DNA of 64,000 nucleotides from Verrucomicrobiaceae bacterium (GTDB lineage Bacteria; Verrucomicrobiota; Verrucomicrobiia; Verrucomicrobiales; Akkermansiaceae): NCBI GenBank assembly GCA_027484055.1, contig JAIXQH010000051.1, positions 62,001 through 126,000 of the forward strand, in the 5' to 3' direction. How positions within the stretch are numbered: the first letter of the stretch is position 1; the number at the start of each line of letters is the position of its first letter. The position numbers and the translations under genes are program-made. The notes beneath the pieces are model-generated. The model was not told the DNA's origin, ran no database searches, and worked only from the letters and a program-made list of their open reading frames with translations. Below are positions 1-64,000 of the stretch, piece after piece.

Positions 1-2620
1 GCTGGCCGAATCCGCGCAGGCGGGGCAATTCCTCCTGTGACAAGTCGGGAGCACGAGTGTCGGACTTTTCGTAACGACCCTTGAAGATGGCAAGCGGCCC
101 GCCATCTCCGAAAAGCAGATCTTGGAATCGCTTCCCTGAATCATCGTCATCGAAGCATAAGATTTGAACAAACAGGCCTCCTTCAAAGGACCCTTCGCCG
201 CAAGGTTTCCATTCCACGCGGACGACGGCCGTGCTCTTTTTGCCTTCGATATCCGCTTCAAGAAAAATTTGGAAACCGTTGCTCCATAAGCAGAGATCCG
301 CTCCCCGGCTTCTCTGATGATATCCAGGTTCATAGTCTTGCCTTTGTTTCCCTGACTCAGGCAGAAGGCAATCGAGAATCTTTCCCATTTGTTCTCGGGC
401 GAAGTAGGCAAGAACCTTTCGGAAATCACTATCGCCCAACATGCTTCCCTGATCTCCGTGGAGGGCGAAGCTGTGGTTCACCAAGCCTGGGTAAGTTGCC
501 GCTGTTGACTCCCACATTCTCGCCATCTCTGTCGCTATCTTGTCTCCGTTGTCAGGAAGAAGTTCCTTTTGGATCGCGATCCAATCATCTGCCCAAAGTC
601 GGACGCAGACATCGCACTGATCGAGCAATTCAAGAACGAGGTCACATCGTTCAGGACTCATTTCTAACCATTTCACTGAGTGGTAATTCATTATTTCCCT
701 CAATCGTTCCCCACCGAAGGTCCGCTGGGTGTAGGCTTTCATCGAAGTAGCCACCTTATTAGTTGTAAGCGTATAGATTGTCTCGATTCCCCACTTCTGA
801 TTCACCATCACCTCGTAGCCGCCTTTGGACTTCTTCAGTTTGAAAATAATCCCGCAGCGGTGGAGATATGTCGCGACGGCATCAGCCTGCTCGATCTGAA
901 TTTTTCTGCGCAATTGATCGTTGAAAACATCTAACTCAGGCGTCTGCTCGGTCACCAATGCCGTCCACGCCTCAAAATTCAGGAACATTCGATCCAGACT
1001 TGATTCACGAAGTTCCCTCGCGATCCGCTGCGCCACTTTTGAGAACAGTTCCGGCACTTTCATTCCATAGCGATCCGCTGCGCCACCGAGAGCTTCCCGA
1101 AGCCAACTGAGAATAAGCCGGGTGGGTTCCGCGCTGCTTTTCGCATGAAAATCCACGGCGACGATGCGGATATCGTGATCCAAAAGCTCGGCGTAGGGTC
1201 CCGCTTGCCTTCTTAGGTATTTCCTTGCTGTCTCTTCGCCTCCGCTTCCTGTGTGGACAACCAGAATGGAGACTTTTCCCTTGGAACTCTTCAAATCATC
1301 GATGGAAGCCAGGCCCAGAGCGGACCGCAGATAGTCGAGCCAGTATTTGAGTTCCCGATACTCGTTCTCCCTTTCGTAAAACGCTTTTTCCCCTTTGTCT
1401 GAAATGGCATCCAGTTCTTTTTTCAACCGGGCCTTGTGGGTATCCGGGTCTGTCGTGGCGATGATGAACACGCTGCCTTCAGAAGCAAAGAGACGGTGCG
1501 TGTTGTGATAGATCTCCTGCCCTCCGAAATCCCAGATGTGAACGGTGCCAGCTTTCGCTTCGCCGCTCCGAAACTGAAAATCCGTGTCCCATTGGTAAAA
1601 CTGGATGTTGCGGGTCGAGTCTTCGTCGAGGCGGACATTTTCTCCCCGGATGGCTTTGCTGATAGTCGTTTTCCCACAGCGACCGCTTCCCAAGAGAAGC
1701 AATTTTGACATGATCATCTCGCCTTTATCACCGGAGAGTCGCTTCATCGTTCGCCACACTCGCGCCACATTGTCTTCACCCGTCACGCTGAGATGGATCT
1801 TTCGAACATCCAAATCGCAAAAGGTGTGCAGCCTTTCGCAGCCTTCCGTCAGGAGGTAACGGATTCCCACTTCGTAATCGCCCTCTACTGTCCACCCGGC
1901 TGGCAATGATTGGATCAATTCGAGGGCCGAGCATTTGTTCAGGTTCAGGTGGTGCAGCCACGGATAGACCGAAAGATCAGGCAGTTTTGTCAAACTTGAG
2001 CAACCTTCCAGAACCAGCTTTTTCAAGCGGCGGGGAGGAAACTGCGGGTGCCATGTGCCATCGGGCGGGGTGCTTTCCTGTGGTGGCAATGTGAGTTCGA
2101 CAAGGTGACTACAACCCTTGGCAGTGAATTCCTCCATATCGCGGCAATCTTCGAGGAAGCTGGAAATGCGGTTGGATGGGATGCCCACGCAGCCGTCCAC
2201 ATGGAACCAGCGAAGGCTCGCGATGCCTTGCTTGGGTAGATTGTTGAGTGCAATGCACTCGGCAAGATCGAGGGTTTCAAGGGTGTCCGGTAGCTCTGGC
2301 AAATGGGAAAGCTGGGAGCACTTCCGGATGTCCAAGGCTTCGAGCCCCTCCGGCAGCGGGCCGAGTTTCTCCATCGGCAGGCCCCAGAGGTGGAGGTGGG
2401 TGAGATTGGGGAAGTGGTCCTTGAGGCCGGAGGCGAGGATAGGGAGGACTTCGGTCCAGTTGTCGCCGTCTTTGGCATCGCCGAGGGTGCCGAGGACGAG
2501 TTTGACGACGGTAGAGTCGGGGGTGCTCGGCCATTCGCAATCGCGGTCGGGGCCGCTTTGTTGCCAGTCTTTGCCGTTTTCGGAGCTGAGGGCGCGTGGT
2601 TTGTCAGAAGTAGTGGTCAT
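1..2620 (-). CDS. Roco-type GTPase: leucine-rich repeats, Roc and COR domains (C-terminus cut by window edge)
   Basis: Manual translation from the ATG at 2620 stays open to the left edge, giving at least 873 residues; the C-terminus lies outside. Residues about 65-260 contain irregular leucine-rich repeats. A Roc (Ras-of-complex) GTPase follows: P-loop GSGRCGKT at 311-318 and a switch-II DFGGQE about 45 residues later. The usual NKxD specificity motif is not obvious; VVHTG stands in its place. A COR-like region (LHRCGIIFKLKK, then NQKWGIETIY) follows the Roc domain, as in known Roco proteins. Roco proteins are GTP-dependent molecular switches in which COR mediates dimerisation and the LRRs usually sense or bind partners. 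It is the last gene of a leftward operon, 71 bp behind an FGE-like gene. Inference: the switch or sensor of a conflict system; what lies C-terminal is unknown. Confidence 0.88.
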   Translation of the reverse strand, partial: MTTTSDKPRALSSENGKDWQQSGPDRDCEWPSTPDSTVVKLVLGTLGDAKDGDNWTEVLPILASGLKDHFPNLTHLHLWGLPMEKLGPLPEGLEALDIRKCSQLSHLPELPDTLETLDLAECIALNNLPKQGIASLRWFHVDGCVGIPSNRISSFLEDCRDMEEFTAKGCSHLVELTLPPQESTPPDGTWHPQFPPRRLKKLVLEGCSSLTKLPDLSVYPWLHHLNLNKCSALELIQSLPAGWTVEGDYEVGIRYLLTEGCERLHTFCDLDVRKIHLSVTGEDNVARVWRTMKRLSGDKGEMIMSKLLLLGSGRCGKTTISKAIRGENVRLDEDSTRNIQFYQWDTDFQFRSGEAKAGTVHIWDFGGQEIYHNTHRLFASEGSVFIIATTDPDTHKARLKKELDAISDKGEKAFYERENEYRELKYWLDYLRSALGLASIDDLKSSKGKVSILVVHTGSGGEETARKYLRRQAGPYAELLDHDIRIVAVDFHAKSSAEPTRLILSWLREALGGAADRYGMKVPELFSKVAQRIARELRESSLDRMFLNFEAWTALVTEQTPELDVFNDQLRRKIQIEQADAVATYLHRCGIIFKLKKSKGGYEVMVNQKWGIETIYTLTTNKVATSMKAYTQRTFGGERLREIMNYHSVKWLEMSPERCDLVLELLDQCDVCVRLWADDWIAIQKELLPDNGDKIATEMARMWESTAATYPGLVNHSFALHGDQGSMLGDSDFRKVLAYFAREQMGKILDCLLPESGKQRQDYEPGYHQRSRGADLCLWSNGFQIFLEADIEGKKSTAVVRVEWKPCGEGSFEGGLFVQILCFDDDDSGKRFQDLLFGDGGPLAIFKGRYEKSDTRAPDLSQEELPRLRGFGQ

Positions 2621-2654
2621 GATGATGGATGGTTAATTTTTTCAAAAAATGTCG

Positions 2655-3608
2655 TCACCGCTGCGCGGCGGGAACGTTTGGTCGCTCAAGTTCAGATGGG
2701 CCGCTCCGTCCACCGCCTCTGCCAAGGCTGCGTCGTCCCTCCTTGTCGTGGCTCCGGGCGCGGAGACTCCGGCCCCTGTGCGACCGGACCAGGGAACACG
2801 CACAAGCGGAAGCCGTTGCCCCTGTAGCCGGAGTCGGGCCTGCCCCCGAGGCGCCACGCCGCGAGGCACCCCGAGCGTTAAAGAACGATGGGCCGCAGCG
2901 CAGGATGCGAAAGCGGTAGTCCCCAGCTTCCCTCGCCACGTTGCTCGCTTCGGCTGCTATCCCTCCATCCACGCAGGTTCGATACGCTTCCGCGTCCAAC
3001 ACGTCGGCACACCATTCCCACACGTTGCCGTGCATGTCGTAGAAACCCCATTTATTTGGGGGAAGTTCACCCACGGGATGGGTTTCGCTGCCGGAGTTCC
3101 CACAATACCACCCGACTTCCGCCAGGGCAGCCTCGACATCGCCGCGCAAGTATTCCGTTGAGGTACCGGCACGGCAGGCGTATTCCCACATCGCCTCGCT
3201 GGGCAGTCCGGCTTGCAAGCCTGGAAGAAGCAGGTCGGACTCCGACAACCATCTGCTGATTACGATTGCCTCGTCCCAATTCACACTCTCGACCGGAAGA
3301 ATTTCGCGTAGTTCTGGCGGCAAGCTCTCATCTTTGGACTGACTCGGATCTACGCCTCTATTTCTTTTGAGCGTTTCAAGCTCTTTCAAACACGCCGTGG
3401 CCATTGAACAGTATTGCGCTTGGGTGACGGGGAATGTGCCGAAATAGAAGGGCTGCGGGATCTTCACAAGATGGGTCGGTTCTTCATGACAGGGTTCGCC
3501 CCTTGAACCCATGCGGAACTCCCCGGGCAGGATGCGGCGGAGCAGCAGTGGGCTGCCGCCGGGCAGGGTGATTTCGAGGGATTCGGGGAGCGTAGCGGGA
3601 TCAGTCAT
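2655..3608 (-). CDS. FGE-sulfatase (SUMF1-like) domain protein 1, C-terminus frameshifted
   Basis: The first 245 or so residues are a clear formylglycine-generating-enzyme-like domain: GEFRMGS (29-35), FPVTQAQY, LPSEAMWEYACRAG (135-148), YDMHGNVWEWC (190-200), then RILRCGPSFFNARG. After that the frame turns into low-complexity sequence. The expected ending (AAWRLGG, GFRLCVFP) is encoded in another frame, with its stop at 2692. Adding one base in the four-C run at 2869-2872 restores a normal C-terminus, so the natural gene probably spans 2692-3608. The ATG overlaps the end of the preceding FGE-like gene by 8 bp, which implies translational coupling. No sulfatase or other classical FGE substrate is encoded nearby. 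The family includes true FGEs, EgtB-like enzymes and non-catalytic binding domains; which applies here is unknown. Confidence 0.8.
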   Translation of the reverse strand: MTDPATLPESLEITLPGGSPLLLRRILPGEFRMGSRGEPCHEEPTHLVKIPQPFYFGTFPVTQAQYCSMATACLKELETLKRNRGVDPSQSKDESLPPELREILPVESVNWDEAIVISRWLSESDLLLPGLQAGLPSEAMWEYACRAGTSTEYLRGDVEAALAEVGWYCGNSGSETHPVGELPPNKWGFYDMHGNVWEWCADVLDAEAYRTCVDGGIAAEASNVAREAGDYRFRILRCGPSFFNARGASRRGASGAGPTPATGATASACACSLVRSHRGRSLRARSHDKEGRRSLGRGGGRSGPSELERPNVPAAQR

Positions 3609-4686
3609 GGGATGGTGATTGTTGCGCTGGAGCCCCGCCGCACCCGTTCCGCCAAGCTCCGCGAGGCCTACCTATGGGCGGCGGCGTCTTGCCCGTGGTT
3701 TCATCGCAGTTTGCGGTGTTGATTCTTCCTTTGAGCTGGTCTTCTAAGGACTTTCCCATATGGATACGTTTGTTTGCCAAATTAGGGAACAAGCACAAAC
3801 GGAATCCGATTAAGCGACTGCGGTAGTTAGGCCACTCGCTGGAGCGATTCGCTGAGCGACAAGGACCGCCCAGATAATGCGAGAAGTTACCTCTTCCGCC
3901 ACAAGAGCCGCCTCGAAGTATGCGGGTAATGAATACCTTCGATTCTTCTAAGTATTCTATGATATCCTGCCCGCCCCAGGCTGTCGCCTCCCATCCATCC
4001 GTTCGCTTATGATAAGATTTGACATCCCATACATCCTCACACCACTCATTGACGTTGCCATGCAAATCATATAACCCCCAGCGGTTAGCGATCAGTTCAC
4101 CGACGGGCTGGGTTACATTACCCGAATTCCCCTGATACCATCCGGCTTTAGCGAGAGCTGTCTCGTCCTCACCGCTTGAGTAGTTGGTTTCGCTCCCTGC
4201 TCGGCAGGCGTATTCCCAGATAGCTTCGCTTGGCAGACCAGCCGGACAGCCACGGGGAAGCAGTCCGGAAGCCGACAACCAGTGGCCGATGGCGTTCGCC
4301 TCGTCCCAGCTTACTTGCTCCACTGGCAGAAATCCACGTCGTTCGGGCGGCAAATGCTTACCTTTAAAATAGCTCGGATCGACGCCTTCGTTTTCCTCGA
4401 TAGCTTTAAGATCGTCTAGGCAGGCTGTGGCTATTGCACGGTATTGTGCTTGGGTAACAGGGAAAGTGCCAAAATAACACGGTTCGGAGATAACTACGCG
4501 AATAAAAGGTGATTCATCTGTGATATTTAGTCGCGAGCCCATGCGGAACTCTCCCGCCTTGATTAGGCGGAAGAACATCGGCACGTCGCCGTCTGGATGA
4601 GGCAGATAGATCGTGAGATCAGAATCCTTCTCCGCCTGAATCCATCCGGGTGTGGGGTTTTCGGGTTGCCAGATTTTCCGGGACAT
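3601..4686 (-). CDS. FGE-sulfatase (SUMF1-like) domain protein 2
   Basis: A 361-residue protein with a complete FGE-like fold signature: GEFRMGS (45-51), FPVTQAQY (74-81), LPSEAIWEYACRAG (151-164), GLYDLHGNVNEWCED (204-218), RILRGGSCGG (255-264) and GFRLCLF (294-300). Classical aerobic FGE uses a copper-binding cysteine pair shortly after the RGGS motif. Here the cysteines are at GGSC and GGPC, not at the canonical spacing, so sulfatase-type cysteine oxidation is doubtful. After the domain, about 60 residues are charged and low in complexity. It lies between a GNAT gene (64-bp gap) and the frameshifted FGE paralogue (8-bp overlap). The two paralogues share an alternating motif order and length, indicating tandem duplication. 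Role inferred only from context: a component of the island's conflict operon. Confidence 0.87.
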   Translation of the reverse strand: MSRKIWQPENPTPGWIQAEKDSDLTIYLPHPDGDVPMFFRLIKAGEFRMGSRLNITDESPFIRVVISEPCYFGTFPVTQAQYRAIATACLDDLKAIEENEGVDPSYFKGKHLPPERRGFLPVEQVSWDEANAIGHWLSASGLLPRGCPAGLPSEAIWEYACRAGSETNYSSGEDETALAKAGWYQGNSGNVTQPVGELIANRWGLYDLHGNVNEWCEDVWDVKSYHKRTDGWEATAWGGQDIIEYLEESKVFITRILRGGSCGGRGNFSHYLGGPCRSANRSSEWPNYRSRLIGFRLCLFPNLANKRIHMGKSLEDQLKGRINTANCDETTGKTPPPIGRPRGAWRNGCGGAPAQQSPSHD

Positions 4687-4750
4687 GGGTGGTGGTTGGG
4701 TGATAACTCAGCCAGCCTAAAGCTCTGTAGCATGGTCAGGCAGCATTGCT

Positions 4751-5653
4751 TCAGGGAAGGTTTTTGCGTAATTCATCTCCGATTTGCTTTTTTTTGAGGT
4801 AGTCAAGGTAACTGAGAATTGCAGGAAAATAGCTTGTGCCAGATTCCATCATTGAATCAAAGCAGTTTTGAATCGTATGACCTGATTTTTTGAGTGCGCT
4901 ACAAAGATTATTGAGTTCAGCACTGATATCAGTTCCCTCAATATAAAGCGAATCCCACCATGCTTTGGCTTCTTGTGAAGCATCTTCCCAATGCAACTCT
5001 GCTTTCCAAAACTTCCAAGTATGATCATATCTCGTCAATTCATTATCGGGTCTTAGTAGACCTGCCACGTAGTGGAGATTGTCAGAAAAAATTGATTCTG
5101 TCTGATGTGGCATTTTGAATGAAAGTCCTTTTCTTCGATAATAGGAAGCAGCGCCTGAGTCTGCAAGGACAGTCCATTGGGGATCAGCAATTCTATTGTC
5201 AATGGCGTTTTTAAGAGCAAGCTGAACAGCATGGCGCATAAGCATGGTGCCAATTCCCAAGCCCTTTTTCTTCGCTGCTGTCCAACCCATCCAAAAGTGA
5301 TTCGGCTTTTCGAGCTCTCCAACCATAGCATTCTGATTCCCTTGTTTCGCCAAGTATTCCGGCAGCACGGAGTAAAATCCACTTACTCCAAGCGGCTTTC
5401 CATTCTTATCTAATGCTACGAAATAATGTAAAACATCAAGCTTCAGCCTGCTCTTCTCCGCCCAATCTTCTGCTTCTTTGATTTTGGATTTATCTCCTGA
5501 GTTCTTATTCAAAAAGTGAGTATAGCAAATAGCTGGATCTTCATAGACTTCATGCAAAGCAGCAGTGTGTTTTGGTAGCTCACTATAGAGAAGATCTTTT
5601 GCAAATTCGAGATATTGGTCTGATAGCGTAACGAATGTAAGTGGCAATTTCAT
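4751..5653 (-). CDS. GNAT-family N-acetyltransferase, operon copy 2
   Basis: A 300-residue protein with an acetyl-CoA-binding GNAT motif, KKKGLGIGTML at 128-138, preceded by a beta-strand pair (HYFVALDKNGKPLGVSGFY) and followed by the usual late motif ASYYRRKGLSF. Residues after about 200 have no recognisable domain. GNATs transfer an acetyl group from acetyl-CoA to an amine; the substrate cannot be predicted. The gene starts 20 bp after the preceding GNAT, so the two are cotranscribed. Base composition is clearly more A+T-rich than the core genes to the right of the island and than the SLATT gene upstream. The two GNATs differ in length and flanking sequence, so they are not a recent duplication. 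Possible role: toxin-like or regulatory acetylation in the conflict system. Confidence 0.8.
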   Translation of the reverse strand: MKLPLTFVTLSDQYLEFAKDLLYSELPKHTAALHEVYEDPAICYTHFLNKNSGDKSKIKEAEDWAEKSRLKLDVLHYFVALDKNGKPLGVSGFYSVLPEYLAKQGNQNAMVGELEKPNHFWMGWTAAKKKGLGIGTMLMRHAVQLALKNAIDNRIADPQWTVLADSGAASYYRRKGLSFKMPHQTESIFSDNLHYVAGLLRPDNELTRYDHTWKFWKAELHWEDASQEAKAWWDSLYIEGTDISAELNNLCSALKKSGHTIQNCFDSMMESGTSYFPAILSYLDYLKKKQIGDELRKNLP

Positions 5654-5673
5654 ATAAGATGGGTTGAGTAAAT

Positions 5674-6627
5674 TTATTGGTGTGATGGGAAAGCTAAAGC
5701 GAGTGAGTGCCTTAGCTTTGCTTCATCAAGATGATAGCCAAGAGGAGCATTCAGTTGATTGATCTCTACTCCAGGTGGTGGTGCGCTGGGATCAATTATT
5801 TCGGATTTCATAAGTTGAAATCCAAACTTCTCATAGAACGCAGAGACGGGAAGTGGTTGAGGATGCTCTTCTTTGGAATAGGTGATATCGCGATGGGGGA
5901 CAGTATCAAGATAGACGCACCGAACACCCTTCTCATACGCGTAAGCGAGTGTCTGAACTAATAGCGCCCCACCCAAACGCATCCCGTGCAACTGTGGATC
6001 TACAGCCATGAATACGATCTTCGCTTCATCATTAGCACCGTAGCTAAAATCTAAATGAGCCACACCAACAGGCCTACAATCATGATAAAGAACACCTAGA
6101 TCCAGTGGAGAGAATATTTCCTTTAGCTCGCTCGACGAATAAGCGGTGATGGGCCACCAAGTGGAGATGTTACCGAGCAAACTTTGGAGTGCTATCAACT
6201 GGGTATTTGTGATCTCCTGAGGCATTCCGGTGAATTCTTCAACAAGCCTGAGTTGGCGACACACCTCGGAATCTTTTCCAAAAGCATAACGCGAACTCAG
6301 CAACTCTATAGTTTCCCGATCCATAGATATCTTGTAATACGAGATGACGAGCGGATCCAGTGGCACGCATTGGATATTTTCGTCTGAATTCACATAAATG
6401 GCAATGGGCGGGGCTTCAGGGCAAGCCGCCGCGTATTTCTCAGGCGGTAATGTCAGAATCTCGCCCTGCTTGGGAGGAGAGTCCAGATATTGCACGGCGT
6501 TAGCAATCAATGCTATCATTCTTGGGTTGCGGTTCGCCTGCTCGCGCATAGCAACTTCCTTGAGCAAATTCCCTTGGGCCTCTTTGGGATTAATATGCGT
6601 CATGTTATTTTTGTGTGAGTTGGACAT
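5674..6627 (-). CDS. GNAT-family N-acetyltransferase, operon copy 1
   Basis: A 317-residue protein whose C-terminal half carries a GNAT core: strand IVFMAVDP (204-211), pyrophosphate-binding loop LHGMRLGGALL (213-223), strand RCVYLDTV and terminal AFYEKFGF (263-270). The N-terminal 150 residues have no family I recognise and may contact the substrate. The start at 6627 (MSNSHKNN) is used here; a second ATG at 6603 is possible. It follows the FGE-like gene by 25 bp and precedes a second GNAT by 20 bp. Composition is A+T-rich for this genome, consistent with horizontal acquisition with the rest of the island. Substrate and role are unknown; the presence of two acetyltransferases suggests a modification step acting on a partner protein or on host translation components. 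Confidence 0.78.
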   Translation of the reverse strand: MSNSHKNNMTHINPKEAQGNLLKEVAMREQANRNPRMIALIANAVQYLDSPPKQGEILTLPPEKYAAACPEAPPIAIYVNSDENIQCVPLDPLVISYYKISMDRETIELLSSRYAFGKDSEVCRQLRLVEEFTGMPQEITNTQLIALQSLLGNISTWWPITAYSSSELKEIFSPLDLGVLYHDCRPVGVAHLDFSYGANDEAKIVFMAVDPQLHGMRLGGALLVQTLAYAYEKGVRCVYLDTVPHRDITYSKEEHPQPLPVSAFYEKFGFQLMKSEIIDPSAPPPGVEINQLNAPLGYHLDEAKLRHSLALAFPSHQ

Positions 6628-6652
6628 CGATTGGGGTAGAAATAATTTAATA

Positions 6653-7552
6653 TTATAAGCGGTCTAGCCAAAGATGACTTAGAATACTGGGTCTTTCGTA
6701 GCCTTTCAGGTATCTTCGCGGACTGTAAGGAGGCTTAAAATCTTTGTGCGCGAGGCAGATGCGAGTCCCTTGCCCCTCACGATGGTTACGAGAAAACCAG
6801 CGGTCACGCCAAGCCGTCCGCCCCATCTTGCTAGGTAATGCCGCACTCATCCGGACAGAACGGTCGTGAATATAGACCTGCTGGCTCGCAACTGAGTGAT
6901 TAAGCGAATGGATTTTTTCCGCTGCCTCATGATTAGTAGATCTTACAGCATAAGCCTTCACGTCTCTTATATCATCACACCATTCCCATTTTATGTCTGG
7001 AAGCCCTTCCATCCCCCAAGGATGCGGGTATTGACTATCTGAGTCTTGAGAAATGCCGTCACCCCACCAATAGTCCGTCGTGGAGCCAGCCCGCATGGCA
7101 TACTCCCACCACGCCTCGGGGGGGATGCACGGATAATAATCCAGAGGTAAATCGGAGGCACAGGTCTTTCTTAGCCATTCACAAAAACCAACAGCTTCAA
7201 ACCAGTTGAATATGGCTCCGGATTCCGGGGACAGAGTACGGATGCGTTCCCCTTGATCGTAACAATCGGGATGATCCTTCTTCCAATATTTAAAGTCATC
7301 AGACTCTAACCATAGCTTGGCTTGTTTTTTGTTTATGGGTAGGCGAGCCAGATAAAATGGCTTGGGAATGATCACTTGGTGCTGGGGTTCTTCATCCCAG
7401 TCGAAACCACGGGCACCCATAATGAACGATAGAGGCTGAATCTTATCAAGAGCCTGCTGCTGAATGGCTATGGGAGGAATTGCCTGAAATGCAATTTCTA
7501 TTCCTTCGGGTGAAGTTATTGGTTCAATTTCAGATATCATGGAGAAATTCAT
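6653..7552 (-). CDS. Divergent FGE-sulfatase-like domain protein 3
   Basis: A 299-residue protein from the ATG at 7552 (ATG 7540 is an alternative). FGE-like landmarks are present but weakened: FIMGARG (43-49), KPFYLARLPINKKQ (64-77), IPPEAWWEYAMRAG (143-156) and IKWEWCDDIRDV (187-198). In the C-terminal third the family's RGGS signature is absent, and GTRICLA (262-268) takes the place of GFRLC. The catalytic cysteine pair is missing, so this copy is probably a structural or binding module, not an active oxidase. It is much more diverged than the two paralogues downstream. It sits between the SLOG/SLATT gene (34-bp gap) and the first GNAT gene (25-bp gap) in the same operon. Confidence 0.75.
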   Translation of the reverse strand: MNFSMISEIEPITSPEGIEIAFQAIPPIAIQQQALDKIQPLSFIMGARGFDWDEEPQHQVIIPKPFYLARLPINKKQAKLWLESDDFKYWKKDHPDCYDQGERIRTLSPESGAIFNWFEAVGFCEWLRKTCASDLPLDYYPCIPPEAWWEYAMRAGSTTDYWWGDGISQDSDSQYPHPWGMEGLPDIKWEWCDDIRDVKAYAVRSTNHEAAEKIHSLNHSVASQQVYIHDRSVRMSAALPSKMGRTAWRDRWFSRNHREGQGTRICLAHKDFKPPYSPRRYLKGYERPSILSHLWLDRL

Positions 7553-7586
7553 GGAGAAATAGGTAGTTGAGTTTTTTAGTGATGGC

Positions 7587-10103
7587 TCAACCTGCCATGA
7601 GCATTTCCAGCGGACGGGCGCGGTGCTGGATGAGCCACTCGGCATTTTCATCGAGGGCCTCGCAGCCGAGTTGGTGGAGGATGTCGTGGATTTCGAAGAG
7701 GATGCGGTCGGTGGTGGCACCGGTGGCAGGAGCCTCAGCGTAGCGGGCGATGAGATCCTGGAAGCGGCGGTCAGCACAGGAGAAGAGATTTCCCATGGCG
7801 CGATATTGGCGGGCTTCCTCGGCGTAGAAATTCCGCTCCGCCCAAGCGACGCAGAGGGCGCCGGCGAGAAGAAGTGTGCCGGTGAAGATGATCCACCAGT
7901 TGTGGCCGTCTGGCCAGTAATGGGTGACTTCGCCCCATTTGTGGGAGATGCCAGCAAGGGCTCCCGCAAGGACAAGGGCGCTGCCCCAAACGAAAGGCTT
8001 GCCAAAGATCGAAAGAAGGAAGTCGTTGAGACTCGCTTTCCCGCCGTGGGCGTGGGCTGCGTGGTGATCCTTGTCCGCGTGTTTTTTCCCGAAATGGGAT
8101 TTCACAAAGACATACGCCAACAGGACAATCCCGGGCCAGACGAGCCAGTGGACGAATTGGCAAGGGCAGTGCTCGAAAGCCTTTTTGATCGGCACGAGGA
8201 GCTTGGCGAGCAGCATGAGGAACATGGAGGCCAAGCCAGCGGCAGCGAGGGTCCATCCGCAAGTGTGCCAGAGGTGGGCGTTCTTTTCCTGTTTCTCAGC
8301 GTTTCCTATTTTACCGGGAGAGCCTTGAAAGTAGTCGATCTGCTCTCCCAACCAATGCTTGCGGGTAGCTTCCAGGAGCTGCACCTGACTGGCCCTGGGG
8401 AGAGCGAGGAACGCCTCGCGAGTGGTCTCGTGCGGCATAGAGATGGAGGAAATCACGTAGCGGATCCAGTCGAGTTCATCGCGCTGGCGCTGCATGTAGT
8501 CGGCAGCGACGCTGCGGCCAGTGCCAGCGAGTTTCCAAAAGAACTGAACCCGCAAGCCCTCGCCAATGGCGCGGTAGTCGAAGCGGTTTTCCTCATCACC
8601 GGACTTTTGGTAGATATAGTATTTTACGCCTGAGTAGATGAGGCAGGAGAAGGTACCCAGAAGGAGGAGGATCTGGGTCCAGATCATGAAATCATCCGGG
8701 AAGATTTGGCCTTCGTGTGGAGGGTGGAGCTTGTGGAGATGATGATGCCAGTGCTCGAAGCAGCCGTAGAAGGTAGCTGCGAAGAGGATGAGCCAGAACA
8801 TTAGGGAGAGGAGCTTTTTTCGATCGCTGGTTAGGCTGCGGGATTTGATCGCAGCACGCCGGCGGATGCGGGCGATAGGATCGAGCGTGGCGGCAAACTC
8901 CGTGGCAGCAGGGTCGGACAGGGTGGCGGTCAACTTGGCGAGTTCCTTTTTCTCGTCTCGGTCTTCAGCGAGACGATTGAACCTTTCCTGATAATTGAGA
9001 ACGCGGCGGAAGCGGGTGTCGCCGGTTTCCTGCCATGCGAGGTGCTGGTCATCGGCCTCAGAGACGTTCTCCGGCTTGAGGTCGTAGGGGTGGAGGAAAC
9101 GCATTGGGCCGGGCTGCGGGAGCCTGGCCTGGAGCGCAGCTGGTAAATCATCGCGCTTGCGGCGGCGGACGGGGATGAGCAGCACGGGGCCGTTGTCCGC
9201 CCAGGCGAAGTTATTGGCCACTGCGAGCAACTCGTGGGTGAGGCCGCGGCGCTTGGCCTCGACGATGGTGGCGGTGCCAGCCTCAAAGATATCGGCGATC
9301 AGGGTGCGCTTGAGTTTCTGAGGATCTTTGGCTTTTTCCTGAGGGGGATCGGATTTTTCCCAAGGTTCGAGGAGGTCGTGAGGTTCATCCTGAATGGCGA
9401 TGAGGAGATCGGAATGGACGGCGATGTATTCCCCGGCAGCGCGGTAACGAAGTCGGCGGCGGGGTTTGTCGTTGTAGTCTGGGTCGGTGCCTGTGAGATC
9501 GGCTTCGGCGGCTTCGCGGGCGGTTTTTCCGGGGGGCATTAGGTCGTTGTCGAGGGCGACGCCGAAGATGAAGCCAGGGATGCGCTGAGCTTGGATTTCC
9601 GCGAGGAGTGAGTGGTAGCGTGCGATCTTGGTAGCATCTTTTTCGCCGAAAGTGGAAGTGCGCTCGTAGATATCCGGCGGAAAAGGGAGCGGCGCAGAGA
9701 GAGAGACGTGTGGGTGAGTCTTGGCATACTCAAGCACGGTCTCGGCGACGATGGTATCCGCGCCCGGTGCGAGGGAGGAAAGCACGAGGATGGGCGTCTG
9801 GGATAGACCGAGGGAGCGCCATGGGTCAGGTTTTTGATTCTTGGGATTATGGTCCTCTGGGGGATCTACAAGATAGCCGGTTCTCGGGTCGAGCCGTTTG
9901 TGGCTGACGGTGATCCAATCGAGGATGTTCACGATCTTGGCCTTGAGACAGGTCATTTTCTCAGGGGAGTCGCACACATCCCGGGCATCCGCGTAAACTA
10001 CGGGATCGACGTTTCCGGTGATCCCGAGCACGAAGGGCGGCTTGGGAATGGTGGTCTGCGTGACGCCGGGGGGTGACTTTTCGGGAGTGGGATCTTGGGA
10101 CAT
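7587..10103 (-). CDS. SLOG-like Rossmann domain fused to six-helix SLATT-like membrane protein
   Basis: First gene of the leftward operon. The start at 10103 (MSQDPTPEK) is preferred; ATG 10139 would add 12 residues, and that longer form is used for numbering. Residues 35-330 form a Rossmann-like domain beginning FVLGITGNVDP, with LSSLAPGADTIVAE at 120-133. This resembles SLOG-type nucleotide-binding domains of conflict systems. Six hydrophobic helices follow at about 443-460, 484-508, 627-648, 661-679, 714-731 and 748-767, separated by charged cytosolic stretches. The C-terminal part after the last helix (AERNFYAEEARQYR, then HRARPLE) is typical of SLATT-like proteins, which are thought to form pores when a nucleotide signal is sensed. 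Inference: membrane sensor or effector. Assignment rests on motif pattern, not on a profile search. Confidence 0.7.
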   Translation of the reverse strand: MSQDPTPEKSPPGVTQTTIPKPPFVLGITGNVDPVVYADARDVCDSPEKMTCLKAKIVNILDWITVSHKRLDPRTGYLVDPPEDHNPKNQKPDPWRSLGLSQTPILVLSSLAPGADTIVAETVLEYAKTHPHVSLSAPLPFPPDIYERTSTFGEKDATKIARYHSLLAEIQAQRIPGFIFGVALDNDLMPPGKTAREAAEADLTGTDPDYNDKPRRRLRYRAAGEYIAVHSDLLIAIQDEPHDLLEPWEKSDPPQEKAKDPQKLKRTLIADIFEAGTATIVEAKRRGLTHELLAVANNFAWADNGPVLLIPVRRRKRDDLPAALQARLPQPGPMRFLHPYDLKPENVSEADDQHLAWQETGDTRFRRVLNYQERFNRLAEDRDEKKELAKLTATLSDPAATEFAATLDPIARIRRRAAIKSRSLTSDRKKLLSLMFWLILFAATFYGCFEHWHHHLHKLHPPHEGQIFPDDFMIWTQILLLLGTFSCLIYSGVKYYIYQKSGDEENRFDYRAIGEGLRVQFFWKLAGTGRSVAADYMQRQRDELDWIRYVISSISMPHETTREAFLALPRASQVQLLEATRKHWLGEQIDYFQGSPGKIGNAEKQEKNAHLWHTCGWTLAAAGLASMFLMLLAKLLVPIKKAFEHCPCQFVHWLVWPGIVLLAYVFVKSHFGKKHADKDHHAAHAHGGKASLNDFLLSIFGKPFVWGSALVLAGALAGISHKWGEVTHYWPDGHNWWIIFTGTLLLAGALCVAWAERNFYAEEARQYRAMGNLFSCADRRFQDLIARYAEAPATGATTDRILFEIHDILHQLGCEALDENAEWLIQHRARPLEMLMAG

Positions 10104-10373
10104 GGTGCTGGGGTAAGGAACGGTTCCGACTGCTAACATGAAGCAATCAGAATGCCGCGGTTCTTCCCATCACAAAGTTCATGACCTTGGAGCTTTCGGG
10201 CTGTCATTGGATGTGCATTCCACCATTCTCAAGATGATTGAAAAAGCTTTCGACAAGAGTGGTCGAAGGCAGGGTCATATTCAGGGATTTATGGCGAAAC
10301 CGTCATCAAGATGTGAGAGATGTTGGCCTGATGAGTGCTCACGGTAAATGGGAGCATTTGAATCCATATCCGC
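10104..10373. promoter_or_regulatory. Divergent intergenic control region of the putative conflict system
   Basis: This 270-bp stretch separates the start of the SLOG/SLATT operon (minus strand) from the trypsin-NUC1 gene (plus strand) and must contain both promoters. It has no convincing gene. I could not pick out a confident -35/-10 pair or operator by eye. The head-to-head layout is consistent with joint control of sensor operon and effector. Confidence 0.4.
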
Positions 10374-12599
10374 ATGAGCTTGATCCACGATCGCATCCAG
10401 AAAGCCATTCAACGTAGCTCAGGGATCGATTTGAAGGAAGTCCGTGAAGAGGCCCGGACGCTACTCCCAACCCAGATGGCGGGGAGGGAGGAACTGGAAG
10501 CTCGTAGGCGATATTTGATGCAGGTGTCATCCGACAGCTCGCAGGCTGAATTGGCTTATGAGCGGATCATTCATGGGAATGAGCTGCAGGATGTGAATTA
10601 CCTGGCGAGGGGAGTGAGCGCGGCCCGAGCCGTGGGGCGCATATCCATCCGCGAGCCCAACGGGCGACTGAGCGGCTACGGAACAGGGTTTTTGATTGGC
10701 GAGGGAGTACTGTTGACCAACAACCACGTGCTGCCTTGCTCGGCCTTGGCCGGGAGATCCGAGCTGGAAATGGAATATGAAAGGGACGAATGGGGCAAGC
10801 AGTTGCCAGGGGTTAAATTTTCGCTTGAGCCCGGGAAGTTATTTTTCACGCATCCGGAGTTGGACTTCTCGGTGGTGGCTGTATCGGCAAGGGCAATGAA
10901 TGCGGAGAGGGCTCTGAGTGAATTTGGACGCCTGCCACTGGTGGGCCTATTGGGCAAGGCGGTGGAGGGGGAATGGCTCACTATCATCCAGCACCCGGGA
11001 GGGGAGTTGAAGCAACTGTGCGTTCGTGAAAACCGGTTGCTGCGGCGAACCCCGGATGTGCTTTGGTATTCGTCAGACACCCTTGGTGGTTCATCCGGAT
11101 CGCCTGTATGCAACAACGACTGGCTGGTGGTGGCCCTGCATCACAGTGGCGTCCCGGAGGTCAAGAACGGGAAGTGGCAGACCGTGGATGGCCAGGACTA
11201 TGACGAGCGTCTGCATCGGGAGGAAGACATCAAGTGGGTGGCCAACGAAGGGATCCGGGTAAGCCGGATCGTGCAGGAGTTGCAACGTTCGATGGGAGAT
11301 CACCCGATGATTGCAGAATGCTGCAAGGATTCGCCGGGGCAGGCGCATCCCAAGCTCCCTCCGGATCCATCTCACTCACCAATCCCACCAATCTATCAAC
11401 CAGCCCAAATCATCCATCCCATGACACCTGAACCGAATCCCCGGCTCGCCGGACAGAAATACCTTCTCAGCTTTGATGCGGTCGGCACTCCAAGCATCAC
11501 CCAATGGCTCGGAGGGGATTCCATTGAATCCACGAAAGCCAGCGCTGAACGCACGCCCGGCCCAAGCGCTCCCGCTCCGCGTGGCATGCGCTTTCAGTTC
11601 GACCATGACTACAGCAACAGGAAGGGATATGACCTCCATTTCCTCACAGCCAACGGAAAGACATCCGCTCACAGTGTGCAACTTCCTACGCTGCAGGGCT
11701 CTTTGGAAGGGAACGCCCTTCGACTTTTGGCAGCCGCTGACGACAAGGACTACGTACTGAAATACACCAATATGAGTCTGGTGATGCACAAGAAGAGGAA
11801 GTTCGCCATCTATTCAGCGGCGAATGTTGACTTTGGCCGGCGTTACGAAGGTCTTCAGTCAAAGCGCGTGTGGAAATACGACCCTCGGATCTCAGTGGAT
11901 GACCAAACAGGCGATGAGGCCTACGACAACGCCTTTGACCGCGGCCATCTGACCCGCCAAGAGGATATGGAATACGGGGATTCCATGCAGGACGCGCTGC
12001 AGTCCACGGCCGACACCTGCCATTGGACGAACGTTTGCACCCAGCATGCGAAATTCAACAGGGGAAAAGACTGGTGGCAGGGAATGGAGCGACACATCCT
12101 AGAATACTCAGTGGATCCGCGCGAAGGAAAAGGTTTCCGTGCTCAAATCTTTACTGGACCGGTGCTCGCCAAGAATGATCCGGAATTTCCTGAAGTTCCG
12201 GATCTCCGAATCCCCGTGAAGTTCTGGAAAGTCTGCGCGGCTGTGACCTCAAGCGGGAAGTTGTTTGCCGTCGCATACCTGTTGGACCAGACACCAGTGA
12301 TCAAAAAATACGGACTGAAAGAGGCAGCCGGGGAAGTTCCCTTTGAACCCTACAAGCTGTTCCAACTGCCGATTTCCGAGTTGGAAGCGATGATCCAGCT
12401 GAAGTTCACATGCGGATCGAACGGAGCCAACCGACTCAGCACGGTAGACCCGTTGGAGGGAGTCGACGCAAACGACCTGCCGGGGCTGGATGCCGACCAG
12501 GACGGATATGATGACCGCTACGAACAGACGGGCGACTCCTATCGAAAACCCCAAGGCTGGCTGGATCTTACCTGCCATCGCCCATTCTTCGGCACTTGA
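10374..12599 (+). CDS. Trypsin-like protease fused to NUC1-type DNA/RNA non-specific endonuclease
   Basis: A 741-residue three-part protein. Residues 1-90 form a small helical N-terminal region (AYERIIHGNELQDVNYL at 61-77), of the kind seen as an effector-associated adaptor before trypsin domains in conflict systems. Residues 95-300 are a trypsin-like peptidase with His118 (TNNHVL), Asp164 (ELDFSVV) and Ser241 (GGSSGSP). A proline-rich linker (about 320-400) leads to a beta-beta-alpha-metal nuclease of the NUC1/Serratia type, with DRGH at 522-525 (general base His525) and the metal-ligand Asn562 (FNRG). All catalytic residues visible are intact. There is no signal peptide, so it acts in the cytoplasm. 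It is transcribed divergently from the seven-gene operon. Inference: the killing effector, with proteolysis possibly gating the nuclease. Confidence 0.88.
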   Translation: MSLIHDRIQKAIQRSSGIDLKEVREEARTLLPTQMAGREELEARRRYLMQVSSDSSQAELAYERIIHGNELQDVNYLARGVSAARAVGRISIREPNGRLSGYGTGFLIGEGVLLTNNHVLPCSALAGRSELEMEYERDEWGKQLPGVKFSLEPGKLFFTHPELDFSVVAVSARAMNAERALSEFGRLPLVGLLGKAVEGEWLTIIQHPGGELKQLCVRENRLLRRTPDVLWYSSDTLGGSSGSPVCNNDWLVVALHHSGVPEVKNGKWQTVDGQDYDERLHREEDIKWVANEGIRVSRIVQELQRSMGDHPMIAECCKDSPGQAHPKLPPDPSHSPIPPIYQPAQIIHPMTPEPNPRLAGQKYLLSFDAVGTPSITQWLGGDSIESTKASAERTPGPSAPAPRGMRFQFDHDYSNRKGYDLHFLTANGKTSAHSVQLPTLQGSLEGNALRLLAAADDKDYVLKYTNMSLVMHKKRKFAIYSAANVDFGRRYEGLQSKRVWKYDPRISVDDQTGDEAYDNAFDRGHLTRQEDMEYGDSMQDALQSTADTCHWTNVCTQHAKFNRGKDWWQGMERHILEYSVDPREGKGFRAQIFTGPVLAKNDPEFPEVPDLRIPVKFWKVCAAVTSSGKLFAVAYLLDQTPVIKKYGLKEAAGEVPFEPYKLFQLPISELEAMIQLKFTCGSNGANRLSTVDPLEGVDANDLPGLDADQDGYDDRYEQTGDSYRKPQGWLDLTCHRPFFGT

Positions 12600-13111
12600 T
12601 TTGCGGATCACGGCTGTCTCTAGCATCGGCATTTATGGTGCGACATGCCACATAGAGATCAAAGGGTTCGGATCATCACCAAACCAGTAGCCTCCGGTCC
12701 AATTCACAGCCTACGAGGATAGTGCTTTGCGGAGGGGATCCCTCTGGCAGCCTCCCGTCACCCGGCAGACGGAAACACTCGTTTCCGTCCGGGTTAGGCG
12801 GGGGTTCAAGGGGGATCGGGACCCAACGCACAAGCAAACCCGCAGGAGGTGGGCTGGCGCAGTCTCTTCGGGGCGTTGCGGGGTGTCCCCGCTGAGATGG
12901 GAGCGAGCAACGGAGAGCAGCAGAGTGTGAGCGCGGGAAGAGACCTCTTCCCGGCCTCCTTCGAATCCGTGGACTAGGCACGTCCTTTCATCCACTCAAC
13001 AATCTATCACCTCAGGCATCTATGTCGAATCTGTCGCACGTCTGCCCACCACGAGGATGGCCTGATCAAACCCATCTGTGCTTCCGAAGCACCAACCGTC
13101 CATCACTCTGG
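12600..13111. other. Non-coding interval with hairpins between effector and integrase
   Basis: This 512-bp stretch has no credible gene. It includes a perfect hairpin around 12775-12795 (GACGGAAAC, 4-base loop, GTTTCCGTC), a G-rich stretch near 12800-12825, and an 8-bp perfect palindrome near 12937-12954 (GGGAAGAG/CTCTTCCC). None is followed by a clear T-run, so they do not look like ordinary terminators. It may hold integrase-binding arm sites or a structured RNA, or may be remnant sequence. Confidence 0.4.
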
Positions 13112-14314
13112 CTAGTCTTTCAGGATTACATCAGGCGTCAGCTTCCAATATTGCTCGGCATCTTCGTCGGTCCGTTCACCATCGAGATAGTGGTGACGAA
13201 CCATGGACTCGGAGTTGCCCATCTCGACAGCCACCACACCCACTTCTCCCAATTGAAGAACCCGGTAAGTCCCGTAGGAATGCCTCAGGATGTCATCTTC
13301 AATAGCTGGCATACCCTCCGGATAATAGGCCCGTTTCCACTTTCGGAATCGCTGGTAAAAGCTGTAACCCCTGACCACCGGGCCAGCCAGCAATCCATTT
13401 TCACGTTTCCGGATGTAGTCAATCCACGATCCGAGCGTTTCGTTCACCGGAACCTGTCTCGCCTTCTTGATTTTTCCGAGGCGCTTCTCCTTGACGAGCT
13501 TTGTCCGATTGAGAATGGCCGACCAGTTCAAGGTGATCCAACCGGCCTGCTTCGGAAGCTCGGTCACGAATTCATGCGGTCTGATCCCGGAGAATAGGGA
13601 AATGACCAAATAGGAAAGCACCTCACGGTCATAATGCCGGATTGCGATCCTGAGCAGTTCCTCCGCTTCATCGGGCGACATCACCTTGACCGGAAGTTCG
13701 CCCGGCTGGGGTTTCTCGATCACCGTGCAGGGGTTCGACGGCAACAGGTCACGGTTTTTGGCCCATGTGCCAAAAGCTGAAATGACCGCCCACACGTTTC
13801 GCGCGGAGGCCGACGAAGTCCGTTCTTCCTCGTCTTTGATGAAACCACGCAGATTCTCCACCTCACACGCCTCAAACACCGTCACCTCTGGAGTATCCTC
13901 GTGTGCCCATTTCAAGAGTCCGAGCCTATGCACGCGTTCCCTTACGGTCGAGGTGGCCTTGCCTTTGGATCGGCAATGATCGATGAATTGATCGATTGCA
14001 TCCGTCAGCGGGATCGAGGCGATTTTCTTGGCGTAATACGGCAACCAGAAATCAACTGCAGCCGCCACAGTGGTTCCAGCCGCTTCACACCGGTGATGCA
14101 AGGTCATTAGTTCGGCAATCAGGTCTGATGGCACTGCGGCAAGTTTCCGCCCCCGGTTTGCCAAGGTCAGTTTGTGTTCGCGAATCACATTCTGGAGCGC
14201 TAGTTTCGTGGCGCGCTGAGCATACTGGTTGCCGCCCAAATAGACCCGATACCCACCATCGGGAGTGTCTGTGATATTGTAGCTCAGTTTCTTCGCCATG
14301 CCATTGATTGACAT
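13112..14314 (-). CDS. Tyrosine recombinase/integrase of the island
   Basis: A 400-residue phage-type integrase. An N-terminal arm-binding region and a SAM-like core-binding domain (about 100-200; LTDAIDQFIDHCRSKG) precede the catalytic domain. Catalytic arginine is in FSGIRPHEF. The second motif reads DDILRHSYGTY, so the usual His of HxxR is Asp. The motif before the nucleophile is MGNSESMVRHHYLDG, with the tyrosine in HHY. ATG 14314 is used; ATG 14299 is possible. It lies 58 bp from a partial tRNA-Cys, the classical arrangement for an element integrated in the 3' end of a tRNA gene. It is therefore assigned as the enzyme that inserted the island spanning region 1-14.4 kb. No excisionase was found nearby. 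Confidence 0.9.
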   Translation of the reverse strand: MSINGMAKKLSYNITDTPDGGYRVYLGGNQYAQRATKLALQNVIREHKLTLANRGRKLAAVPSDLIAELMTLHHRCEAAGTTVAAAVDFWLPYYAKKIASIPLTDAIDQFIDHCRSKGKATSTVRERVHRLGLLKWAHEDTPEVTVFEACEVENLRGFIKDEEERTSSASARNVWAVISAFGTWAKNRDLLPSNPCTVIEKPQPGELPVKVMSPDEAEELLRIAIRHYDREVLSYLVISLFSGIRPHEFVTELPKQAGWITLNWSAILNRTKLVKEKRLGKIKKARQVPVNETLGSWIDYIRKRENGLLAGPVVRGYSFYQRFRKWKRAYYPEGMPAIEDDILRHSYGTYRVLQLGEVGVVAVEMGNSESMVRHHYLDGERTDEDAEQYWKLTPDVILKD

Positions 14315-14371
14315 AATACCAATAGGTTGCCAATAGGTAAGTTTCTGAAATCCCTATTTATCAAGGTCTAG

Positions 14372-14422
14372 TGCGGTTTGCAAAACCGTCATGCGTGGGT
14401 TCGATTCCCACCTCCGCCTCCA
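14372..14422 (+). other. 3' half of tRNA-Cys(GCA): presumed attachment site at island edge
   Basis: Positions 14373-14389 fold as an anticodon arm with the GCA anticodon at 14380-14382. A T-arm (GTGGG, TTCGATT loop, CCCAC) and acceptor strand CTCCGCC with T discriminator and CCA (14420-14422) follow. The matching 5' half, which should begin GGCGGAG, is absent; the sequence upstream is unrelated and leads into the integrase gene. This is the pattern left when an integrase inserts an island into a tRNA 3' end. The intact tRNA-Cys should sit at the other island end, beyond position 1. Confidence 0.85.
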
Positions 14423-14430
14423 ATTTTTTA

Positions 14431-14469
14431 GCCGTAAATCCTTTGTAAATAAGGTTTACGGCTTTTTTT
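14431..14469 (+). terminator. Rho-independent terminator (originally of tRNA-Cys)
   Basis: GCCGTAAA pairs with TTTACGGC, with an inner CCTT/AAGG stem, followed by seven T residues at 14463-14469. It directly follows the tRNA-Cys 3' fragment and so belongs to the chromosomal side of the attachment site. Confidence 0.85.
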
Positions 14470-14522
14470 ACGCCCAAAACGGGCAATAGAAAGGCAATGG
14501 TATCTGGGGACGAGATTTTGGA

Positions 14523-16040
14523 TTATGAATCCAGAAATTTCCCGGGATTGAGGATGCCGTGAGGGTCTAGGGTCCGCTTGAGCGAGCGGTGGAGCGCGTA
14601 GGAAACATCGCCGATGGCTTGTTTGAGCCAGGGTTTCTTGGCGAGTCCAACACCATGTTCTCCGGTGATCGCGCCGCCTGCTTGGAGCACCCAGTGGAAG
14701 AGCACGTTCAAGGCGGCGTCGGCTCTGGTGCGGACGACGGGATCTTCGTAGTTTTTCACCATGAGATTGGTGTGGATATTCCCGTCTCCGGCGTGGCCGA
14801 AGCAGGCGATGGGGATGCCGGATTTTTCTTGGAGACGGCGGGCGAAGGTGACGAGTTCGACGAGCTTGGAGCGAGGCACGACGATGTCTTCGTTCAACTT
14901 GGTGAGGCCGGTATCTCGCAGGGAGAAGGAAAACTCACGGCGTAGTTTCCAGATCCGCTCGCAGGAGGCTTCATCCGGCGCGCGCTCGATGAAGGTGGCT
15001 CCGAGCTGGAGTAATAAGGCGTGAAGCTCTTCCAACTCGGCGCGGGTGGCAGCGGGGCGGCCGTCGATTTCGACGATTAAATGGGCATTTCCTGCGGGAA
15101 AGACATGCTCGCCGAGGCGCTTCCGTGCGGCGGCAAGGGTGAAGCTGTCCGTGATTTCCAAGGCAGACGGGAGATGACCTGCGTTGAAAATGGCCTGCAC
15201 GGCCGCGGCGGCGGTGGAGAATTCCGGGAAAATCGCGGCAAGCATGGCGCGACTCGCGGGCTTGGGAATGAGTCGGAGGGTGGCTTCGGTGACGATGCCG
15301 AGCATCCCTTCAGACCCGGTGAAGAGACCGATGAGGTCAAACCCGGTCTTGTTTTTATGAAGCCGCCCACCGGTGCGGAGGACTTTGCCGTTGGCCAGCA
15401 CCACTTCTAGGCCGAGGATGTAGTTCCGGGTGACTCCATATTTCAAACAGCGTGGCCCACCGGCGTTGGTGGCGATGTTGCCGCCGATTGAGCAATCTTT
15501 GAGAGATGCTGGGTCTGGCGGGTATTCCCAGCCGACTTGATGCGCGGCGTCTTGGATCTGATGGGTGATGACTCCTGGCTGGACGATGGCCACTCCATCC
15601 TCCGGGAAAATCCCGAGAATTTGATTCATCCGTGCAGTGGAGAGGACGATGCCCCCATTCACGGGGACGCAGCCGCCGACGTAGCCAAATCCCGCACCGC
15701 GAGTGGTGACGGGGATGCGGTTACGATGGGCAAACGCTAGAACCGCAGAGACGTCAGCAGTGGACTCGGCGAAAACGATGAGGTCGGGAAGATGACTGGC
15801 GGACCATTTATCAGTCGCATGAACGGCCAAGGCGGCGGCATCGGTTGAGATTTTTTCCGCGCCTATGAGGGTCGTCAGCTGTTGGTGAATTTCCTCGAAG
15901 GAGAGTCGCGCGGGGGAGGATTCGGGGGTGACGGATGCAGGGGTGATCGGTTCGAGCTCTTTCCAAATGTCTGGGTTGGTGGGCTTGAGCCGGATTCCGA
16001 TCTCTGTTTTCGAAGGTCTTCGCCGGGGAGGGATTTTCAT
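14523..16040 (-). CDS. glcD: FAD-binding 2-hydroxyacid oxidase (glycolate oxidase GlcD / D-lactate dehydrogenase type)
   Basis: A 505-residue flavoprotein of the vanillyl-alcohol-oxidase superfamily. An FAD-binding PCMH domain spans about 85-265 (LIVFAESTADVSAVL, TTRGAGFGYVGGC, GGNIATNAGGPRCLKYG). The C-terminal FAD-oxidase cap has the metal-site motif GHAGDGNIHTNL and ends with GEHGVG and HGILNPGKFL, typical of GlcD and D-lactate dehydrogenases. It oxidises a 2-hydroxyacid such as glycolate or D-lactate, passing electrons to the respiratory chain. No glcE or glcF partner is adjacent, so the exact substrate remains open. It is the first chromosomal gene right of the island and ends convergently with the tRNA-Cys terminator. 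Confidence 0.88.
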   Translation of the reverse strand: MKIPPRRRPSKTEIGIRLKPTNPDIWKELEPITPASVTPESSPARLSFEEIHQQLTTLIGAEKISTDAAALAVHATDKWSASHLPDLIVFAESTADVSAVLAFAHRNRIPVTTRGAGFGYVGGCVPVNGGIVLSTARMNQILGIFPEDGVAIVQPGVITHQIQDAAHQVGWEYPPDPASLKDCSIGGNIATNAGGPRCLKYGVTRNYILGLEVVLANGKVLRTGGRLHKNKTGFDLIGLFTGSEGMLGIVTEATLRLIPKPASRAMLAAIFPEFSTAAAAVQAIFNAGHLPSALEITDSFTLAAARKRLGEHVFPAGNAHLIVEIDGRPAATRAELEELHALLLQLGATFIERAPDEASCERIWKLRREFSFSLRDTGLTKLNEDIVVPRSKLVELVTFARRLQEKSGIPIACFGHAGDGNIHTNLMVKNYEDPVVRTRADAALNVLFHWVLQAGGAITGEHGVGLAKKPWLKQAIGDVSYALHRSLKRTLDPHGILNPGKFLDS

Positions 16041-16111
16041 GGGGCGTCTGAAGTGGGGTGGGTGGTAGGGTCAACTTGCAGGCCAGTATTCGTCAACCCA
16101 CTAACAGCTCC

Positions 16112-17776
16112 TCAAGGTTGATAGATGCTTTGGTAGTATTCATCGACCATGCGGTCGGCATCGAAGAAGGGCACGACGTCGTTCATGGCGTTGAGCACGA
16201 CTTGGCTCCACTCGGCGGGTTTGTCGTAGTAGAGCGGGAGTATTCTTTCATGCATGGCGTGGTAGAAACCGAGCAGGTCGTGGCGGTCACGGTCGTCTGC
16301 GCCGTGGGTGCGTGGTGCGGGTGGGATGATGAAGGAGTTCTCGCCATCCTTGGCGAATTCGCAGACCCAGCCGTCATAGGTGGAGAGGTTGACGGAGCCG
16401 TTCATGGCGGCGGTCATGCCAGAGGTTCCAGAGGCTTCGCGAGTGACGACGGGGTTGTTGAGCCAGACATCTGAGCCATTTTTTAGAAATCTGGAGAGTT
16501 CCAGCTCGTAGCCGACGAGCACGGTGGCGTTTGGGTAATCCTTGGTGAGGCCGATGAGGTGGTTGAAGGTGTCGATGGCAGAGTAGTCAAAGGGGTAGGG
16601 TTTCCCGGCCCAAATGATCTGGATGGGGTGCTCGCTATTCTGGAGCAGTGCGCGGAAGAGTGCCGCGTCGCGCGCGATGAGATCTGGCCGTTTGTAACCG
16701 GCGAACCGACGGGCCCAGACGAGGGTTAGAACATTCGCTTTGAACAACTTGCCCGTCTGGTCGGCGACGATGCGGAAGAGGCGTTCCTTAAGCTCACGCT
16801 TCCGGTGTTGGAGGGATTCGATGTCTTGGTGCAGCCGCGCATTTTCTAGGCCATGGTCCGCCCAGTATTTTTTGTTCTGGGCGTTGGTGACGTGGGTGAT
16901 GGGGCAGCAATCTGGGAAGTTTTGCCACATGTGGCGTGAGACTTCGCCATGAAGCTTGGATACTCCATTTGCTATGCGAGCGAGGCGGAGTGCCGCTAGG
17001 GTGTGGTTGAACTCATTTCCCGTGATCCCCGTGATCTGGCGCACTTCGGCCTCAGGGACATTGCCGAAGAAGGTGAAATCGCGCAGGAGGTTGAAGTCAT
17101 GCTTTTCATTGCCCGCCTCTTCGGGAGTGTGGGTGGTGAAGACGAGACGCTTTTTGACGGCGTCGAGGGTTTGGTGCTTTTGGTAAATCGAAAACGCAGC
17201 AGCAAGGCCGTGTGCCTCGTTCAAATGCCACACTTCGGGATCGACACCGAGCTCATCGAGCAAGCGTGCGCCACCCGCACCGAGGATGATGTATTGGGCG
17301 ATCCGGCGCAGGTGGTCTTGGTCGTAGAGCCGATGAGTGATGGCGCGGGAGAGGCTGTCATTTTCTTCGATATCCGTGCTGAGGAAGAACATCGGCACGG
17401 TATTAAAGACAGAGGCGGGCAGAAAAAGTGCTTTCACCCAGACGGGGTGACCATGGACCGGCACGGTGAAGCGGATGCCTGTGTCCTGAAGAAAGGCGTA
17501 TTCTTTCTTGCTGAACTGGACGGCCAGCTCCCGCTCTTCCCCGCGGGCCTGATTGTAATAGCCATAAGTCCACAAGATGCCGATGCCACAAAGGTTCTGC
17601 TTCATGTCCGCTGCAGCCCGCATGTGGGAGCCGGCGAGGAAACCTAGCCCGCCGGAGTAGATTTTAAAACTTTGATCAATCGCGAACTCGCAGGAAAAAT
17701 AAACCGCACTGGTCGCGTATTTTTCCGCGATTTCATAGGGATGTGCGAAGGCTTTAGGAAGAAAGGATGAGGCCAT
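16112..17776 (-). CDS. glgP: Short-type glycogen/alpha-glucan phosphorylase (GT35)
   Basis: A 554-residue GT35 family protein, shorter than the roughly 800-residue animal/E. coli type and in line with the short bacterial type. Landmarks: the N-terminal glycan-binding region (IYSGGLGFLAGSH), HLNEAHGLAA, FTTHTPEEAGNE, WARRFAGYKRPDL, the alpha-glucan contact region, and REASGTSGMTAAMNG followed by STYDGW. In classical phosphorylases the equivalent of GTSGM is followed by the lysine that holds pyridoxal phosphate; threonine stands here. A clade of related bacterial proteins may share this change, so activity should not be assumed lost. Expected role: release of glucose 1-phosphate from storage glucan in the cytoplasm. 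It is 71 bp from glcD, same strand. Confidence 0.85.
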   Translation of the reverse strand: MASSFLPKAFAHPYEIAEKYATSAVYFSCEFAIDQSFKIYSGGLGFLAGSHMRAAADMKQNLCGIGILWTYGYYNQARGEERELAVQFSKKEYAFLQDTGIRFTVPVHGHPVWVKALFLPASVFNTVPMFFLSTDIEENDSLSRAITHRLYDQDHLRRIAQYIILGAGGARLLDELGVDPEVWHLNEAHGLAAAFSIYQKHQTLDAVKKRLVFTTHTPEEAGNEKHDFNLLRDFTFFGNVPEAEVRQITGITGNEFNHTLAALRLARIANGVSKLHGEVSRHMWQNFPDCCPITHVTNAQNKKYWADHGLENARLHQDIESLQHRKRELKERLFRIVADQTGKLFKANVLTLVWARRFAGYKRPDLIARDAALFRALLQNSEHPIQIIWAGKPYPFDYSAIDTFNHLIGLTKDYPNATVLVGYELELSRFLKNGSDVWLNNPVVTREASGTSGMTAAMNGSVNLSTYDGWVCEFAKDGENSFIIPPAPRTHGADDRDRHDLLGFYHAMHERILPLYYDKPAEWSQVVLNAMNDVVPFFDADRMVDEYYQSIYQP

Positions 17777-17880
17777 GATGGTTCGGTGAAACGGGAGTAT
17801 CTTGCGAAAGCCTCACGCGATGTCGAGTCTGGCACCCAAGTAGGGTGTAAATTTAAACCGAGCACAGCCGGGCGTTTCGC

Positions 17881-18102
17881 TCACTCAGCTGGGGGCTGGA
17901 ATCTGTCCGCCTTTTCCCGGCCGTGGATGACCTCGATGGGAGCCACCCGATGGGTCTCCGCAAAACGCGAGGTGAGCCGGGCGGTGATTTCCGGGGAAAA
18001 GCCATCATGGGTCTCGATGATGAAATCCCAGTCCTTGAAGTGGCGGATGACTGCGTCGCTAAGCAAGTGTTCCTCGGAGCCCTTGCAATCCATGATCATC
18101 AA
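17881..18102 (-). pseudogene. C-terminal remnant of a FkbM-like methyltransferase
   Basis: About 73 residues (GLMIMDCKGSEEHLL, DWDFIIETHDG) resemble the last third of FkbM-family SAM-dependent methyltransferases, in which an acidic strand is followed by this layout. Upstream the same frame continues without a clear start into the 3' end of the GT9 gene, and the SAM-binding half is missing. It is best read as a decayed gene. It lies between glgP and the heptosyltransferase, so it may once have modified a cell-surface glycan. Confidence 0.4.
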
Positions 18103-18154
18103 GCCTCGCGACGTTGCGAGTCCATGAGGACGGAAATGACGTTTCCCACATGCT

Positions 18155-19099
18155 CTATATGAGCTGCGCTTGCACCACTTGCCACACCCGCTCCACGTCT
18201 AGCTCTGACTGGCAGCGTCCATCGAAAACACACTTCGAGAGCAGACAAGGCCCGCATTCCACGTGCCGCCGGATGACGGAGTGCCGACGCCCAAGCGGCC
18301 TTTTCCAAGCGGGATCATTTGGGCCAAAAAGCGTCACGCATGTCGCTCCGACATGAGCTGCTAGGTGGGGGAGCGTGCCATCTGCCGCCACTAGCAATCC
18401 ATGCACCGCCAGTAATGGCAGTGCACCCGCGAGCGGAGTCGCATGGAAAAACTCGGCCCCTCCGCCAAGTTGCTCTGCCAAGGATTTCCCCAGATTCCGC
18501 CCACCGTCCACGCTGACCGCCGTCACTCGCCGACCGGCAGCCTGAAGCCGTTTTCCGATTTCCACCCAGCGCTCCAAGGCCCATTCATGGCTCGCGCCAA
18601 AGTCGGAGCCTGGACATAAAAGCACCGCACCACTGGAGGGGGTGATCCCTAAATCCGCCGGTGCGAAATACTCCGCACGGTCCGTCCGCACTCCGAATTC
18701 TTCCACGGTCTCTAAATAATCCCGCACCCGGTGCGCCAAGGGATCTGCCACCACGGTCAGCGGACGCGTGAGAAGCTTGTTCAGCTTCTTCTCATCCATC
18801 CCCAGCCGAGTGGGAATCCCAGCGATCTTAAACGCCTCCGCCGCCGGCCCTACCTCCCACGCCAGCGAGGCATGCCATGAGCCAGAAAGCGCTGCCGCCA
18901 GCACCTTCGCCTTCGTCAGCGCCGGGAAATCCATCACCTTCAAGCCCTTCACGGTGAGCCAAAACTCCCGCTGCTCCGTGGAGCAGAGCACGCCCGTCGC
19001 CAAGCCCGAGCCGATCAATGCCCGCACTGCAGGAACCATAAAACATGCCTCATCCCAGCGCTGCGGCGCCGCCACAATCATTTCTCCAGCTAGCTTCAT
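18155..19099 (-). CDS. Glycosyltransferase family 9 (lipopolysaccharide heptosyltransferase-like)
   Basis: A GT9 protein of 314 residues from the ATG at 19099 (MKLAGEMIVAAPQRWDEACF). An upstream ATG at 19123 would add eight residues, but the family normally begins at the first beta-strand. Motifs: LLCPGSDFGASHEWALERW in the nucleotide-sugar domain, DGTLPHLAAHVGATCVTLFG, and a cysteine cluster CGPCLLSKCVF near the C-terminus as in WaaF/WaaC relatives. It would transfer a heptose (or similar) to the inner core of lipopolysaccharide at the cytoplasmic face of the inner membrane. Its first 15 codons and upstream region are duplicated 1.6 kb away. The exact acceptor cannot be told. Confidence 0.82.
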   Translation of the reverse strand: MKLAGEMIVAAPQRWDEACFMVPAVRALIGSGLATGVLCSTEQREFWLTVKGLKVMDFPALTKAKVLAAALSGSWHASLAWEVGPAAEAFKIAGIPTRLGMDEKKLNKLLTRPLTVVADPLAHRVRDYLETVEEFGVRTDRAEYFAPADLGITPSSGAVLLCPGSDFGASHEWALERWVEIGKRLQAAGRRVTAVSVDGGRNLGKSLAEQLGGGAEFFHATPLAGALPLLAVHGLLVAADGTLPHLAAHVGATCVTLFGPNDPAWKRPLGRRHSVIRRHVECGPCLLSKCVFDGRCQSELDVERVWQVVQAQLI

Positions 19100-19148
19100 T
19101 TCCCGCCACCCTAGTTCCCACACCTCCCCACGGGAACTGTAAAATCAC
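19052..19148 (-). repeat. Direct repeat copy A: 5' end and upstream region of the GT9 gene
   Basis: A 97-bp segment covering the first 15 or so codons and about 50 bp upstream of the GT9 gene. It matches 20662-20755 at most positions, with a 3-bp length difference (a GCC missing from copy B) and scattered substitutions. The two copies bracket a 1.5-kb cassette with a PEP-CTERM gene and an unrelated secreted-protein gene. Confidence 0.85.
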
Positions 19149-19344
19149 ACACTCCCAACGACGGTTCGCCCACCAGCTCTTTCAACGGCCCCGATGCAAA
19201 AAAATTTTCGGACCATTTTTTTCTTGCTGGTCATGTTTTGAAGCGATATGAGGCCCTGCCCCCAAAAATTTTATTTGTATCTCATGGATTCAGGAGATGC
19301 AGGATTTTGCCTTCCATTCTCCCTACTCACCCCCATCTCGATAC

Positions 19345-19971
19345 ATGATTGATAGTTTAACGATTGTCAGGATTGTTGGTGCACTTATCTGCTCAACTTT
19401 CGCCTTAACTGCGCAAACGCTCAATGTGTCCCTCACCAGTGTGACTCCGAGCGAAACGATCAGCGGTTCCTTCACCGGAGCTGGCGGTTTCGCAAACCGC
19501 CTTGCCGGGGTTTTGGTTTTTGACTACGCCGATGCCTTCTGCGTTGAGCCATTGCAGTCTGTTTCTGGAGTGGTGACATACGACGTGCAGTCTTACAACT
19601 CTCTGCCGAATGCGGATTCCATTGCCAGAGTTTTAGGCGCTTATCTAGGTTCTTCAAAAACCAGCTTGGAGGCAGCATCTGCACAGTGGGCGATATGGGA
19701 AATCGTCGGCGATGGCATCGGCAGTCGGTCATTCAGAAATGGGAACACCCAAATCTTTTTCGATAGAAGAACTGGGGTTCTACGCGAAAGCATCGAGAGA
19801 AGAGCACTTGAGTATTATGATTTAAGCCAGTTGCTGAGTACTCCTGCTGCGTCATTTGTGTATGCCACAAATCCCACCAGCCAAAATGTGGTTTTTATGA
19901 TTCCAGAGCCAAGCAGCAGTTTACTGGGAGTTTCGAGTCTCGCTGCATTGCTGTTACGCCGGCGGCGCTGA
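19345..19971 (+). CDS. Secreted protein with PEP-CTERM sorting tail
   Basis: A 208-residue protein from the ATG at 19345. Signal peptide: IVRIVGALICSTFALTAQ. The body is rich in Ser, Thr and Val, with FCVEPLQSV and AQWAIWEIVGDG, similar to small PEP-CTERM surface proteins. The tail reads IPEPSSSLLGVSSLAALLL followed by four arginines: a Pro-Glu-Pro motif, a membrane span and a basic end. Such tails direct proteins to exosortase/archaeosortase processing in exopolysaccharide-producing bacteria. No exosortase gene is in the window. It stands alone on its strand, inside a cassette flanked by duplicated GT9 5' ends. Confidence 0.75.
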   Translation: MIDSLTIVRIVGALICSTFALTAQTLNVSLTSVTPSETISGSFTGAGGFANRLAGVLVFDYADAFCVEPLQSVSGVVTYDVQSYNSLPNADSIARVLGAYLGSSKTSLEAASAQWAIWEIVGDGIGSRSFRNGNTQIFFDRRTGVLRESIERRALEYYDLSQLLSTPAASFVYATNPTSQNVVFMIPEPSSSLLGVSSLAALLLRRRR

Positions 19972-20146
19972 GTGCAAAACTCATTGGCTTTCGACAAGCG
20001 ATCGGTTATCGACTGAAAGCAGGACGGAGCGAATCGTCAACTCGGCCACTCCTTGCGCGCAGAACTCAAGGCTGCGCGGACTAACCCAGCGATGATAGCC
20101 GAGAACAAACCCTTTGAGGTTTTCACACAAAGCCAAAAGTAGCCGG

Positions 20147-20638
20147 CTATTTGGTTACCTCTAATGACTTTAAAACTTCCAAAGTCTCCTTGTGAAAGGA
20201 TGTCGCATCGACACTGGACGAATGATAGAACGAACTTTTTTCAGATTCGACAAAAAGTGATGCTTCATACATTCTAAACCTAATTGCAGGATGATATTCG
20301 TAAGAAATAATATACCATTTGTTACTGGCCAAGCAATGCAGCAAATACGGTCGAGTGTCTTGATAAAATGGAGCATTCCCTTGATTTAGCTTATCGTCGG
20401 CAAGAGCCATTTCGTAAACCGATTTCAAATCACCTTCGATTGTATACTTCGAGAGCAATTTGATAGGGCTATAAAATTGAACTGTGGCCATTGGTTCAGC
20501 TCCTTCGGAAAAAATCACACTTGGACGAATATGATTATTGGAAATTCTGATTTTCTTTTTAGAAACCTCATACAATTCAACTTGCGCTGCATTTACGGAG
20601 GCCGCAACGCAAAGCATAAATATTACTAAAGTTTTCAT
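20147..20638 (-). CDS. Small secreted protein of unknown function
   Basis: A 163-residue protein with an N-terminal signal peptide (LVIFMLCVAASVNA) and no family I recognise. The remainder is a mixed alpha/beta sequence (VELYEVSKKKIRISNN, ATVQFYSPIKLL, LLHCLASNKWYIISYEYH) without metal or catalytic motifs. The gene is clearly A+T-rich compared with neighbours, suggesting recent acquisition, and lies with the PEP-CTERM gene between the two duplicated GT9 5' ends. Likely periplasmic or outer-surface; nothing more can be said. Confidence 0.6.
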   Translation of the reverse strand: MKTLVIFMLCVAASVNAAQVELYEVSKKKIRISNNHIRPSVIFSEGAEPMATVQFYSPIKLLSKYTIEGDLKSVYEMALADDKLNQGNAPFYQDTRPYLLHCLASNKWYIISYEYHPAIRFRMYEASLFVESEKSSFYHSSSVDATSFHKETLEVLKSLEVTK

Positions 20639-20661
20639 TTTGATTAATTAAAGAGCGCCTA

Positions 20662-20755
20662 ATCCCAACGCAGCGGCGCCACAATCATTTCTCCAGCTAG
20701 CTTCATTTCCCGCCACCATAGTCCCCACACATCCCTACGGGAACTATAAAATCAG
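20662..20755 (-). repeat. Direct repeat copy B: truncated 5' end of the GT9 gene
   Basis: The second copy of the GT9 start region. It encodes MKLAGEMIVAPLRWD and then a TAG stop, so it is a dead gene start and not a promoter-only match. Divergence from copy A is moderate, indicating that the duplication is not brand new. Confidence 0.82.
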
Positions 20756-20831
20756 ATCACCCCCGCCCCACCGCTCCAACCCGCCTGCTTACCCACAATT
20801 TCCCAGGAAAACTATGTGAATTCGACTGCGC

Positions 20832-21593
20832 TCAAGGCTGCGCGGCGGTTTCACCGGGCATGAACCAGATGTTGCGGAAGCGGTTGGGGTTTAGGTGATC
20901 TTGGAGACGGAGGCCACTCTTCTGAATGGGGGTGGAAAAGGTGACGTGATCCTGAACCAGCACCTGATTGTGGTAAACGGTGATGACGGCGGGCTGCGCG
21001 ACTTTTCCACCATCCAGCTTGGCGCGCTGGATGTAGATGTCATAACACTGCCAGAGACCGGGGGCGCGGCAGGCGTTCACCAAGGGTGGGTGTTTTTTGT
21101 AGAGGGCGGCAGCCTGACCGTCGAAATAGGTTTTATTTCCAAAGGAGTCGAGGACTTGAAGTTCGGGAAAGCCGTCGATGAAAACGCCGCTATTGCCCCG
21201 GCCCTGACCGCTGCCTTTGACTTCGGCAGGGGTCGCCCATTCGAGATGAAGACGGCCACTGGTGATGGGACTTTCTTGGGTGCCGACTAAGCGTTGCGAG
21301 ACGGAGCCGCTAGGTGTGCTGACTTCCATGTAGCCATTTTCCACCTTCCAGCCGAATGCGTTGTTAGGCTTGGGGTCTTTGGGATTGGGGAAGCTGACCC
21401 ATCCTTTCGCGTCCTGACCGTCAAAGAGAATCACGGCTCCTTGCGGCGGCGGGACGAGCGTGCCGTCATACTTTGGCGCGACGACGGGTGGCTCCGTGCC
21501 AGTCTGTTCTTGGCCTTCCGCCGCCACGAGCGGGCCGCTGAGTAGTCCGAGGAGCGAGAAGATAAGCGGTAGTTTTTTCAGTTCAGGATTCAT
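20832..21593 (-). CDS. Secreted DUF1080 (3-keto-disaccharide hydrolase-type) protein
   Basis: A 253-residue protein with a signal peptide (LPLIFSLLGLLSGPLVAA) and a DUF1080 jelly-roll domain: AVILFDGQDAKGWVSF, GNSGVFIDGFPELQVLDSFGN, and ACRAPGLWQCYDIYIQRAK. DUF1080 proteins are abundant in planctomycetes and verrucomicrobia. Several characterised members cleave 3-keto-glycosides or bind glycans. It probably acts in the periplasm or outside the cell on plant or algal glycoconjugates. It is single in its transcription unit. A second DUF1080 gene of another subtype is at 51220. Confidence 0.85.
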   Translation of the reverse strand: MNPELKKLPLIFSLLGLLSGPLVAAEGQEQTGTEPPVVAPKYDGTLVPPPQGAVILFDGQDAKGWVSFPNPKDPKPNNAFGWKVENGYMEVSTPSGSVSQRLVGTQESPITSGRLHLEWATPAEVKGSGQGRGNSGVFIDGFPELQVLDSFGNKTYFDGQAAALYKKHPPLVNACRAPGLWQCYDIYIQRAKLDGGKVAQPAVITVYHNQVLVQDHVTFSTPIQKSGLRLQDHLNPNRFRNIWFMPGETAAQP

Positions 21594-21742
21594 GGTGGAT
21601 TTTTAAAAATTAACGATGGCGGCGCAGAATAGGCCTGCCTTGAGCGGCTATTCCAGCCCGGATATGGCCTTGCCGGAGCAGTTTAGCGAGGCGAATTCCT
21701 GCGCCTTGCCCTGTCGGAATCCGCCGCCTAGGGTGTGCTCAC

Positions 21743-24271
21743 ATGCCTCCTGAACCTGTTGCAAATGATCCGACACCCCGCCAGTGGATCGGATTCTGGT
21801 GCATGATTTTGCAGCAAACGCAAAATGCCTTCAGCGATAAAATGGCACAATTCACCTTGATCCCACTCGGTTCTGCCGTGGGATTTGTGCTGCTGATCCC
21901 GGTGGGCGCAGGGGTCGAGGTGGATGTGCCTTCCGCCGCCGGGCTGATGATGGCGCTGCCGATGATCCTTTTCGCGCCGCTCACCGGGTGGCTGAGTGAC
22001 CGTTTTTCTAAACGAGATGTGATGCTCGGCACCTCGACGGTGCAGTCCCTGGTGCTGATCCTGATCGTGGTGGCGGTGTGGTGGAAAAACATGCCGCTGG
22101 CGCTGGGCGGGTTTTTCGCGTTAGCGGTGCAAGCGTCGTTTTACAGCCCCGCCAAGATCGGCATCACCAAGGAGCTCGTCGGCTCGAAGCACTTGGGATT
22201 TGCCGCTGGCATTCAGCAAATGACCGCCATGCTTGCCATCCTCGTCGGGCAGATTTTTGCAGGCTGGCTCTTCGACCACCGCTTCACCGGCCACGGCGGT
22301 GGCTCGGACATCGCGTGGACCGTGGCCCTCTTCCCCTTGCTGTTACTGGCAGGCTGCTCCCTGCCCTCCTTGGCCTTAGCATGGTCGGTGCCACGGGTTC
22401 CGGCACAAGGCGGCCCACCGTTCACGGTGAAAATGACCTTCAGGCATTTCGCCAGCTTGCTGACGCTGTGGCAGGACGCAGCACTGCGGCGCGCTTCATT
22501 CGGCGTGGCCTTTTTCTGGGGCTTCGCGGCGTTTATCAATCTGTGGTCGGTGAAGTTGGCCAAGACGCTAACAGGCGGTGGCGAGGGCTTTGGCACAATG
22601 TCTTCTCTCTTCATGGCTGCGGCCTCGCTGGGCATGGCAGCGGGCTTCGGCTTTGCTTCATTTTTGATGCGGAAACGTATCGAGCTCGGCTGGGTGCCGG
22701 TGGCGGGATTTGCGATGACACTCAGCGCGCTGGCCCTCGCGTTCATGAATCCCGGAGGCATGTTATTTCTCGGCACCTTGGCATTTCTGGCCTTCTCCGG
22801 CGCAGTATTCTTGGCCCCGCTGAGCGCATGGATGCAGGACCACTACCCAGCGGAAAAGCGCGGTGAGTTGCAGTCCGCAGTGAATCTCCAGAACTGCATC
22901 GCAGGGATCATCGCGGTGCTCTGCATCGGGGTGTTTGAATACTCAGATAAGATTTTACACGTCCCGCCCATCCATGGATTCCGCCTGGAAATCGGCTTCG
23001 TCGGCCTCGTTTGTGGCTTGATGAGTCTATCCATCGTGCGGCTGTTACCCGGTGATTTCATCCGTCTGCTTGGCGGCGCTCTGGTCCGGACGATTTACCG
23101 AATCAAGGTTGTCAATCGCGAGAACATCCCGGCGACGGGAGGGGCGCTGCTTTTACCCAATCACGTGACGTTTGCAGATGGTTTTTTCATCGCCGCGTCC
23201 TGCTCGCGTCCCGTGCGGTTTGTGATGGATGAGGTTTTCATGGCCAAGCCCTCGATCCGCTTATTTGCGAAAATTTTCGAGATCGTCGCCATCCGTCAAG
23301 ATCAGCCCCGGGAGGCGATCCGCATCACCATCGACGCGCTCAAAAAAGGCGGTTTGGTATGCCTTTTCCCAGAAGGGCAGCTCACCCGCACCGGCACGCT
23401 CAACGAACTGCGCCGTGGCTTCGAACTCATCGCCCGCAAGGCCGGCCACCCGCTGATTCCGATGTGGTGCGATGGCTCGTGGGCCTCAATTTTCTCCTTC
23501 GAACGCGGTCGATTTTTCCGAAAAGTCCCCTACCAGTTGCCCTTCGGCATGACCCTGGCCTTCGGCAAAGAGATACCCGCCGGTGCCGCCAGCCTGGACG
23601 CCGTGCGCGACGGCTTGCACCGCTGCTCGGCAGATGCTCTCGCGGGTGCCTTCGACTCCGCCTCTTGGGAGCATAAACGCCTCAAAGGAAAGGGCCCGCT
23701 CGCCGAGCAATTTCGCGCCTGTGCCGCCAGCACCCGCCGCCGACTGTGGATGAATGGCCACCAAATCGCTCAAATCAATGCCCTCCAACGCCATACACCC
23801 GTCCAAGCCCTCGCGACGGAATCCCTACCTCTCGGCCTACTTGCATTTGCCGATCTTTTTGCTTCGCCGCTGATAGCCCACCCCACTTTCCAAGACTCAC
23901 CGCTGGCCACCTGGGTCGGTGGCGAGCGAGTCCGTGAAATGGTCATCGGAGAATGCGTCTTCTACGACTTCAGCCCGCAGGCCTTGGAGCCGATTTCACG
24001 GCCAGGTGTTCAGCATTTTCCCTGCCTCGCCGTCGCCGGAGTGGTCATTTCCATGTCCATGCCACACCCAGCGCTGCCCCAAGCAGACAGCGAGTATCAA
24101 CCCGGCCATAAACCCGGCACATGGGGAAAACTCCTGCCCGGCTGGTATCTCGTCACTGGAGAAAATGGCCAACTCCACGCCCACGGCCCAGCCGCCCCCG
24201 CAGAGGGGTTGGCCCTGCCGCCGCAGTGTTTTCTCGATCCTGAAGGATTCCTGACTGCTTCCATTTCATGA
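21743..24271 (+). CDS. MFS transporter fused to PlsC-type acyltransferase, with an Aas-like C-terminal tail
   Basis: An 842-residue fusion. Residues 12-440 have about 12 hydrophobic helices of a major-facilitator (LplT-like lysophospholipid flippase) domain, with GWLSDRFSKRD between helices 2 and 3. Residues 450-640 are a lysophospholipid acyltransferase: NHVTFADG (HX4D, near 473) and FPEGQLTRTG (near 543). E. coli Aas has acyltransferase plus acyl-ACP synthetase domains, and LplT-Aas fusions occur. The final 190 residues here retain only scattered resemblance to an adenylating domain (GTWGKLLPG near 792 and FLDPEGFL), far too short for a working synthetase. Predicted role: import and reacylation of lysophospholipid at the inner membrane. 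Confidence 0.8.
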   Translation: MPPEPVANDPTPRQWIGFWCMILQQTQNAFSDKMAQFTLIPLGSAVGFVLLIPVGAGVEVDVPSAAGLMMALPMILFAPLTGWLSDRFSKRDVMLGTSTVQSLVLILIVVAVWWKNMPLALGGFFALAVQASFYSPAKIGITKELVGSKHLGFAAGIQQMTAMLAILVGQIFAGWLFDHRFTGHGGGSDIAWTVALFPLLLLAGCSLPSLALAWSVPRVPAQGGPPFTVKMTFRHFASLLTLWQDAALRRASFGVAFFWGFAAFINLWSVKLAKTLTGGGEGFGTMSSLFMAAASLGMAAGFGFASFLMRKRIELGWVPVAGFAMTLSALALAFMNPGGMLFLGTLAFLAFSGAVFLAPLSAWMQDHYPAEKRGELQSAVNLQNCIAGIIAVLCIGVFEYSDKILHVPPIHGFRLEIGFVGLVCGLMSLSIVRLLPGDFIRLLGGALVRTIYRIKVVNRENIPATGGALLLPNHVTFADGFFIAASCSRPVRFVMDEVFMAKPSIRLFAKIFEIVAIRQDQPREAIRITIDALKKGGLVCLFPEGQLTRTGTLNELRRGFELIARKAGHPLIPMWCDGSWASIFSFERGRFFRKVPYQLPFGMTLAFGKEIPAGAASLDAVRDGLHRCSADALAGAFDSASWEHKRLKGKGPLAEQFRACAASTRRRLWMNGHQIAQINALQRHTPVQALATESLPLGLLAFADLFASPLIAHPTFQDSPLATWVGGERVREMVIGECVFYDFSPQALEPISRPGVQHFPCLAVAGVVISMSMPHPALPQADSEYQPGHKPGTWGKLLPGWYLVTGENGQLHAHGPAAPAEGLALPPQCFLDPEGFLTASIS

Positions 24272-24521
24272 AAGATGCCCCCGTCTTGAATCGAACACGA
24301 GGGCGATTCCCATTCGATTTACTGGAATCCGAATACCGGACGCCGCGAGCCCGTCCCGCGACATGCGGAAGTCCCGGAGCCGTGAAAGAGCCCGCGAAAA
24401 GACGGCCGCACCATCCCTTAAAACCTGCGTGGGAAAGAATGCCGCAGGAGCACGCTACGCCGATGCCACGTCTGATTCTACCAAGTTCCTAAGCCGCGTG
24501 CAGACGCTCCCGGTAAAGCAC

Positions 24522-24557
24522 AAAAAACCCTGTAACCTTTTGAGTTACAGGGTTTTT
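24522..24557 (-). terminator. Rho-independent terminator after tRNA-Arg
   Basis: AAACCCTGTAAC pairs with GTTACAGGGTTT around a CTTTTGA loop, with an A-run on the plus strand that reads as a T-run on the minus strand. It lies immediately downstream of the minus-strand tRNA-Arg. Confidence 0.85.
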
Positions 24558-24561
24558 AGAG

Positions 24562-24640
<79 letters not shown>

Positions 24641-24752
24641 TGCGACTTGCGCGGGGCGGAAAGAAGCGCAATTTTCTGGGGCCTGTCAAGAATTTCGGCA
24701 GCTTTTTCATTTCTGCCTGACGCCTCGATTCCGTAGGGCTAAGTTCCCGCTC

Positions 24753-25403
24753 ATGGAGCACCGGGCGGAACTGTGGCGGACTTTGCGGCGGATCATCACG
24801 CTGGGGGCGGTGATCGGCGGGGCTTACTTTTTGGTGGTCCGTCCGATTGAGCGGGCGCTTACGGTGACGCAGGCGAGCCTCTCGAAGAGCTTGTCAGAAG
24901 TTCTGGCAGCGGTCACGGGGGCAGACACCCGCATTGTCGAGGGGCGGGCGGAAATTGTGGAGACGGCGGAAATTTCTGAGCTGTCACTCTTGGAAATGCG
25001 GATGAGTGCCACGCGGACGATCGAGAAATCGGAAAATTTGTCCATCCTGCCCTTGGGGACCAAGAAACTGATCGTGCGCGGTCACTACACGGTAAAGGGC
25101 GGGTATCGACTGAAGAATGGGGTCTCGCTGCGGATGGAGCAGGGGCGGCCGGTTGCTCGATTTCCCAAGCCTGAAGTGCTGTCGGTTGAGTTGCTGGACT
25201 TCGATGTGCTGAGCGAGGACAGCGGGTGGCTGAATCATGTGCAGCCGGCGGACCGGGCGCAGATTCTACGCGAGCTGCGGAGCCAAATGCGGGCCGAAGC
25301 CGAGGCGAGCGGTCTGCTGGACACGGTGGAAAGCTCACTGCGGACGCGCCTGCGGGATTTGCTAGGCGCAGAATCGGTGACGGTGGAGCAGGTGCTGCCG
25401 TAG
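24753..25403 (+). CDS. DUF4230 family protein, membrane-anchored
   Basis: A 216-residue protein with one N-terminal transmembrane helix (IITLGAVIGGAYFLVV) and an extracytoplasmic DUF4230 domain. The family hallmarks are visible: LPLGTKKLIVRGHYTVKGG, FPKPEVLSVELLDFDVL, and an amphipathic C-terminal helix rich in Arg and Glu ending in RLRDLLG. Function of the family is not established; it is often annotated as a conserved envelope protein. The gene starts 115 bp after the divergently oriented tRNA-Arg and runs convergently into an 88-codon gene with only 5 bp between stops. Confidence 0.8.
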   Translation: MEHRAELWRTLRRIITLGAVIGGAYFLVVRPIERALTVTQASLSKSLSEVLAAVTGADTRIVEGRAEIVETAEISELSLLEMRMSATRTIEKSENLSILPLGTKKLIVRGHYTVKGGYRLKNGVSLRMEQGRPVARFPKPEVLSVELLDFDVLSEDSGWLNHVQPADRAQILRELRSQMRAEAEASGLLDTVESSLRTRLRDLLGAESVTVEQVLP

Positions 25404-25408
25404 GAAAT

Positions 25409-25675
25409 TTAGGAACCTGGCTTGGGCAGTGGCTCGTCGCCGAGCATTTTGTCCAAATCTGCTACGCGATCCCAGGGGCAGCGTTTGCGTTGATATTTTT
25501 TCCACACCACGTCGCGGAGTTGGCGCCAGACGTCTTCTGTGGGTGGTTTCAAATCGGTCCAGGTGGGGTCGCGCTTCTGCATGGTGGTCATGACCGTCCA
25601 TTTCCCGCCTTGATAATTTCCGCGGTAGAAGACCTTGCCTTCAGCGGTCGTTTCGAACCATTCGTGACTTTCCAT
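25409..25675 (-). CDS. Conserved small protein of unknown function (88 aa)
   Basis: An 88-residue soluble basic protein starting MESHEWFETTAEGKVFYRG. The first third resembles small beta-rich proteins that preserve WFET/FYRG patterns; the rest is a charged helix (VWRQLRDVVWKKYQRKRCPW). The start at 25675 is chosen because sequence upstream is the antisense shadow of the cvfB gene region. It has no signal peptide and no recognised family. It is divergent from cvfB, with about 100 bp between starts. Confidence 0.55.
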   Translation of the reverse strand: MESHEWFETTAEGKVFYRGNYQGGKWTVMTTMQKRDPTWTDLKPPTEDVWRQLRDVVWKKYQRKRCPWDRVADLDKMLGDEPLPKPGS

Positions 25676-25777
25676 GGCGGGAGAGTGGGGGGCTGGGGCG
25701 CACGAGACAAGTGGCGAATCTGGGACTCGGTGCAGTTGGCAATCGACTCGCAGCCCGCGCGGGTCCAGCGTCGGGGC

Positions 25778-26620
25778 ATGGCAGCCATCGGCGAACGCGC
25801 GTCTCTTCAAATCCTCCACGAAAAAACCTTCGGGCTGTTTCTCGATGGTGGGGAGCTGGGGGAAATCCTCCTCCCACGCCGTGAAATGCCGGTGAAATGG
25901 GCGCTCGGTGAGTGGGTGGATGTGTTTCTTTACCTCGATTCTGAGGACCGCCAAGTGGCCACGCTGAAGACGCCGCGGGTGATGCCGGGGAAATTCGCCC
26001 GCTTGAAATGCGTGGCGGTGACGGGCGTGGGCGCCTTTCTCGACTGGGGTCTGCCGAAGGATTTGCTGGTGCCCTTCCGCGAACAGAAAATCCGGATGGA
26101 GGTGGGGAAAAGTTACATCGTCTATGTGATGGTGGACGAGCAGACGGGCCGCTTGCTGGCGACGACGCGCATCGCCCGGCACATGGACTTGCTGCCGCAT
26201 GAGTTCCGGCTGGAGCAGGAGGTGGACTTGATGATTTTCGGGAAAACGGAGCTCGGCTACAAGGCGATCATCAACCACACGCACAGCGGTTTGCTCTTTG
26301 CGAATGACGTTTTCCAAGACTTGCACCCCGGTGAAATGCTCAAGGGCTACATCGCCGCGCTGCGTCCTGACGGGAAAATCGACCTGAGCCTACGCCCGGC
26401 GGGTCGAGCAAAGGTGGAGGACCTTGAGGGGCAAATCCTCGCCGAGCTGGCTGCGCGCGGTGGCTTCTGGTCACTCGGCGACCACAGTCCGGTGGAGGAA
26501 ATCAACAGCGAGCTGGGGGTGAGCAAGCGAACCTTCAAGCAAGCGACGGGTGCCTTGTGGCGGAAGCGGAAGATCGTGATCGAAAAAAACGGCATCCGGC
26601 TGGTCGTGGATGCGGATTGA
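25778..26620 (+). CDS. cvfB: CvfB-like S1 RNA-binding protein
   Basis: A 280-residue protein from the ATG at 25778 (MAAIGERASLQILHEKTFG). It has tandem S1-like OB folds (MPGKFARLKCVAVTGVGAFLDWGLPKDLL; LGYKAIINHTHSGLLFANDV; LHPGEMLKGYIAALRPDGKIDLSLRP) and a C-terminal winged helix (INSELGVSKRTFKQATGALW). This is the CvfB/YitL family arrangement, known in Staphylococcus as an RNA-binding regulator of virulence genes. Here it is probably a general post-transcriptional or ribosome-associated factor. Longer upstream reading is possible in frame but would overlap the DUF4230 gene, so the internal ATG is preferred. Confidence 0.82.
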   Translation: MAAIGERASLQILHEKTFGLFLDGGELGEILLPRREMPVKWALGEWVDVFLYLDSEDRQVATLKTPRVMPGKFARLKCVAVTGVGAFLDWGLPKDLLVPFREQKIRMEVGKSYIVYVMVDEQTGRLLATTRIARHMDLLPHEFRLEQEVDLMIFGKTELGYKAIINHTHSGLLFANDVFQDLHPGEMLKGYIAALRPDGKIDLSLRPAGRAKVEDLEGQILAELAARGGFWSLGDHSPVEEINSELGVSKRTFKQATGALWRKRKIVIEKNGIRLVVDAD

Positions 26621-26627
26621 TTTTAAG

Positions 26628-27185
26628 TCACTTGCGCTTTTTGACCGCTTTTTTTCCGGAGAAATCCACGGCTTTCACATCGAAAAGCTCGGGGTCGTAA
26701 CCTGGGTGGGCCCATTCGATTTCGCCGTGGAGCGCCTGCATGTATTGGAAGGTGCCGCCGAAATCTTCCGGTGGACACGCGCGTTCGCCCTCCAACACTT
26801 CCGGGCCGCCCTCGCCAGCGATTTTCTTTTCGAAAACAATTTCATGAATCCACTCGTCCGCGAAATCGTAGCGATACAGGATGCGAATGGGTAATTTCCG
26901 CCGGCCGATGAACTCGCCCACCGTCAGAACTGCCTCATCTTGGAACTCGCCTGCCGTCTGATCTTCCAGCCCGATCGGGCCGATCACGTCCACGAGGCGC
27001 TTACCCTTGCCATGGCGGAATTCGTGCGGGCTTTTATTGTCCCAGCCCATCACCGCCTGCACCGCATCGCTAAACTCGATGAAGGTCACTGCCGTGGAAA
27101 TCGAGAATCGCCGCCAAATTTGTGGCTGAATCCCATAGATAAAAACCTTCACCACCACCCGATTTTCGTCCTTCGCTTTCGCCAT
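26628..27185 (-). CDS. Plasmid pRiA4b ORF-3-like protein
   Basis: A 185-residue protein from the ATG at 27185 (MAKAKDENRVVVKVFIYG). The family signature is present: an N-terminal strand, PQIWRRFSI, the helix FIEFSDAVQAVMGW, then HEFRHGKG, LPIRILYRYDFADEWIHEI, and a C-terminal GGTFQYMQALHG with a lysine-rich end. The family is named after an ORF on Rhizobium plasmid pRiA4b and is common in bacteria and mobile elements, but its function is unknown. Its 3' end is 7 bp from the cvfB stop (convergent). Confidence 0.8.
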   Translation of the reverse strand: MAKAKDENRVVVKVFIYGIQPQIWRRFSISTAVTFIEFSDAVQAVMGWDNKSPHEFRHGKGKRLVDVIGPIGLEDQTAGEFQDEAVLTVGEFIGRRKLPIRILYRYDFADEWIHEIVFEKKIAGEGGPEVLEGERACPPEDFGGTFQYMQALHGEIEWAHPGYDPELFDVKAVDFSGKKAVKKRK

Positions 27186-27287
27186 GGCGCGAACATGAGT
27201 GTGAGTTTCGGGAAAAATCAACCGAGAATTCGTTGCTCCGCAGAACACAGCCCTAGACTCGCCATGGCCGTGGCGTATCGTGGCGGC

Positions 27288-27653
27288 ATGGCTATCGAAA
27301 CTCGCAATGTCATCGGCAGCGTCCTCATCCCCTGCTCACTCGACCCGCTGACGGGCTGGCACCGAGATGGCTGCTGCCGCTCCGGTGGAGGAGATCACGG
27401 GGTCCACGTGGTCTGCGCGCGGGTGACCCAGCGCTTTCTAGAATTTTCAAAATCGCGCGGAAATGACCTCAGCGCTCCGCGCCCAGAGTTCGGGTTCCCG
27501 GGGCTGGTCGAGGGCAATTCCTGGTGCCTCTGCGCCGCCCGCTGGCAGGAAGCGTTTCAAGCCGGGTGCGCACCGGGCGTGGTGCTGGAAGCGACTCATG
27601 AGTCCGCTTTGGAATTCATCGACCTCGCTGATCTCAAGACGCACGCCTGCTGA
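27288..27653 (+). CDS. DUF2237 family protein
   Basis: A 121-residue protein from the ATG at 27288 (MAIETRNVIGSVL); ATG 27264 would add eight residues. It matches the small DUF2237 family throughout: PCSLDPLTGWHRDGCC, HVVCARVTQRFLEFSKSRGN, FPGLVEGNSWCLCAARW and a C-terminal VLEATHESALEF. Several cysteines are conserved (GCC, WCLC), suggesting a redox or metal role, but no function is established. Its stop overlaps the 3' end of the convergent acyltransferase gene by 20 bp. Confidence 0.85.
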   Translation: MAIETRNVIGSVLIPCSLDPLTGWHRDGCCRSGGGDHGVHVVCARVTQRFLEFSKSRGNDLSAPRPEFGFPGLVEGNSWCLCAARWQEAFQAGCAPGVVLEATHESALEFIDLADLKTHAC

Positions 27654-28716
27654 GAGGAGCCGCCCCAGATTCTAGATATTTCCGGCATAAAACCGCCAAG
27701 CCCCACGCCGTCAACGCGAACACCAGCACCCTCACGGCTTGATACGGCCCTACGAAAAAAGGCCCCCAAAGCTGCGGCAGCACCCAGCCAAGCATGAGCG
27801 GCACCGGCGTGTGAAATAGGTATAAGCCGAAGCTCAAGCGCCCCACTTCCTGCACTGCTCCGTGATCCAACAAGCGCCCGAGCCAGCCGCTAAATCCCAC
27901 CAACGTGCCTGAGATCAAGCCGGCGAATACCACCGCAATGAGCGTCTGCTGCACACACTGCAAGCCCACCACCGGATGGCCCATTTCTTGGCTCGCATAG
28001 AGCCACACGTAGCCAACACCTGCCAGCCATGCCGCCCATTTCAAGCGCACATTCCCCACCTCCATCCCCCGCTCCAAGGCTAGCGCCAGCAAGGCCCCTA
28101 CCCCGAAATAGTCGAGCGCTGTCGTGCTGATGGCCCCCACGTGATGGACCTGCGGGACATACGCCTCGATGAGCACCCGGGAAAGCGGAGCCACCGCCAC
28201 GCAGGCGAGAAAGACACCCATCATGGCCCGCCGCGGCGTGAGGAACACCACCCACGGCCAGATGAGATAAAACTGCATCTGGATCGCCAAGGTCCAGTAA
28301 TGCGCCGTGCCAGATGGCCAGCCCGTCATGCCCGCCATGTGGAAATTTGACAGGTGGCTGAAATACCACCCCGCATTCTCACGGATGTCTCGCGCTCCCA
28401 CCGCCAGAGCGAACAGCATCGCCACGTAGCATGGGATCAAGATCCGCAGCATCCGGCGTTTTTGAAAATGCCCATATTGCTTGAGCCGCCATGGCTGCTG
28501 GCTTGCCTCGCCCAGGCCTCTTTCGCGGAGGAGGATTCTTGTGATCAAGAAACCCGTCAGCGTCAGGAAAAAATAGAGCCCCATCTCGAAGGGCCACGGC
28601 CCGCGCCAGCCCGGCGGCACCCAGTGATGCCACATCACGCCCACCACGGCAAAGGCCCGCCAGCCGTCCAATTGGGTATTTCGATGCTGCGTCAAATCCC
28701 CAAAACGCTCCAACAT
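27634..28716 (-). CDS. Acyltransferase 3 family membrane protein (OafA/YrhL-like)
   Basis: A 360-residue multi-pass membrane protein from the ATG at 28716 (MLERFGDLTQHR); a longer reading from 28833 lacks a better start context. It opens with the family motif QLDGWRAFAVVGVMWHHW (catalytic-type histidines) and contains RRMLRILIPCYV, WTLAIQMQFYLIWPW and LFHTPVPLML. These integral proteins transfer acetyl or other acyl groups to sugars of surface polysaccharides. It has about ten predicted helices. Its 3' end overlaps the DUF2237 gene. Target glycan unknown. Confidence 0.85.
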   Translation of the reverse strand: MLERFGDLTQHRNTQLDGWRAFAVVGVMWHHWVPPGWRGPWPFEMGLYFFLTLTGFLITRILLRERGLGEASQQPWRLKQYGHFQKRRMLRILIPCYVAMLFALAVGARDIRENAGWYFSHLSNFHMAGMTGWPSGTAHYWTLAIQMQFYLIWPWVVFLTPRRAMMGVFLACVAVAPLSRVLIEAYVPQVHHVGAISTTALDYFGVGALLALALERGMEVGNVRLKWAAWLAGVGYVWLYASQEMGHPVVGLQCVQQTLIAVVFAGLISGTLVGFSGWLGRLLDHGAVQEVGRLSFGLYLFHTPVPLMLGWVLPQLWGPFFVGPYQAVRVLVFALTAWGLAVLCRKYLESGAAPLSRRAS

Positions 28717-28876
28717 CTGCTTCGCCGCTGCAAGATCAATGCGGTGGCTGCAAAAGAAGCCAAACCCACACCCAAAGCGGGGCGCGCTGTCTCCCAACCA
28801 TTCAAGTGAATCGGGAGGTCTACAGAATGGCACTGTTTATGCTAAGTGGATCATTGCTTCCACCACCCTCACTCGG

Positions 28877-28993
28877 ATGAAATCGCTTTTGACCTTCCTC
28901 ACCTTGGCTGGGCTCGCCCTTGCATTCGCCAGCAAGCATGAAAACCCACACCCGGATATCTCGCACTCGTCAAGTCTGCCCAGCGCCCCGTAA
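28877..28993 (+). CDS. Possible small secreted peptide (38 aa)
   Basis: A 38-codon frame starting MKSLLTFLTLAGLALAFASK, which has a signal-peptide profile with an AFA cleavage site and leaves only about 20 residues. It lies divergent from the acyltransferase gene and overlaps the 3' end of the CDP-alcohol phosphatidyltransferase gene by 24 bp. No family is recognised. It could be a real exported peptide or chance. Confidence 0.3.
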   Translation: MKSLLTFLTLAGLALAFASKHENPHPDISHSSSLPSAP

Positions 28994-29563
28994 AATCAAG
29001 CGCCCTTGCTGGATGTAAGCTAAACCGGACCAAATCGTGAAAAACCCTGCCACGGCGCAGGGATAGATGGGAGAAATCGGGACCACTCGCAGCATCACCC
29101 AACCGATCGCAAACATTTGCGTCACCGTGCAAATCTTCCCGGTCCAGTGAGGGACGATTTTCACCTTTCGGCGGTGCTCGTACAAGATCTTGATACCGCC
29201 TAGAATAACGCAGTCCCGCAGCACGACGATCACGGCAAACCACCATGGTAGCCGCCAGCCGGGCTCACCCCAATCGACGAGCGACAGGGTGATCACGCCA
29301 GTCAGGAGCAGCGCTTTATCCGCGATTGGGTCGATGTAAGCGCCGAAGTCTGAGCACTGGTTAAAGCGCCGCGCGACCCAGCCATCCACCCCATCGGTGC
29401 TTGCTGCGAGCACGAACACGCCCAGCGCCCACCAACGCCAGGCCTCCTCCGCATGGCCGATTTCCACGCTGTGGCCATAGGTGTAGGCCAACGCCGCGAA
29501 GACCGGCACTAGGCAGATCCGGGTGATCGTGATTTGAGAGGCGAATGTCACCCTTTGACTCAA
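28970..29563 (-). CDS. pgsA: CDP-alcohol phosphatidyltransferase (PgsA-like)
   Basis: A 197-residue membrane enzyme. The CDP-alcohol phosphatidyltransferase motif is complete: DGVDGWVARR, an eight-residue gap, then GAYIDPIADK, with all four acidic residues present. The helices flanking it span the inner membrane. This fits phosphatidylglycerophosphate synthase, which makes the precursor of phosphatidylglycerol from CDP-diacylglycerol and glycerol 3-phosphate. Other CDP-alcohol transferases (for example cardiolipin- or inositol-type) cannot be excluded. It is alone on its strand, upstream of a short lipoprotein gene in the same direction. Confidence 0.8.
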   Translation of the reverse strand: MSQRVTFASQITITRICLVPVFAALAYTYGHSVEIGHAEEAWRWWALGVFVLAASTDGVDGWVARRFNQCSDFGAYIDPIADKALLLTGVITLSLVDWGEPGWRLPWWFAVIVVLRDCVILGGIKILYEHRRKVKIVPHWTGKICTVTQMFAIGWVMLRVVPISPIYPCAVAGFFTIWSGLAYIQQGRLILRGAGQT

Positions 29564-29623
29564 GCAGAATCCTCCTTTCGAAGAAACCTGAAAATTAAAT
29601 CCCCATGCAGCTCAGCGCTCACC

Positions 29624-29782
29624 TCAATACACAGGTGCCCCATAGGAATCCTGCTTCTGACTCGCTCCTTGGATTTTATCCTTGGTCCAGCGGTAGCCGT
29701 GAGCGGTGTCGCGGCCCATCCCGATCAAGGTGTTGCAAGAACTCAGTGTCAGCGCGGCCAGTCCGATGAGTAAAAATTTCAT
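29624..29782 (-). CDS. Entericidin-like small lipoprotein (52 aa)
   Basis: A 52-codon gene found by hand translation. It starts MKFLLIGLAALTLSSC, a lipoprotein signal with the lipobox cysteine at position 16, and continues NTLIGMGRDTAHGYRW. The N-T-[ILV]-x-G-x-G-[KR]-D pattern just after the lipid-modified cysteine matches the entericidin EcnA/EcnB family, small envelope lipoproteins tied to stationary-phase lysis in E. coli. It ends SQKQDSYGAPVY. Function in this phylum is unknown. Confidence 0.7.
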   Translation of the reverse strand: MKFLLIGLAALTLSSCNTLIGMGRDTAHGYRWTKDKIQGASQKQDSYGAPVY

Positions 29783-29967
29783 GTCTATGGAGTAGCAAGC
29801 GCGAGCACCGCTGAAAAGTTAAAAGTCAGGAAAACTTGATGATGACCCTGACGCAGGGAATTTCAAAAAATTTCGTTAAGAAATGGCTTTACAAGACCGG
29901 GTGGCTGGGTAGTTTTCGCGCCCCGGTGGCTTGCGTCACTCCTCACTTTTTTCAACCATTCGAAGCC

Positions 29968-30129
29968 ATGAAAGTTCTCTCATCCCTCGCCTCCGCCAAA
30001 CGCCGTCACGCAGATTGCCAAGTCGTGAAGCGTAAAGGAACCGTTTACGTGATTTGCAAATCCAACCCGAAGTTCAAGGCACGCCAAGGCGCAACCGCCG
30101 GCACCCGCCTCTCGAAGAAGGGTCTGTAA
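29968..30129 (+). CDS. rpmJ: 50S ribosomal protein bL36
   Basis: A 53-residue protein starting at the ATG at 29968. It matches bL36 ([31 protein letters not shown]) in two stretches. Only two cysteines remain where the zinc-binding form has three plus a histidine, so it is the zinc-free (C-minus) form, often used as the zinc-limitation paralogue. The N- and C-terminal extensions are longer than the usual 37-41 residues. A strong terminator follows at 30161. A second, zinc-binding rpmJ would be expected elsewhere in the genome. Confidence 0.9.
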
Positions 30130-30160
30130 TCCTGCTCTTGCTTAGGAGTTTCCCTTTCAA

Positions 30161-30187
30161 AAAGCACCCTCACTGGGTGCTTTTTTT
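30161..30187 (+). terminator. Rho-independent terminator of rpmJ
   Basis: AAAGCACCC pairs with GGGTGCTTT around a TCACT loop, followed by seven or more T residues. It lies 31 bp after the bL36 stop and overlaps the 3' end of tcdA on the opposite strand. Confidence 0.88.
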
Positions 30188-31031
30188 ATGCCCGCGACGC
30201 GATTTTTTCCAGAACCCGCCCGGCGGCGATGAGTCCGAAGCTGGCGATCAAATGAGTCGCTGTCCCGAATCCAGACGAACAATTCAGCCGCAGTGAAATC
30301 TCTTCCGGCTTATCCTTCGAGACCGTGCCGTCACAGCTTGAATAATACGGCGGTTCGTCGGAATAGACCGCATCGATGCCGAACAAGATCGGCTCCTGGC
30401 CACGCGGAGTTTTTGGAAATCCAAAATCATTGCGCAGTCCGCGGCGGAGTTGGAGCAACAAGGGGTCCATCCCGCTGTAGGCTAGGTCCGTCACCCGGAT
30501 CCGAGTCGGGTCGCGGCGGCCACCTGCCCCACCACAGGTGACGGCGTAAATTTGACGGCGGTGGCACTCTGCGATGAGCAGCGACTTGTGCCGGGCGAAG
30601 TCGATCGCGTCGATCACGGCATCGAAGCCCGCATCCAAGATCTCCCTGGCGGACTTTTCGTTAAAAAACTTCGGCACGATGTGGACTTCACAGTCCGGAT
30701 GGATCGCCAGCGCGCGCTCCGCCATGGCTTCTGTCTTCTGGCGGCCGATTTGTCCGTCCATGGCGTGAAGTTGTCGGTTCACGTTGGTGATGCAGATTTC
30801 ATCCAAGTCCACCAAGGTCAGGTGGCCGATGCCGGACCGAGCCAGAGACTCTACCGCCCAAGATCCCACCCCACCGATGCCGATCACCGCCACCCGAGCA
30901 GTGAGAAAACGGTCCAGCGCCGCCTGGCCATACAGCCGGGCAATCCCGCCGAAGCGATGGTGAATGGAAGCGGTCTCGGGCACGGATGCGGAGGTAAAGG
31001 CTGACTTCCTACGAGTCACGACAGAAATCAT
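30186..31031 (-). CDS. tcdA: tRNA threonylcarbamoyladenosine dehydratase (TcdA, ThiF/E1-like)
   Basis: A 281-residue E1-like enzyme. RFGGIARLYGQAAL opens the fold, followed by the ATP-binding loop VIGIGGVGSWAVESLARSG, the LVDLDEICITNVNRQLHA motif and ATHLIASFGLIAAGRVL at the end. These match TcdA (CsdL/YgdL), which adenylates and cyclises N6-threonylcarbamoyladenosine at position 37 of tRNAs to the hydantoin form. The pattern is closer to TcdA than to ThiF or MoeB: the GGAGGRRDPTRIRVTDLA stretch and the long tail after PYYSSCDGTV fit. It is the last gene of its unit; the following gene upstream is 24 bp away. Confidence 0.88.
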   Translation of the reverse strand: MISVVTRRKSAFTSASVPETASIHHRFGGIARLYGQAALDRFLTARVAVIGIGGVGSWAVESLARSGIGHLTLVDLDEICITNVNRQLHAMDGQIGRQKTEAMAERALAIHPDCEVHIVPKFFNEKSAREILDAGFDAVIDAIDFARHKSLLIAECHRRQIYAVTCGGAGGRRDPTRIRVTDLAYSGMDPLLLQLRRGLRNDFGFPKTPRGQEPILFGIDAVYSDEPPYYSSCDGTVSKDKPEEISLRLNCSSGFGTATHLIASFGLIAAGRVLEKIASRA

Positions 31032-31055
31032 TTCGCTCCTGCCCCCGCCGCCGGA

Positions 31056-32057
31056 CTAAACCTCCGTTTTCCAATCATGGTTCACGCCTTTGCTAAATGC
31101 ATGAACGACATTCCCATCTTCCGCGATGTGGCGGATGTGGAGGCGATTCTCCCGGAAGGAAAGGTGGGTGAAGCCGTAAACTTCCTTCACCACCGAACCC
31201 TTGCGTGGGGCTTTATTCTCATAGAGCAAAGCACCGCCACCGCCCGAGACGACGAAGGAAGTCTTGTGTCCTTCGAGCTCAAGGTGTTGTAAATCATGGT
31301 CGTGGCCGCAGAGGTAAACGTGAACGTCGTGTTTTTCTAAAAGCGGGGCAAGCGTCTCGACGAGCGGCTTGGTGTCGCCGTGCTTGGCATCGGAAAAAAT
31401 CGGGTGATGACCGCAGACGACGGTGAAGGGCGCACGCTTCGAAGCGAGTTCCTTTTCCAACCACGCCTGCTGGGTGGCCTGCTCTGCGGCACTCATCCAA
31501 AATACCCGCCCTGCGTCGGCGTGGATCGGTCGGTTAATCGACTCCCAATTAGTGTCGATCATGAGAAAGGTCACTTGCGGATTCTCCGCCGGCAGGTCCA
31601 CGCGGTAGTATTTCCCTGGCATCGTCCAACGGGTCTTGCGGTCGAGCGAGGCGGCGTAGTTCAGCTGGACTTGTTCGTTGCCCGGAGTGTCATGGTAGTC
31701 GTGATTTCCCAAAATGGCCCAGCACGGACCGGGGAATACCGACGCTGGGTAAGGCAGGGAAAATCCAGTTTGCCAGCGTTTGGATTTCACCCCGTCGGGC
31801 ATCGGGCCGTAGAAATTATCCCCCAACATCAACAAGCCCGCCGGCGGTTTTCCCATGGCTTGTGCGTATTTTTCCATCGCCTCGGCGACAGAGTATTGGT
31901 TGACGCTGCCGAAGTCACCAAGCGCCAGCAGGTCTAGCGAACTCGCGTCAACTTCTTGGCCCATCAACTGCGAGGACAAATTCACCCGCATGGCGACACT
32001 TGAGCAGAAAAGCGTCTTGATCAAACGGCGGCGGGAAATGACGGATGAGATGGACAT
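31056..32057 (-). CDS. Secreted metallophosphoesterase (purple acid phosphatase-like)
   Basis: A 333-residue protein. The N-terminus SRRRLIKTLF is a possible Tat signal. Metallophosphoesterase motifs are complete: ALGDFGS, MLGDNFYG, AILGNHDYH, VVCGHHPIF and LCGHDHDLQH. The pattern GDFG/GDNFY/GNHDY and the 330-residue length fit tartrate-resistant acid phosphatase-type purple acid phosphatases. It would hydrolyse phosphate esters outside the cytoplasm with a dinuclear metal centre. It is 24 bp upstream of tcdA and 34 bp downstream of a Nudix gene, all leftward, so the three may form one unit although their functions are not obviously linked. Confidence 0.82.
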   Translation of the reverse strand: MSISSVISRRRLIKTLFCSSVAMRVNLSSQLMGQEVDASSLDLLALGDFGSVNQYSVAEAMEKYAQAMGKPPAGLLMLGDNFYGPMPDGVKSKRWQTGFSLPYPASVFPGPCWAILGNHDYHDTPGNEQVQLNYAASLDRKTRWTMPGKYYRVDLPAENPQVTFLMIDTNWESINRPIHADAGRVFWMSAAEQATQQAWLEKELASKRAPFTVVCGHHPIFSDAKHGDTKPLVETLAPLLEKHDVHVYLCGHDHDLQHLELEGHKTSFVVSGGGGALLYENKAPRKGSVVKEVYGFTHLSFRENRLHIRHIAEDGNVVHAFSKGVNHDWKTEV

Positions 32058-32091
32058 ATTATTAGATAACTAATTTAGAATGAATGATCTA

Positions 32092-32616
32092 TCAAGCAAT
32101 CACACCGGCGAGCCAAAGGGCTGAATGGATTTTAAAATCCACCAATTTCCCATCAGCTTCCTGCGTGGCTAGCCATGACCGGAGCTCGGCAAGCGGCACA
32201 TGGTGGACGGTGATCGCTTCTCCCGCAACCCCGCCACCTTCAGTTTCTCGGACGAGGTCGGTGGCGTGGAATAGGTAGGTAAATTCCGAGGACATCCCGG
32301 CTGAGGTGGGCGTGGCGATGAGTTGGTGGATGGAGCCCGCGCGGTAGCCGGTTTCTTCCAGCAATTCACGCCGCGCGGTCTCGGCGAGGGATTCGCCCGC
32401 GAATTCCGGCTCGTCGCCGACGAGGCCGGCTGGGATTTCGATGACTCTACGCTGCATGGGAATGCGGAATTGCTCGACGAGGATGATTTCCTCCGCAGGT
32501 GTGATCGCGAGGATGCCGACGCAAGCCTCGGCATTCGGACGACGGACGAAATCCCAATTTCCTATCCGGTAAAGTCCGAGCCACTGGGTTTCTAAAAGGA
32601 TCTCTGGAACAGGCAT
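32092..32616 (-). CDS. Nudix hydrolase (ADP-ribose pyrophosphatase type)
   Basis: A 174-residue Nudix protein. The Nudix box reads GESLAETARRELLEETGY, with all catalytic glutamates (REL-EET) present. The preceding loop is AGLVGDEPEFA, longer by two than the canonical spacing and typical of the ADP-ribose pyrophosphatase subfamily. It probably hydrolyses ADP-ribose or related nucleoside diphosphate sugars. The gene runs leftward with the phosphoesterase and tcdA and starts divergently from the dehydroquinate-synthase-like gene, with 65 bp between them. Confidence 0.85.
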   Translation of the reverse strand: MPVPEILLETQWLGLYRIGNWDFVRRPNAEACVGILAITPAEEIILVEQFRIPMQRRVIEIPAGLVGDEPEFAGESLAETARRELLEETGYRAGSIHQLIATPTSAGMSSEFTYLFHATDLVRETEGGGVAGEAITVHHVPLAELRSWLATQEADGKLVDFKIHSALWLAGVIA

Positions 32617-32681
32617 CTGAAAAATGGGGCAAGAAACGGTGGTGCGGAGGCGTAAAGGCGCTTACGTTTTTCCGCTCACTG

Positions 32682-33833
32682 ATGTCCCGATACGATTTCC
32701 AAATTCCCGTCACTTTCAAGCACCGTATTGTTTTCACAAGAGATGCGTTCTCCCCGGAAAATCAGATTTTAGCGGAGATCCTCGCCGAAGGCGGCGGGCG
32801 GCGGGCCATGGTGTTTCTCGAAGAAACCGTCGCCGCCCACTGGCCGGCACTGGTGGATGAGATTCAGGGCTATTTTACGGAGCTCGATCTCGACTTCCGC
32901 GGCACCCTCATTTTCACAGGAGGTGAAGCCGCTAAGGCGGATGACAACCTAGTTCGCGAAACTTGGGAGGCGCTCGACTCCGCCCATCTCGACCGCCACT
33001 CCTACGCCATCGTCATCGGCGGCGGTGCCTTTCTGGATGCCGTGGGCTATGCCGCCGCTACCGCACACCGCGGGGTGCGCTTGATCCGATTTCCCACCAC
33101 CACCCTCTCTCAGGACGACAGTGGCGTGGGCGTGAAATGTGCGATCAATGCTCTGGGAAAAAAGAACTGGGTCGGTGCGTTTGCCGTGCCGTTCGCCGTG
33201 ATTAACGACTTCCGCTACCTTCATAGCCAAGACGAGGAAACCCGCCGCTGCGGACTCATCGAAGCGGTGAAAGTGGCACTCGTCCGCGACCGCTCCTTTT
33301 TCAAATGGATTGAGGAAAATCTCACGGCATTGGCCGACTTGGAGCCAGAGATCTTAGAACAGTGCGTGGAAAAGTCCGCCTTACTCCACGCACGGCACAT
33401 CGCCGAGGGCGGAGATCCTTTTGAAATGGGTAGCAGCAGGCCCTTGGATTTCGGCCACTGGGCCGCTCATAAACTGGAGGCCATGACCTCGTATCAGCTC
33501 TTCCATGCCCCGGCTGTTGGCATCGGTCTCGCGCTGGATACGCTTTACTCCGCGCGGGTCGGCCTACTGAGCTTTTCCCGCGCCACTGAGATCCTACAGG
33601 TTCTGGACGGCTTAGGCATCAGCATTTATCACCCAGCGCTTGATTGGCTCGACGAGACCGGGCGGCGAAGACTACTCGCTGGGCTCGATGAGTTCCGTGA
33701 GCACCTCGGCGGCGAGTTGACTGTCATGCTCTTGAAAGATCTCGGCCAAGGGGTGGACGTCCACGAATTCGACGAAGTCCTGCTCGGCGAGTGCATCAAT
33801 GAGCTGAGAACTCGCTGGGAAAGCATGAGCTGA
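32682..33833 (+). CDS. eboD: 3-dehydroquinate synthase family protein, EboD-like
   Basis: A 383-residue sugar-phosphate cyclase. NAD-binding region: YAIVIGGGAFLDAVGYAAATAHRG; catalytic region: PTTTLSQDDSGVGVKCAINALGKKN; metal motif: GSSRPLDFGHWAAHKLEAM in place of the classical LNLGHTFGHAIE of AroB. The replacement of GHTxGHA by GHWAAHKLE is characteristic of the EboD group rather than AroB. EboD belongs to the ebo cluster of cyanobacteria, linked to a small export-related metabolite. Here none of the other ebo genes is adjacent. A related cyclitol synthase cannot be excluded. It is divergent from the Nudix gene. Confidence 0.75.
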   Translation: MSRYDFQIPVTFKHRIVFTRDAFSPENQILAEILAEGGGRRAMVFLEETVAAHWPALVDEIQGYFTELDLDFRGTLIFTGGEAAKADDNLVRETWEALDSAHLDRHSYAIVIGGGAFLDAVGYAAATAHRGVRLIRFPTTTLSQDDSGVGVKCAINALGKKNWVGAFAVPFAVINDFRYLHSQDEETRRCGLIEAVKVALVRDRSFFKWIEENLTALADLEPEILEQCVEKSALLHARHIAEGGDPFEMGSSRPLDFGHWAAHKLEAMTSYQLFHAPAVGIGLALDTLYSARVGLLSFSRATEILQVLDGLGISIYHPALDWLDETGRRRLLAGLDEFREHLGGELTVMLLKDLGQGVDVHEFDEVLLGECINELRTRWESMS

Positions 33834-33886
33834 GTCCTCAGTTCATCGGGCTTGCATTCCCGGAAAACTAGCCACTACTCTCCGGG

Positions 33887-35416
33887 ATGCGACCCCGCTC
33901 CATTTCCAAACTGTTGGTGCTTTCGGCTCTTACCGTCACACTCCACGCCCAAACTCCGCCACCCGCAGATGCGGCACCCAGCACCTCAGCAACCGTTGAG
34001 GGTCCGGCCAAATCAGCCTTAGAAGCCTTCAAGGAAGAACGCTTCTCCAAGGCCATCGAACTCGCCAGCCCACTCGCTGACCGGGGAGATGGGGATGCAC
34101 TCTACCTGCTCGGCTTCGCGGCGGAAACCGGTAAGGGCCTCGAAACCTCACGTGAGCAAGCCCTCATTTACTACCGCAAGGCCATCGCCGCGAAGAACAA
34201 GGATGCGGCTTACCGCCTTTCGTTCATCCTGCTCGCCTCCGAAAAAGAAGAGGAACGCAAGGATGCACTCGCAACTCTCGAAACCGTCGCCAAAGAAGAC
34301 CCCGCCGTCGCTGGCCGTATCCTCGGTGAAGCCTACCTCCGTGGCCGCCTCAGCGCCTCCCCAGATCCGGAAAAAGCACTTTCCTGGTGGAAACGCTCCG
34401 CAGATGCCGGCGATGCCGCTTCTAACTTACTGGTCGCCCGTTTCTACGAAGGCCAATTCGGCTTCCCTGAACTGAAAAACCCCAAGGAAGCACTTGCCAG
34501 CTACGCCAAAGCCGCCGGCACTGGTGATGTCGGCGCCATGATCGCTCTCGGCTCACGCCTCCTCAGTGGCGACGAAAAAAACCGCGACGAAGCAAAAGGC
34601 CGTGAGTGGATCAAAAAAGCCATCGAAGCCAAAGAATACGCCGGATACCTCGCCCTTGGCGACTTCGAGGAAAACGTCAAAAAGAACCTCAAAGCCGCCC
34701 TCGCCGAGTATGAGCGCGGCAAGGACGTCGGCCAAGCCGACTGCACCCTCCGTGCCGCCGACTTCTACATCTTGGGCAAAGGTGTCGAGAAAGACCAAAC
34801 CCGTGGCCTCGCCCTCATCGAGAAAGCCGCTGAATCTGGAAACACCACCGCCAATTTCCGCCTCGCTGTACAAGCGCTCTCCGGAGAAAAGCCCGACCTT
34901 CTCAAAGGCTACAAACACCTCCTCGTCGCCGCCAACGGAAACCTCCCGGAAGCCCAAAATGAACTCGGCCTACTTTACCTATCCGGCAAACTCTCCTTCG
35001 CAGACGGCCCAGCCGGTGTCGCTTGGCTGACCCGCGCCGCTCAAGGTGGCTTCGCACAAGCTCAGAACAACCTCGCCACCCTCTTCGAACGCGGAGCCGC
35101 CGGAGTTCCACAAAACATCGAAAATGCAGGTCAACTCTACATCCTCGCTGCCAACCAAGGAAACGGCGCCGCCACCCTCGCTCTGGCTCGCCTGCTTTCC
35201 GAAGGAGTCGGAACCAAGCAAGACACCGTCAAAGCATGGTGCTTCGCGTCACTCGCCCAAGAACGCGGTGTCGATGATGCGAAAAAAATCGTCGAGGACC
35301 TCACCGCCAAGCTCGACACCAAGCAACTGATCGAAGCCAAGAAACAACTCGAAGAGATGAAATCCGGAAAACCTCCCGCCGCCGCGCCTGCCGAGGACCC
35401 GAAGAAGCCTAAATAA
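33887..35416 (+). CDS. Secreted Sel1-like repeat protein
   Basis: A 509-residue protein with a signal peptide (SKLLVLSALTVTLHAQ), a short Pro/Ala-rich stretch and about a dozen Sel1-like (SLR) alpha-helical repeats of 35-37 residues, for example GDALYLLGFAAETGKGL, GDVGAMIALGSRLLSG and AQNNLATLFERGAAGVPQN. Sel1 repeats make protein-protein scaffolds. Exported members in bacteria serve as envelope adaptors. The C-terminus is Lys/Pro/Ala-rich (KPPAAAPAEDPKKPK). A terminator at 35448 ends the unit. Interaction partner unknown. Confidence 0.85.
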   Translation: MRPRSISKLLVLSALTVTLHAQTPPPADAAPSTSATVEGPAKSALEAFKEERFSKAIELASPLADRGDGDALYLLGFAAETGKGLETSREQALIYYRKAIAAKNKDAAYRLSFILLASEKEEERKDALATLETVAKEDPAVAGRILGEAYLRGRLSASPDPEKALSWWKRSADAGDAASNLLVARFYEGQFGFPELKNPKEALASYAKAAGTGDVGAMIALGSRLLSGDEKNRDEAKGREWIKKAIEAKEYAGYLALGDFEENVKKNLKAALAEYERGKDVGQADCTLRAADFYILGKGVEKDQTRGLALIEKAAESGNTTANFRLAVQALSGEKPDLLKGYKHLLVAANGNLPEAQNELGLLYLSGKLSFADGPAGVAWLTRAAQGGFAQAQNNLATLFERGAAGVPQNIENAGQLYILAANQGNGAATLALARLLSEGVGTKQDTVKAWCFASLAQERGVDDAKKIVEDLTAKLDTKQLIEAKKQLEEMKSGKPPAAAPAEDPKKPK

Positions 35417-35447
35417 CCGCGCGACCCAGCCGGCCCCCTCCACTCAC

Positions 35448-35484
35448 AGCTCGCCGTAGACACTTCTGCGGCGAGCTTTTCTTT
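35448..35484 (+). terminator. Rho-independent terminator of the Sel1-repeat gene
   Basis: AGCTCGCCG pairs with CGGCGAGCT around a 12-base loop, followed by a T-rich tract (TTTCTTT). It lies 32 bp after the stop codon. Confidence 0.75.
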
Positions 35485-35572
35485 ACCCAGCTCGCGCCGG
35501 AAAATCTTTTTCCGAAACCGCTCTTGTCCGCCAGCTTGTCACCATCCTACCATCGCCCAACCTTTTCCAAAC

Positions 35573-36331
35573 GTGCCCCATCCATCCACCCCCACCTACA
35601 TTCTCGGCGTATTGCCGGCTCGCTGGGGGTCCACTCGTTTCCCGGGAAAGCCGCTGCACCTCATCGCCGGGAAACCCTTGATCCAACACGTTTGGGAACG
35701 CTGCCAGGAATGCAGCAAGCTCGATCAAATCATCGTAGCCACTGATGATGAACGCATTAGAGACGCAGTTCTCGCCTTCGGCGGCCAAGTCGCCATGACC
35801 TCCCCAGACCATCCCACCGGCACCGACCGCATCGCAGAAGCCTCCCAAGCTGTCCCGCAAGCGACTCACGTCGTCAACATTCAGGGCGATGAGCCCCTCA
35901 TCGACCCGGCCCTCATCGACGAACTCGCCGCCACCATGGCCGCCGACCCAGCGCTCGACATGGCCACCGCCGCGAATCCGCTCGATCCCTCCGATCCCGC
36001 CGTCCACGACCCGAACGTGGTGAAAGTCGTCACCGCGCTCGATGGCCGGGCACTCTATTTCTCCCGCTCGCCGCTGCCCTTTTTCCGCAATCCCGTCCCC
36101 GGCCTTCCCGTGCTCCGCCACAAGGGGATCTACGCCTACAAGCGCAGCTTCCTAGAACGCTTCATCACCTGGCCGCCCTCCCCACTCGAAATCGCCGAGT
36201 CCCTCGAACAACTCCGCGCCCTCGAAAACGGCGCGTCCATCAAAGTCCTCCTCACCGCCGACACCTCACCCGGCGTCGACACTCCTGAACAGGCGCGCGA
36301 AATAGAAAGGATGTTAAAGGTGATGAGTTAG
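35573..36331 (+). CDS. kdsB: 3-deoxy-manno-octulosonate cytidylyltransferase (CMP-KDO synthetase)
   Basis: A 252-residue nucleotidyltransferase. KdsB hallmarks: LPARWGSTRFPGKPL (nucleotide-binding loop), VATDDERIRDAV, the acidic MTSPDHPTGTDRIAEA, VNIQGDEPLIDP, and HKGIYAYKRSFLERF. It activates KDO by forming CMP-KDO, the sugar donor for lipid A-core synthesis; this supports a Gram-negative LPS-bearing envelope. It starts 89 bp after the Sel1 terminator and precedes pyrG by 78 bp. The pairing with pyrG is sensible because pyrG supplies CTP, the other substrate of KdsB. Confidence 0.93.
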   Translation: MPHPSTPTYILGVLPARWGSTRFPGKPLHLIAGKPLIQHVWERCQECSKLDQIIVATDDERIRDAVLAFGGQVAMTSPDHPTGTDRIAEASQAVPQATHVVNIQGDEPLIDPALIDELAATMAADPALDMATAANPLDPSDPAVHDPNVVKVVTALDGRALYFSRSPLPFFRNPVPGLPVLRHKGIYAYKRSFLERFITWPPSPLEIAESLEQLRALENGASIKVLLTADTSPGVDTPEQAREIERMLKVMS

Positions 36332-36409
36332 AGGTTAAAAGTGGAGAACAAGAATTCCACTGCACCGACTCTTAACCAATAACGTTTAACTCATAACATT
36401 TAACTAACC

Positions 36410-38023
36410 ATGAAATACATCTTTGTCACCGGCGGCGTCGTCTCCTCTCTCGGAAAAGGCCTCGCGGCCGCCTCCATCGGCACTCTGCTTGAGCACCGCG
36501 GCCTCACCACCCTGATGCAGAAGTTCGACCCCTATCTCAACGTCGATCCCGGCACCATGTCACCCTACCAGCATGGCGAGGTTTACGTGCTAGACGACGG
36601 CGCGGAGACCGACCTCGACCTCGGCCACTACGAACGCTTCACCTCCGGCGTCCTCTCGCGGATGAACAACATGACCTCCGGCCAGGTTTTCGATTCCGTG
36701 ATCAAAAAAGAACGCCGCGGCGAATACCTCGGGAAAACCGTGCAGTTCATCCCCCACGTCACCGATGAAATCAAATCCCGGATGCACCAAGTCACGAAGG
36801 ACAATCCAAACACCGCCGTCCTCATCACCGAAGTCGGCGGCACCGTCGGCGATATGGAGGGCCTGCTTTTCATCGAAGCCCTCCGCCAATTCGCCCTCGA
36901 AGTGGGTAAGGAAAACGTCTGCTTCATCCACGTCACCCTCCTGCCCTACATCAAGGCCGCTGGCGAAGTGAAGACCAAACCCACCCAACAATCCGTCGCC
37001 AAGCTCCGCGAACTCGGCATCCAGCCAGACATCATCATCTGCCGCACCGAGGCCGACCTCGACGAGGACAACCGCAAGAAAATCGCCATGTTCTGCAACG
37101 TGGAGCGGAAAAACGTCGTCGCCTTCCGCGATGTCGCCCACACGATTTACGAATGCCCGCTCGACCTCCGGCGGGATAAAATCGACCGCCTCGTCGTCGA
37201 TAAACTCGGCCTCGGCCACACCCCATCCCCCGCGTTGGAAGATTGGGAACGCTTCGTGCAACGCGTCATCCACCCGAAACACAAGGTCACCATCGCCGTC
37301 GCCGGGAAATACATCGAGCTGCAGGACGCCTATAAATCCATTTACGAATCCCTCATCCACGCCGGTGCCCACCACGATACGAAGGTGCAAATCGTCCGCG
37401 TGGAAGCAGAAGCCATCGAAGACCACGGCGCGAAATCCGTCATCGGCGATGTCGATGGCATCCTCGTCCCCGGCGGTTTCGGCGACCGCGGCATCGAAGG
37501 GAAAATCCTCGCCGCCAAATACGCCCGCGAAAACAAGATCCCGTTTTTCGGCATCTGCCTCGGCATGCAGATCGCCACCATCGAATACGCCCGCAACGTC
37601 TGCGGCTTGAAAAACGCAAACTCCACCGAGTTTGACAAAGCCACCAAATACCCCGTGATCTGCCTTCAAGAAGAGCAAAAAGGCATCGAAGACATGGGAG
37701 CCACCATGCGCCTTGGCTCCTGTGAATCCATCATTTTCGCCGGGACCAAAGCCTCCGATCTCTACGAGGGCGCAGAGCGTATTCACGAACGCCACCGCCA
37801 CCGCTACGAGTTCAACTCGGACTATCAAGACCGCCTCCAAGAAGCCGGCCTCGTCATTTCCTCCGTCTCAGCCGAGGCCGGCCTGGTCGAGATCGTCGAG
37901 CTTCCCGACCATCCCTTCTACATCGGCGCGCAGTTCCACCCAGAATTTCAATCCAAACCAAACCACCCCCACCCGCTCTTCGCCGGCTTCGTTGCCGCCG
38001 CGATGGTCCAGTCGCAGCTTTGA
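36410..38023 (+). CDS. pyrG: CTP synthase
   Basis: A 537-residue two-domain enzyme of normal length. The N-terminal synthetase domain starts [18 protein letters not shown], with the [20 protein letters not shown] and [13 protein letters not shown] motifs. The C-terminal glutamine amidotransferase domain (about 290-537) has the oxyanion/nucleophile region FFGICLGMQ (Cys) and the terminal catalytic GAQFHPEFQ (His-x-Glu). It aminates UTP to CTP with ATP and glutamine. It follows kdsB closely in the same direction, fitting shared need for CTP in LPS and phospholipid synthesis. Confidence 0.97.
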
Positions 38024-38276
38024 TCCGCTGAAAATAGGGACCCACCCGCTACTTGGCCTATCACGCAGGCAAGCACCCGTGGCGGCGATCTTCGGTTGCC
38101 GCAATGAGGCCGCCTACGCTCGCTGGCCTCCGATCCCTCAAGGAAGTCTTACGCGGCATGTTTTGCTGCTGGTAAAGTTCCACCCCTTCACAGATCAGCC
38201 CCGACGCTTTCCGCTCGGTCTTTCGGGCATGACGTCAGAAATCCTCGTAAACCGACGCGGAGCAGGAAATCCAGTA

Positions 38277-39665
38277 TCACCGCCACCCGCCACCGAGGGC
38301 GCGGTAGGCTTGCACCACGGCTAACAGGCGATCACGTTTCGCGTCTGCCAAGTCCAGCTCCGCTGTGAACAGGCTGCGCTCCGCGTCTAGCACTTCCAGG
38401 TAACTCGAAGCGCCACCTTGGAAACGGTCTTGGGCCACTCGCGAGACCCCCCCCGATGCTGCGACGAGGCGTTTCCTTTGGGCTACAATTTCACCCGTCT
38501 TTTCGTGGGCTTTTAAGGCGTTGGACGCTTCGCGGAAAGCTTGCTTCGCGGCTCTGTCATACGCTGCCAGCGCCTGTTTGGCGCGGGCTTGTGCGGCCTT
38601 TACCCCAAAGCTGCGACGCCCCGCATCGAACAAAGGCCCCGTCAGCCGTGGGCCGATCGAAAACGCAGTGGACTTCCCCTGAAGCAAGTCACTCAAGTCG
38701 CCACTAACCAGCCCGCCACTGCCAGTTAGAGAAAGCCCGGGCAGGCGCAGCGCTTCTGCTGTGCCGATGTCCGCAGTGGCCGCTTGGAAACTTTGATTCG
38801 CCGCCGCTAGGTCGGGACGCCGCTCCATCAGGGCTGATGGCAGGCCACCTGCGATGGTCAGTGAAGTGCTCACTTGATCTAGGCTGCCGCTGCGGGTGAT
38901 GCCACCGGGATACTCCCCTAATAAGGCACGGATCTCATTTTCCTTCGCCGCGATCGCATTTTCCGTAATCGGGATCAGGACTTGGGCTTGGCCTAGCAGG
39001 GTCTCTGCCTGCCCCACTTCCAGATCCGAACTCACCCCACCGTCGCGGCGAGTGGTCACAAGATCCAGAGAGGCTTTCCGGCTTTCCACCGTGCGGCGTG
39101 AGATGGCCAGCCGCTCATCAAGATTTTTCAGGTCGATGTAGGCGCTCGCCATTGAGGCCACAAGACTGGTCTGCACCGCATCTCGCTGATAGGTTGCTTG
39201 TAAAAACCTCGCTCTCGCCGCTTGGTTGCTACGCCGAATGCCCCCCCAGAGGTCTATCTCCCAGCTGAGGAAGCTAGTTAGATTGTAGGAGTCTGAGCTA
39301 CGGTCGCCACTAGGCGCGACTTGCCCGGCATTCGGAGAGGCATAGTTGGAAGTCGCTCCGCCGCTGCCATCCAGTGAGGGAAACCAGGCGGCACGAGTCG
39401 CTCCAGCGATGGCGCGGGCCTCCTCGATCCGATAAGTCGCCGCCGTCAAGTCCGGGTTGTTCTTGATCGCGAGTTCAATGAGGTCACGCAAGTTAGAATC
39501 GGTGAAAACCTTACGCCAAGACTTGTCTCCAAACGAAGCACCGTGCGGCGCGGTGTCGTTGCGGATCGAGATCGGCGCAGCTAGATCGGGATTCGCAGGT
39601 TCCGGACCGAGCACACAGGCACTCAGAAACACGGCACCGGGAAGCAACAAGATAGAGCGTTTCAT
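38277..39665 (-). CDS. RND efflux outer-membrane channel lipoprotein (NodT/OprM family)
   Basis: A 462-residue outer-membrane factor from the ATG at 39665; two further ATGs lie up to 39677. Lipobox: VFLSAC with the cysteine 13-14 residues in. Repeated helical regions (ALKAHEKTGEIVAQRKRL, AAQARAKQALAAYDR) and LPGLSLTGSGG match the NodT/OprM family of TolC-like trimeric channels. It opens the outer membrane for efflux with the periplasmic adaptor and inner-membrane pump encoded just to the right in the opposite direction. The 114 bp between the divergent starts must include both promoters. A local regulator gene is not seen. Confidence 0.9.
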   Translation of the reverse strand: MKRSILLLPGAVFLSACVLGPEPANPDLAAPISIRNDTAPHGASFGDKSWRKVFTDSNLRDLIELAIKNNPDLTAATYRIEEARAIAGATRAAWFPSLDGSGGATSNYASPNAGQVAPSGDRSSDSYNLTSFLSWEIDLWGGIRRSNQAARARFLQATYQRDAVQTSLVASMASAYIDLKNLDERLAISRRTVESRKASLDLVTTRRDGGVSSDLEVGQAETLLGQAQVLIPITENAIAAKENEIRALLGEYPGGITRSGSLDQVSTSLTIAGGLPSALMERRPDLAAANQSFQAATADIGTAEALRLPGLSLTGSGGLVSGDLSDLLQGKSTAFSIGPRLTGPLFDAGRRSFGVKAAQARAKQALAAYDRAAKQAFREASNALKAHEKTGEIVAQRKRLVAASGGVSRVAQDRFQGGASSYLEVLDAERSLFTAELDLADAKRDRLLAVVQAYRALGGGWR

Positions 39666-39779
39666 CATTTCCAGCAATGAGTTACCGGATCAATGGGGTC
39701 ACTGGCGAGAATGTTTTTCGATAGAGGTCGATTTGCTCAAAAGATTGACAGTAGAAGAGTGAGTCGGTAGAGACTCGCT

Positions 39780-40964
39780 ATGCGATTATTGGATTGGCGG
39801 AATACAAAAACCTGCGGCTCTTTCCCGTCGGTCTTAGTCGAAAAAGGCAGTCTCGCAGCAGTCGGGTTCACACTACTCCTGCTAGGCGCTTGTAAAAAGC
39901 CGGAGCCACTCGTACCGCCGCCGCCAAGGGTCCAAGTCATCGAAATTAAAACGAGCAACGTTCCCCTATCTACAACGCTCATCGGGCAGTTGGACTCCCC
40001 TCAGAATGTGGAGGTCCGGGCACGGGTAGAGGGCTTTGTCGACAAAATGCTATTTACCGAAGGGGTAGAGGTGAAACAGGGAGATGTGCTTTTCGAACTT
40101 GATAAAAAACCTTACCTCGAAAAGCTTGCCGGAGCTAACGGCACGTTGGCAGAAGCGCGCGCCGCTCTTAACAAGAGCGAAAAGGACGTGGTCCGACTCA
40201 AGCCCCTGGCAGAGCGGCGGGCCATTCCCCAGCAGGATCTAGACAACGCGCTCGCTTCTGTGGATGTAGCCGAAGCAGGTGTGGCCACCGCCCAAGCACG
40301 AGTGGAATCCACTCAGATAGACTTGGGATACTGCACGGTCAAAGCTCCCATCACCGGCCTCATCGGAGCTCAGCAGGTATCCATCGGCGAGTTGGTGGGA
40401 AAAGGCGAGCCCACATTGCTTGCCACCATGTCCACCCTCGATCCAATCTGGCTCTACTGCACCGTGAGTGAGGTGGAATACCTGAAGGCAGAACAACGCA
40501 GCAAGGAACACGCCAAGCAAGTGGCCACATGGCCGGTAACACTTCTCCTCTCCAACGGCACCGAACACCCAGATCAAGGACGCTTTGTTTTCATCGACCG
40601 CGCGGTGGACGTGAAAACAGGAACCCTGCGCGTCCGAGCGGAGTTTCCCAATAAAGACAAAAAACTCCGCCCCGGTATGTTCGCGAGGGCTCGGGTGGAT
40701 CTCGGCACCCGCCCTGACTGCATTACAATCCCAGAGCGGGCATTGGTAGAAATTCAGGGAAAAGCATTTGTTTGGATTGTAACCAAGGAAAACACGGCAA
40801 GTCAGCGGCCAATCAAACTGGGAGATCAAGTAGGCAGTACCTACATCGTGCTAGATGGCTTGGCCGCAGGCGAGCGCCTGATTGTAGAAGGGCTGCAAAA
40901 AGTCCGCGAGGGCAGCCCCATCAACCCGGTGACTGCCGGGGCAACCCCAACCGCTAAGCCATAA
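39780..40964 (+). CDS. RND efflux periplasmic adaptor (membrane fusion protein, AcrA-like)
   Basis: A 394-residue lipoprotein (signal with lipobox LLLGAC). The HlyD/AcrA architecture is intact: beta-barrel and lipoyl strands (VRARVEGFVDKMLFTEGVEVKQGDVLFELD), a coiled-coil hairpin (about 110-165) and the second lipoyl half (GYCTVKAPITGLIGAQQVSIGELV). It links the inner-membrane pump to the outer-membrane channel. The stop is 6 bp from the start of the pump gene, implying one operon. Confidence 0.92.
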   Translation: MRLLDWRNTKTCGSFPSVLVEKGSLAAVGFTLLLLGACKKPEPLVPPPPRVQVIEIKTSNVPLSTTLIGQLDSPQNVEVRARVEGFVDKMLFTEGVEVKQGDVLFELDKKPYLEKLAGANGTLAEARAALNKSEKDVVRLKPLAERRAIPQQDLDNALASVDVAEAGVATAQARVESTQIDLGYCTVKAPITGLIGAQQVSIGELVGKGEPTLLATMSTLDPIWLYCTVSEVEYLKAEQRSKEHAKQVATWPVTLLLSNGTEHPDQGRFVFIDRAVDVKTGTLRVRAEFPNKDKKLRPGMFARARVDLGTRPDCITIPERALVEIQGKAFVWIVTKENTASQRPIKLGDQVGSTYIVLDGLAAGERLIVEGLQKVREGSPINPVTAGATPTAKP

Positions 40965-40970
40965 ACTGCC

Positions 40971-43900
40971 ATGGCTGAGTTCTTCATCCGCCGTCCCATC
41001 GTGGCGATGGTTATTTCCATCGTCACCGTCATCGTCGGTCTCATTTCGCTCTCGCGCTTGCCGATCGCGGAATACCCAAACGTGAGTCCCACTCTAATAC
41101 AGGTCACCTCCACCTATCGCGGCGCGGCGGCAGAGGCGGTGATGGAATCTGTGGCCACACCCATTGAGTCAAAAGTCAACGGAGTCGATAAACTGCTCTA
41201 CATCCAGTCGATCAATTCTAACGACGGTAAAATGACTTTGAAAGTCACCTTCGATGTCGGCACCGATGTGGACATCATGCAGGTCAATACGCAAAACCGC
41301 GTAGGCCAGGCCGAAGCACAACTGCCGGATGCCGTGAAACGAGAAGGCGTGGTAGTAAACCGCTCCAGTCCTGATATCTTGTTAGCCATCGGTCTGGCGT
41401 CACCGAAAGGCACCTACGACGGAATCTTCCTCGGCAACTATGCAGATATCAATCTAGTAGACGCGATCAAACGGGTGCCTGGCGTGGGCGACGTGAAAAA
41501 CTTCACTGCCCAGGACTACTCGATGCGCGTCTGGCTGAATCCCGACAAGCTCGCAGTGTTAGGAATCACCCCGCAAGACGTGGCCAATGCGATCCGCGAG
41601 CAAAACGCTCAGTCACCCGCTGGCACCATTGGTGCTGAACCTGCCCCGCCCGGACAGCAAAGTCAATTCAACGTCCGCGCCCAGGGCCTGTTGAAGGATC
41701 CGAAAGAGTTTGAAGAAATCATCGTCCGCTCCAGCGCGGATGGCTCCCAGGTGAAGATCAAAGACGTAGGCCGCGTAGAGCTGGGTGCCCAAACTTACGC
41801 TCTGCGTTCCCGCCTCAACGAAGCTCCAGCTGGCGCGTTGGGAATTTATCTGGCACCCGGTGCGAATGCGATCCAGACGGCTAACAATGTAAAGGCGATC
41901 CTCAAGGAAGCGGCTAAGCGCTTCCCGCCAGATATGGAATACAGCATCACACTGGACTCCACATTGCCCATCACCGCTTCTATGGAGGCCATCGTGCACA
42001 CGCTCTTCGAGGCGATCATCTTGGTGCTCATTGTGGTCTATCTTTTCCTACAAAGCTTCCGCGCCACCATCATCCCGATGCTAACGGTGCCAGTGTCGCT
42101 GCTAGGCGTGTTCATTGCGTTTCCGATGTTAGGTTTCAGCGTCAACACACTCACCATGTTCGGACTGGTACTAGCCATCGGCATTGTGGTGGATGATGCC
42201 ATCGTGGTGGTCGAGGCCGTGCAGCACCATATTGAGCATGGAAAAAGTCCGGTGGAAGCCACACGACAGGCGATGAAAGAAGTCTCCGGCCCGGTGGTGG
42301 CCATCGCGCTGATTTTATGTGCCGTGTTTGTCCCAGTGGCTTTCATGGGTGGTGTCACCGGGCGGCTCTATCAACAGTTCGCCATCACCATCGCGGTGTC
42401 CGTGATTTTTTCCGCCATCAACGCGCTCACCCTCAGCCCTGCGCTCTCCGCCATGCTGCTGCGTAAGCCAGTTCCTGGGCGCGGGCCGATCGCTTGGTTC
42501 TTCGGAAAGTTCAACGCGTTCTTCGATTGGATTACCAAAGGCTACGGTGCCATCGTGGGCGGTCTGGTTCGCAAGGCCACACGTTCGATGTTGCTGCTAG
42601 CAGCAGTGGGCGGAGGCATTTATCTCCTTGGCAAAATGGTGCCCGGCGGCTTTATCCCGGACGAGGACAAGGGCTATCTTTTTGTCGCGGTGGAACTGCC
42701 CGAGGGAGCTTCCTTGCAGCGTGCGGATGCAATCCTCAAACAGGTAGAAAGCATTGTTTGTAAGACCAAAGGTGTACGTTCCGCCCTTGCCATTTCCGGC
42801 TTCAACATTCTCAACTCGCTCAATGTTTCTAACTCTGCGATGATGTTCATCGGTCTAGATGACTGGAATGAGCGCAAGGGCCCCGGCCTATCGGCCAAGG
42901 AAATCGCGCTAGAGTGGAATAAGAAATTCTACGGCATCCCCGGCGCGCGGGTGTTTGCCTTCGGCCCACCGCCCTTACCCGGATATGGCAACGTCTCCGG
43001 CTTCACACTGCAGCTCCAAGATAAATCAGGCGGCTCTGTCGATCAGCTGGCAAGCTACGTCCAACAAGTCACCGCCGCTGCTACGAAGCGCCCGGAAATC
43101 AGCCGTGTGAGCACCACCTTCCAGCCCGCCACGCCGCAGGTGAATGTGGTGATGGACCGTGAAAAAGCACGGACTCTCGGCGTGCCGGTGGATAGTGTTT
43201 TCCAAACGCTACAAGCCTACCTGAGCGGACTTTATGTGAACGACTTCGTGAAATTCGGCCGCGTTTACAAGGTCTTCCTGCAAGCGGAACCCGAGTTCAC
43301 CAGCAAGCCGGACGATATCGGGAAATTCTTTGTCCGCAATAACAGCGGCGGGATGGTGCCCCTCAGCACTCTTGTGAACGTAAGTAAAATATCCGGGCCG
43401 AATTATGTTTCACGATTTAACCTTTATCTGGCAGCAGAACTCATGGGTGCGCCTGCTCCAGGATATAGCTCTGCCCAAGCCATGAAGGCGATAGAAGAAG
43501 TGATGGCCAGCATGCCGCCAAGCGTGGGCTACGAGTGGTCCGGCCTTACCCTCCAAGAAAAGAAATCCGAAGGGCAGGCCCCGCTGATCTTTGGCATGGC
43601 GATGATCTTTGTATTTCTTTTGTTAGCCGCGCAATATGAAAGCTGGTCGCTGCCTTTAGCCGTGCTGCTTTCGACCCCCACCGTGATTCTCGGCACCATG
43701 ATCGGCCTTTTGGCGCAGCAGTTCGAACTGAATGTTTACGCCCAAGTCGGCCTCGTCATGCTCATCGGCCTGGCGGCGAAAAACGCCATCCTCATCATCG
43801 AGTTCGCGAAAATGCGGCGGGATGAGGGCCTCAGCACCATCGATGCCGCGATTGATGCTTCCAAACTCCGCCTGCGCCCGATCCTGATGACTTCCTTCGC

Positions 43901-44111
43901 CTTCATCCTCGGCTGTGTGCCGCTGATGTTAGCCACTGGCTCCGGCGCAGCTTCTCGCAGCACCATGGGCACCGGCGTGGTCTGCGGAATGGCGGCGGCG
44001 ACCATCATTGGCCTGTTTCTCATTCCGGTTTGTTATGTCTTTGTTCAAAAACTATCCGAGGGGAAGAAGCAGACTACCGATCAGGTCAAAGACGAATTGG
44101 AATCTGTCTGA
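40971..44111 (+). CDS. RND multidrug efflux permease (AcrB/HAE1 family)
   Basis: A 1046-residue inner-membrane pump, the usual length for the family. It begins MAEFFIRRPIVAMVISIV and has the twelve-helix RND layout. The proton-relay acidic pair is visible in GIVVDDAIVVVE, and the conserved late-helix stretch LMTSFAFILGCVPLMLATGSGA is present. Large periplasmic loops carry the substrate pathway. It uses the proton gradient to expel hydrophobic compounds through the adaptor and OprM-like channel. Substrates cannot be inferred. Confidence 0.94.
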   Translation: MAEFFIRRPIVAMVISIVTVIVGLISLSRLPIAEYPNVSPTLIQVTSTYRGAAAEAVMESVATPIESKVNGVDKLLYIQSINSNDGKMTLKVTFDVGTDVDIMQVNTQNRVGQAEAQLPDAVKREGVVVNRSSPDILLAIGLASPKGTYDGIFLGNYADINLVDAIKRVPGVGDVKNFTAQDYSMRVWLNPDKLAVLGITPQDVANAIREQNAQSPAGTIGAEPAPPGQQSQFNVRAQGLLKDPKEFEEIIVRSSADGSQVKIKDVGRVELGAQTYALRSRLNEAPAGALGIYLAPGANAIQTANNVKAILKEAAKRFPPDMEYSITLDSTLPITASMEAIVHTLFEAIILVLIVVYLFLQSFRATIIPMLTVPVSLLGVFIAFPMLGFSVNTLTMFGLVLAIGIVVDDAIVVVEAVQHHIEHGKSPVEATRQAMKEVSGPVVAIALILCAVFVPVAFMGGVTGRLYQQFAITIAVSVIFSAINALTLSPALSAMLLRKPVPGRGPIAWFFGKFNAFFDWITKGYGAIVGGLVRKATRSMLLLAAVGGGIYLLGKMVPGGFIPDEDKGYLFVAVELPEGASLQRADAILKQVESIVCKTKGVRSALAISGFNILNSLNVSNSAMMFIGLDDWNERKGPGLSAKEIALEWNKKFYGIPGARVFAFGPPPLPGYGNVSGFTLQLQDKSGGSVDQLASYVQQVTAAATKRPEISRVSTTFQPATPQVNVVMDREKARTLGVPVDSVFQTLQAYLSGLYVNDFVKFGRVYKVFLQAEPEFTSKPDDIGKFFVRNNSGGMVPLSTLVNVSKISGPNYVSRFNLYLAAELMGAPAPGYSSAQAMKAIEEVMASMPPSVGYEWSGLTLQEKKSEGQAPLIFGMAMIFVFLLLAAQYESWSLPLAVLLSTPTVILGTMIGLLAQQFELNVYAQVGLVMLIGLAAKNAILIIEFAKMRRDEGLSTIDAAIDASKLRLRPILMTSFAFILGCVPLMLATGSGAASRSTMGTGVVCGMAAATIIGLFLIPVCYVFVQKLSEGKKQTTDQVKDELESV

Positions 44112-44351
44112 TTGGATGGTGAAGTTGAACGATTCATAAGAGGAGGTTTCCTGGTCGCGTAATTGGAGCCAATAGGACGGTCTAGGTCTTACGTCTAATT
44201 TGCAATGTGGGCTCCCGATGGCGTTTTATAGTGACGGATCCATTCATGAAAAGGGCCTCCAGTTTGCAGGCTTGCGCCTCGTCCCACGGCTCGCTGAGGC
44301 GAATGGTATTTGAGAAAATTGCGAACCGGCCGCGTTATATTAAAATTTTCG

Positions 44352-44552
44352 TTAGCGAAACTGGTTTAGTTCCGGCCGATAGTGATAGTCGGCGGCGGCC
44401 AGTTTTTCAAGAATCGCGGTGGCGTCGAGGTGATGGGTTTTCACCAGATCGTCGAGGGAGTCGCAATGGTTTCTCAACTCGGTATTGAGGAGGCCGATGA
44501 GGAGATGCGGGTCCATTTGGAGGGCTTTTGAAAGGTCCATGGCGCAGTGCAT
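44352..44552 (-). CDS. DUF4250 family small protein
   Basis: A 66-residue protein. LQMDPHLLIGLLNTELRNHCDSLDDLV and the C-terminal end YHYRPELNQFR match the small DUF4250 family, whose members end in a conserved Y-x-P-x-x-N-Q-F. Function unknown. Its start overlaps the stop of the upstream gene by one base (TAATG), so the two are translationally coupled. The downstream 240 bp up to the RND gene holds nothing that I recognise. Confidence 0.75.
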   Translation of the reverse strand: MHCAMDLSKALQMDPHLLIGLLNTELRNHCDSLDDLVKTHHLDATAILEKLAAADYHYRPELNQFR

Positions 44553-45550
44553 TAGGGTGCTGGAGTCGGCCCGGGTGAGGGAGTGGGAGCTGGGGTTGAA
44601 ACTGTGGCACCAGCGGTGAGAAGGGATTTGTAATTATCGCTCCATTCCTTGGACGAGGGGTGCTCCACATACTTTTGGAGGTGGGCAAGCATGCGGACTG
44701 CAGCACCCGTTTCGTCGCCGTGATGGTAGAGATCTTCTTCCATTTTCCATTCGAGCTTGGGCTGGGTCTCGGTGACAAATTTGATAGCCTCGGGAGATTT
44801 TCCTGGTGGGTAATTCTTATCTGCTTCGTCTTCACGATCCCGTGCTCCTTTGCCTTTTTTGGAATCATGCTTCTTGGACGGGGTAGCTTCTTGTTTGAGG
44901 CCCTCTTGGGTGATGTACTTGATCCACGTCCCGCGTAGCTCCTGAAGGTGCTCGGGGCTGCGATAGCGTGGGAGTAGGATATCTTCGTAGAGCTTGGCTA
45001 GGTCCAGAGGGGAGCCTGGCCATTTGGATTCTTTGGTGGTCTCGATGCTGTAGGCTTGGGCAAAGACAGAGGAGGTGGCTGACTGACCGAGGACGTCTGC
45101 GTAGGGGACGAATTTTTCGTAGTCACTGAAGATAGAATCCACGCATTGCTGGGCATCTGAGGCGAGGCGTGAGACATCGCTGTGTTTAGAATCCGCTTGG
45201 AGCGTGAGTATCAGCCAACGCAGCTGATACCGGAGCGAAAGGCGGAAGTCGGCACTGGCGAATTTATCAGATTCCTTGCGTTTCCATTCGCGGAACTCGG
45301 AGGAGTCTTTAAGTTTGTCCTTGAATTGCACTTTCTCGACACAATCGAGGTAGAGGCTCATGGCGGCTGCATCACTCTCGAGTGCGGAGCGGTAAGCGTC
45401 GATCGCGACCCGGAAGCGCGCATCATCCGCAGCGTCGGCTATTTTACGGAATTTCTCGAGATTTTCAAGTAGGCTCTCGCGATTGGAGTTCGAGAGCGGC
45501 TCGGCTTGGACGAAAAGTGCAGCACTGAGTAGGAAAATGGGGACTCGCAT
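44552..45550 (-). CDS. Secreted protein of unknown function, helix-rich
   Basis: A 332-residue protein with a signal peptide (FLLSAALFVQA). It is predicted helical, with a charged central segment (KKHDSKKGKGARDREDE) and a C-terminal Pro/Thr-rich tail (STPAPTPSPGPTPAP) that suggests a linker-type or cell-wall-proximal end. No domain family is recognised. It is translationally coupled to the DUF4250 gene by a TAATG overlap. It is divergent from the DegQ-type protease gene, starting 150 bp away, so a link to envelope quality control is possible but not shown. Confidence 0.7.
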   Translation of the reverse strand: MRVPIFLLSAALFVQAEPLSNSNRESLLENLEKFRKIADAADDARFRVAIDAYRSALESDAAAMSLYLDCVEKVQFKDKLKDSSEFREWKRKESDKFASADFRLSLRYQLRWLILTLQADSKHSDVSRLASDAQQCVDSIFSDYEKFVPYADVLGQSATSSVFAQAYSIETTKESKWPGSPLDLAKLYEDILLPRYRSPEHLQELRGTWIKYITQEGLKQEATPSKKHDSKKGKGARDREDEADKNYPPGKSPEAIKFVTETQPKLEWKMEEDLYHHGDETGAAVRMLAHLQKYVEHPSSKEWSDNYKSLLTAGATVSTPAPTPSPGPTPAP

Positions 45551-45700
45551 CTAGGGTGGGTGTAATGGGATGGGTGAAAAATAATCAGAATAAGAGCGAG
45601 ACGGAAGAGTGAAATGTGGGGTGGGTGAACTCCGTAGTTTCCACGCTTGGCGAAACGGGTGCAAACTGGCAGCTTTCTTTCGGGCCAGCCACCCCCATTT

Positions 45701-47218
45701 ATGACATTAGGATTTCGAAGATTATTGGCACTCGTTGCAGTGTTTGTGACGGCGTTTATCGTCGTCACTGGATTGAGAACGTGGAGATCGGGTATTTCGT
45801 TACGGAATCTGGTGCCGAGCATTTTCACAAAAAGTGAACAATTCAGGCCAGAATCTTACTCACTGCCAGATCAAGCGCCACTCGCCTTGGGGGATGTGGA
45901 GCTCCTCTCGCGACTCAATAATGAGTATGCAAAATTAACCGAGGCCGTGGTCCCCTCCGTGGTAAGCATCAATACAGAAGGCATCCGGAGTGAGGAGTTG
46001 TTCGACCCGTGGTATGGGGCACAAGTGAGAAACTACCCGACGAAGGGGCAAGGTTCCGGAGTCATCGTGACCCGCGAGGGGCACGTCATGACGAATAACC
46101 ACGTGGTGGAGGGGCAGGAAAAAATCCAAGTCATCCTTCACGGTGGGAAGACATATAACGCGCAGCTGGTAGGTGCAGACGCACTACTGGACATCGCCGT
46201 CCTAAAAATCGACTCGAATGAGACGTTCGTTCCCCTTCGGCTAGGCGACTCAAGCCAAGTAAAAGTCGGCCAGATCGTGCTGGCAGTAGGGAACCCATTT
46301 GGTCTTGGTGAAACGGTGACGCAGGGAATCATTTCCGCCAAAGAGCGCTCACTCGCCGACAACCAGCGGGATTTATTTCAAACGGATGCAGCGATCAACC
46401 CTGGAAATTCAGGTGGCCCGCTGGTGAACTTACGCGGCGAAATCATCGGGATCAACGTGGCGATTTTCTCGGTGGATAAACAAAATCCCGGCTTCCAAGG
46501 GGTGGGATTCTCGATTCCCGCGAACGACGTGAAAGACTCGCTGTTTCAAATTTTAAAACGCGGTCGCCCGATTCGTGGCTATCTTGGGATTTCCAAAATC
46601 CGTGAGGTGGATCCTACCGTGCGAGCGGTATTAGGCTACCAAGGAGAGTCGGGAGTGGCCCTGCTCAGCATCACTCCAGACTCCCCAGCACAGGCGGCCG
46701 GACTCCTCGCTGGAGACATCGTTCAATCCGTCAATGGGGTAAAAATCCTTGCAGCTGGGCAGCTACTCACCCTTGTCCAGCGAGCCAGTGTCGGGGAAGT
46801 GCTCACCATGGAAGTGTGGCGCAAGGGGGAGGTGCTCCAGTTGAAGGCGACGATCGTCGAGAGTGGCACGGCGACCCTGAGTCCGGCGGCGAAAGAGCCC
46901 ATGAAACTCGGTAAAACCCGAGATCCAGAGTCGATTTTGCGGGCACTCGGCATCCAAGTGCGTGACTTGGTCCTCGGTGAGCAGCAACTGGGATACCGGG
47001 GCGTCCTCGTCACGGGCCTTGTAAAAAACGGGCTAGGTGCCGAACACCTGCAAGCGGGTGACCTCATCGTCGCGGTGAACAATGCTGCAATTCACAACGC
47101 TCGTGAGTTTTTCAGCAATCTGGCCGCCTCCGCAGCGGTTCAAGATACGAGTTTGCAATTAATTCGCGGCAACCAAGGTATCACTGTCACGATTCCTGCT
47201 TTCCCTCGTGAACCGTAA
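45701..47218 (+). CDS. degQ: DegP/DegQ-family periplasmic serine protease with two PDZ domains
   Basis: A 505-residue HtrA-type protease from the ATG at 45701 (MTLGFRRLLALVAVF). The catalytic triad is His134 (TNNHVVEG), Asp164 (LLDIAVLK) and Ser237 (GNSGGPL). An N-terminal helix anchors or exports it. Two PDZ modules follow (about 305-400 and 410-500; SPAQAAGLLAGDIVQSVNG and GLGAEHLQAGDLIVAVNN). It degrades or holds misfolded envelope proteins. The second PDZ domain is less typical than the first. It is followed closely by an OmpA-type gene (33 bp), likely the same operon. Confidence 0.9.
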   Translation: MTLGFRRLLALVAVFVTAFIVVTGLRTWRSGISLRNLVPSIFTKSEQFRPESYSLPDQAPLALGDVELLSRLNNEYAKLTEAVVPSVVSINTEGIRSEELFDPWYGAQVRNYPTKGQGSGVIVTREGHVMTNNHVVEGQEKIQVILHGGKTYNAQLVGADALLDIAVLKIDSNETFVPLRLGDSSQVKVGQIVLAVGNPFGLGETVTQGIISAKERSLADNQRDLFQTDAAINPGNSGGPLVNLRGEIIGINVAIFSVDKQNPGFQGVGFSIPANDVKDSLFQILKRGRPIRGYLGISKIREVDPTVRAVLGYQGESGVALLSITPDSPAQAAGLLAGDIVQSVNGVKILAAGQLLTLVQRASVGEVLTMEVWRKGEVLQLKATIVESGTATLSPAAKEPMKLGKTRDPESILRALGIQVRDLVLGEQQLGYRGVLVTGLVKNGLGAEHLQAGDLIVAVNNAAIHNAREFFSNLAASAAVQDTSLQLIRGNQGITVTIPAFPREP

Positions 47219-47251
47219 GAAGTTCTGTCCATCTCCCGTTTTTCAATCACC

Positions 47252-48571
47252 ATGCAACGTTCCAAGGCACCGCTTTTTTTCCTAGGGCTATCCGCCGTCA
47301 TCGCCCTGTCAGCACTCGCGCTTCTCTTCTTCCGCCCCGGTGTAAAAACCAAACAGACAGCAGCGGCGAGCGCCATGGAGTCACCCATAGAAGCGCCACA
47401 AGTGACCAAGGCTCCAGATGCCTCCGCAGCGCTTCCAGAAGATACCCCACTCACTTTGGACACGCTTGCTCCAGCACTCGGCGCAAGCGATCCCGCTCAA
47501 CTCATGGCCGAAATCGGCAAAGCCTTTGAAATGGGAGACATCTCCAAGGTCGCCCGCCTCATCGGCAAGGACGCCTTTTCCCCAGAATCCCTCGCTCAAC
47601 TGCAAGCACTCGCTGGTAAACCCATCCGCTTCCAAGCTCTGAACGGTATTCGTGAAGTGGGTGAGCTTGAGCTAAATCAGCGGTCACGATGGATCCTCAC
47701 GCTCGATGGCTCAGGCGGCGAAAGCCGTCAAATACTCCTAGACCTCCGCAAGGTCGCTGACAAATGGTCCGTCGATCACTTCAGTTTTCTGCCTCGCCCA
47801 AGCGACCCCGTGCCCCAGGTCCACACCCCGGATTCACTCGAAGTGGCAGACGCATTTCTTCAAGCTGTTCTAAAGCAGAACTTCGAATTGGCGAACACCC
47901 TCGTAGACCCGAAAACCGTCTCCGACGCCAAAATCGCCGGGCTGTGTATCCTTTTTGAAGAAGGCGGCTATCAACTCCGCAAGTCCAAGCCCCTTCGCGC
48001 CATGTTCAACCGCCAAGACACTACCGGCTACCTCGCTAACCTGGAGACCACCAATGCCAGCCAAGCTGCTCAATTTGCCATCACCCTCCAACAAGCCCCA
48101 GCCCCCTCTGCGAAATGGATCGTCACCGAAATCAACCTCGACCAACTCCTCGCCGACTACGCCAGTCGCATCGCCGGCGGCGACATCTACTACACCCCAT
48201 TGGTGAAAAACCCCGCTGGCGGCGACACCCTCGCCCTTTATTTTGAATTCAACGAAGACGTCATGAACCCGCGCACCCGCCGCCAACTCGAAATCGTCAC
48301 CTTGATCTTGAAATCTGATCCTGGGAAAAAAATCACTCTCAGCGGCCACGCCGATTCTCTCGGCACTAAGGACTACAACAACCATCTCTCCGCTCGCCGG
48401 GCCGATGTCGTCCGTGATTTCCTCATCAAAGCCGGCGTCAGCACCACCCAGATTGTCACCCTCGCCAAGGGCGATAGCCAACCCCGCCGTCCCAACCTCA
48501 CCGAAGCCGGCGCCGACAACCCAGAAGGCCGCCGCGCCAACCGCCGCACGGAGATCTATTTAGACTTCTGA
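47252..48571 (+). CDS. Envelope protein with C-terminal OmpA-like peptidoglycan-binding domain
   Basis: A 439-residue protein with an N-terminal membrane anchor (FFLGLSAVIALSALALLFF). The C-terminal ~125 residues are an OmpA-like domain: LALYFEFNEDVMNPRT, ITLSGHADSLGTKDYNN, HLSARRADVVRDFL and GRRANRRTEIYL. The signature D and R that contact diaminopimelate are present in this stretch. The middle 250 residues are not recognised. It probably tethers the inner membrane to the cell wall. It lies 33 bp after the DegQ-type gene. Confidence 0.85.
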   Translation: MQRSKAPLFFLGLSAVIALSALALLFFRPGVKTKQTAAASAMESPIEAPQVTKAPDASAALPEDTPLTLDTLAPALGASDPAQLMAEIGKAFEMGDISKVARLIGKDAFSPESLAQLQALAGKPIRFQALNGIREVGELELNQRSRWILTLDGSGGESRQILLDLRKVADKWSVDHFSFLPRPSDPVPQVHTPDSLEVADAFLQAVLKQNFELANTLVDPKTVSDAKIAGLCILFEEGGYQLRKSKPLRAMFNRQDTTGYLANLETTNASQAAQFAITLQQAPAPSAKWIVTEINLDQLLADYASRIAGGDIYYTPLVKNPAGGDTLALYFEFNEDVMNPRTRRQLEIVTLILKSDPGKKITLSGHADSLGTKDYNNHLSARRADVVRDFLIKAGVSTTQIVTLAKGDSQPRRPNLTEAGADNPEGRRANRRTEIYLDF

Positions 48572-49042
48572 TAAGACTGACTATAACTTATAGATTTAGT
48601 TCACCAAGGGTGACGAAATGATAGTTATATAAATACGATATTATAGACCCTTTGCGCAGAGGCTCTAGTGCATTTGATCGGGGTCGGGCATACCAGCCCC
48701 AACAATCCACTTGCGCACACGGACGTTTGGTAAACTCTCAAAGCTTGGTACAAAGGCGCACTTTGGAGTCCACTCGGGTCTCGGATCAGCTAAGAAAGCG
48801 ACATGAGCCTAGATAAAAACAGCATTTTGGGCATTCGGTCGCCAGTGTTAGCGGGTTTAGGGGGCAATTATCAGACCGTAAGCGTGAAAAATGAAATTTT
48901 TTATCGAATGCCGAGCCCGTTCTTCTGCGGTGCTCTGCCCCAAGAGCCGGAAAAGCTTATGTGCGTAAGGAGAAAGCGGTTTTCAATGGATACAATCAGG
49001 TGATATATCTGGCAAATACACCCCGATTATTGGGATACAATG

Positions 49043-49081
49043 ATGTAGTCATTTGTAGTATTGTAAGTAAAATGACTACAT
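49043..49081. promoter_or_regulatory. Perfect 12-bp inverted repeat (possible operator)
   Basis: ATGTAGTCATTT and AAATGACTACAT are perfect reverse complements separated by 15 bases, about 80 bp upstream of the DUF4114 gene start. Without a T-run it is unlikely to be a terminator. It could bind a dimeric regulator or form an mRNA hairpin. Confidence 0.5.
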
Positions 49082-49097
49082 ACACTAAAGCATAACT

Positions 49098-49116
49098 CAT
49101 CAAATTAAATTTGATG
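49098..49116. promoter_or_regulatory. 9-bp palindrome with single central base (possible operator)
   Basis: CATCAAATT-A-AATTTGATG is a perfect palindrome centred at 49107, about 47 bp before the DUF4114 gene start. Its place, near where a promoter would be, makes a repressor site plausible. Confidence 0.45.
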
Positions 49117-49162
49117 AAAAATATATCTTGCTAGCTGGGTCGGCTTCTGGAAACAGTCCCGC

Positions 49163-50155
49163 ATGTCCCCCAAGAACATGCTTACCCCCGTCGTTGTGTT
49201 TGCCCTGTCACTCACTGCATTCGCCCAAGAGAAAAGTGATGTGCAGTCCGCTGCACGCCCGTATGATCTTGATATCGTTGGCCCAGTCTTGATCGCAGGA
49301 TCTGACGAAGCTTCAAAACAGTTTCAATACGAAACAATGCCAAACCTGCTTGAGTATTCGAAAAAATACTTCTCAGACGGCCAAGGATACCGCGACGAGG
49401 CGGAGATCGCGGAGATGTCAGAAAAGGAACGCGACATCAAAGAATCCGAAAAAGCGAAACAAGAGAGCTATGAGAAGATGCAATCTGTCGAGGCAAAAGC
49501 TGTGGAAGCTAAAGACTACGCCGAAGCCGCTGAAGCCAAAGAAGGAAAAGAGATATCTGGTTTCAAACCTGTGAAGAATGGATCGGCCACCTTCCTCGAC
49601 CCATCCAAGCTCGTGCTCGGTGCGGATTATGCAGCCCGTGCCTACTTCCTGGGTGAAAACTCAAAATTCAGCAACACCCTCGGGATCTCGACCACCGGTG
49701 GCAGCCCTTTCAGCAAGGACGCCGCTTTGATCTTCCCAGATGCCACAAGCCCGGATGCCTATCAAAAACCGTATCGCAATGATTCAACTCCACTGCTCGC
49801 TGGTGACTTCGTGGAGCTTGGAAAGTTTCAAAAAGGCACACAGCTTGATTTTTTCCTCATTGCAAACGGAGGTGAAAAGGCTCAAGGCTATTTCTCCACA
49901 GACAGCAGTCTGAATGAGGATGGCATGCGCCACGCTGTGGTCATGGCCTTGGACGGTTCGCCATACTTGCTCATTGGATTCAACGATATCATGAAGGGTG
50001 GAGACAAGGGCTTTGACAACCTCGTGTTCGCCCTCGACATCGGTATGGAAAACATGAAACTCCTCACTGGCGGCCTAGGTGCACCTGAGCCATCACTTGC
50101 GGCAGGTGGCATTTTAGCACTTTGCACGATCTTCGGTCGCAAGCGTCGCCGTTAA
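49163..50155 (+). CDS. Secreted DUF4114 protein with PEP-CTERM-like tail
   Basis: A 330-residue protein with a signal peptide (LTPVVVFALSLTAFA). A Lys/Glu/Ala-rich coiled-coil stretch spans about 90-135. Residues 200-300 form a DUF4114 domain: LDFFLIANGG, NEDGMRHAVVMAL, LLIGFNDIMKGGDKGFDNLVFAL, with the acidic Asp/Asn pattern of a likely calcium site. The tail APEPSLAAGGILALCTIFGRKRRR is a sorting signal of the PEP-CTERM type, cut by exosortase. Surface or matrix function is inferred. It is preceded by a large upstream region with two inverted repeats and followed by a strong terminator at 50186. Confidence 0.8.
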   Translation: MSPKNMLTPVVVFALSLTAFAQEKSDVQSAARPYDLDIVGPVLIAGSDEASKQFQYETMPNLLEYSKKYFSDGQGYRDEAEIAEMSEKERDIKESEKAKQESYEKMQSVEAKAVEAKDYAEAAEAKEGKEISGFKPVKNGSATFLDPSKLVLGADYAARAYFLGENSKFSNTLGISTTGGSPFSKDAALIFPDATSPDAYQKPYRNDSTPLLAGDFVELGKFQKGTQLDFFLIANGGEKAQGYFSTDSSLNEDGMRHAVVMALDGSPYLLIGFNDIMKGGDKGFDNLVFALDIGMENMKLLTGGLGAPEPSLAAGGILALCTIFGRKRRR

Positions 50156-50185
50156 TTTGCATAGAATCATTCTTCGTTAACACCC

Positions 50186-50222
50186 AAGCCGGCCCGCATG
50201 AAAATGCAGGCCGGCTTTTTTT
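50186..50222 (+). terminator. Rho-independent terminator of the DUF4114 gene
   Basis: AAGCCGGCC pairs with GGCCGGCTT, with the inner stem GCAT/ATGC and a GAAA tetraloop, followed by seven T residues. It is 30 bp after the stop and also faces the 3' end of the opposing TauE gene. Confidence 0.88.
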
Positions 50223-50231
50223 ACACCCACC

Positions 50232-50999
50232 CTAGTTAAACTGTCGGTAGAACGAGATGGCAGAGATACCGAAACCGATGGCGAGCACCAAGCGGCGGAC
50301 CCAAATCTGGGGGATTTTCTGAGAATAATAGGAACCAAGGTAGTAGCCAATGATGGCACCCAGCGTCATGATCCCGACTTTCGGCCAATCCACCAGACCG
50401 CGGACGATGAACATCACGGCGGCGACGACGTTGATCAGTGAGCCTAGTAGGTTTTTCAACGCATTCATCTGGTGAATGTCCCGCAGGCCGATGAAGCCGA
50501 GGGTGGCGAGCATCAGAATGCCGATGCCCGCACCGAAAAAACCGCCGTAAATGGCCACTAGAAATTGAAAGAGAATCGCCCAGCCGATGCGAGGTGCGCC
50601 CTCCTGCTCAGTCGCGGAGTGCTGAACGACCCTCGCGACTAAGCCCTGGGCGAGAAAAATGAGTGTCGCAAACAGAATCAGAAACGGCACCAAGCGGCTG
50701 AAAAGTTCGTTTCCGGTGATAGTCAGGAGCCAGCTCCCGACGAGTCCACCCACTAAACTGACTGGGACAAAGCGCCAGAGCCAGTGGCGGATCGAGGCGA
50801 AATGTTTCCGAAAACCATACACCGAGCCACTGGTGCCAAAAACGAGGGCGACAGTGCTCGTGGCATTTGCGACCACTGGCAGAGTGCCGATGGCGAGCAG
50901 CGTCGGAAATGTCAGGATGGTGCCACCACCCGCCACGGCGTTGATGGCTCCGGCGGCGGCGGCGGCACAGAGTAGGGATAAAATTTCAGTTGCTGTCAC
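50232..50999 (-). CDS. TauE/SafE family sulfite/anion exporter
   Basis: A 255-residue integral membrane protein with about eight helices. The two TauE/SafE repeats are visible: AGAINAVAGGGTILTFPTLL in the first half and YGGFFGAGIGILMLATLGF in the second. These transporters move organosulfonate-derived sulfite, sulfoacetate or similar anions. Nothing adjacent points to a sulfur pathway, so the substrate is unknown. Confidence 0.87.
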   Translation of the reverse strand: MTATEILSLLCAAAAAGAINAVAGGGTILTFPTLLAIGTLPVVANATSTVALVFGTSGSVYGFRKHFASIRHWLWRFVPVSLVGGLVGSWLLTITGNELFSRLVPFLILFATLIFLAQGLVARVVQHSATEQEGAPRIGWAILFQFLVAIYGGFFGAGIGILMLATLGFIGLRDIHQMNALKNLLGSLINVVAAVMFIVRGLVDWPKVGIMTLGAIIGYYLGSYYSQKIPQIWVRRLVLAIGFGISAISFYRQFN

Positions 51000-51219
51000 G
51001 GCGCACAGGTCAGAGTCGGTTGAGAAAATGATTTCAGCCTAGATGTAGGCTTGCGTGCAGTCACGCAGACACGCGGTAGAGTGCAATCCTCAATGAGATG
51101 CCGCGAAGGTTTTTTTGACCCTCTAGGACTCGGACTTACTCCGCCTCACCCCACGATGTCGCATGGCCACTAGAAATAGTGTTGGCATTATTCCTAGTTA
51201 CACAAATAATCGATTCCTC

Positions 51220-51858
51220 ATGAAATTACATCATATCCTGTCCGCGCTTTTTGCTTTCACCCTTCTGCCACTCACTGCGGCGGAAGATGGATTCACGCCG
51301 CTCTTTGACGGTAAAACGATGACCGGTTGGAAGAACGCTTACGACTGGGGCAAGATCGAAGTGGTAAACGGCGAGATTCATCTCACGGGTGAAAAGAAAT
51401 TTTTTGTCGTCACGGAGAAGACTTACAGTGACTTCATCTTTGAGGGCGACATCCTGCTTCCTCCGGAAAAGGCGAACAGCGGCTTCATGTTTCGGGCTCA
51501 CGTGGAGCCGAACAAGGTCTTTGGCTACCAAGCCGAGGTCGATGGTGATGCGAAGCGTAAGTGGTCCGGCGGTTTCTATGATGAAGGCCGCCGCCTCTGG
51601 TTCATCAGCCCGATTAAAGGGAACAAAGAAAGTGAAGATGCATTCCGCGCCCGTGCGGGGGATGCTTTGAAGCGGAATGACTGGAACACCTATCGAATCA
51701 CTTGCCAGGGGCACAAAATTAAGATCGAAATCAACGGAGTCGTGACCAGTGAGGTGGAAGATAGCATGGACGCCAGTGGAGTCATCGGCATCCAGCATCA
51801 CGGCGAAAAAGGCGCGACCTACAAGTTTCGGAATCTGCGGATTAAAGAACTGAAGTGA
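51220..51858 (+). CDS. Secreted DUF1080 (3-keto-disaccharide hydrolase-type) protein, second copy
   Basis: A 212-residue protein from the ATG at 51220 (MKLHHILSALFAFTL, a signal peptide). The DUF1080 domain fills the rest: DGFTPLFDGKTMTGWKNAY, FEGDILLPPEKANSGFMFRAH, WNTYRITCQGHKIKIEINGV and ASGVIGIQHHGEKGATYKFRN. It is a different subtype from the copy at 20832 and lacks the Pro-rich linker. It is likely a secreted glycan-acting or glycan-binding protein. It stands alone on its strand. Confidence 0.87.
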   Translation: MKLHHILSALFAFTLLPLTAAEDGFTPLFDGKTMTGWKNAYDWGKIEVVNGEIHLTGEKKFFVVTEKTYSDFIFEGDILLPPEKANSGFMFRAHVEPNKVFGYQAEVDGDAKRKWSGGFYDEGRRLWFISPIKGNKESEDAFRARAGDALKRNDWNTYRITCQGHKIKIEINGVVTSEVEDSMDASGVIGIQHHGEKGATYKFRNLRIKELK

Positions 51859-52001
51859 CCCAACCTCCCTTCGGCTAGGGAAGAGTATCAAAATCGACCC
51901 CACCGGCATCACTCGTGGTGGTTTGTGAAACTTTGCTGGGTGCCACGGTGATGTCGATTTATGGCCTATCAAAGAAGATAGGCATATCTAGATCCAAGCT
52001 C

Positions 52002-52943
52002 TTAGAACTTCTGCTTCCACACGATCCCTGTGAAGGAGGTCGCATCTACGTCAGATGATGTAAATGGATTTCCCTGGTCGTCTTCAATGGCGATGGATCC
52101 GCCGACTCTGGCACCGGTATAGATTGAAAGTTCTGAGGATTTTGAAATCGTATAACTGGCGCCCAGATAGATAGGGATACCCTCTTCCTCGCCGATATAG
52201 TTATCGGTAAAGTTAGTGTCCGCGCGGCGGAAACGAAGCCTCTCGTAGCGTGAGCCGAGTGAGAGTCTCCAGTCGTCTGAGACTTGCCAATTCAAACTCA
52301 GGCCGGGTCCTTGGCTGGCACCCAACCCGCGGCCGGTTTCGAGCTTTAAGCTGTCGGTGATTTTCCATTGGATCAGTAAAATTGGGAAAATGCTGGTATC
52401 ATCTTCAATTTGCGAAATCACACCAAACCCTGGGCCTAAGGTGAGGCGATCCCCGAAGCGATACGATACACCACCGAGAAATCCACCGGTGATGCTCTCC
52501 GAGACATCGGCTCCACTCTCCGCAGCGCTACGAAGGGTCGGAATGGCGATGAGGCCCCACGCACCCGTGAGTGACCACCGGATCGGTAAGCCTACATTCA
52601 CCGAATGCACATCAGACCAAGGATCACCTGCAGCGGCGTTGAAATCGTAGCCATCATACCCATACTCAAGGGAAAGACCGATAGTGCGGCGACGATCATA
52701 GACCCGAGTGAAGTCTGCACTGAGGTTGGCGCGGTTGACGGAGTAAGTGCCGCCACCATCGAAGTCAGATTCTTGCTGTGAAAGGAATCCGGCCTGAAAG
52801 GAGCTTTCCCAAGAGGGACTCGTATTACTAGAATTACTCGCTTGCCCCAGGATAGCAGCGGTGTCAGCGCCAGCAACGGCGGAAGACGGACTCAGTAAGG
52901 CTGTGAAAAACAACCAAGTGGCGGATTTTGAAAATGGGGTCAT
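52002..52943 (-). CDS. Outer-membrane beta-barrel protein (DUF6268-like)
   Basis: A 313-residue protein with a signal peptide (LFFTALLSPSSAVAGA) and alternating amphipathic strands, for example SLEYGYDGYDFN, GGVSYRFGDRLTLGPGFGVI, WQVSDDWRLSLGSRYERL and YLGASYTISKSSELSIYTG, ending WKQKF, an aromatic C-terminus suitable for beta-barrel assembly. The layout matches DUF6268-type outer-membrane proteins of verrucomicrobia and planctomycetes, whose role is unknown. Confidence 0.72.
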   Translation of the reverse strand: MTPFSKSATWLFFTALLSPSSAVAGADTAAILGQASNSSNTSPSWESSFQAGFLSQQESDFDGGGTYSVNRANLSADFTRVYDRRRTIGLSLEYGYDGYDFNAAAGDPWSDVHSVNVGLPIRWSLTGAWGLIAIPTLRSAAESGADVSESITGGFLGGVSYRFGDRLTLGPGFGVISQIEDDTSIFPILLIQWKITDSLKLETGRGLGASQGPGLSLNWQVSDDWRLSLGSRYERLRFRRADTNFTDNYIGEEEGIPIYLGASYTISKSSELSIYTGARVGGSIAIEDDQGNPFTSSDVDATSFTGIVWKQKF

Positions 52944-53218
52944 ATGGGAGCGGAAGGATTTGTAAATACCGTCCCGAGCTTGAGCCGACTGCCCAGCGGA
53001 GTCGAGTCATTGGTTTAGATTTCGCCGTGGTTTCATAATGCACCTTTTAGGAGCTGGGAAGGCCGACTGGGCCCTATGCCCGATAATGAATCTTGGTTTT
53101 CAGCGAATCTGGAAGCGCCCGTTGCCCTCGCCCCCTCACTGCGGATGAGAAGATCATGCGGTGGAATGACGTGAAGAGGTTGGTTCAGGCGATTCGCTTG
53201 TAGGCAAGCTACTGCTGC
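52944..53218. other. Intergenic region between outer-membrane gene and higA
   Basis: A 275-bp stretch with no accepted gene. A short plus-strand frame just before 53200 reads TADEKIMRWNDVKRLVQAI and then stops, suggesting the decayed 3' end of a lost gene. No RNA gene or terminator was identified. Confidence 0.4.
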
Positions 53219-53524
53219 TCAAACTACCAAGGGCTGTACACGAGCGCGGATACTCTTGGCCCGCTCGAATTGGACCAAGCGCAGATCGTAACGCGTCTGG
53301 AGATTGATCCAGAACTGCGGATCCATGTTGAAAAACGTGCCAAGTGTAAATGCCACCTCTGCGGTGATCGCCCGCTTTCCCTTGATGATCTCATTGATGC
53401 TCGAGCGCGGAATCCCGGTACGGCGGGCAAGCTCGCTTTGGCTGAGCTGATGGGCGTCGAGAAATTCCTCTTTGAGCAGGCGGCCAGGCGTGGCGGCGAG
53501 AATGGCTTTTTGTTCGCGGGTCAT
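53219..53524 (-). CDS. higA: HigA-type antitoxin (XRE family)
   Basis: A 101-residue DNA-binding antitoxin. The helix-turn-helix is well defined (LSQSELARRTGIPRSSINEIIKGKRAITAEVAF), and the rest (LGTFFNMDPQFWINLQTRYDL) matches HigA of HigBA modules. It neutralises the ribosome-dependent mRNA interferase HigB and represses the operon. The gene follows higB by 12 bp, in the higBA order with toxin first, typical of this family. Confidence 0.92.
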   Translation of the reverse strand: MTREQKAILAATPGRLLKEEFLDAHQLSQSELARRTGIPRSSINEIIKGKRAITAEVAFTLGTFFNMDPQFWINLQTRYDLRLVQFERAKSIRARVQPLVV

Positions 53525-53536
53525 GGCGGAGGGTGG

Positions 53537-53794
53537 TCAGTGGTAGTCAGCGATTTCAACATCGAAGGCGTTTCCAGAGTCCCAGCGGAAACAGAGACGC
53601 CATTGCTCGTTGATCCGGATGCTGTGTTGTCCAGCACGATTTTCTTTGAGTGCTTCCAGCCGGTTGCTGGGAGGAACACGCAAAGTGTCGAGATCGGTGG
53701 CTGCGTCGAGAAGGTTAAGCTTAGAGATGGCGCGATGGAGAAAATCAGCTGGAAAACGGGTGCTCAACGTTCTACATTTCAGAACAGGATGCAA
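53537..53794 (-). CDS. higB: HigB-type toxin (RelE/ParE superfamily), atypical N-terminus
   Basis: About 85 residues from a possible TTG at 53794. The RelE-like core is clear: FPADFLHRAISKLNLLDAATDL, DLDTLRVPPSNRLEALKENRAGQ, HSIRINEQWRLCFRWDSGNAF and VEIADYH. HigB cleaves mRNA on the ribosome. Family members normally begin M-I-x-S-F about 15 residues before the conserved stretch, but this frame has no such sequence and no ATG. Either an alternative start is used, or the N-terminus has been lost or shifted. The next gene upstream ends 12 bp before, so the promoter must overlap it. Confidence 0.8.
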   Translation of the reverse strand: MHPVLKCRTLSTRFPADFLHRAISKLNLLDAATDLDTLRVPPSNRLEALKENRAGQHSIRINEQWRLCFRWDSGNAFDVEIADYH

Positions 53795-53805
53795 GGAAGG
53801 GTTTG

Positions 53806-54444
53806 CTAAGGCCGGCGATCACTGGCAACCGATTCATCGCAGATCTGTGCATCATCCCTAAAATTATCCAACAGATTCCAAGGGATTTTCACAACGAGGT
53901 GCTGGTCCTTGTCCAGCAGGATGATCTCCTCCACCGCTTCCAGCGGGATCTTCCGCTCCTGGCAGCCGATCAAGAGCTTCCGCACAAACTCGGCATCACC
54001 TAACGCATATTCCGCACTCCGCGGTGCTTGTTCGAAGCGGTGTGTTCCACCACCCGACCGCATCGTTCGCGAATCGCTGGAAAGCCAGATCACCACCAGA
54101 TGGCACAGGAACTTTACGACGGGTTTTCCGATCCGGGAGCCGGGCAAGGTGGCTGCCAAGCGCTTTGCCAGCTTCAGTTCTTTCTTCGTCGCCCTCCAGA
54201 CCCGGTCACCCTCGTAATCCAAGTGAAGGATTGTCACCACTCCGCCCGTCACCGTATCGTGCACTACCACCAGATGCGCGGCGTCTGGTTCCGAGTAAAT
54301 GAGTTTCAGCAGTCGGCTGCTCCCGGGCTGAACGCTCACCGTCACGCTGTACTCACCATTGAGCAACCGGAGCAAATCCTCCTCCGGCAACCGTGACCGC
54401 TCCGCCAACCGAATCTTCGCATGATCGCTGAGGAAGTTTTTCAT
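53806..54444 (-). CDS. Protein of unknown function, DUF4258-like N-terminus
   Basis: A 212-residue soluble protein. The start SDHAKIRLAERSRLPEEDL and the following beta strands resemble DUF4258-type small domains (H-A-x-x-R-x-x-E-R), which occur in toxin-related proteins. Residues 70-105 (VVTILHLDYEGDRVWRATKKELKLAKR) are a second segment of strand and basic helix; the C-terminal part is unrecognised. It lies 12 bp upstream of the higB frame, so it may belong to the same operon, and 77 bp from the SEC-C nuclease gene. A role in toxin or defence functions is possible, not shown. Confidence 0.55.
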   Translation of the reverse strand: MKNFLSDHAKIRLAERSRLPEEDLLRLLNGEYSVTVSVQPGSSRLLKLIYSEPDAAHLVVVHDTVTGGVVTILHLDYEGDRVWRATKKELKLAKRLAATLPGSRIGKPVVKFLCHLVVIWLSSDSRTMRSGGGTHRFEQAPRSAEYALGDAEFVRKLLIGCQERKIPLEAVEEIILLDKDQHLVVKIPWNLLDNFRDDAQICDESVASDRRP

Positions 54445-54521
54445 GGGGCGTCATTTGTTGAAATGCATGACCTGATCCGATTTATGGCCCGATTTAGGAC
54501 CTACCGACCTGCCCCCACCTA

Positions 54522-56978
54522 CTAGTGACCGCAGCATTGTTTGAATTTTCTATTACTCCCGCAGGGACATTTAGAATTTCTTCCGATTTTTCGGTTCACC
54601 GTCTTAGCCTGAGACACGCGCCGAGCCTTCATCTCGGCAGCGAGTGCCGTATATTTTACCAGATCTTCGCTAGAAATTTCCTCTTTAGATACAGTATTCC
54701 AAGTAATTTTTGAGATCTCGCCGACCTCGTCGAAATAGAGTTCAAGCCCTTTTCTGTTTTCTTCATTATGACAAACTATCTCTGTTTTAATTTGCTCCGT
54801 GAAAAATGCGGAATCCGGTGAAAACAGGTATGGTTGCCAGCACGCTATCGAGAGCCTTACTTCTCCAGTTGTTGATAGCACCTTCAATCTTTTCCGAAGT
54901 GGCTGGCTTTTTAATGCTCCTTCTATACCGTCAGAAATCATATTCCGACAATCATACGAGCAATCCAAGAGATAACTAGAAAGCTCTACATATTTTTGGG
55001 GGTCGCCCGAGCAGTAATTAATAATTTTTGAAAGATATTCGGGTGTTTCTTGTGTGAATGGTGAATCGGGATCTAGGCCCAGAAGTTTTTCGTGAAAAAA
55101 GTCGTCGACCTTTGTTCTGTATCCATCAAACGTTATCTCAGCATTTGATGATAGTTTGAGTTCGCTTGCGTACAAAGAATAGTTGTTGTGTTCGAAATAA
55201 AGACTGACGTGATCGAGTTCATCGTGTGTGTGGAAATCTTGACTTCCATAAGCTCGCATTCGTTGTTGTAAGAAGTGGAGAAAAACAAGGGGGTTTACAA
55301 AAATTTCAGAGCAGACTCTTAGGTCATCGAGAGATATTGACCATACCGGAATTCCCTCCAATGCTATTCCTAGTGGTTTCAAGTGTTGAATCTCCGCTGC
55401 TATTTCGGTAAATGGATCGATTGTTAAGGCGCATATGGTTATTTTTCGAAAATCTGCTTTTTCAATTTCACAAATAGGTTCTTTATTAGCGTTGTAAAGG
55501 CGTACCTTTTTGTCGCTAGCAAGATATTCCATAAAGCGTGAACCTTGTTTGGCAGGTGCCAAAACCAAGTTTTCCAAAGACTTTACGTATGCTGGAAAAT
55601 CATCGGTTGGAGAGGTATAAGTAAATGATCCTGCTTTTACCTCGATTACAAAAAGGTGGTCACCATATATAATTATCCCGTCAGTCTCACACCATTTCTT
55701 CTTCATGGCTCCTTCATTGGGATACCACTTGTAATAAATATCTTTTAGCTTCCGACATCCGGGAAGCAAAAGTTCAAAATAATGCAGCGGTAGTTCTTCT
55801 GTATTTGCTTTCTGAAGTGAAATCCATCTATCTCTATCATTAGGCCTTTGAGAGAAAACTATTTTTTGAATAGTTCTGTAAAGATTGTCGAAAAGTCCAA
55901 AAACATTAAAGCAATAGTAGTTTTCATCAATTTTCAAAAATGGCCGCTGAGAGATGGGAGTAATCCTTAAGGGCCATCCGCGCAGATCACCTTCGGCAAG
56001 AAATTTCGTTTCTTCGCCCGGACTCCAAGAAAGCAGCTCCAAGAAAGAGATCGGTAAATCTGTGATCGCCCTTAGATCAAAAAGTCCCAGTCCAAAAAAT
56101 CTATTGGCGGCATCCTCCTTCTGATTTTCAAGCCCTAGAGATTCAATAATATTTTGGAAAATATTTCTCAAATCCTCCTCTGACTTGCAATTTTGGAGGG
56201 AAGCAAGGTCGGCAGGAGCCATATTATCGAAAATTTCCTTATCAATGGCACAAAGTTCATTTTTTGCATCCCCGACTCCTTGCGTCAGCGAATAAAGAAT
56301 TTTTGATACTTCTAAGACAATCTGATCAGCCCCGATTCCAAACACGGATTCAATAGATTCATTGTGACACAGAAGCAAATCTTTGAGATGAATTTCTTCG
56401 TGTACTGTATATCTCTCACCCCTGACAACCATCCAATGTAGCTGTGCCTGGAATCGAAATTGCTCCAATTCATCGTTGATGTTTGGATCAAATCTACTTG
56501 CCGCTTGCTCACAAAGAAAATATTCCCTGCAAATTTTTTGATAAATTGATTCGATTTTTTCCTTCAGGACTTCCCAGTTGCTTTCATCCAAAGGCGTAAT
56601 TTGATCCTCCTTCGTCACTGAACTGGCGATAATGTTTTGTATATATTCTAGAACATGCAGCGAGCTTACCGATGACTCTGTCTCCCGATGTTTTTCATTT
56701 TCATCGAAGACCATATTTGATCCGACCATATCCCAATATGCTCTCAGCATCAACTGGGCTGCGTCATGACGGGATATTGAGTCAATTACATCATCAATCA
56801 GACTTTGAATCTCCTCTTTAACGAGGGGTAATCTTTTAATAAGTATTTGCTGAAATTCGTTAAATTGACCCTCATCCCATTCCGATTTCATGAAAAGGTT
56901 TCGCCCAAATCGAGCTACTTCAAGTGGGCCTGCTCTGAAATAATCATCTGGCTTTTGCCCACGGTCCTTCTTTTTCAT
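54522..56978 (-). CDS. Large SEC-C protein with PD-(D/E)XK-type nuclease motif
   Basis: An 818-residue protein, mostly helical. At 433-449, TDGIIIYGDHLFVIEVKAG has the D-x(n)-E-x-K arrangement of restriction-type (PD-(D/E)XK) nucleases: Asp433, Glu447, Lys449. The C-terminus (800-818) is a SEC-C zinc motif, KCPCGSNRKFKQCCGH, like the one ending SecA, which binds Zn and often mediates interactions. The first 400 residues and 480-780 are not recognised. The gene is strikingly A+T-rich against its surroundings, lies between HigBA and an unrelated gene, and is not part of a known operon. The combination suggests a single-gene defence nuclease. Confidence 0.65.
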   Translation of the reverse strand: MKKKDRGQKPDDYFRAGPLEVARFGRNLFMKSEWDEGQFNEFQQILIKRLPLVKEEIQSLIDDVIDSISRHDAAQLMLRAYWDMVGSNMVFDENEKHRETESSVSSLHVLEYIQNIIASSVTKEDQITPLDESNWEVLKEKIESIYQKICREYFLCEQAASRFDPNINDELEQFRFQAQLHWMVVRGERYTVHEEIHLKDLLLCHNESIESVFGIGADQIVLEVSKILYSLTQGVGDAKNELCAIDKEIFDNMAPADLASLQNCKSEEDLRNIFQNIIESLGLENQKEDAANRFFGLGLFDLRAITDLPISFLELLSWSPGEETKFLAEGDLRGWPLRITPISQRPFLKIDENYYCFNVFGLFDNLYRTIQKIVFSQRPNDRDRWISLQKANTEELPLHYFELLLPGCRKLKDIYYKWYPNEGAMKKKWCETDGIIIYGDHLFVIEVKAGSFTYTSPTDDFPAYVKSLENLVLAPAKQGSRFMEYLASDKKVRLYNANKEPICEIEKADFRKITICALTIDPFTEIAAEIQHLKPLGIALEGIPVWSISLDDLRVCSEIFVNPLVFLHFLQQRMRAYGSQDFHTHDELDHVSLYFEHNNYSLYASELKLSSNAEITFDGYRTKVDDFFHEKLLGLDPDSPFTQETPEYLSKIINYCSGDPQKYVELSSYLLDCSYDCRNMISDGIEGALKSQPLRKRLKVLSTTGEVRLSIACWQPYLFSPDSAFFTEQIKTEIVCHNEENRKGLELYFDEVGEISKITWNTVSKEEISSEDLVKYTALAAEMKARRVSQAKTVNRKIGRNSKCPCGSNRKFKQCCGH

Positions 56979-57073
56979 ATTTATGTTAGTTCATATTCCA
57001 TATTGAGGTGAACCTGGCTACAGATTGATAATCGGGATATCGAACGATATAACGGCTACGACGGCGCAGAGCC

Positions 57074-57808
57074 TCACATCCCCAGCGGCCGATTCAGCGG
57101 CAGCGCGAAGGTCTTGCGGATGGGGCGGTTGGCTTCGATGGACCACGGCCAAATCGCATCAGCGGCGTGCTGGATGGAGCTGCGGCGGGTGTTGAGGACG
57201 TGGATGAGGTCGTCGCGGTCGAGGCGGGTGAGTTCCTTGTCGCGGGTGGCTTCGGTTTTGTCGGCTTCTTTGCCTTTGTAGGTGGAGAGAAGGGTCTCGA
57301 CGGCGGCGATTTTTTCCGGGGTCTTGAAGCCGGGGAGGCTGTCGGCCTTGATACGCAGGATCAAGGTGGCGGCGTTCTGGAGCAGGGCGGCGCGGCTGCC
57401 ATTGAGACGGGTGCCGATGAGGTAGCCCTCGGTGGAGAAGTTGGTGGCGGGATCGCCATCTTCGGCGAGCATCTTGTGTTTTTGCTTCGCGGCGCTCTGG
57501 ATCTGTTGGAGGGCGGTGAAGAGCGCGGTGGCCGCAGTGCCCGCCAGCTCGGTGGCGGCCTTAGCCTCCTCCTTCCCTTGGCCGGACTCGCTAGCGCGTG
57601 CGCGGGTCTCATCCACGTGGTCTGCGAAGCCGTCCACATAGGCGGCGGTGATGTCCTGCTCGGCGAGCTCGGCGGCATTGGACCGGGTGGCGGCGAGGAT
57701 AAGCTCCGCCAGATCGAGGTCTTCGAGCTGGGCCCGGTTGAAGTAACTGCGGGGTGTGGTGGTCGCGGAGGGAGGGGTGACAATCGGTGCAGATGGGGAG
57801 TCGGACAT
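57074..57808 (-). CDS. Helical protein of unknown function (244 aa)
   Basis: A 244-residue soluble protein, Ala-rich and largely alpha-helical (AELAEQDITAAYVDGFADHVDE; TALFTALQQIQSAAKQKHKML), with a short Pro/Thr-rich N-terminus (SAPIVTPPSATTTP) and an ending RPIRKTFALPLNRPLGM. It resembles small verrucomicrobial proteins of unknown role found in several copies per genome. No motif gives a function. It is G+C-rich like the core, in contrast to the A+T-rich neighbour at 54522. Confidence 0.65.
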   Translation of the reverse strand: MSDSPSAPIVTPPSATTTPRSYFNRAQLEDLDLAELILAATRSNAAELAEQDITAAYVDGFADHVDETRARASESGQGKEEAKAATELAGTAATALFTALQQIQSAAKQKHKMLAEDGDPATNFSTEGYLIGTRLNGSRAALLQNAATLILRIKADSLPGFKTPEKIAAVETLLSTYKGKEADKTEATRDKELTRLDRDDLIHVLNTRRSSIQHAADAIWPWSIEANRPIRKTFALPLNRPLGM

Positions 57809-57957
57809 GGTAATATTACGTTAAGGTATGTTCAGGGCCTATCTGATTCCGTAGCAGAAGGCACGCTAAAGTGGCATCACGACTGATTTTCTATCTTTTT
57901 TTCGGGTCGGCTGTGGCGGCAAGAAGCGGCGGACAGATTCCACCGCTGCTTGAGGGA

Positions 57958-58229
57958 GTTTTGGACGAAACTTGCCAATGTTGGCGAAAGTCAGGCTTCC
58001 GCTGAAGAGTTGGCTGGCGAAAACGAAGATTTTTCCCCAATTGTTGAAGAATTGTCGGCTCCCGTTGAGGGAAATGAAGGATTGTTGAAGAAAACGGGGT
58101 GACTGTTGAGGAAGTCGATTTGGAAAACGAAGGATTTGGTCGATCCGTTGGCGAAATCGGGTGTCCGTTGAGGAAAATGAAGTCTCCGTTGAAGAGATTT
58201 TCGGGTGCGTCGGCGAAATCCCGGCTCCC
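57958..58229. repeat. Degenerate 21-bp tandem repeat (about 13 units)
   Basis: Units begin with GTTG or a close variant at 57980, 58043, 58064, 58084, 58105, 58147, 58167, 58188 and 58209: spacing 21, or 20 and 42, with the register kept through 58001 and 58022. The consensus is close to GTTGAGGAAAATGAAGTCTCC, here split: GTTGAGGAAAATG then AAGTCTCC. Seven codons read Val-Glu-Glu-Asn-Glu-x-Pro/Ser, but two single-base losses break the frame, so it does not encode one protein now. Confidence 0.75.
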
Positions 58230-58280
58230 GGGCAGGCATTCGGTGCGGGGAACCCGTGTCGTAACGAGAAGGCGGCAATC

Positions 58281-58394
58281 AAGGAGTGGTGATCTCCGAA
58301 TCGCCATGTCCATGAAGGGCCAATGAGTGGCGGCTTGGCTCAGTTCATTGGCTTTTCATGGGCTTGGGCGATTCGGAGATCGCCCCTCCTTGGG
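58281..58394. repeat. 114-bp palindromic element, copy 1
   Basis: The ends are imperfect inverted repeats of about 47 bp (AAGGAGTGGTGATCTCCG against CGGAGATCGCCCCTCCTT), with arms that also pair at GAATCGCC/GGCGATTC and CATGAA/TTCATG. Loop about 18 bp. It differs by one base from a second copy at 59624-59737. A hairpin of this size resembles REP/MITE-type elements. Confidence 0.8.
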
Positions 58395-58487
58395 TCAGAA
58401 CTTCGTGGCGGCGACGGATTTGATTTCCTCTAACTTGGATCGATCGGGCGCCGCACCTCTCGCTTGATCCGGCTTGCCGCCGCCTTT
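58395..58487 (-). pseudogene. Duplicated 3' end of alaS (31-codon remnant)
   Basis: The last 30 or so codons of alaS (GGGKPDQARGAAP, SKLEEIKSVAATKF, TGA) are repeated here with nine base changes against the working gene at 59738. No upstream alaS sequence follows, so it is a leftover tail. Together with the palindromic element it forms a 209-bp direct repeat of 59622-59830. Confidence 0.88.
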
Positions 58488-58507
58488 ATTTCCTTAGCGT
58501 TGGATGA

Positions 58508-58873
58508 TTACTGCGCTTGGTCATTCAGCATCGAACTGTGGAGTGGGGCAGCGTCGCGATAGCTGATTGTGGAACGAAGTGTGGCGTCGCTAGTCAGGTT
58601 GGGACGGAGTCCGATGGTGAGTTCGCAGTTCAGCGCGGTAGCAATTTTCACCATGGAATCGAGTGTGAAGTTGGTATCGCCACGGAGGATTTTGGTGACG
58701 TAAGCGGGAGAGGAGCGGATCTTTTCCGCGAGAGACGAGCGGGTGAGACCTGAGGCTTTCATGCGGGCGATTAGGTCCTCGGTGAAGCGGATGGATGCAC
58801 CTTCCGCGCGGTAGGCATCGGTTTGCCGCGCGGCATCGGCTGCGGCCTTGAGGGCGGTGAGGCGTTGTTTCAT
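58508..58873 (-). CDS. XRE-family transcription regulator/antitoxin
   Basis: A 121-residue protein from the ATG at 58873 (MKQRLTALKAAADAA). The DNA-binding part is TEDLIARMKASGLTRSSLAEKIR, then SPAYVTKILRGDTNFTLDSM and an XRE-type finishing strand. The start overlaps the stop of the PIN gene by ATGA, implying translational coupling and stoichiometric production. In the position it occupies, a second antitoxin or autoregulator for the PIN toxin is the likeliest role. The N-terminal helix could be a dimerisation arm. Confidence 0.8.
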   Translation of the reverse strand: MKQRLTALKAAADAARQTDAYRAEGASIRFTEDLIARMKASGLTRSSLAEKIRSSPAYVTKILRGDTNFTLDSMVKIATALNCELTIGLRPNLTSDATLRSTISYRDAAPLHSSMLNDQAQ

Positions 58874-59289
58874 GGATGAACGATCTCGGGATCCCCTTGC
58901 CGATGAAATGATTTGAAATCGTTCACGTCTTTTGTGTAGAGCCGGAATGCACTGACCTTTCGAGCGGCACAAAGGTGGAGAAAATCGTAAATAGCGCCAC
59001 CCCGAACGCCGCGCACTTGGGAAACGGACATGGCTTCGATGAGTTCGGCATCTTCAAGCTCTACGGTTCGTACCCATGGCAGGATGCTCTCCCGGATCAG
59101 TTGGGCGATTTCTTCGGCGGACATTCTGAAGCCGAGTCTTCCGCCCGTCAGCGTGCTGAAGGTTTCTACCAATGCGTGGCGGTGAACGAAGGGACGATGT
59201 TCTTCCAACACCATGACGCTGGCTTTGTGGTAGGGGTCTTTTCCTACCAATGAGGCAATCAAAACCGAACTATCTGCGGCGGCGATCAT
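58870..59289 (-). CDS. vapC: PIN-domain ribonuclease toxin (VapC-like)
   Basis: A 139-residue PIN-fold protein. Metal-binding acidic residues: Asp6 (ADSSVLIASLVG), Glu43 in the HALVETFSTL helix, and Asp99 (GGAIYDFLHLCAA) and Asp118 (LYTKDVNDF). VapC toxins cut tRNA or rRNA and are blocked by AbrB-type VapB. It overlaps the AbrB stop (ATGA) and the following XRE start (ATGA). Toxicity not demonstrated. Confidence 0.88.
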   Translation of the reverse strand: MIAAADSSVLIASLVGKDPYHKASVMVLEEHRPFVHRHALVETFSTLTGGRLGFRMSAEEIAQLIRESILPWVRTVELEDAELIEAMSVSQVRGVRGGAIYDFLHLCAARKVSAFRLYTKDVNDFKSFHRQGDPEIVHP

Positions 59290-59561
59290 TTCAAGCCACT
59301 CAGCTTGTTGGCTCGTTCCTCGCGATCGGCCACGATCGCTTTTCGCACATCATCATCGCTGATGACTTCGGATGTCTCGATCACGAGTCGCCCTCCACGC
59401 TTCACGATACGTGCGTCCTCGTTCGGCAGGGGCGCAAGGAAAACTCCACCCCCTGAAATTTCAAGATTGAGTCGCGATCCGCTGCGGAGATGGAGTTGCT
59501 CCCTAATATTTCTGGGGATAACCAGTCTTCCTGAGGAATCAATCGTGACGGTGGCACCCAT
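59286..59561 (-). CDS. vapB: AbrB/MazE-type antitoxin (VapB-like)
   Basis: A 91-residue protein from the ATG at 59561 (MGATVTIDSSGRLVIP); an upstream ATG at 59597 would add 12 residues. The swapped-hairpin AbrB fold motif is visible in VTIDSSGRLVIPRNIREQLHL and SRLNLEISGGGVFLAPL. The acidic C-terminus (ETSEVISDDDV) is the type that occupies the PIN toxin. It is the first gene of the module, so the antitoxin leads, with ATGA overlap to the PIN gene. Copy 2 of the palindromic element starts about 27 bp upstream of 59597. Confidence 0.85.
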   Translation of the reverse strand: MGATVTIDSSGRLVIPRNIREQLHLRSGSRLNLEISGGGVFLAPLPNEDARIVKRGGRLVIETSEVISDDDVRKAIVADREERANKLSGLK

Positions 59562-59623
59562 GGCAGGAAAAATGGCAGAAAAAATGGCAGGCGTCAAACC
59601 GTGAAAGCCTTCGGTTTGATCTC

Positions 59624-59737
59624 AAGGAGTGGTGATCTCCGAATCGCCATGTCCATGAAGGGCCAATGAGTGGCGGCTTGGCTCAGTTCATTGGCTATTC
59701 ATGGGCTTGGGCGATTCGGAGATCGCCCCTCCTTGGG
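59624..59737. repeat. 114-bp palindromic element, copy 2
   Basis: The second copy of the hairpin element, directly after the alaS stop codon. It differs at one position from 58281-58394. It may act as the alaS 3' hairpin. The direct repeat that includes it extends into alaS to 59830. Confidence 0.8.
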
Positions 59738-62617
59738 TCAGAACTTCGTGGCGGCGGCTGATTTGATTTCCTCTAGCTTGGAACGATCCGGGGCGGCGCC
59801 TCTTGCTTGATCCGGCTTGCCGCCGCCTTTGCCGCCGGCGAGGGCGGCTAGGTCGCGGAGGAGGTCACCGGCTTTGAGGCCGGCGGCTAGGGCGTCGGGG
59901 CCGCAGTGGGTGGCGAGGTGGAGTTTTTCGCCGTCGTCTACGATGAGCAGGGCGGGGCCGGCGAATTGCTTTTTCTTGAGGCCGTTCTGGAGTTCTTGGA
60001 GCAGGGAGGCGTCGGACTCGAAGGAGACGATGATGGGTTTTCCTATCGCGATCAACTCGGCGAGGGATTCGTCGGCGAGGGCAGCGGCTTGGGCGGACTG
60101 GATTTTTTTGATGCGCTTTTCGGCTTCGATGGCTCCGGCTTGGGTTTCCTCAAGCGTGCGTTGGCCGTGGGCGAAGGTGGCGTTGATTTGGGAAATGTCT
60201 GCACGTTCGGCGAGCATGGCTTCCATGATGTGCGGGAAGTCGTTGACGGTGACGGCGTCCTCGCCGAGGGAGCTTAGCTTTTCATTGGCGGCGTGGAGCT
60301 TGGCGCGGGCGGCCTTGATCTCGTGGTCCCATTTTTCGACGGACTCATTCAGATAGGCCCAGGCGGCTTCTCCGCAGACGGCTTCGATGCGGCGGACGCC
60401 GGAAGCGATGGCACCTTCGGATTTGATTTTGAAAAGTCCGATCTCGCCGGTGTTGCGGACGTGGGTGCCGCCGCAGAGTTCCTGTGAGTAGCCGGTGAGC
60501 GAGCCGGGTTCGCCGCCGATCTGGACGACGCGGACGAGGTCGCCGTATTTGTCGCCGAAGAATTGCATGATGTCTGGGCGGCCCTTGATGGAGGCGTGGG
60601 GGACTTCTTTCCAGCTGACGGAATCGTTGGCCTTGATGGAGGCGTTGACCTTTTCCTCCATGGCGGCGAGTTGCTCGGGTGTGACGGCGGCGCTGTTGAA
60701 GTCGAAGCGCAGGCGGTTTTCATCGACGGAGGAACCCTGCTGCGCGGCGTCGGCGGAGACGACTTCGTGCAGCGCCCAGTGGAGAAGGTGGGTGGCGGTG
60801 TGGTGGGCTTCGATCGGGCGGCGGCGTTTTTCGTCGAGCTTGAGCGTGACATTGTCACCGACTTTGACGGAAGCGGAGGAAGCGATGATGTGGGCGCGGG
60901 CCTTGCCGATTTGTTGGGTGCCGGTGATTTCGATGTCGTCGTTGAGAGTGCCGGTGTCACCGGATTGGCCGCCCATTTCGGCGTAGAAGACGGTCTTGTC
61001 GGTGATGACGAAGAGGGTGTCTTCCTGCGGGTGGATTTCGAGGATGGTGGCTTGGACGGTGTCGTTCTCGAAGCCGGTGAATTCGGTGACGGCCTCGGTG
61101 GAGATGTCGAGGGCGCGGACGACGGTGGTTTTTTGAGCGGCGCGGGAACGTTCTTTCTGTTGCTCCATGAGCTGTTCGAACCGTCTGACATCTACATTGA
61201 GCCCCCGTTCAAGAGCCATCAACTCAGTGAGGTCCAATGGGAAACCAAATGTATCATAAAGCTGGAAGGCGAAGTCTCCAGAAATGGTTCCGCCCTGTCC
61301 AACATCTGTATATTCTCCGGGTGTGATGGAGACTTCCATTTCCGCCATGGCACCGTTCGCTTCTGAAAGTAGGTTTGCGGCAATCTCAAAAAGCGTAGTT
61401 CCCCGATCCAGCGTCTGATTAAAGCTCGCCTCTTCCTGCTCAAGCGTCTGCCGGACGACGTCCTGACGGTTCTTCAACTCAGGGAAAACTCCGCCCATTT
61501 CACTTACCAGCGTTTCCACCAGCGCGCCGAAGAACGGCTTTTCTCCGGAGAACCCAAGCTGACGTCCATATCTCACAGCGCGGCGGAGGATGCGGCGGAG
61601 GACGTAGTTTCTACCGTTGTTGCCGGGCATGATGCCATCCGCGATGGAGAATGATAGAGTCCGCAAGTGGTCGGCGATGACGCGGAAGGCGATGGCGGTT
61701 TTCATTTCCTCGGTGAAGAGGGAGCGGTCGGCGCCGAGTTCGGGGTAGATGTTGACGTAGGTTTTTCCGCTGAGTTCTTCGAGTTTGCGGAAGATGGGTT
61801 GGAAGACGTCGGTGGCGTAGTTGGAGGGTTTTTTCGAGAAGTCGGTGAAGCCTTTGGTGTTTTGGATGATCGAGCAGGCGCGCTCGAAGCCCATGCCGGT
61901 ATCGACGTGTTTGGCGGGGAGCTCGCGGAAGCTGCCGTCGGCCTCGGCGTTGTATTGGATGAAGACGAGGTTCCAGATCTCGATGCAGAGGTCGGAGTCG
62001 TTGTTGACGAGGTCGCGGCCGGTGACGGGATTGCCTTCGGGTGTGAGGTCGACGTGGAGTTCGGAGCAGGGTCCGCAGGGGCCGGTTTCGCCCATCATCC
62101 AGAAGTTATCTTTGACGTTGCCGTGGACGATTTGCACGGCGGGATCACAGCCTTTGGAAACGAAAAGGGCGGCCCAGAGGTCGTAGGCTTCTTGGTCGAA
62201 ATTCCCGGGATCGCCTTCTTTCGGCGCATAGACGGAGGCGTAGAGGCGGTGGGCTGGGAGGCCCCAGCGTTCGACGACGAGTTCCCAGGCCCAGGCGATG
62301 GCTTCTTTTTTGAAATAGTTTCCGAACGACCAGTTCCCGAGCATTTCGAAGAACGTGTGGTGATAGGTGTCGTAGCCGACATCCTCGAGGTCGTTGTGCT
62401 TGCCGCCGGCGCGGATGCATTTCTGCGTATCGGCGGCGCGCGGTGGATCGTAGGGGGCTTTTTCGACGCCGAGGAAATAGGGGACGAAGGGGTTCATCCC
62501 GGCATTGGTGAACAGCAGGCCGGGCGACTGCGGGAGCAGCGAGGCGGAGGGGACGATGGTGTGCTGTTTCTCTTTGAAAAAATCGAGGAACGATTGGCGG
62601 ATCTCGGCGGATGTCAT
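59738..62617 (-). CDS. alaS: Alanyl-tRNA synthetase
   Basis: A 959-residue class II synthetase. Catalytic core: SFLDFFKEKQHTIVPSASL, TNAGMNPFVPYFLG, DDLEDVGYDTYHHTFFEMLGNWS-type motif region and ADHLRTLSFSIADG. Editing domain: HHTATHLLHWAL and CGGTHVRNTGEIG (zinc-binding HXXXH and CXXXH). The C-Ala oligomerisation part ends GGGKPDQARGAAPDRS. It charges tRNA-Ala and clears mischarged Ser/Gly. The last 31 codons are duplicated upstream of the AbrB-PIN-XRE module, together with the palindromic element. The start MTSAEIRQ is at 62617. Confidence 0.97.
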   Translation of the reverse strand: MTSAEIRQSFLDFFKEKQHTIVPSASLLPQSPGLLFTNAGMNPFVPYFLGVEKAPYDPPRAADTQKCIRAGGKHNDLEDVGYDTYHHTFFEMLGNWSFGNYFKKEAIAWAWELVVERWGLPAHRLYASVYAPKEGDPGNFDQEAYDLWAALFVSKGCDPAVQIVHGNVKDNFWMMGETGPCGPCSELHVDLTPEGNPVTGRDLVNNDSDLCIEIWNLVFIQYNAEADGSFRELPAKHVDTGMGFERACSIIQNTKGFTDFSKKPSNYATDVFQPIFRKLEELSGKTYVNIYPELGADRSLFTEEMKTAIAFRVIADHLRTLSFSIADGIMPGNNGRNYVLRRILRRAVRYGRQLGFSGEKPFFGALVETLVSEMGGVFPELKNRQDVVRQTLEQEEASFNQTLDRGTTLFEIAANLLSEANGAMAEMEVSITPGEYTDVGQGGTISGDFAFQLYDTFGFPLDLTELMALERGLNVDVRRFEQLMEQQKERSRAAQKTTVVRALDISTEAVTEFTGFENDTVQATILEIHPQEDTLFVITDKTVFYAEMGGQSGDTGTLNDDIEITGTQQIGKARAHIIASSASVKVGDNVTLKLDEKRRRPIEAHHTATHLLHWALHEVVSADAAQQGSSVDENRLRFDFNSAAVTPEQLAAMEEKVNASIKANDSVSWKEVPHASIKGRPDIMQFFGDKYGDLVRVVQIGGEPGSLTGYSQELCGGTHVRNTGEIGLFKIKSEGAIASGVRRIEAVCGEAAWAYLNESVEKWDHEIKAARAKLHAANEKLSSLGEDAVTVNDFPHIMEAMLAERADISQINATFAHGQRTLEETQAGAIEAEKRIKKIQSAQAAALADESLAELIAIGKPIIVSFESDASLLQELQNGLKKKQFAGPALLIVDDGEKLHLATHCGPDALAAGLKAGDLLRDLAALAGGKGGGKPDQARGAAPDRSKLEEIKSAAATKF

Positions 62618-62758
62618 GGGAACGAATAAATGGGAAAGTCTTTACGGCGGGACGCCGCGACCACGTTGGTGGAGGGCCGGGGGCGCTGTAAAGCCTTGTG
62701 TCGGGTCTGAATGCAAGCGTTGCCGAGGCGGAATTTCTCGGGTATGTGTGGACCAGAA

Positions 62759-64000
62759 ATGAATTCATCGCTGCGCTATTGCCCGGATTTACTGCATTAT
62801 TCCCGCCGAATCAGCCGTGAGGTAAGGGTGGGAAATGTCGGAGTGGGTGGAGAAAACCCGATCCGTGTGCAGTCGATGATCACCTCGGACACGCGGGACA
62901 CGGCGGCCTGTGTGGCAGAGGTGCTGGGCTTGGCGGAGGCCGGTTGTGAGATCGTGCGGATCACGGCGCAGACGCGGATTTACGCGGCGAATTTAGAAAA
63001 CATTTCCCGGGAAGTGCGGGCGGCGGGCTGTCAGGTGCCGCTGGTGGCAGACATCCATTTCAAGCCAGATGCGGCGATGGAGGCGGCGAAGTGGGTGGAA
63101 AAGATCCGGGTGAATCCGGGGAATTTCGTGGATAAGAAGAAGTTTGAAATCCGCGAATACAGCGACGCGCAGTATGCGGAGGAGCTGGAGCGGATCCGGG
63201 CGGAATTCACGCCGCTGGTGCAGAGATGCAAGGATTTGGGCCGGGCGATGCGGATCGGGACGAACCACGGCTCGCTCTCGGACCGAATCATGAACCGCTA
63301 CGGCGACACACCGCTGGGGATGTGTGAAAGCGCCTTGGAATTCGCGAGGCTGGCGCGGGAAAATGATTACCATAATTTCGTTTTCTCGATGAAGGCGTCG
63401 AACCCGAAGGTGATGATCGAGGCGTATCGGCTGCTTGTGGCGCGACTGGTGGACGAGGGGCCGGATTGGAATTACCCGATTCACCTCGGTGTGACGGAGG
63501 CGGGCGATGGTGAAGACGGGCGGATTAAGAGCGCCATCGGAATCGGTTCGCTACTGGCGGACGGCATCGGCGATACGATCCGAGTCTCACTGACGGAGGA
63601 TGCGATTTATGAAATCCCGGTCGCACGGGAATTGGCGGCTCCTTTTGCTAAGGGGGGAGTCATGATGCAGACTGAAGCTGCTACTTGCGCCCTAACTCCC
63701 TCCTACAACCCGTTCTCCTACCAGCGACGGGCTAGCTCGACGCTGACCATCATGGGCCACGAGCTGGGTGGGGAGAAAACGGTGCGCGTTTTCACGACCC
63801 AGGAATGCTGGAACGCGCTGGCTCACAAGATCGCGGGGATGGGCGATTTTAAACCGGAAATCATCTGGGAAAAATCAGGCGTCGTGGAGATCGATCCACG
63901 TGATGAAGCCGCCATTTCCTCGCTGAATGCCGAGGCTGAGCCACGACTGGTCAGCGTGAAGGATGGGCTGGATTTGGGGGTCATCCATGCGTTTCGCGAG
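62759..64000 (+). CDS. ispG: 4-hydroxy-3-methylbut-2-enyl diphosphate synthase (GcpE/IspG), partial
   Basis: The reading frame from the ATG at 62759 (MNSSLRYCPDLLHYSRR) runs off the right edge after 414 codons. The TIM-barrel half has the signature VGGENPIRVQSMITSDT, LVADIHFKPDAAMEAA and the motif RIGTNHGSLSDRIMNRYG, then GVTEAGDGEDG. After it comes a long insertion (about 300-410) absent from the E. coli enzyme and typical of the chlamydial, verrucomicrobial and plant long form. The C-terminal iron-sulfur domain with its three cysteines must lie beyond the window. It converts MEcPP to HMBPP in the MEP isoprenoid pathway. Confidence 0.95.
   Translation, partial: MNSSLRYCPDLLHYSRRISREVRVGNVGVGGENPIRVQSMITSDTRDTAACVAEVLGLAEAGCEIVRITAQTRIYAANLENISREVRAAGCQVPLVADIHFKPDAAMEAAKWVEKIRVNPGNFVDKKKFEIREYSDAQYAEELERIRAEFTPLVQRCKDLGRAMRIGTNHGSLSDRIMNRYGDTPLGMCESALEFARLARENDYHNFVFSMKASNPKVMIEAYRLLVARLVDEGPDWNYPIHLGVTEAGDGEDGRIKSAIGIGSLLADGIGDTIRVSLTEDAIYEIPVARELAAPFAKGGVMMQTEAATCALTPSYNPFSYQRRASSTLTIMGHELGGEKTVRVFTTQECWNALAHKIAGMGDFKPEIIWEKSGVVEIDPRDEAAISSLNAEAEPRLVSVKDGLDLGVIHAFRE

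What the first reader, a model, noticed from the sequence alone, without database searches (positions are those of the whole stretch)
1..12599. Undescribed eight-gene system: SLOG/SLATT sensor, three FGE-like proteins, two GNATs and a Roco GTPase, divergent from a trypsin-NUC1 effector
On one strand, with gaps of at most about 70 bp or overlaps, lie SLOG/SLATT, FGE-3, GNAT, GNAT, FGE-2, FGE-1 and a Roco GTPase. Facing them is an intact protease-nuclease fusion. Trypsin, FGE-sulfatase, SLATT and SLOG domains are known pieces of NTP- and nucleotide-dependent conflict systems, and Roco proteins are GTP switches. I know of no description of this exact combination. The genes sit on an integrase-borne island and are unusual in composition, which fits defence.
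Basis: partly seen in the sequence, partly recalled or inferred. Interest (0 to 1): 0.9.

Follow-up and report, generated by a model that had tools for sequence, protein, structure and literature searches.

The report
Roco–TIR immune locus with hypervariable sensors
The genes are part of a probable bacterial immune system in which lectin-like sensor proteins, of a kind that relatives rewrite with a built-in mutation machine, act through a GTP switch; the general idea is in print, but this branch, its partner genes and its apparently frozen sensor array are a new variant.

Summary
The genes are real and where stated, but the "eight-gene system" is drawn wrongly. The Roco is cut by the window edge; whole, it is LRR-Roc-COR-TIR. 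The same strand continues left with four more FGE genes, a ClpX-like AAA gene and a second SLOG-like membrane gene. A conserved system exists: Haloferula luteola keeps SLOG/SLATT, FGE, Roco-TIR, FGE, AAA in this order, and 8 of 8 close Roco relatives have FGE adjacent or fused, against 2 of 72 other Rocos. Trypsin-NUC1 is not part of it (0 of 9 relatives). The GNATs are local additions, though one shares a C-terminal domain with the AAA protein. The FGEs are not sulfatase-modifying enzymes but resemble TvpA-type variable sensors: two relatives carry a diversity-generating retroelement (DGR) inside the locus, mismatches lying almost only at template adenines. No reverse transcriptase was found in this genome, yet its FGE loops vary at the same positions. 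Best reading: DGR-type sensors feeding a Roco-TIR switch and a membrane effector. AP-GTPase + FGS + DGR systems were outlined by Kaur et al. 2021; this is a new variant. Function is untested.

The parts
1..2620 (-). Roco: LRR-Roc-COR; the C-terminal TIR-like part lies left of the window (whole gene C61:61279-64620, 1113 aa)
2655..3608 (-). [quoted passage not shown]
3601..4686 (-). FGE-2, CLec/FGE-type sensor; 52% identical (BLAST) to the FGE upstream of the Haloferula Roco
   Evidence: model (mean pLDDT 64.6) matches PvdO, TvpA 2y3c and FGE enzymes
4751..5653 (-). GNAT-type acetyltransferase, local addition
4775..5005 (-). C-terminal domain of this GNAT, shared with the C-terminus of the ClpX-like AAA protein (32-34% over 71-77 residues); possible adaptor domain
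5674..6627 (-). second GNAT-type acetyltransferase, local addition
6653..7550 (-). FGE-3, divergent FGE-type protein (start codon not settled)
   Evidence: PF03781 2.1e-9
7587..10139 (-). SLOG/SLATT-like membrane protein, 850 aa, six hydrophobic segments
   Evidence: (SLATT_1 in relative)
10374..12599 (+). trypsin-NUC1 (NucA) fusion; neighbour, probably a separate System 3 type gene
13112..14314 (-). tyrosine recombinase, possible island integrase

Best explanation
A conflict (probably anti-phage) system: FGE/C-type-lectin sensors plus one LRR-Roc-COR-TIR switch, in this family with a SLOG/SLATT-like membrane protein and a ClpX-like AAA protein. Proposed mechanism: variable C-terminal loops of an FGE protein bind an invader molecule (inferred from fold and variability); the Roco changes GTP state and oligomerises (inferred); its TIR cleaves NAD+ or makes a cyclic ADP-ribose signal (inferred from family); the SLOG part binds that signal and the SLATT segments open the membrane, arresting or killing the cell (inferred, by analogy with Thoeris TIR-to-SLOG signalling); the AAA protein remodels or recycles the complex, and a GNAT may dock on it through the shared C-terminal domain (inferred). 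Sensor diversity is made by a DGR in some relatives (shown at sequence level in two). In this genome no reverse transcriptase or template was found, and diversity seems held as an array of seven FGE genes, one broken. Trypsin-NUC1 is a neighbour, not core.
For: Haloferula luteola: SLOG/SLATT (49% identical), FGE (52%), Roco-TIR (33%), FGE (about 53% to FGE4-6), AAA (68%), same order as here. FGE adjacent or fused in 8 of 8 close Rocos of an independent scan against 2 of 72 others, Fisher p=1.6e-9, confirmed by tblastn. These with window, G363 and G320 are one side of a branch, 12 of 12 rows, SH-aLRT 95. TIR_2 at E<=0.002 in 7 of 9 Rocos scanned; the window's TIR matches a profile of the clade's TIRs at 2.3e-12 in a set of 5 sequences. 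DGR: G363 RT (RVT_1 1.4e-18), mismatches at template A 10/10, 14/16, 11/14 in a 90-nt core; Phycisphaerae locus 17/17 and 17/18. Window genome: at positions with A in both foreign templates 18/19 vary among FGE4-6, elsewhere 34/83, p=1.1e-5; loops 33-38% identical, scaffolds 61-66%, while 18 enzyme FGE pairs with scaffold identity 0.55-0.72 average 0.73 in the loop. Best PDB sequence match of FGE4 is TvpA 2y3c, 3.8e-16.
Against: No phage or cell-death data. No RT or template found in this genome. The window's TIR is weak in Pfam (0.074) and G363's Roco lacks it. SLOG/SLATT is in 3 of 11 loci, in two types that align only over about 107 N-terminal columns, and its domain call is weak; its structure model failed (pLDDT 43.6). 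AAA was found only here and in Haloferula. One FGE is broken. The column test borrows templates from other genomes; 4 of 78 enzyme FGE pairs also have a loop/scaffold identity ratio of 0.6 or less. The FGE2 model matches enzymes about as well as TvpA. No PADLOC model matches Roco, FGE4-7 or the SLOG/SLATT proteins.
Confidence: 0.6

Rival explanations
1. One reading: Roco/SLOG-SLATT sensing leads to a proteolytic trypsin-NUC1 effector, with GNATs as modifiers.
For: Physical closeness: trypsin-NUC1 starts 234 bases from the SLOG/SLATT gene; motifs TNNHV, DFS, GGSSGSP and DRGH present. One GNAT shares a domain with the AAA protein.
Against: 0 of 9 other trypsin-NUC1 loci have an FGE, Roco or SLOG/SLATT gene; trypsin-NUC1 in 0 of 10 other FGE-Roco loci; GNATs in no other of 387 genomes.
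Confidence: 0.12
2. The locus is a decaying relic: DGR lost, FGE-1 broken, the rest drifting in a defence island.
For: No RT or template; FGE-1 frame break; an AAA gene fragment between FGE6 and FGE7; none of 11 same-genus genomes searched has the Roco.
Against: Six of seven FGE genes (FGE-3 divergent), Roco, both SLOG-like genes and the AAA gene are long open frames; P-loop and DFGGQE motifs intact; AAA 68% identical to Haloferula's.
Confidence: 0.15
3. Not immunity but self/non-self or surface-ligand recognition between cells, using the same variable lectin sensors.
For: The FGE ligand is unknown; DGR targets have several roles (general knowledge).
Against: TIR and SLATT-type parts and the neighbouring Dnd and Argonaute genes favour defence.
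Confidence: 0.1
4. The FGE genes are true formylglycine-generating or EgtB-like enzymes that modify other proteins.
For: Pfam FGE domain; the FGE2 model also matches FGE enzymes.
Against: The genome's sulfatase-linked FGE has GGSFxCxxxxC; by spacing, FGE4-7 and FGE2 lack the first Cys. In G363 and L071 related FGEs are DGR targets.
Confidence: 0.03

Closest known systems
AP-GTPase (Roco) / FGS-domain conflict systems with DGR (Kaur et al. 2021, PMC8195603)
   Same: LRR-Roc-COR GTPase, TIR among the C-terminal effectors, FGS lectin-fold sensor, DGR association, multiple copies; adaptor domains shared between effectors (sections 7 and 15 read)
   Different: There FGS is described as combined with the NTPase or as one of many C-terminal domains, and FGS systems are stressed in cyanobacteria; here FGE is mostly a separate gene in an array, TIR sits on the Roco, SLOG/SLATT and AAA are partners, and the clade is Verrucomicrobiota/Planctomycetota. 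The word SLATT does not occur in its main text
DGR-diversified CLec sensors of STAND and MoxR ternary systems (Dore et al. 2024, PMC10907252)
   Same: FGE-type CLec targets proposed as antigen sensors diversified by DGR (abstract and section 12 read)
   Different: NTPase is STAND/NACHT, KAP or other P-loop types; no occurrence of GTPase, Roc, SLATT or SLOG in its main text
GTPase-centric (GAP1-N) systems with SLATT and FGS (Kaur et al. 2020, PMC7159879)
   Same: GTPase plus SLATT, in planctomycetes also FGS effectors (passages only)
   Different: Built on GAP1 domains, not LRR-Roc-COR
Thoeris
   Same: TIR-made ADP-ribose signal to a SLOG-containing effector is the proposed logic (abstract of PMC11204291 seen in a listing)
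   Different: No Roco or FGE; no Thoeris model matched here; the mechanism here is untested
System 3, trypsin + NucA (Kaur et al. 2020, PMC7159879, section 32 read)
   Same: Trypsin and NucA fused in one protein: the window's 10374-12599 gene
   Different: No evidence that it belongs to the Roco/FGE system

Membership tests
AP-GTPase/FGS conflict system | LRR + Roc + COR in one protein | tested here: met
   Roc 4e-15 over its cut-off; COR-A 1.1e-6 and LRR_4 5.4e-4 below theirs
AP-GTPase/FGS conflict system | effector domain at the C-terminus (TIR) | tested here: met
   weak in Pfam (0.074), clear with a profile of the clade's TIRs
AP-GTPase/FGS conflict system | FGS domain fused or in the same locus | tested here: met
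   adjacent genes here; fused in L065 and L067
AP-GTPase/FGS conflict system | DGR in the locus or genome ('often' in that paper) | tested here: not met
   no RVT_1 and no DGR RT found in this 95% complete genome; met in G363 and L071
DGR target protein | variable region differing from its template mainly at template adenines | tested here: inconclusive
   no own template; indirect footprint only; met in relatives
Formylglycine-generating enzyme | both active-site cysteines | tested here: not met
   by spacing from GGS(W/F), first Cys position is A/N/D/D in FGE4-7 and G in FGE2; second Cys present in three of FGE4-7; roles of the two Cys are recalled, C336/C341 mutants appear
SLATT effector | SLATT profile match | tested here: inconclusive
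   none for the window protein; relative L066 7.1e-5, under cut-off
SLOG domain | profile or fold match | tested here: inconclusive
   no profile hit; model unusable
Kaur 2020 System 3 | trypsin and NucA domains together | tested here: met
Thoeris | ThsA-type (SIR2-SLOG or Macro) effector with a ThsB TIR | tested here: not met
   no Thoeris model among PADLOC hits of 9 window proteins or of the whole Roco, FGE4-7, SLOG-like gene 2 and two Haloferula proteins

The most novel reading that the evidence does not exclude
A hypermutating bacterial receptor turned germline: FGE sensors once rewritten by a DGR were duplicated, the reverse transcriptase was lost, and fixed receptors now share one Roco-TIR transducer that signals through SLOG/SLATT pores, with an AAA protein and a GNAT joined by a new shared adaptor domain: a bacterial counterpart of a frozen receptor repertoire.
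Probability: 0.3. Interest if true: 0.8.

Novelty: new variant of a known kind. Interest (0 to 1): 0.6.

Why it matters
It links targeted hypermutation to a LRRK2-like Roco switch with a TIR domain in two bacterial phyla, and offers a compact locus in a cultured species (Haloferula luteola) on which the untested idea of DGR-made antigen sensors could be put to experiment. If the window's array is a frozen repertoire, it would show how bacteria move from mutation-made to gene-encoded receptor diversity.

Tried and rejected
Eight-gene system with trypsin-NUC1 effector: rejected on neighbourhood surveys. FGEs as enzymes: rejected on the missing first cysteine and on the target role of relatives. 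Active DGR in the window genome: not supported; RVT_1 profile, DGR RT protein and a VR-based DNA search found none (the last found FGE6 itself, FGE5 and a 22-base match at E 0.14). Templates in trans: only a weak hint in the Pirellula genome (22 mismatches in 70, 11 at A), not claimed. SLOG/SLATT structure model: failed. Phage and plasmid records: no relative of the Roco in phages, none of the SLOG/SLATT protein in plasmids (the other two combinations were not run). Third-codon-position test on FGE4-7: weak (0.50 against 0.36 same, p=0.008), not relied on. Roco hits in G190 and G307 (L061-L063): no FGE; the G199 hit was not examined.

On re-check I found that my ORF picker hides genes under longer false frames: it missed the second FGE and the AAA gene of Haloferula. 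I repeated the surveys by tblastn: the counts 8/8, 2/72 and 0/9 stand. My first claim that the GNATs have no link to the system was softened.

Rows dropped: 3 of 87 short Rocos from the tree, whose own shuffle control sets the group against only two other labelled rows (37 of 500 shuffles as low) and says little; 6 of 19 enzyme FGE loci without the searched motif from the control; FGE2 from the column test because of an insertion, FGE-1 and FGE-3 as broken or divergent; FGE7 from the main figure (with it 18/19 against 45/83, p=5e-4). Over the full 185 nt around the template, mismatches at A are 24/49, 26/53 and 28/66, since the flanks are not copied.
Full report
What is there. The window is positions 62001-126000 of contig C61 of a 4.4 Mb, 95% complete genome. 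Its organism was not told; the closest counterpart of the locus (Haloferula luteola) suggests Verrucomicrobiota (inference). Beyond the left edge the Roco is a 1113-aa protein, LRR-Roc-COR followed by a TIR-like domain. On the same strand follow FGE4 (C61:60109-61245), FGE5 (58851-60023), FGE6 (57607-58839), FGE7 (56403-57323), a ClpX-like AAA gene (54898-56427) and a second SLOG-like membrane gene (52550-54760). A fragment of a second AAA copy (82 residues, 65% identical) lies between FGE6 and FGE7. Seven FGE genes thus lie between two SLOG-like membrane genes. The two membrane genes are of different types: their profiles align over about 107 N-terminal columns (hhalign E 2.3e-6). FGE-1 is frame-broken in its C-terminal region.

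Is it a conserved system? In 387 genomes drawn from the phylum, own genome included, relatives were found of the SLOG/SLATT protein in 3 (E 1e-5), trypsin-NUC1 in 10 and Roco in 6 (E 1e-10), and each GNAT in 1, the own genome (E 1e-5). One Roco relative (G363) sits in a counterpart: a type-2 SLOG-like gene divergent from FGE, FGE, reverse transcriptase, FGE, Roco; another (G320) has FGE next to Roco-TIR. The eight best (E 3e-36 or lower; the next is 9e-18) all have an FGE adjacent or fused; of the other 72, two have an FGE in the locus (Fisher p=1.6e-9), and tblastn gives the same counts. Locus lengths differ (5.6-22 kb in the eight, median 14 kb in the 72), so absences in short contigs count for less. 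A tree of 84 Roc-COR segments puts the 12 FGE-linked Rocos on one side of a branch (SH-aLRT 95), with warnings about long branches.

The closest counterpart. In Haloferula luteola the order is SLOG/SLATT (49% identical), FGE (52% to FGE-2), Roco-TIR (33%), FGE (about 53% to FGE4-6 over 211-217 residues) and the AAA protein (68%), all on one strand. The window's locus is this five-gene set with more FGEs, two GNATs and a second SLOG-like gene added. In the 11 FGE-Roco loci a SLOG-like gene is in 3 (window, G363, Haloferula) and the AAA gene in 2 (window, Haloferula). In L072 two further proteins join a TIR-like N-terminus to an FGE domain (read from sequence, not profile-tested). None of 11 same-genus genomes searched has the Roco at E 1e-10, so the locus may be acquired.

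What is not part of it, and a possible exception. In 9 of 9 other genomes the 20-kb neighbourhood of trypsin-NUC1 has no FGE, Roco or SLOG/SLATT gene; it fits System 3 of Kaur et al. 2020. The GNATs are absent from the other FGE-Roco loci, but the C-terminal 71-77 residues of the first GNAT resemble the C-terminus of the AAA protein (32% to the own AAA, 34% to Haloferula's; E 5.8e-6 and 8e-9 in the loci held). By the logic of the effector-associated domains of Kaur et al. this may be an adaptor that brings the GNAT to the AAA protein (inference). The other SLOG/SLATT relatives, in G190 and G217, have no adjacent FGE; in G190 a 646-aa protein with FGE similarity lies about 6 kb away.

The FGEs look like sensors, not enzymes. 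The genome's sulfatase-linked FGE has GGSFxCxxxxC; FGE4-7 and FGE2 lack the first Cys by spacing. The best PDB sequence match of FGE4 is TvpA of Treponema denticola (2y3c, 3.8e-16), a DGR-diversified protein (PMC7159879, section 25). The FGE2 model (mean pLDDT 64.6) matches PvdO, TvpA and FGE enzymes with similar scores, so fold alone does not decide.

The DGR link. In G363 a template lies in the 3' part of the RT gene; over a 90-nt core, mismatches to the three FGE variable regions fall on template adenines in 10 of 10, 14 of 16 and 11 of 14. In the Phycisphaerae locus L071 it is 17 of 17 and 17 of 18. The window genome shows neither RVT_1 nor the DGR RT, and its FGE6 variable region finds no template; an RT in the missing 5% is possible. 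Yet FGE4-6 vary at 18 of 19 positions that are adenine in both foreign templates and at 34 of 83 others (p=1.1e-5). Their loops are 33-38% identical while their scaffolds are 61-66% identical; 18 pairs of enzyme FGEs with scaffold identity 0.55-0.72 average 0.73 in the loop, 2 of them more than 0.15 below their scaffold, and over all 78 pairs loop and scaffold both average 0.54, 4 pairs having a ratio of 0.6 or less. This fits past DGR action followed by duplication, or strong selection on the same binding face; I cannot separate the two. Of the 11 genomes holding the locus, 7 have some match to the RT at 1e-8, not all of it DGR-type perhaps; in two the RT is inside the locus. Haloferula's genome has only one weak match (9.1e-9).

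How it may work. Shown: gene association and order, domain make-up, DGR signature in two relatives, loop variability here. Inferred: the FGE loop binds an invader molecule, the Roco changes GTP state, its TIR acts on NAD+, SLOG reads the product, SLATT opens the membrane, and the AAA protein remodels the complex. The TIR-to-SLOG step follows Thoeris (abstract seen in a listing, PMC11204291), the pore step the SLATT prediction quoted in Kaur 2020 (passage).

What is known. Kaur et al. 2021 (PMC8195603, sections 7 and 15 read) state that in FGS-centred systems the STAND NTPase may be replaced by an AP-GTPase, that FGS genes are often tied to a DGR, and that bacterial LRR-AP-GTPase-COR proteins carry at least 24 C-terminal domains, TIR and FGS among them. 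Dore et al. 2024 (abstract and section 12 read) propose DGR-made antigen sensors. Roux et al. 2021 (PMC8144416) was seen in passages only, with no hit for Roc, GTPase or TIR. Searches of the open library listed no paper that I recognised as describing this clade or its SLOG/SLATT and AAA partners; I opened only the papers named here, and subscription papers and supplements were not searched. Hence: a new variant of a known kind.

Noticed in passing
L002:4125-6921 (C61:46125-48921): Short Argonaute ORF (pAgo_I 2.5e-148) with, before it on the same strand, two ORFs that match the TIR and the APAZ-type halves of one protein family: a SPARTA-like set whose partner gene appears split.
   Followed up: partly
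L029:406-6693 (C61:22406-28693): DndA, DndB, DndC and DndD/PbeC homologues: phosphorothioation-type genes in the same stretch.
   Followed up: partly
window 4775-5005 and L002:12904-13134: A 71-77 residue C-terminal domain shared by a GNAT and a ClpX-like AAA protein, perhaps an undescribed adaptor domain (no Pfam name for it).
   Followed up: partly
L002:15357-15602: Fragment of a second AAA gene copy between FGE6 and FGE7, a trace of duplication.
   Followed up: no
window 12676-12981; L002 about 1987-2340 and 3462-3782: A repeated element of about 300 bases seems to recur around the island (similar false-frame translations).
   Followed up: no
L072:15727-16773 and 17920-20727: Two proteins with a TIR-like N-terminus and an FGE domain beside an FGE-Roco pair.
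   Followed up: no
L065:208-4857, L067:2853-6915: FGE fused to the N-terminus of the Roco in two planctomycete MAGs.
   Followed up: partly
G320 genome: Ten matches to the DGR-type reverse transcriptase at E 1e-8 in one genome.
   Followed up: no
window 54000-57000: G+C falls to 0.40-0.45, another possible insertion.
   Followed up: no

Follow-up and report, generated by a model that had tools for sequence, protein, structure and literature searches.

The window analyzed here is the whole 64,000-nucleotide stretch of the contig labeled C61 (C61:62001–126000) in a 4.4-Mb assembly of 70 contigs. At window positions 13112–14314, on the minus strand, lies an intact gene for a 400-amino-acid integrase of the tyrosine-recombinase superfamily (PHROG_1 integrase match, 4.4e-18). 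The gene starts 60 bp from, and reads away from, a plus-strand segment at window 14375–14422 (C61:76375–76422) that reads GGTTTGCAAAACCGTCATGCGTGGGTTCGATTCCCACCTCCGCCTCCA and corresponds to the 3′ part (nucleotides 28–75) of tRNA-Cys. This segment is identical at 48 of the 48 positions to C61:10064–10111, the end of an intact tRNA-Cys(GCA) gene found by ARAGORN at C61:10037–10111 on the plus strand, 52 kb to the left of the window. There is no further copy of the 48 bp in the assembly; the core also matches a site on C6, which belongs to a tRNA-Ser and is irrelevant. An exact match of this length is far above chance. Upstream of the fragment, the bases agree with the tRNA 5′ part at only 4 of 27 positions, so the 5′ part is truly absent; neither ARAGORN nor Rfam calls a whole tRNA at this site, in keeping with a fragment.

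The original note, made from the window alone, described the 3′ part of a tRNA-Cys without its 5′ part beside an integrase gene reading away from it, and predicted that an intact tRNA-Cys sharing a roughly 50-bp att core would be found to the left of position 1. Both parts agree with these findings: the leftward genome search recovered the second copy on the same contig and in the same orientation, 66.3 kb away and exact over 48 bp. The stated end of the fragment, 14422, is likewise correct, but the stated start, 14372, needs a small correction, given that exact identity begins at 14375 and the preceding bases are island sequence. The core-to-core distance is 66,311 bp, both cores are on the plus strand, and the fragment lies downstream of the tRNA and extends to its CCA end.

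The two ends also resemble each other just inward of the cores. The search for repeats and the comparison of the ends, which covered 126 kb of C61, revealed only two copies of the 20-bp repeat CCAATAGGT-TG-CCAATAGGT, one just inside the left end (C61:10219–10238, +106 relative to the core) and the other at the right end, on the plus strand (window 14319–14338, C61:76319–76338, −58). The same arms are present in both attL and attR of G062 and in attR of G023 (G-numbers denote genomes of relatives in the genus, 73 of which were compared, and L-numbers denote their loci), and are absent from G016, where the integrase is 51% identical. Other elements at tRNA-Cys have different repeats in the same places, with an 11-bp period, at about +91 to +105 and −54 to −57, namely TGGCAACTAAC in G005, GGATGGTAAGT in G076 and GGGCAAT-type repeats in G072 and G012; in the latter two genomes, the match between the left and right repeats is not by itself above that in shuffled sequence, and the layout is alike. 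The present island shares its arm-repeat geometry with four other elements inserted in tRNA-Cys, and the CCAATAGGT-TG-CCAATAGGT copies are probably arm-type integrase sites. Because the arm repeats differ with the integrase, they offer a simple test of integrase-site pairing. A point against integration is that the GC content shows no sharp step at the island ends.

These features are best explained by an island that entered tRNA-Cys by site-specific recombination and whose right end lies in the window, a reading to which a probability of about 0.96 can be assigned. So delimited, the island runs from C61:10112 to C61:76374 and measures about 66.3 kb, of which the last 14.4 kb are inside the window. 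The attP of the mobile island would have recombined with the 3′ part of the tRNA-Cys gene, with strand cutting and exchange very likely carried out by the island integrase in the anticodon stem-loop. The island would have carried its own copy of the tRNA 3′ part, which is why the tRNA at the left end is still complete; the original 3′ part would have been displaced to become attR, now at window 14375–14422.

Some relatives repeat the last ~18 nucleotides of tRNA-Cys downstream of the gene; tRNA 3′ ends therefore are duplicated by other means as well, and the fragment might have arisen by chance or by a local duplication rather than by integration. This origin is nevertheless extremely improbable, considering that the 48 bp are exact and 66 kb apart, with an integrase gene adjacent and paired repeats at the ends, that the same arrangement is seen in several species, and that an empty and a filled site are available for another element. 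The paired end repeats, together with G062 and G016, already contradict it.

Immediately to the right of the fragment, on the plus strand, window 14423–14500 consists of a terminator hairpin and GGCAATAGAAAGGCAAT, a layout that recurs to the right of the intact tRNA-Cys in G005, G012 and G023. This segment thus resembles the left end of another element type. An older insertion at this tRNA probably came first, and the island is probably bordered by the left end of that earlier element instead of by original chromosome. Element-like ends are also present to the right of the fragments in G023 and G062. The first chromosomal gene to the right of the island encodes an FAD-linked oxidase (window 14523–16040, minus strand; Pfam PF02913, PF01565) that is found in 35 of 39 relatives. 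Much farther to the right, at window 58279–59830, there are 209-bp direct repeats that are 95% identical and also match themselves in inverted orientation.

Among the family models, the integrase matches XerC and XerD at E-values of 1e-7 to 1e-9, below the curated cut-off (XerC at 8.5e-9). Pfam has no match for the protein or its relatives, a point against the integration reading; with the threshold relaxed to E = 1, the sole hit, Polyketide_cyc2, is spurious. A PDB sequence search with the protein returned nothing, and a search with the family profile returned one weak match, Gp33 (E 0.044); the AlphaFold2 model, run without a usable alignment, has a pLDDT of 35, too low to show the fold. In the alignment, R245, K281, R344 and Y376 are invariant in five homologs, and the two usual histidine positions are occupied by Asp341 and Asn367 in all aligned family members (homologs L033, L034, L060 and L108); these positions were assigned by their spacing relative to XerD. 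The two positions vary among recombinases, the second one often being His or Trp, and the pair of histidines is usual rather than universal, so that membership in the tyrosine-recombinase superfamily stands despite these residues.

Whether the island can still move is a separate matter. It could be an immobile remnant in which the integrase or the att sites have lost their function: neither catalytic histidine is retained, no excisionase gene was recognized, and the closest integrases are broken, the one in G062 lacking the first 48 codons and the one in G023 being split at codon 83. However, the integrase open reading frame is full length, the cores are identical and both end repeats are intact, and Asp and Asn are common to the whole integrase family, so that these residues probably are functional there. 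Immobility accordingly seems a substantial but somewhat less favored possibility, and we infer that the integrase still works.

Close integrases are found in only three other members of the genus, G062 (94% identity), G023 (92%) and G016 (51%), in all cases beside tRNA-Cys fragments. The region is thus not conserved in relatives, and neither of the two outcomes named in the original note as refuting it (no second copy on the left, conservation in all close relatives) applies. Against the integration reading, a search for joined flanks in the 73 genus genomes detected no empty site for the present island. A flanking enzyme is only ~80% identical in the nearest relatives, and the gene order around tRNA-Cys is unstable. 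Peptide deformylase is the left neighbor of tRNA-Cys in G061, G064, G050 and G000; among the loci read in relatives, none has the FAD oxidase next to tRNA-Cys. Synteny on the right side (FAD oxidase, GT9) is not conserved either, with only G062 having GT9 near its tRNA-Cys fragment.

The point of exchange can be narrowed down with the help of these relatives. In G016, attL and attR share, besides the invariant acceptor end, only the stretch GGTTTGCAAAACCGTCAT, which places the crossover of that element in the anticodon stem-loop; by homology, the crossover segment of the present island would be the same 18 bp, window 14375–14392 on the plus strand, and the exchange would have occurred within it. 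The T-arm of the intact tRNA in G016 reads TTCGAGAG...CTCTC and that of the fragment reads GCGTGGGTTCAATTCCCAC, the latter being the tRNA-Cys T-arm of G023, a sister species (the FAD oxidases of the two are 91% identical), and of G088, where no recognizable element end was found beside tRNA-Cys. The T-arm of the intact tRNA in G016 is therefore foreign and that of the fragment is the sister clade's, from which it follows that the island most likely supplied a new 3′ part and displaced the resident one to attR. G023 was dropped as a clean attL/attR pair, since its intact tRNA bears the left end of a different element than its fragment. Most genomes have a single T-arm variant in both tRNA and fragment; in G000, G005, G072, G012, G062 and G076, the T-arms of attL and attR are alike within each genome and different between genomes. 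Such sameness within genomes suggests that exchange occurs mostly among close relatives, or else gene conversion.

The recurrence of insertion at this gene is apparent across the genus. Partial tRNA-Cys copies that begin at nucleotides 24–28 are present in ten genomes, and G002 represents a natural empty site for a 6.7-kb element that occupies the same tRNA in G012, with 2.55 kb on the left and 1.3 kb on the right aligning at 93% and meeting at the core. Together, the partial copies and the G012/G002 pair identify tRNA-Cys as a recurrent target. A broader proposition, for which the odds appear about even, is that tRNA-Cys is a serial landing pad in the genus, where unrelated integrases (including the branch with Asp/Asn in place of both histidines) share the anticodon crossover and a common att layout, with paired arm repeats of 11-bp period at about +100 and −57, and where elements are stacked in tandem and swap cargo. 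Separately, five genomes (G007, G080, G082, G085 and G094; loci L063, L066, L068, L134 and L136) contain repeats of ~90–110 bp on the 3′ side of the intact tRNA-Cys, with each unit ending in the final tRNA nucleotides (up to TTCCCACCTCCGCCTCCA), an arrangement that resembles the rtT repeats found downstream of E. coli tyrT.

The cargo of the island is rich in defense genes, which, like the relaxase among them, speaks for the integration reading. From the left end, it includes a sigma-70 region-4 protein (C61:10714), a PbeC-like protein (C61:13677), PbeA (C61:16196) and PbeC (C61:18623), followed by a phosphorothioate (PT)-DNA restriction endonuclease of the HNH type (C61:21177, above the NCBIfam cut-off) and DndE (C61:21991), DndD (C61:22406), DndC (C61:24400), DndB (C61:26274) and DndA (C61:27560). 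The DndA–E modification set is thus complete and adjoins the gene that matches the PT-DNA restriction endonuclease model (C61:20722–28693), and an enzyme of this type would be expected to target the modification that the neighboring genes produce. Farther along are AbiEii (C61:32731), AbiEi (C61:33573) and a MobA/VirD2-like relaxase (C61:37046–37966; match 3e-6); no transfer genes were seen among the open reading frames scanned. The island may be mobilizable. A decayed Argonaute pair (C61:46125 and 47548), an FAD oxidoreductase (C61:50908) and an AAA protein (C61:54898) follow.

Within the window, the cargo begins with the 5′-proximal part of an LRR-Roc-COR (ROCO) GTPase gene (window 1–2620, minus strand; whole gene C61:61279–64620; Pfam Roc 4e-15, COR-A 1.1e-6). 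This is followed, on the minus strand, by two genes for FGE-sulfatase-domain proteins (window 2655–3608 and 3601–4686; Pfam PF03781, E 3e-35 and 7e-35), two GNAT-like genes (window 4751–6627; Pfam PF00583, 6.5e-5 and 1.8e-7) and an 850-codon open reading frame with no Pfam, PADLOC or NCBIfam match (window 7587–10139). Next comes, on the plus strand, a gene for a protein that combines a trypsin-like peptidase with a DNA/RNA non-specific endonuclease (window 10374–12599; Pfam PF13365 8e-17, PF01223 1.7e-32). Four more FGE-sulfatase-domain genes are located at C61:56403–61245, and a further FGE match lies in the open reading frame at window 6653–8005. In all, C61:54898–62000 and window 1–12599 hold six or seven FGE-sulfatase genes clustered with the ROCO GTPase, the AAA protein, the two GNAT-like genes and the trypsin-endonuclease protein, with few or no PADLOC matches; this cluster is possibly an undescribed conflict system.

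The history of the island appears to be more complex than a single insertion. Between the cargo and the integrase gene, downstream of the latter, window 12672–12975 holds a repeat with two further copies, at C61:45621–45915 (90%) and C61:44047–44329 (85%), and none elsewhere in the genome. The first of these belongs to a segment, C61:45621–46158, that is colinear with the right end and joins the repeat to a stump of the same integrase gene (about amino acids 354–400, 96%), and this stump directly abuts a 3′-truncated Argonaute gene. In the respective region, C61:46009–48252, the short-Argonaute gene is cut short at its 3′ end by the stump, and the gene paired with it has no counterpart to the TIR part of the model. 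A likely refinement of the integration reading is therefore that the 66 kb derive from two or more islands, with integrases nearly identical to each other, that were inserted in tandem at this tRNA. A deletion would then have fused them, so that their outer ends alone are left; it would have removed an integrase, an att site and the 3′ end of the Argonaute gene. The stump and the third copy of the repeat at C61:44047–44329 favor such a fusion, although the repeat could have been moved by homologous recombination too. Moreover, a genome search for the core detected no third tRNA-Cys core between the island ends, so that a composite island would have had to lose its inner att site.

With the integration reading, the exact ends of a 66-kb, defense-rich island of Akkermansiaceae are known, and the relatives G016 and G012/G002 supply natural data that locate the crossover. 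It also follows that such islands replace part of the only tRNA-Cys gene detected in the host. No description of tRNA-Cys islands in Akkermansiaceae was found in literature searches.

Compared with known PT modification and restriction modules (PbeABCD, PMC6459918; DndI, PMC11662687; survey, PMC10853773), the island contains the full set of DndA, DndB, DndC, DndD and DndE, together with PbeA and PbeC proteins and an HNH endonuclease of the PT-DNA-binding kind. Unlike in PbeABCD, the PbeB and PbeD models are unmatched among the open reading frames scanned, and unlike DndI, the HNH protein does not have the DUF262-DUF1524 layout and instead matches the model for PT-DNA restriction endonucleases. 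The ends resemble those of phage lambda-type integration in having a core and direct-repeat sites on both sides of attP, with a constant geometry between elements, but the arm function would here be deduced from the repeats. In the Islander collection, 3760 of the 3919 islands have a 3′ tDNA fragment, and an anticodon-centered attP, found in 2083 of the 3919, is the commonest class (PMC4383910). By the criteria of that collection, the present island combines an intact tRNA gene and its own fragment on one replicon, in the same orientation, with the fragment being a 3′ end fragment, not an internal one, located downstream, with the integrase gene (window 13112–14314) between them and with a length, 66.3 kb, in the range of 2–200 kb. 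An empty site in relatives would be supporting evidence and does not belong to the Islander filters. It differs in the host lineage, Akkermansiaceae, in an integrase unseen by Pfam and in its probably composite structure with a decayed inner end, and is otherwise a standard tRNA-anchored, defense-rich island of a well known kind.
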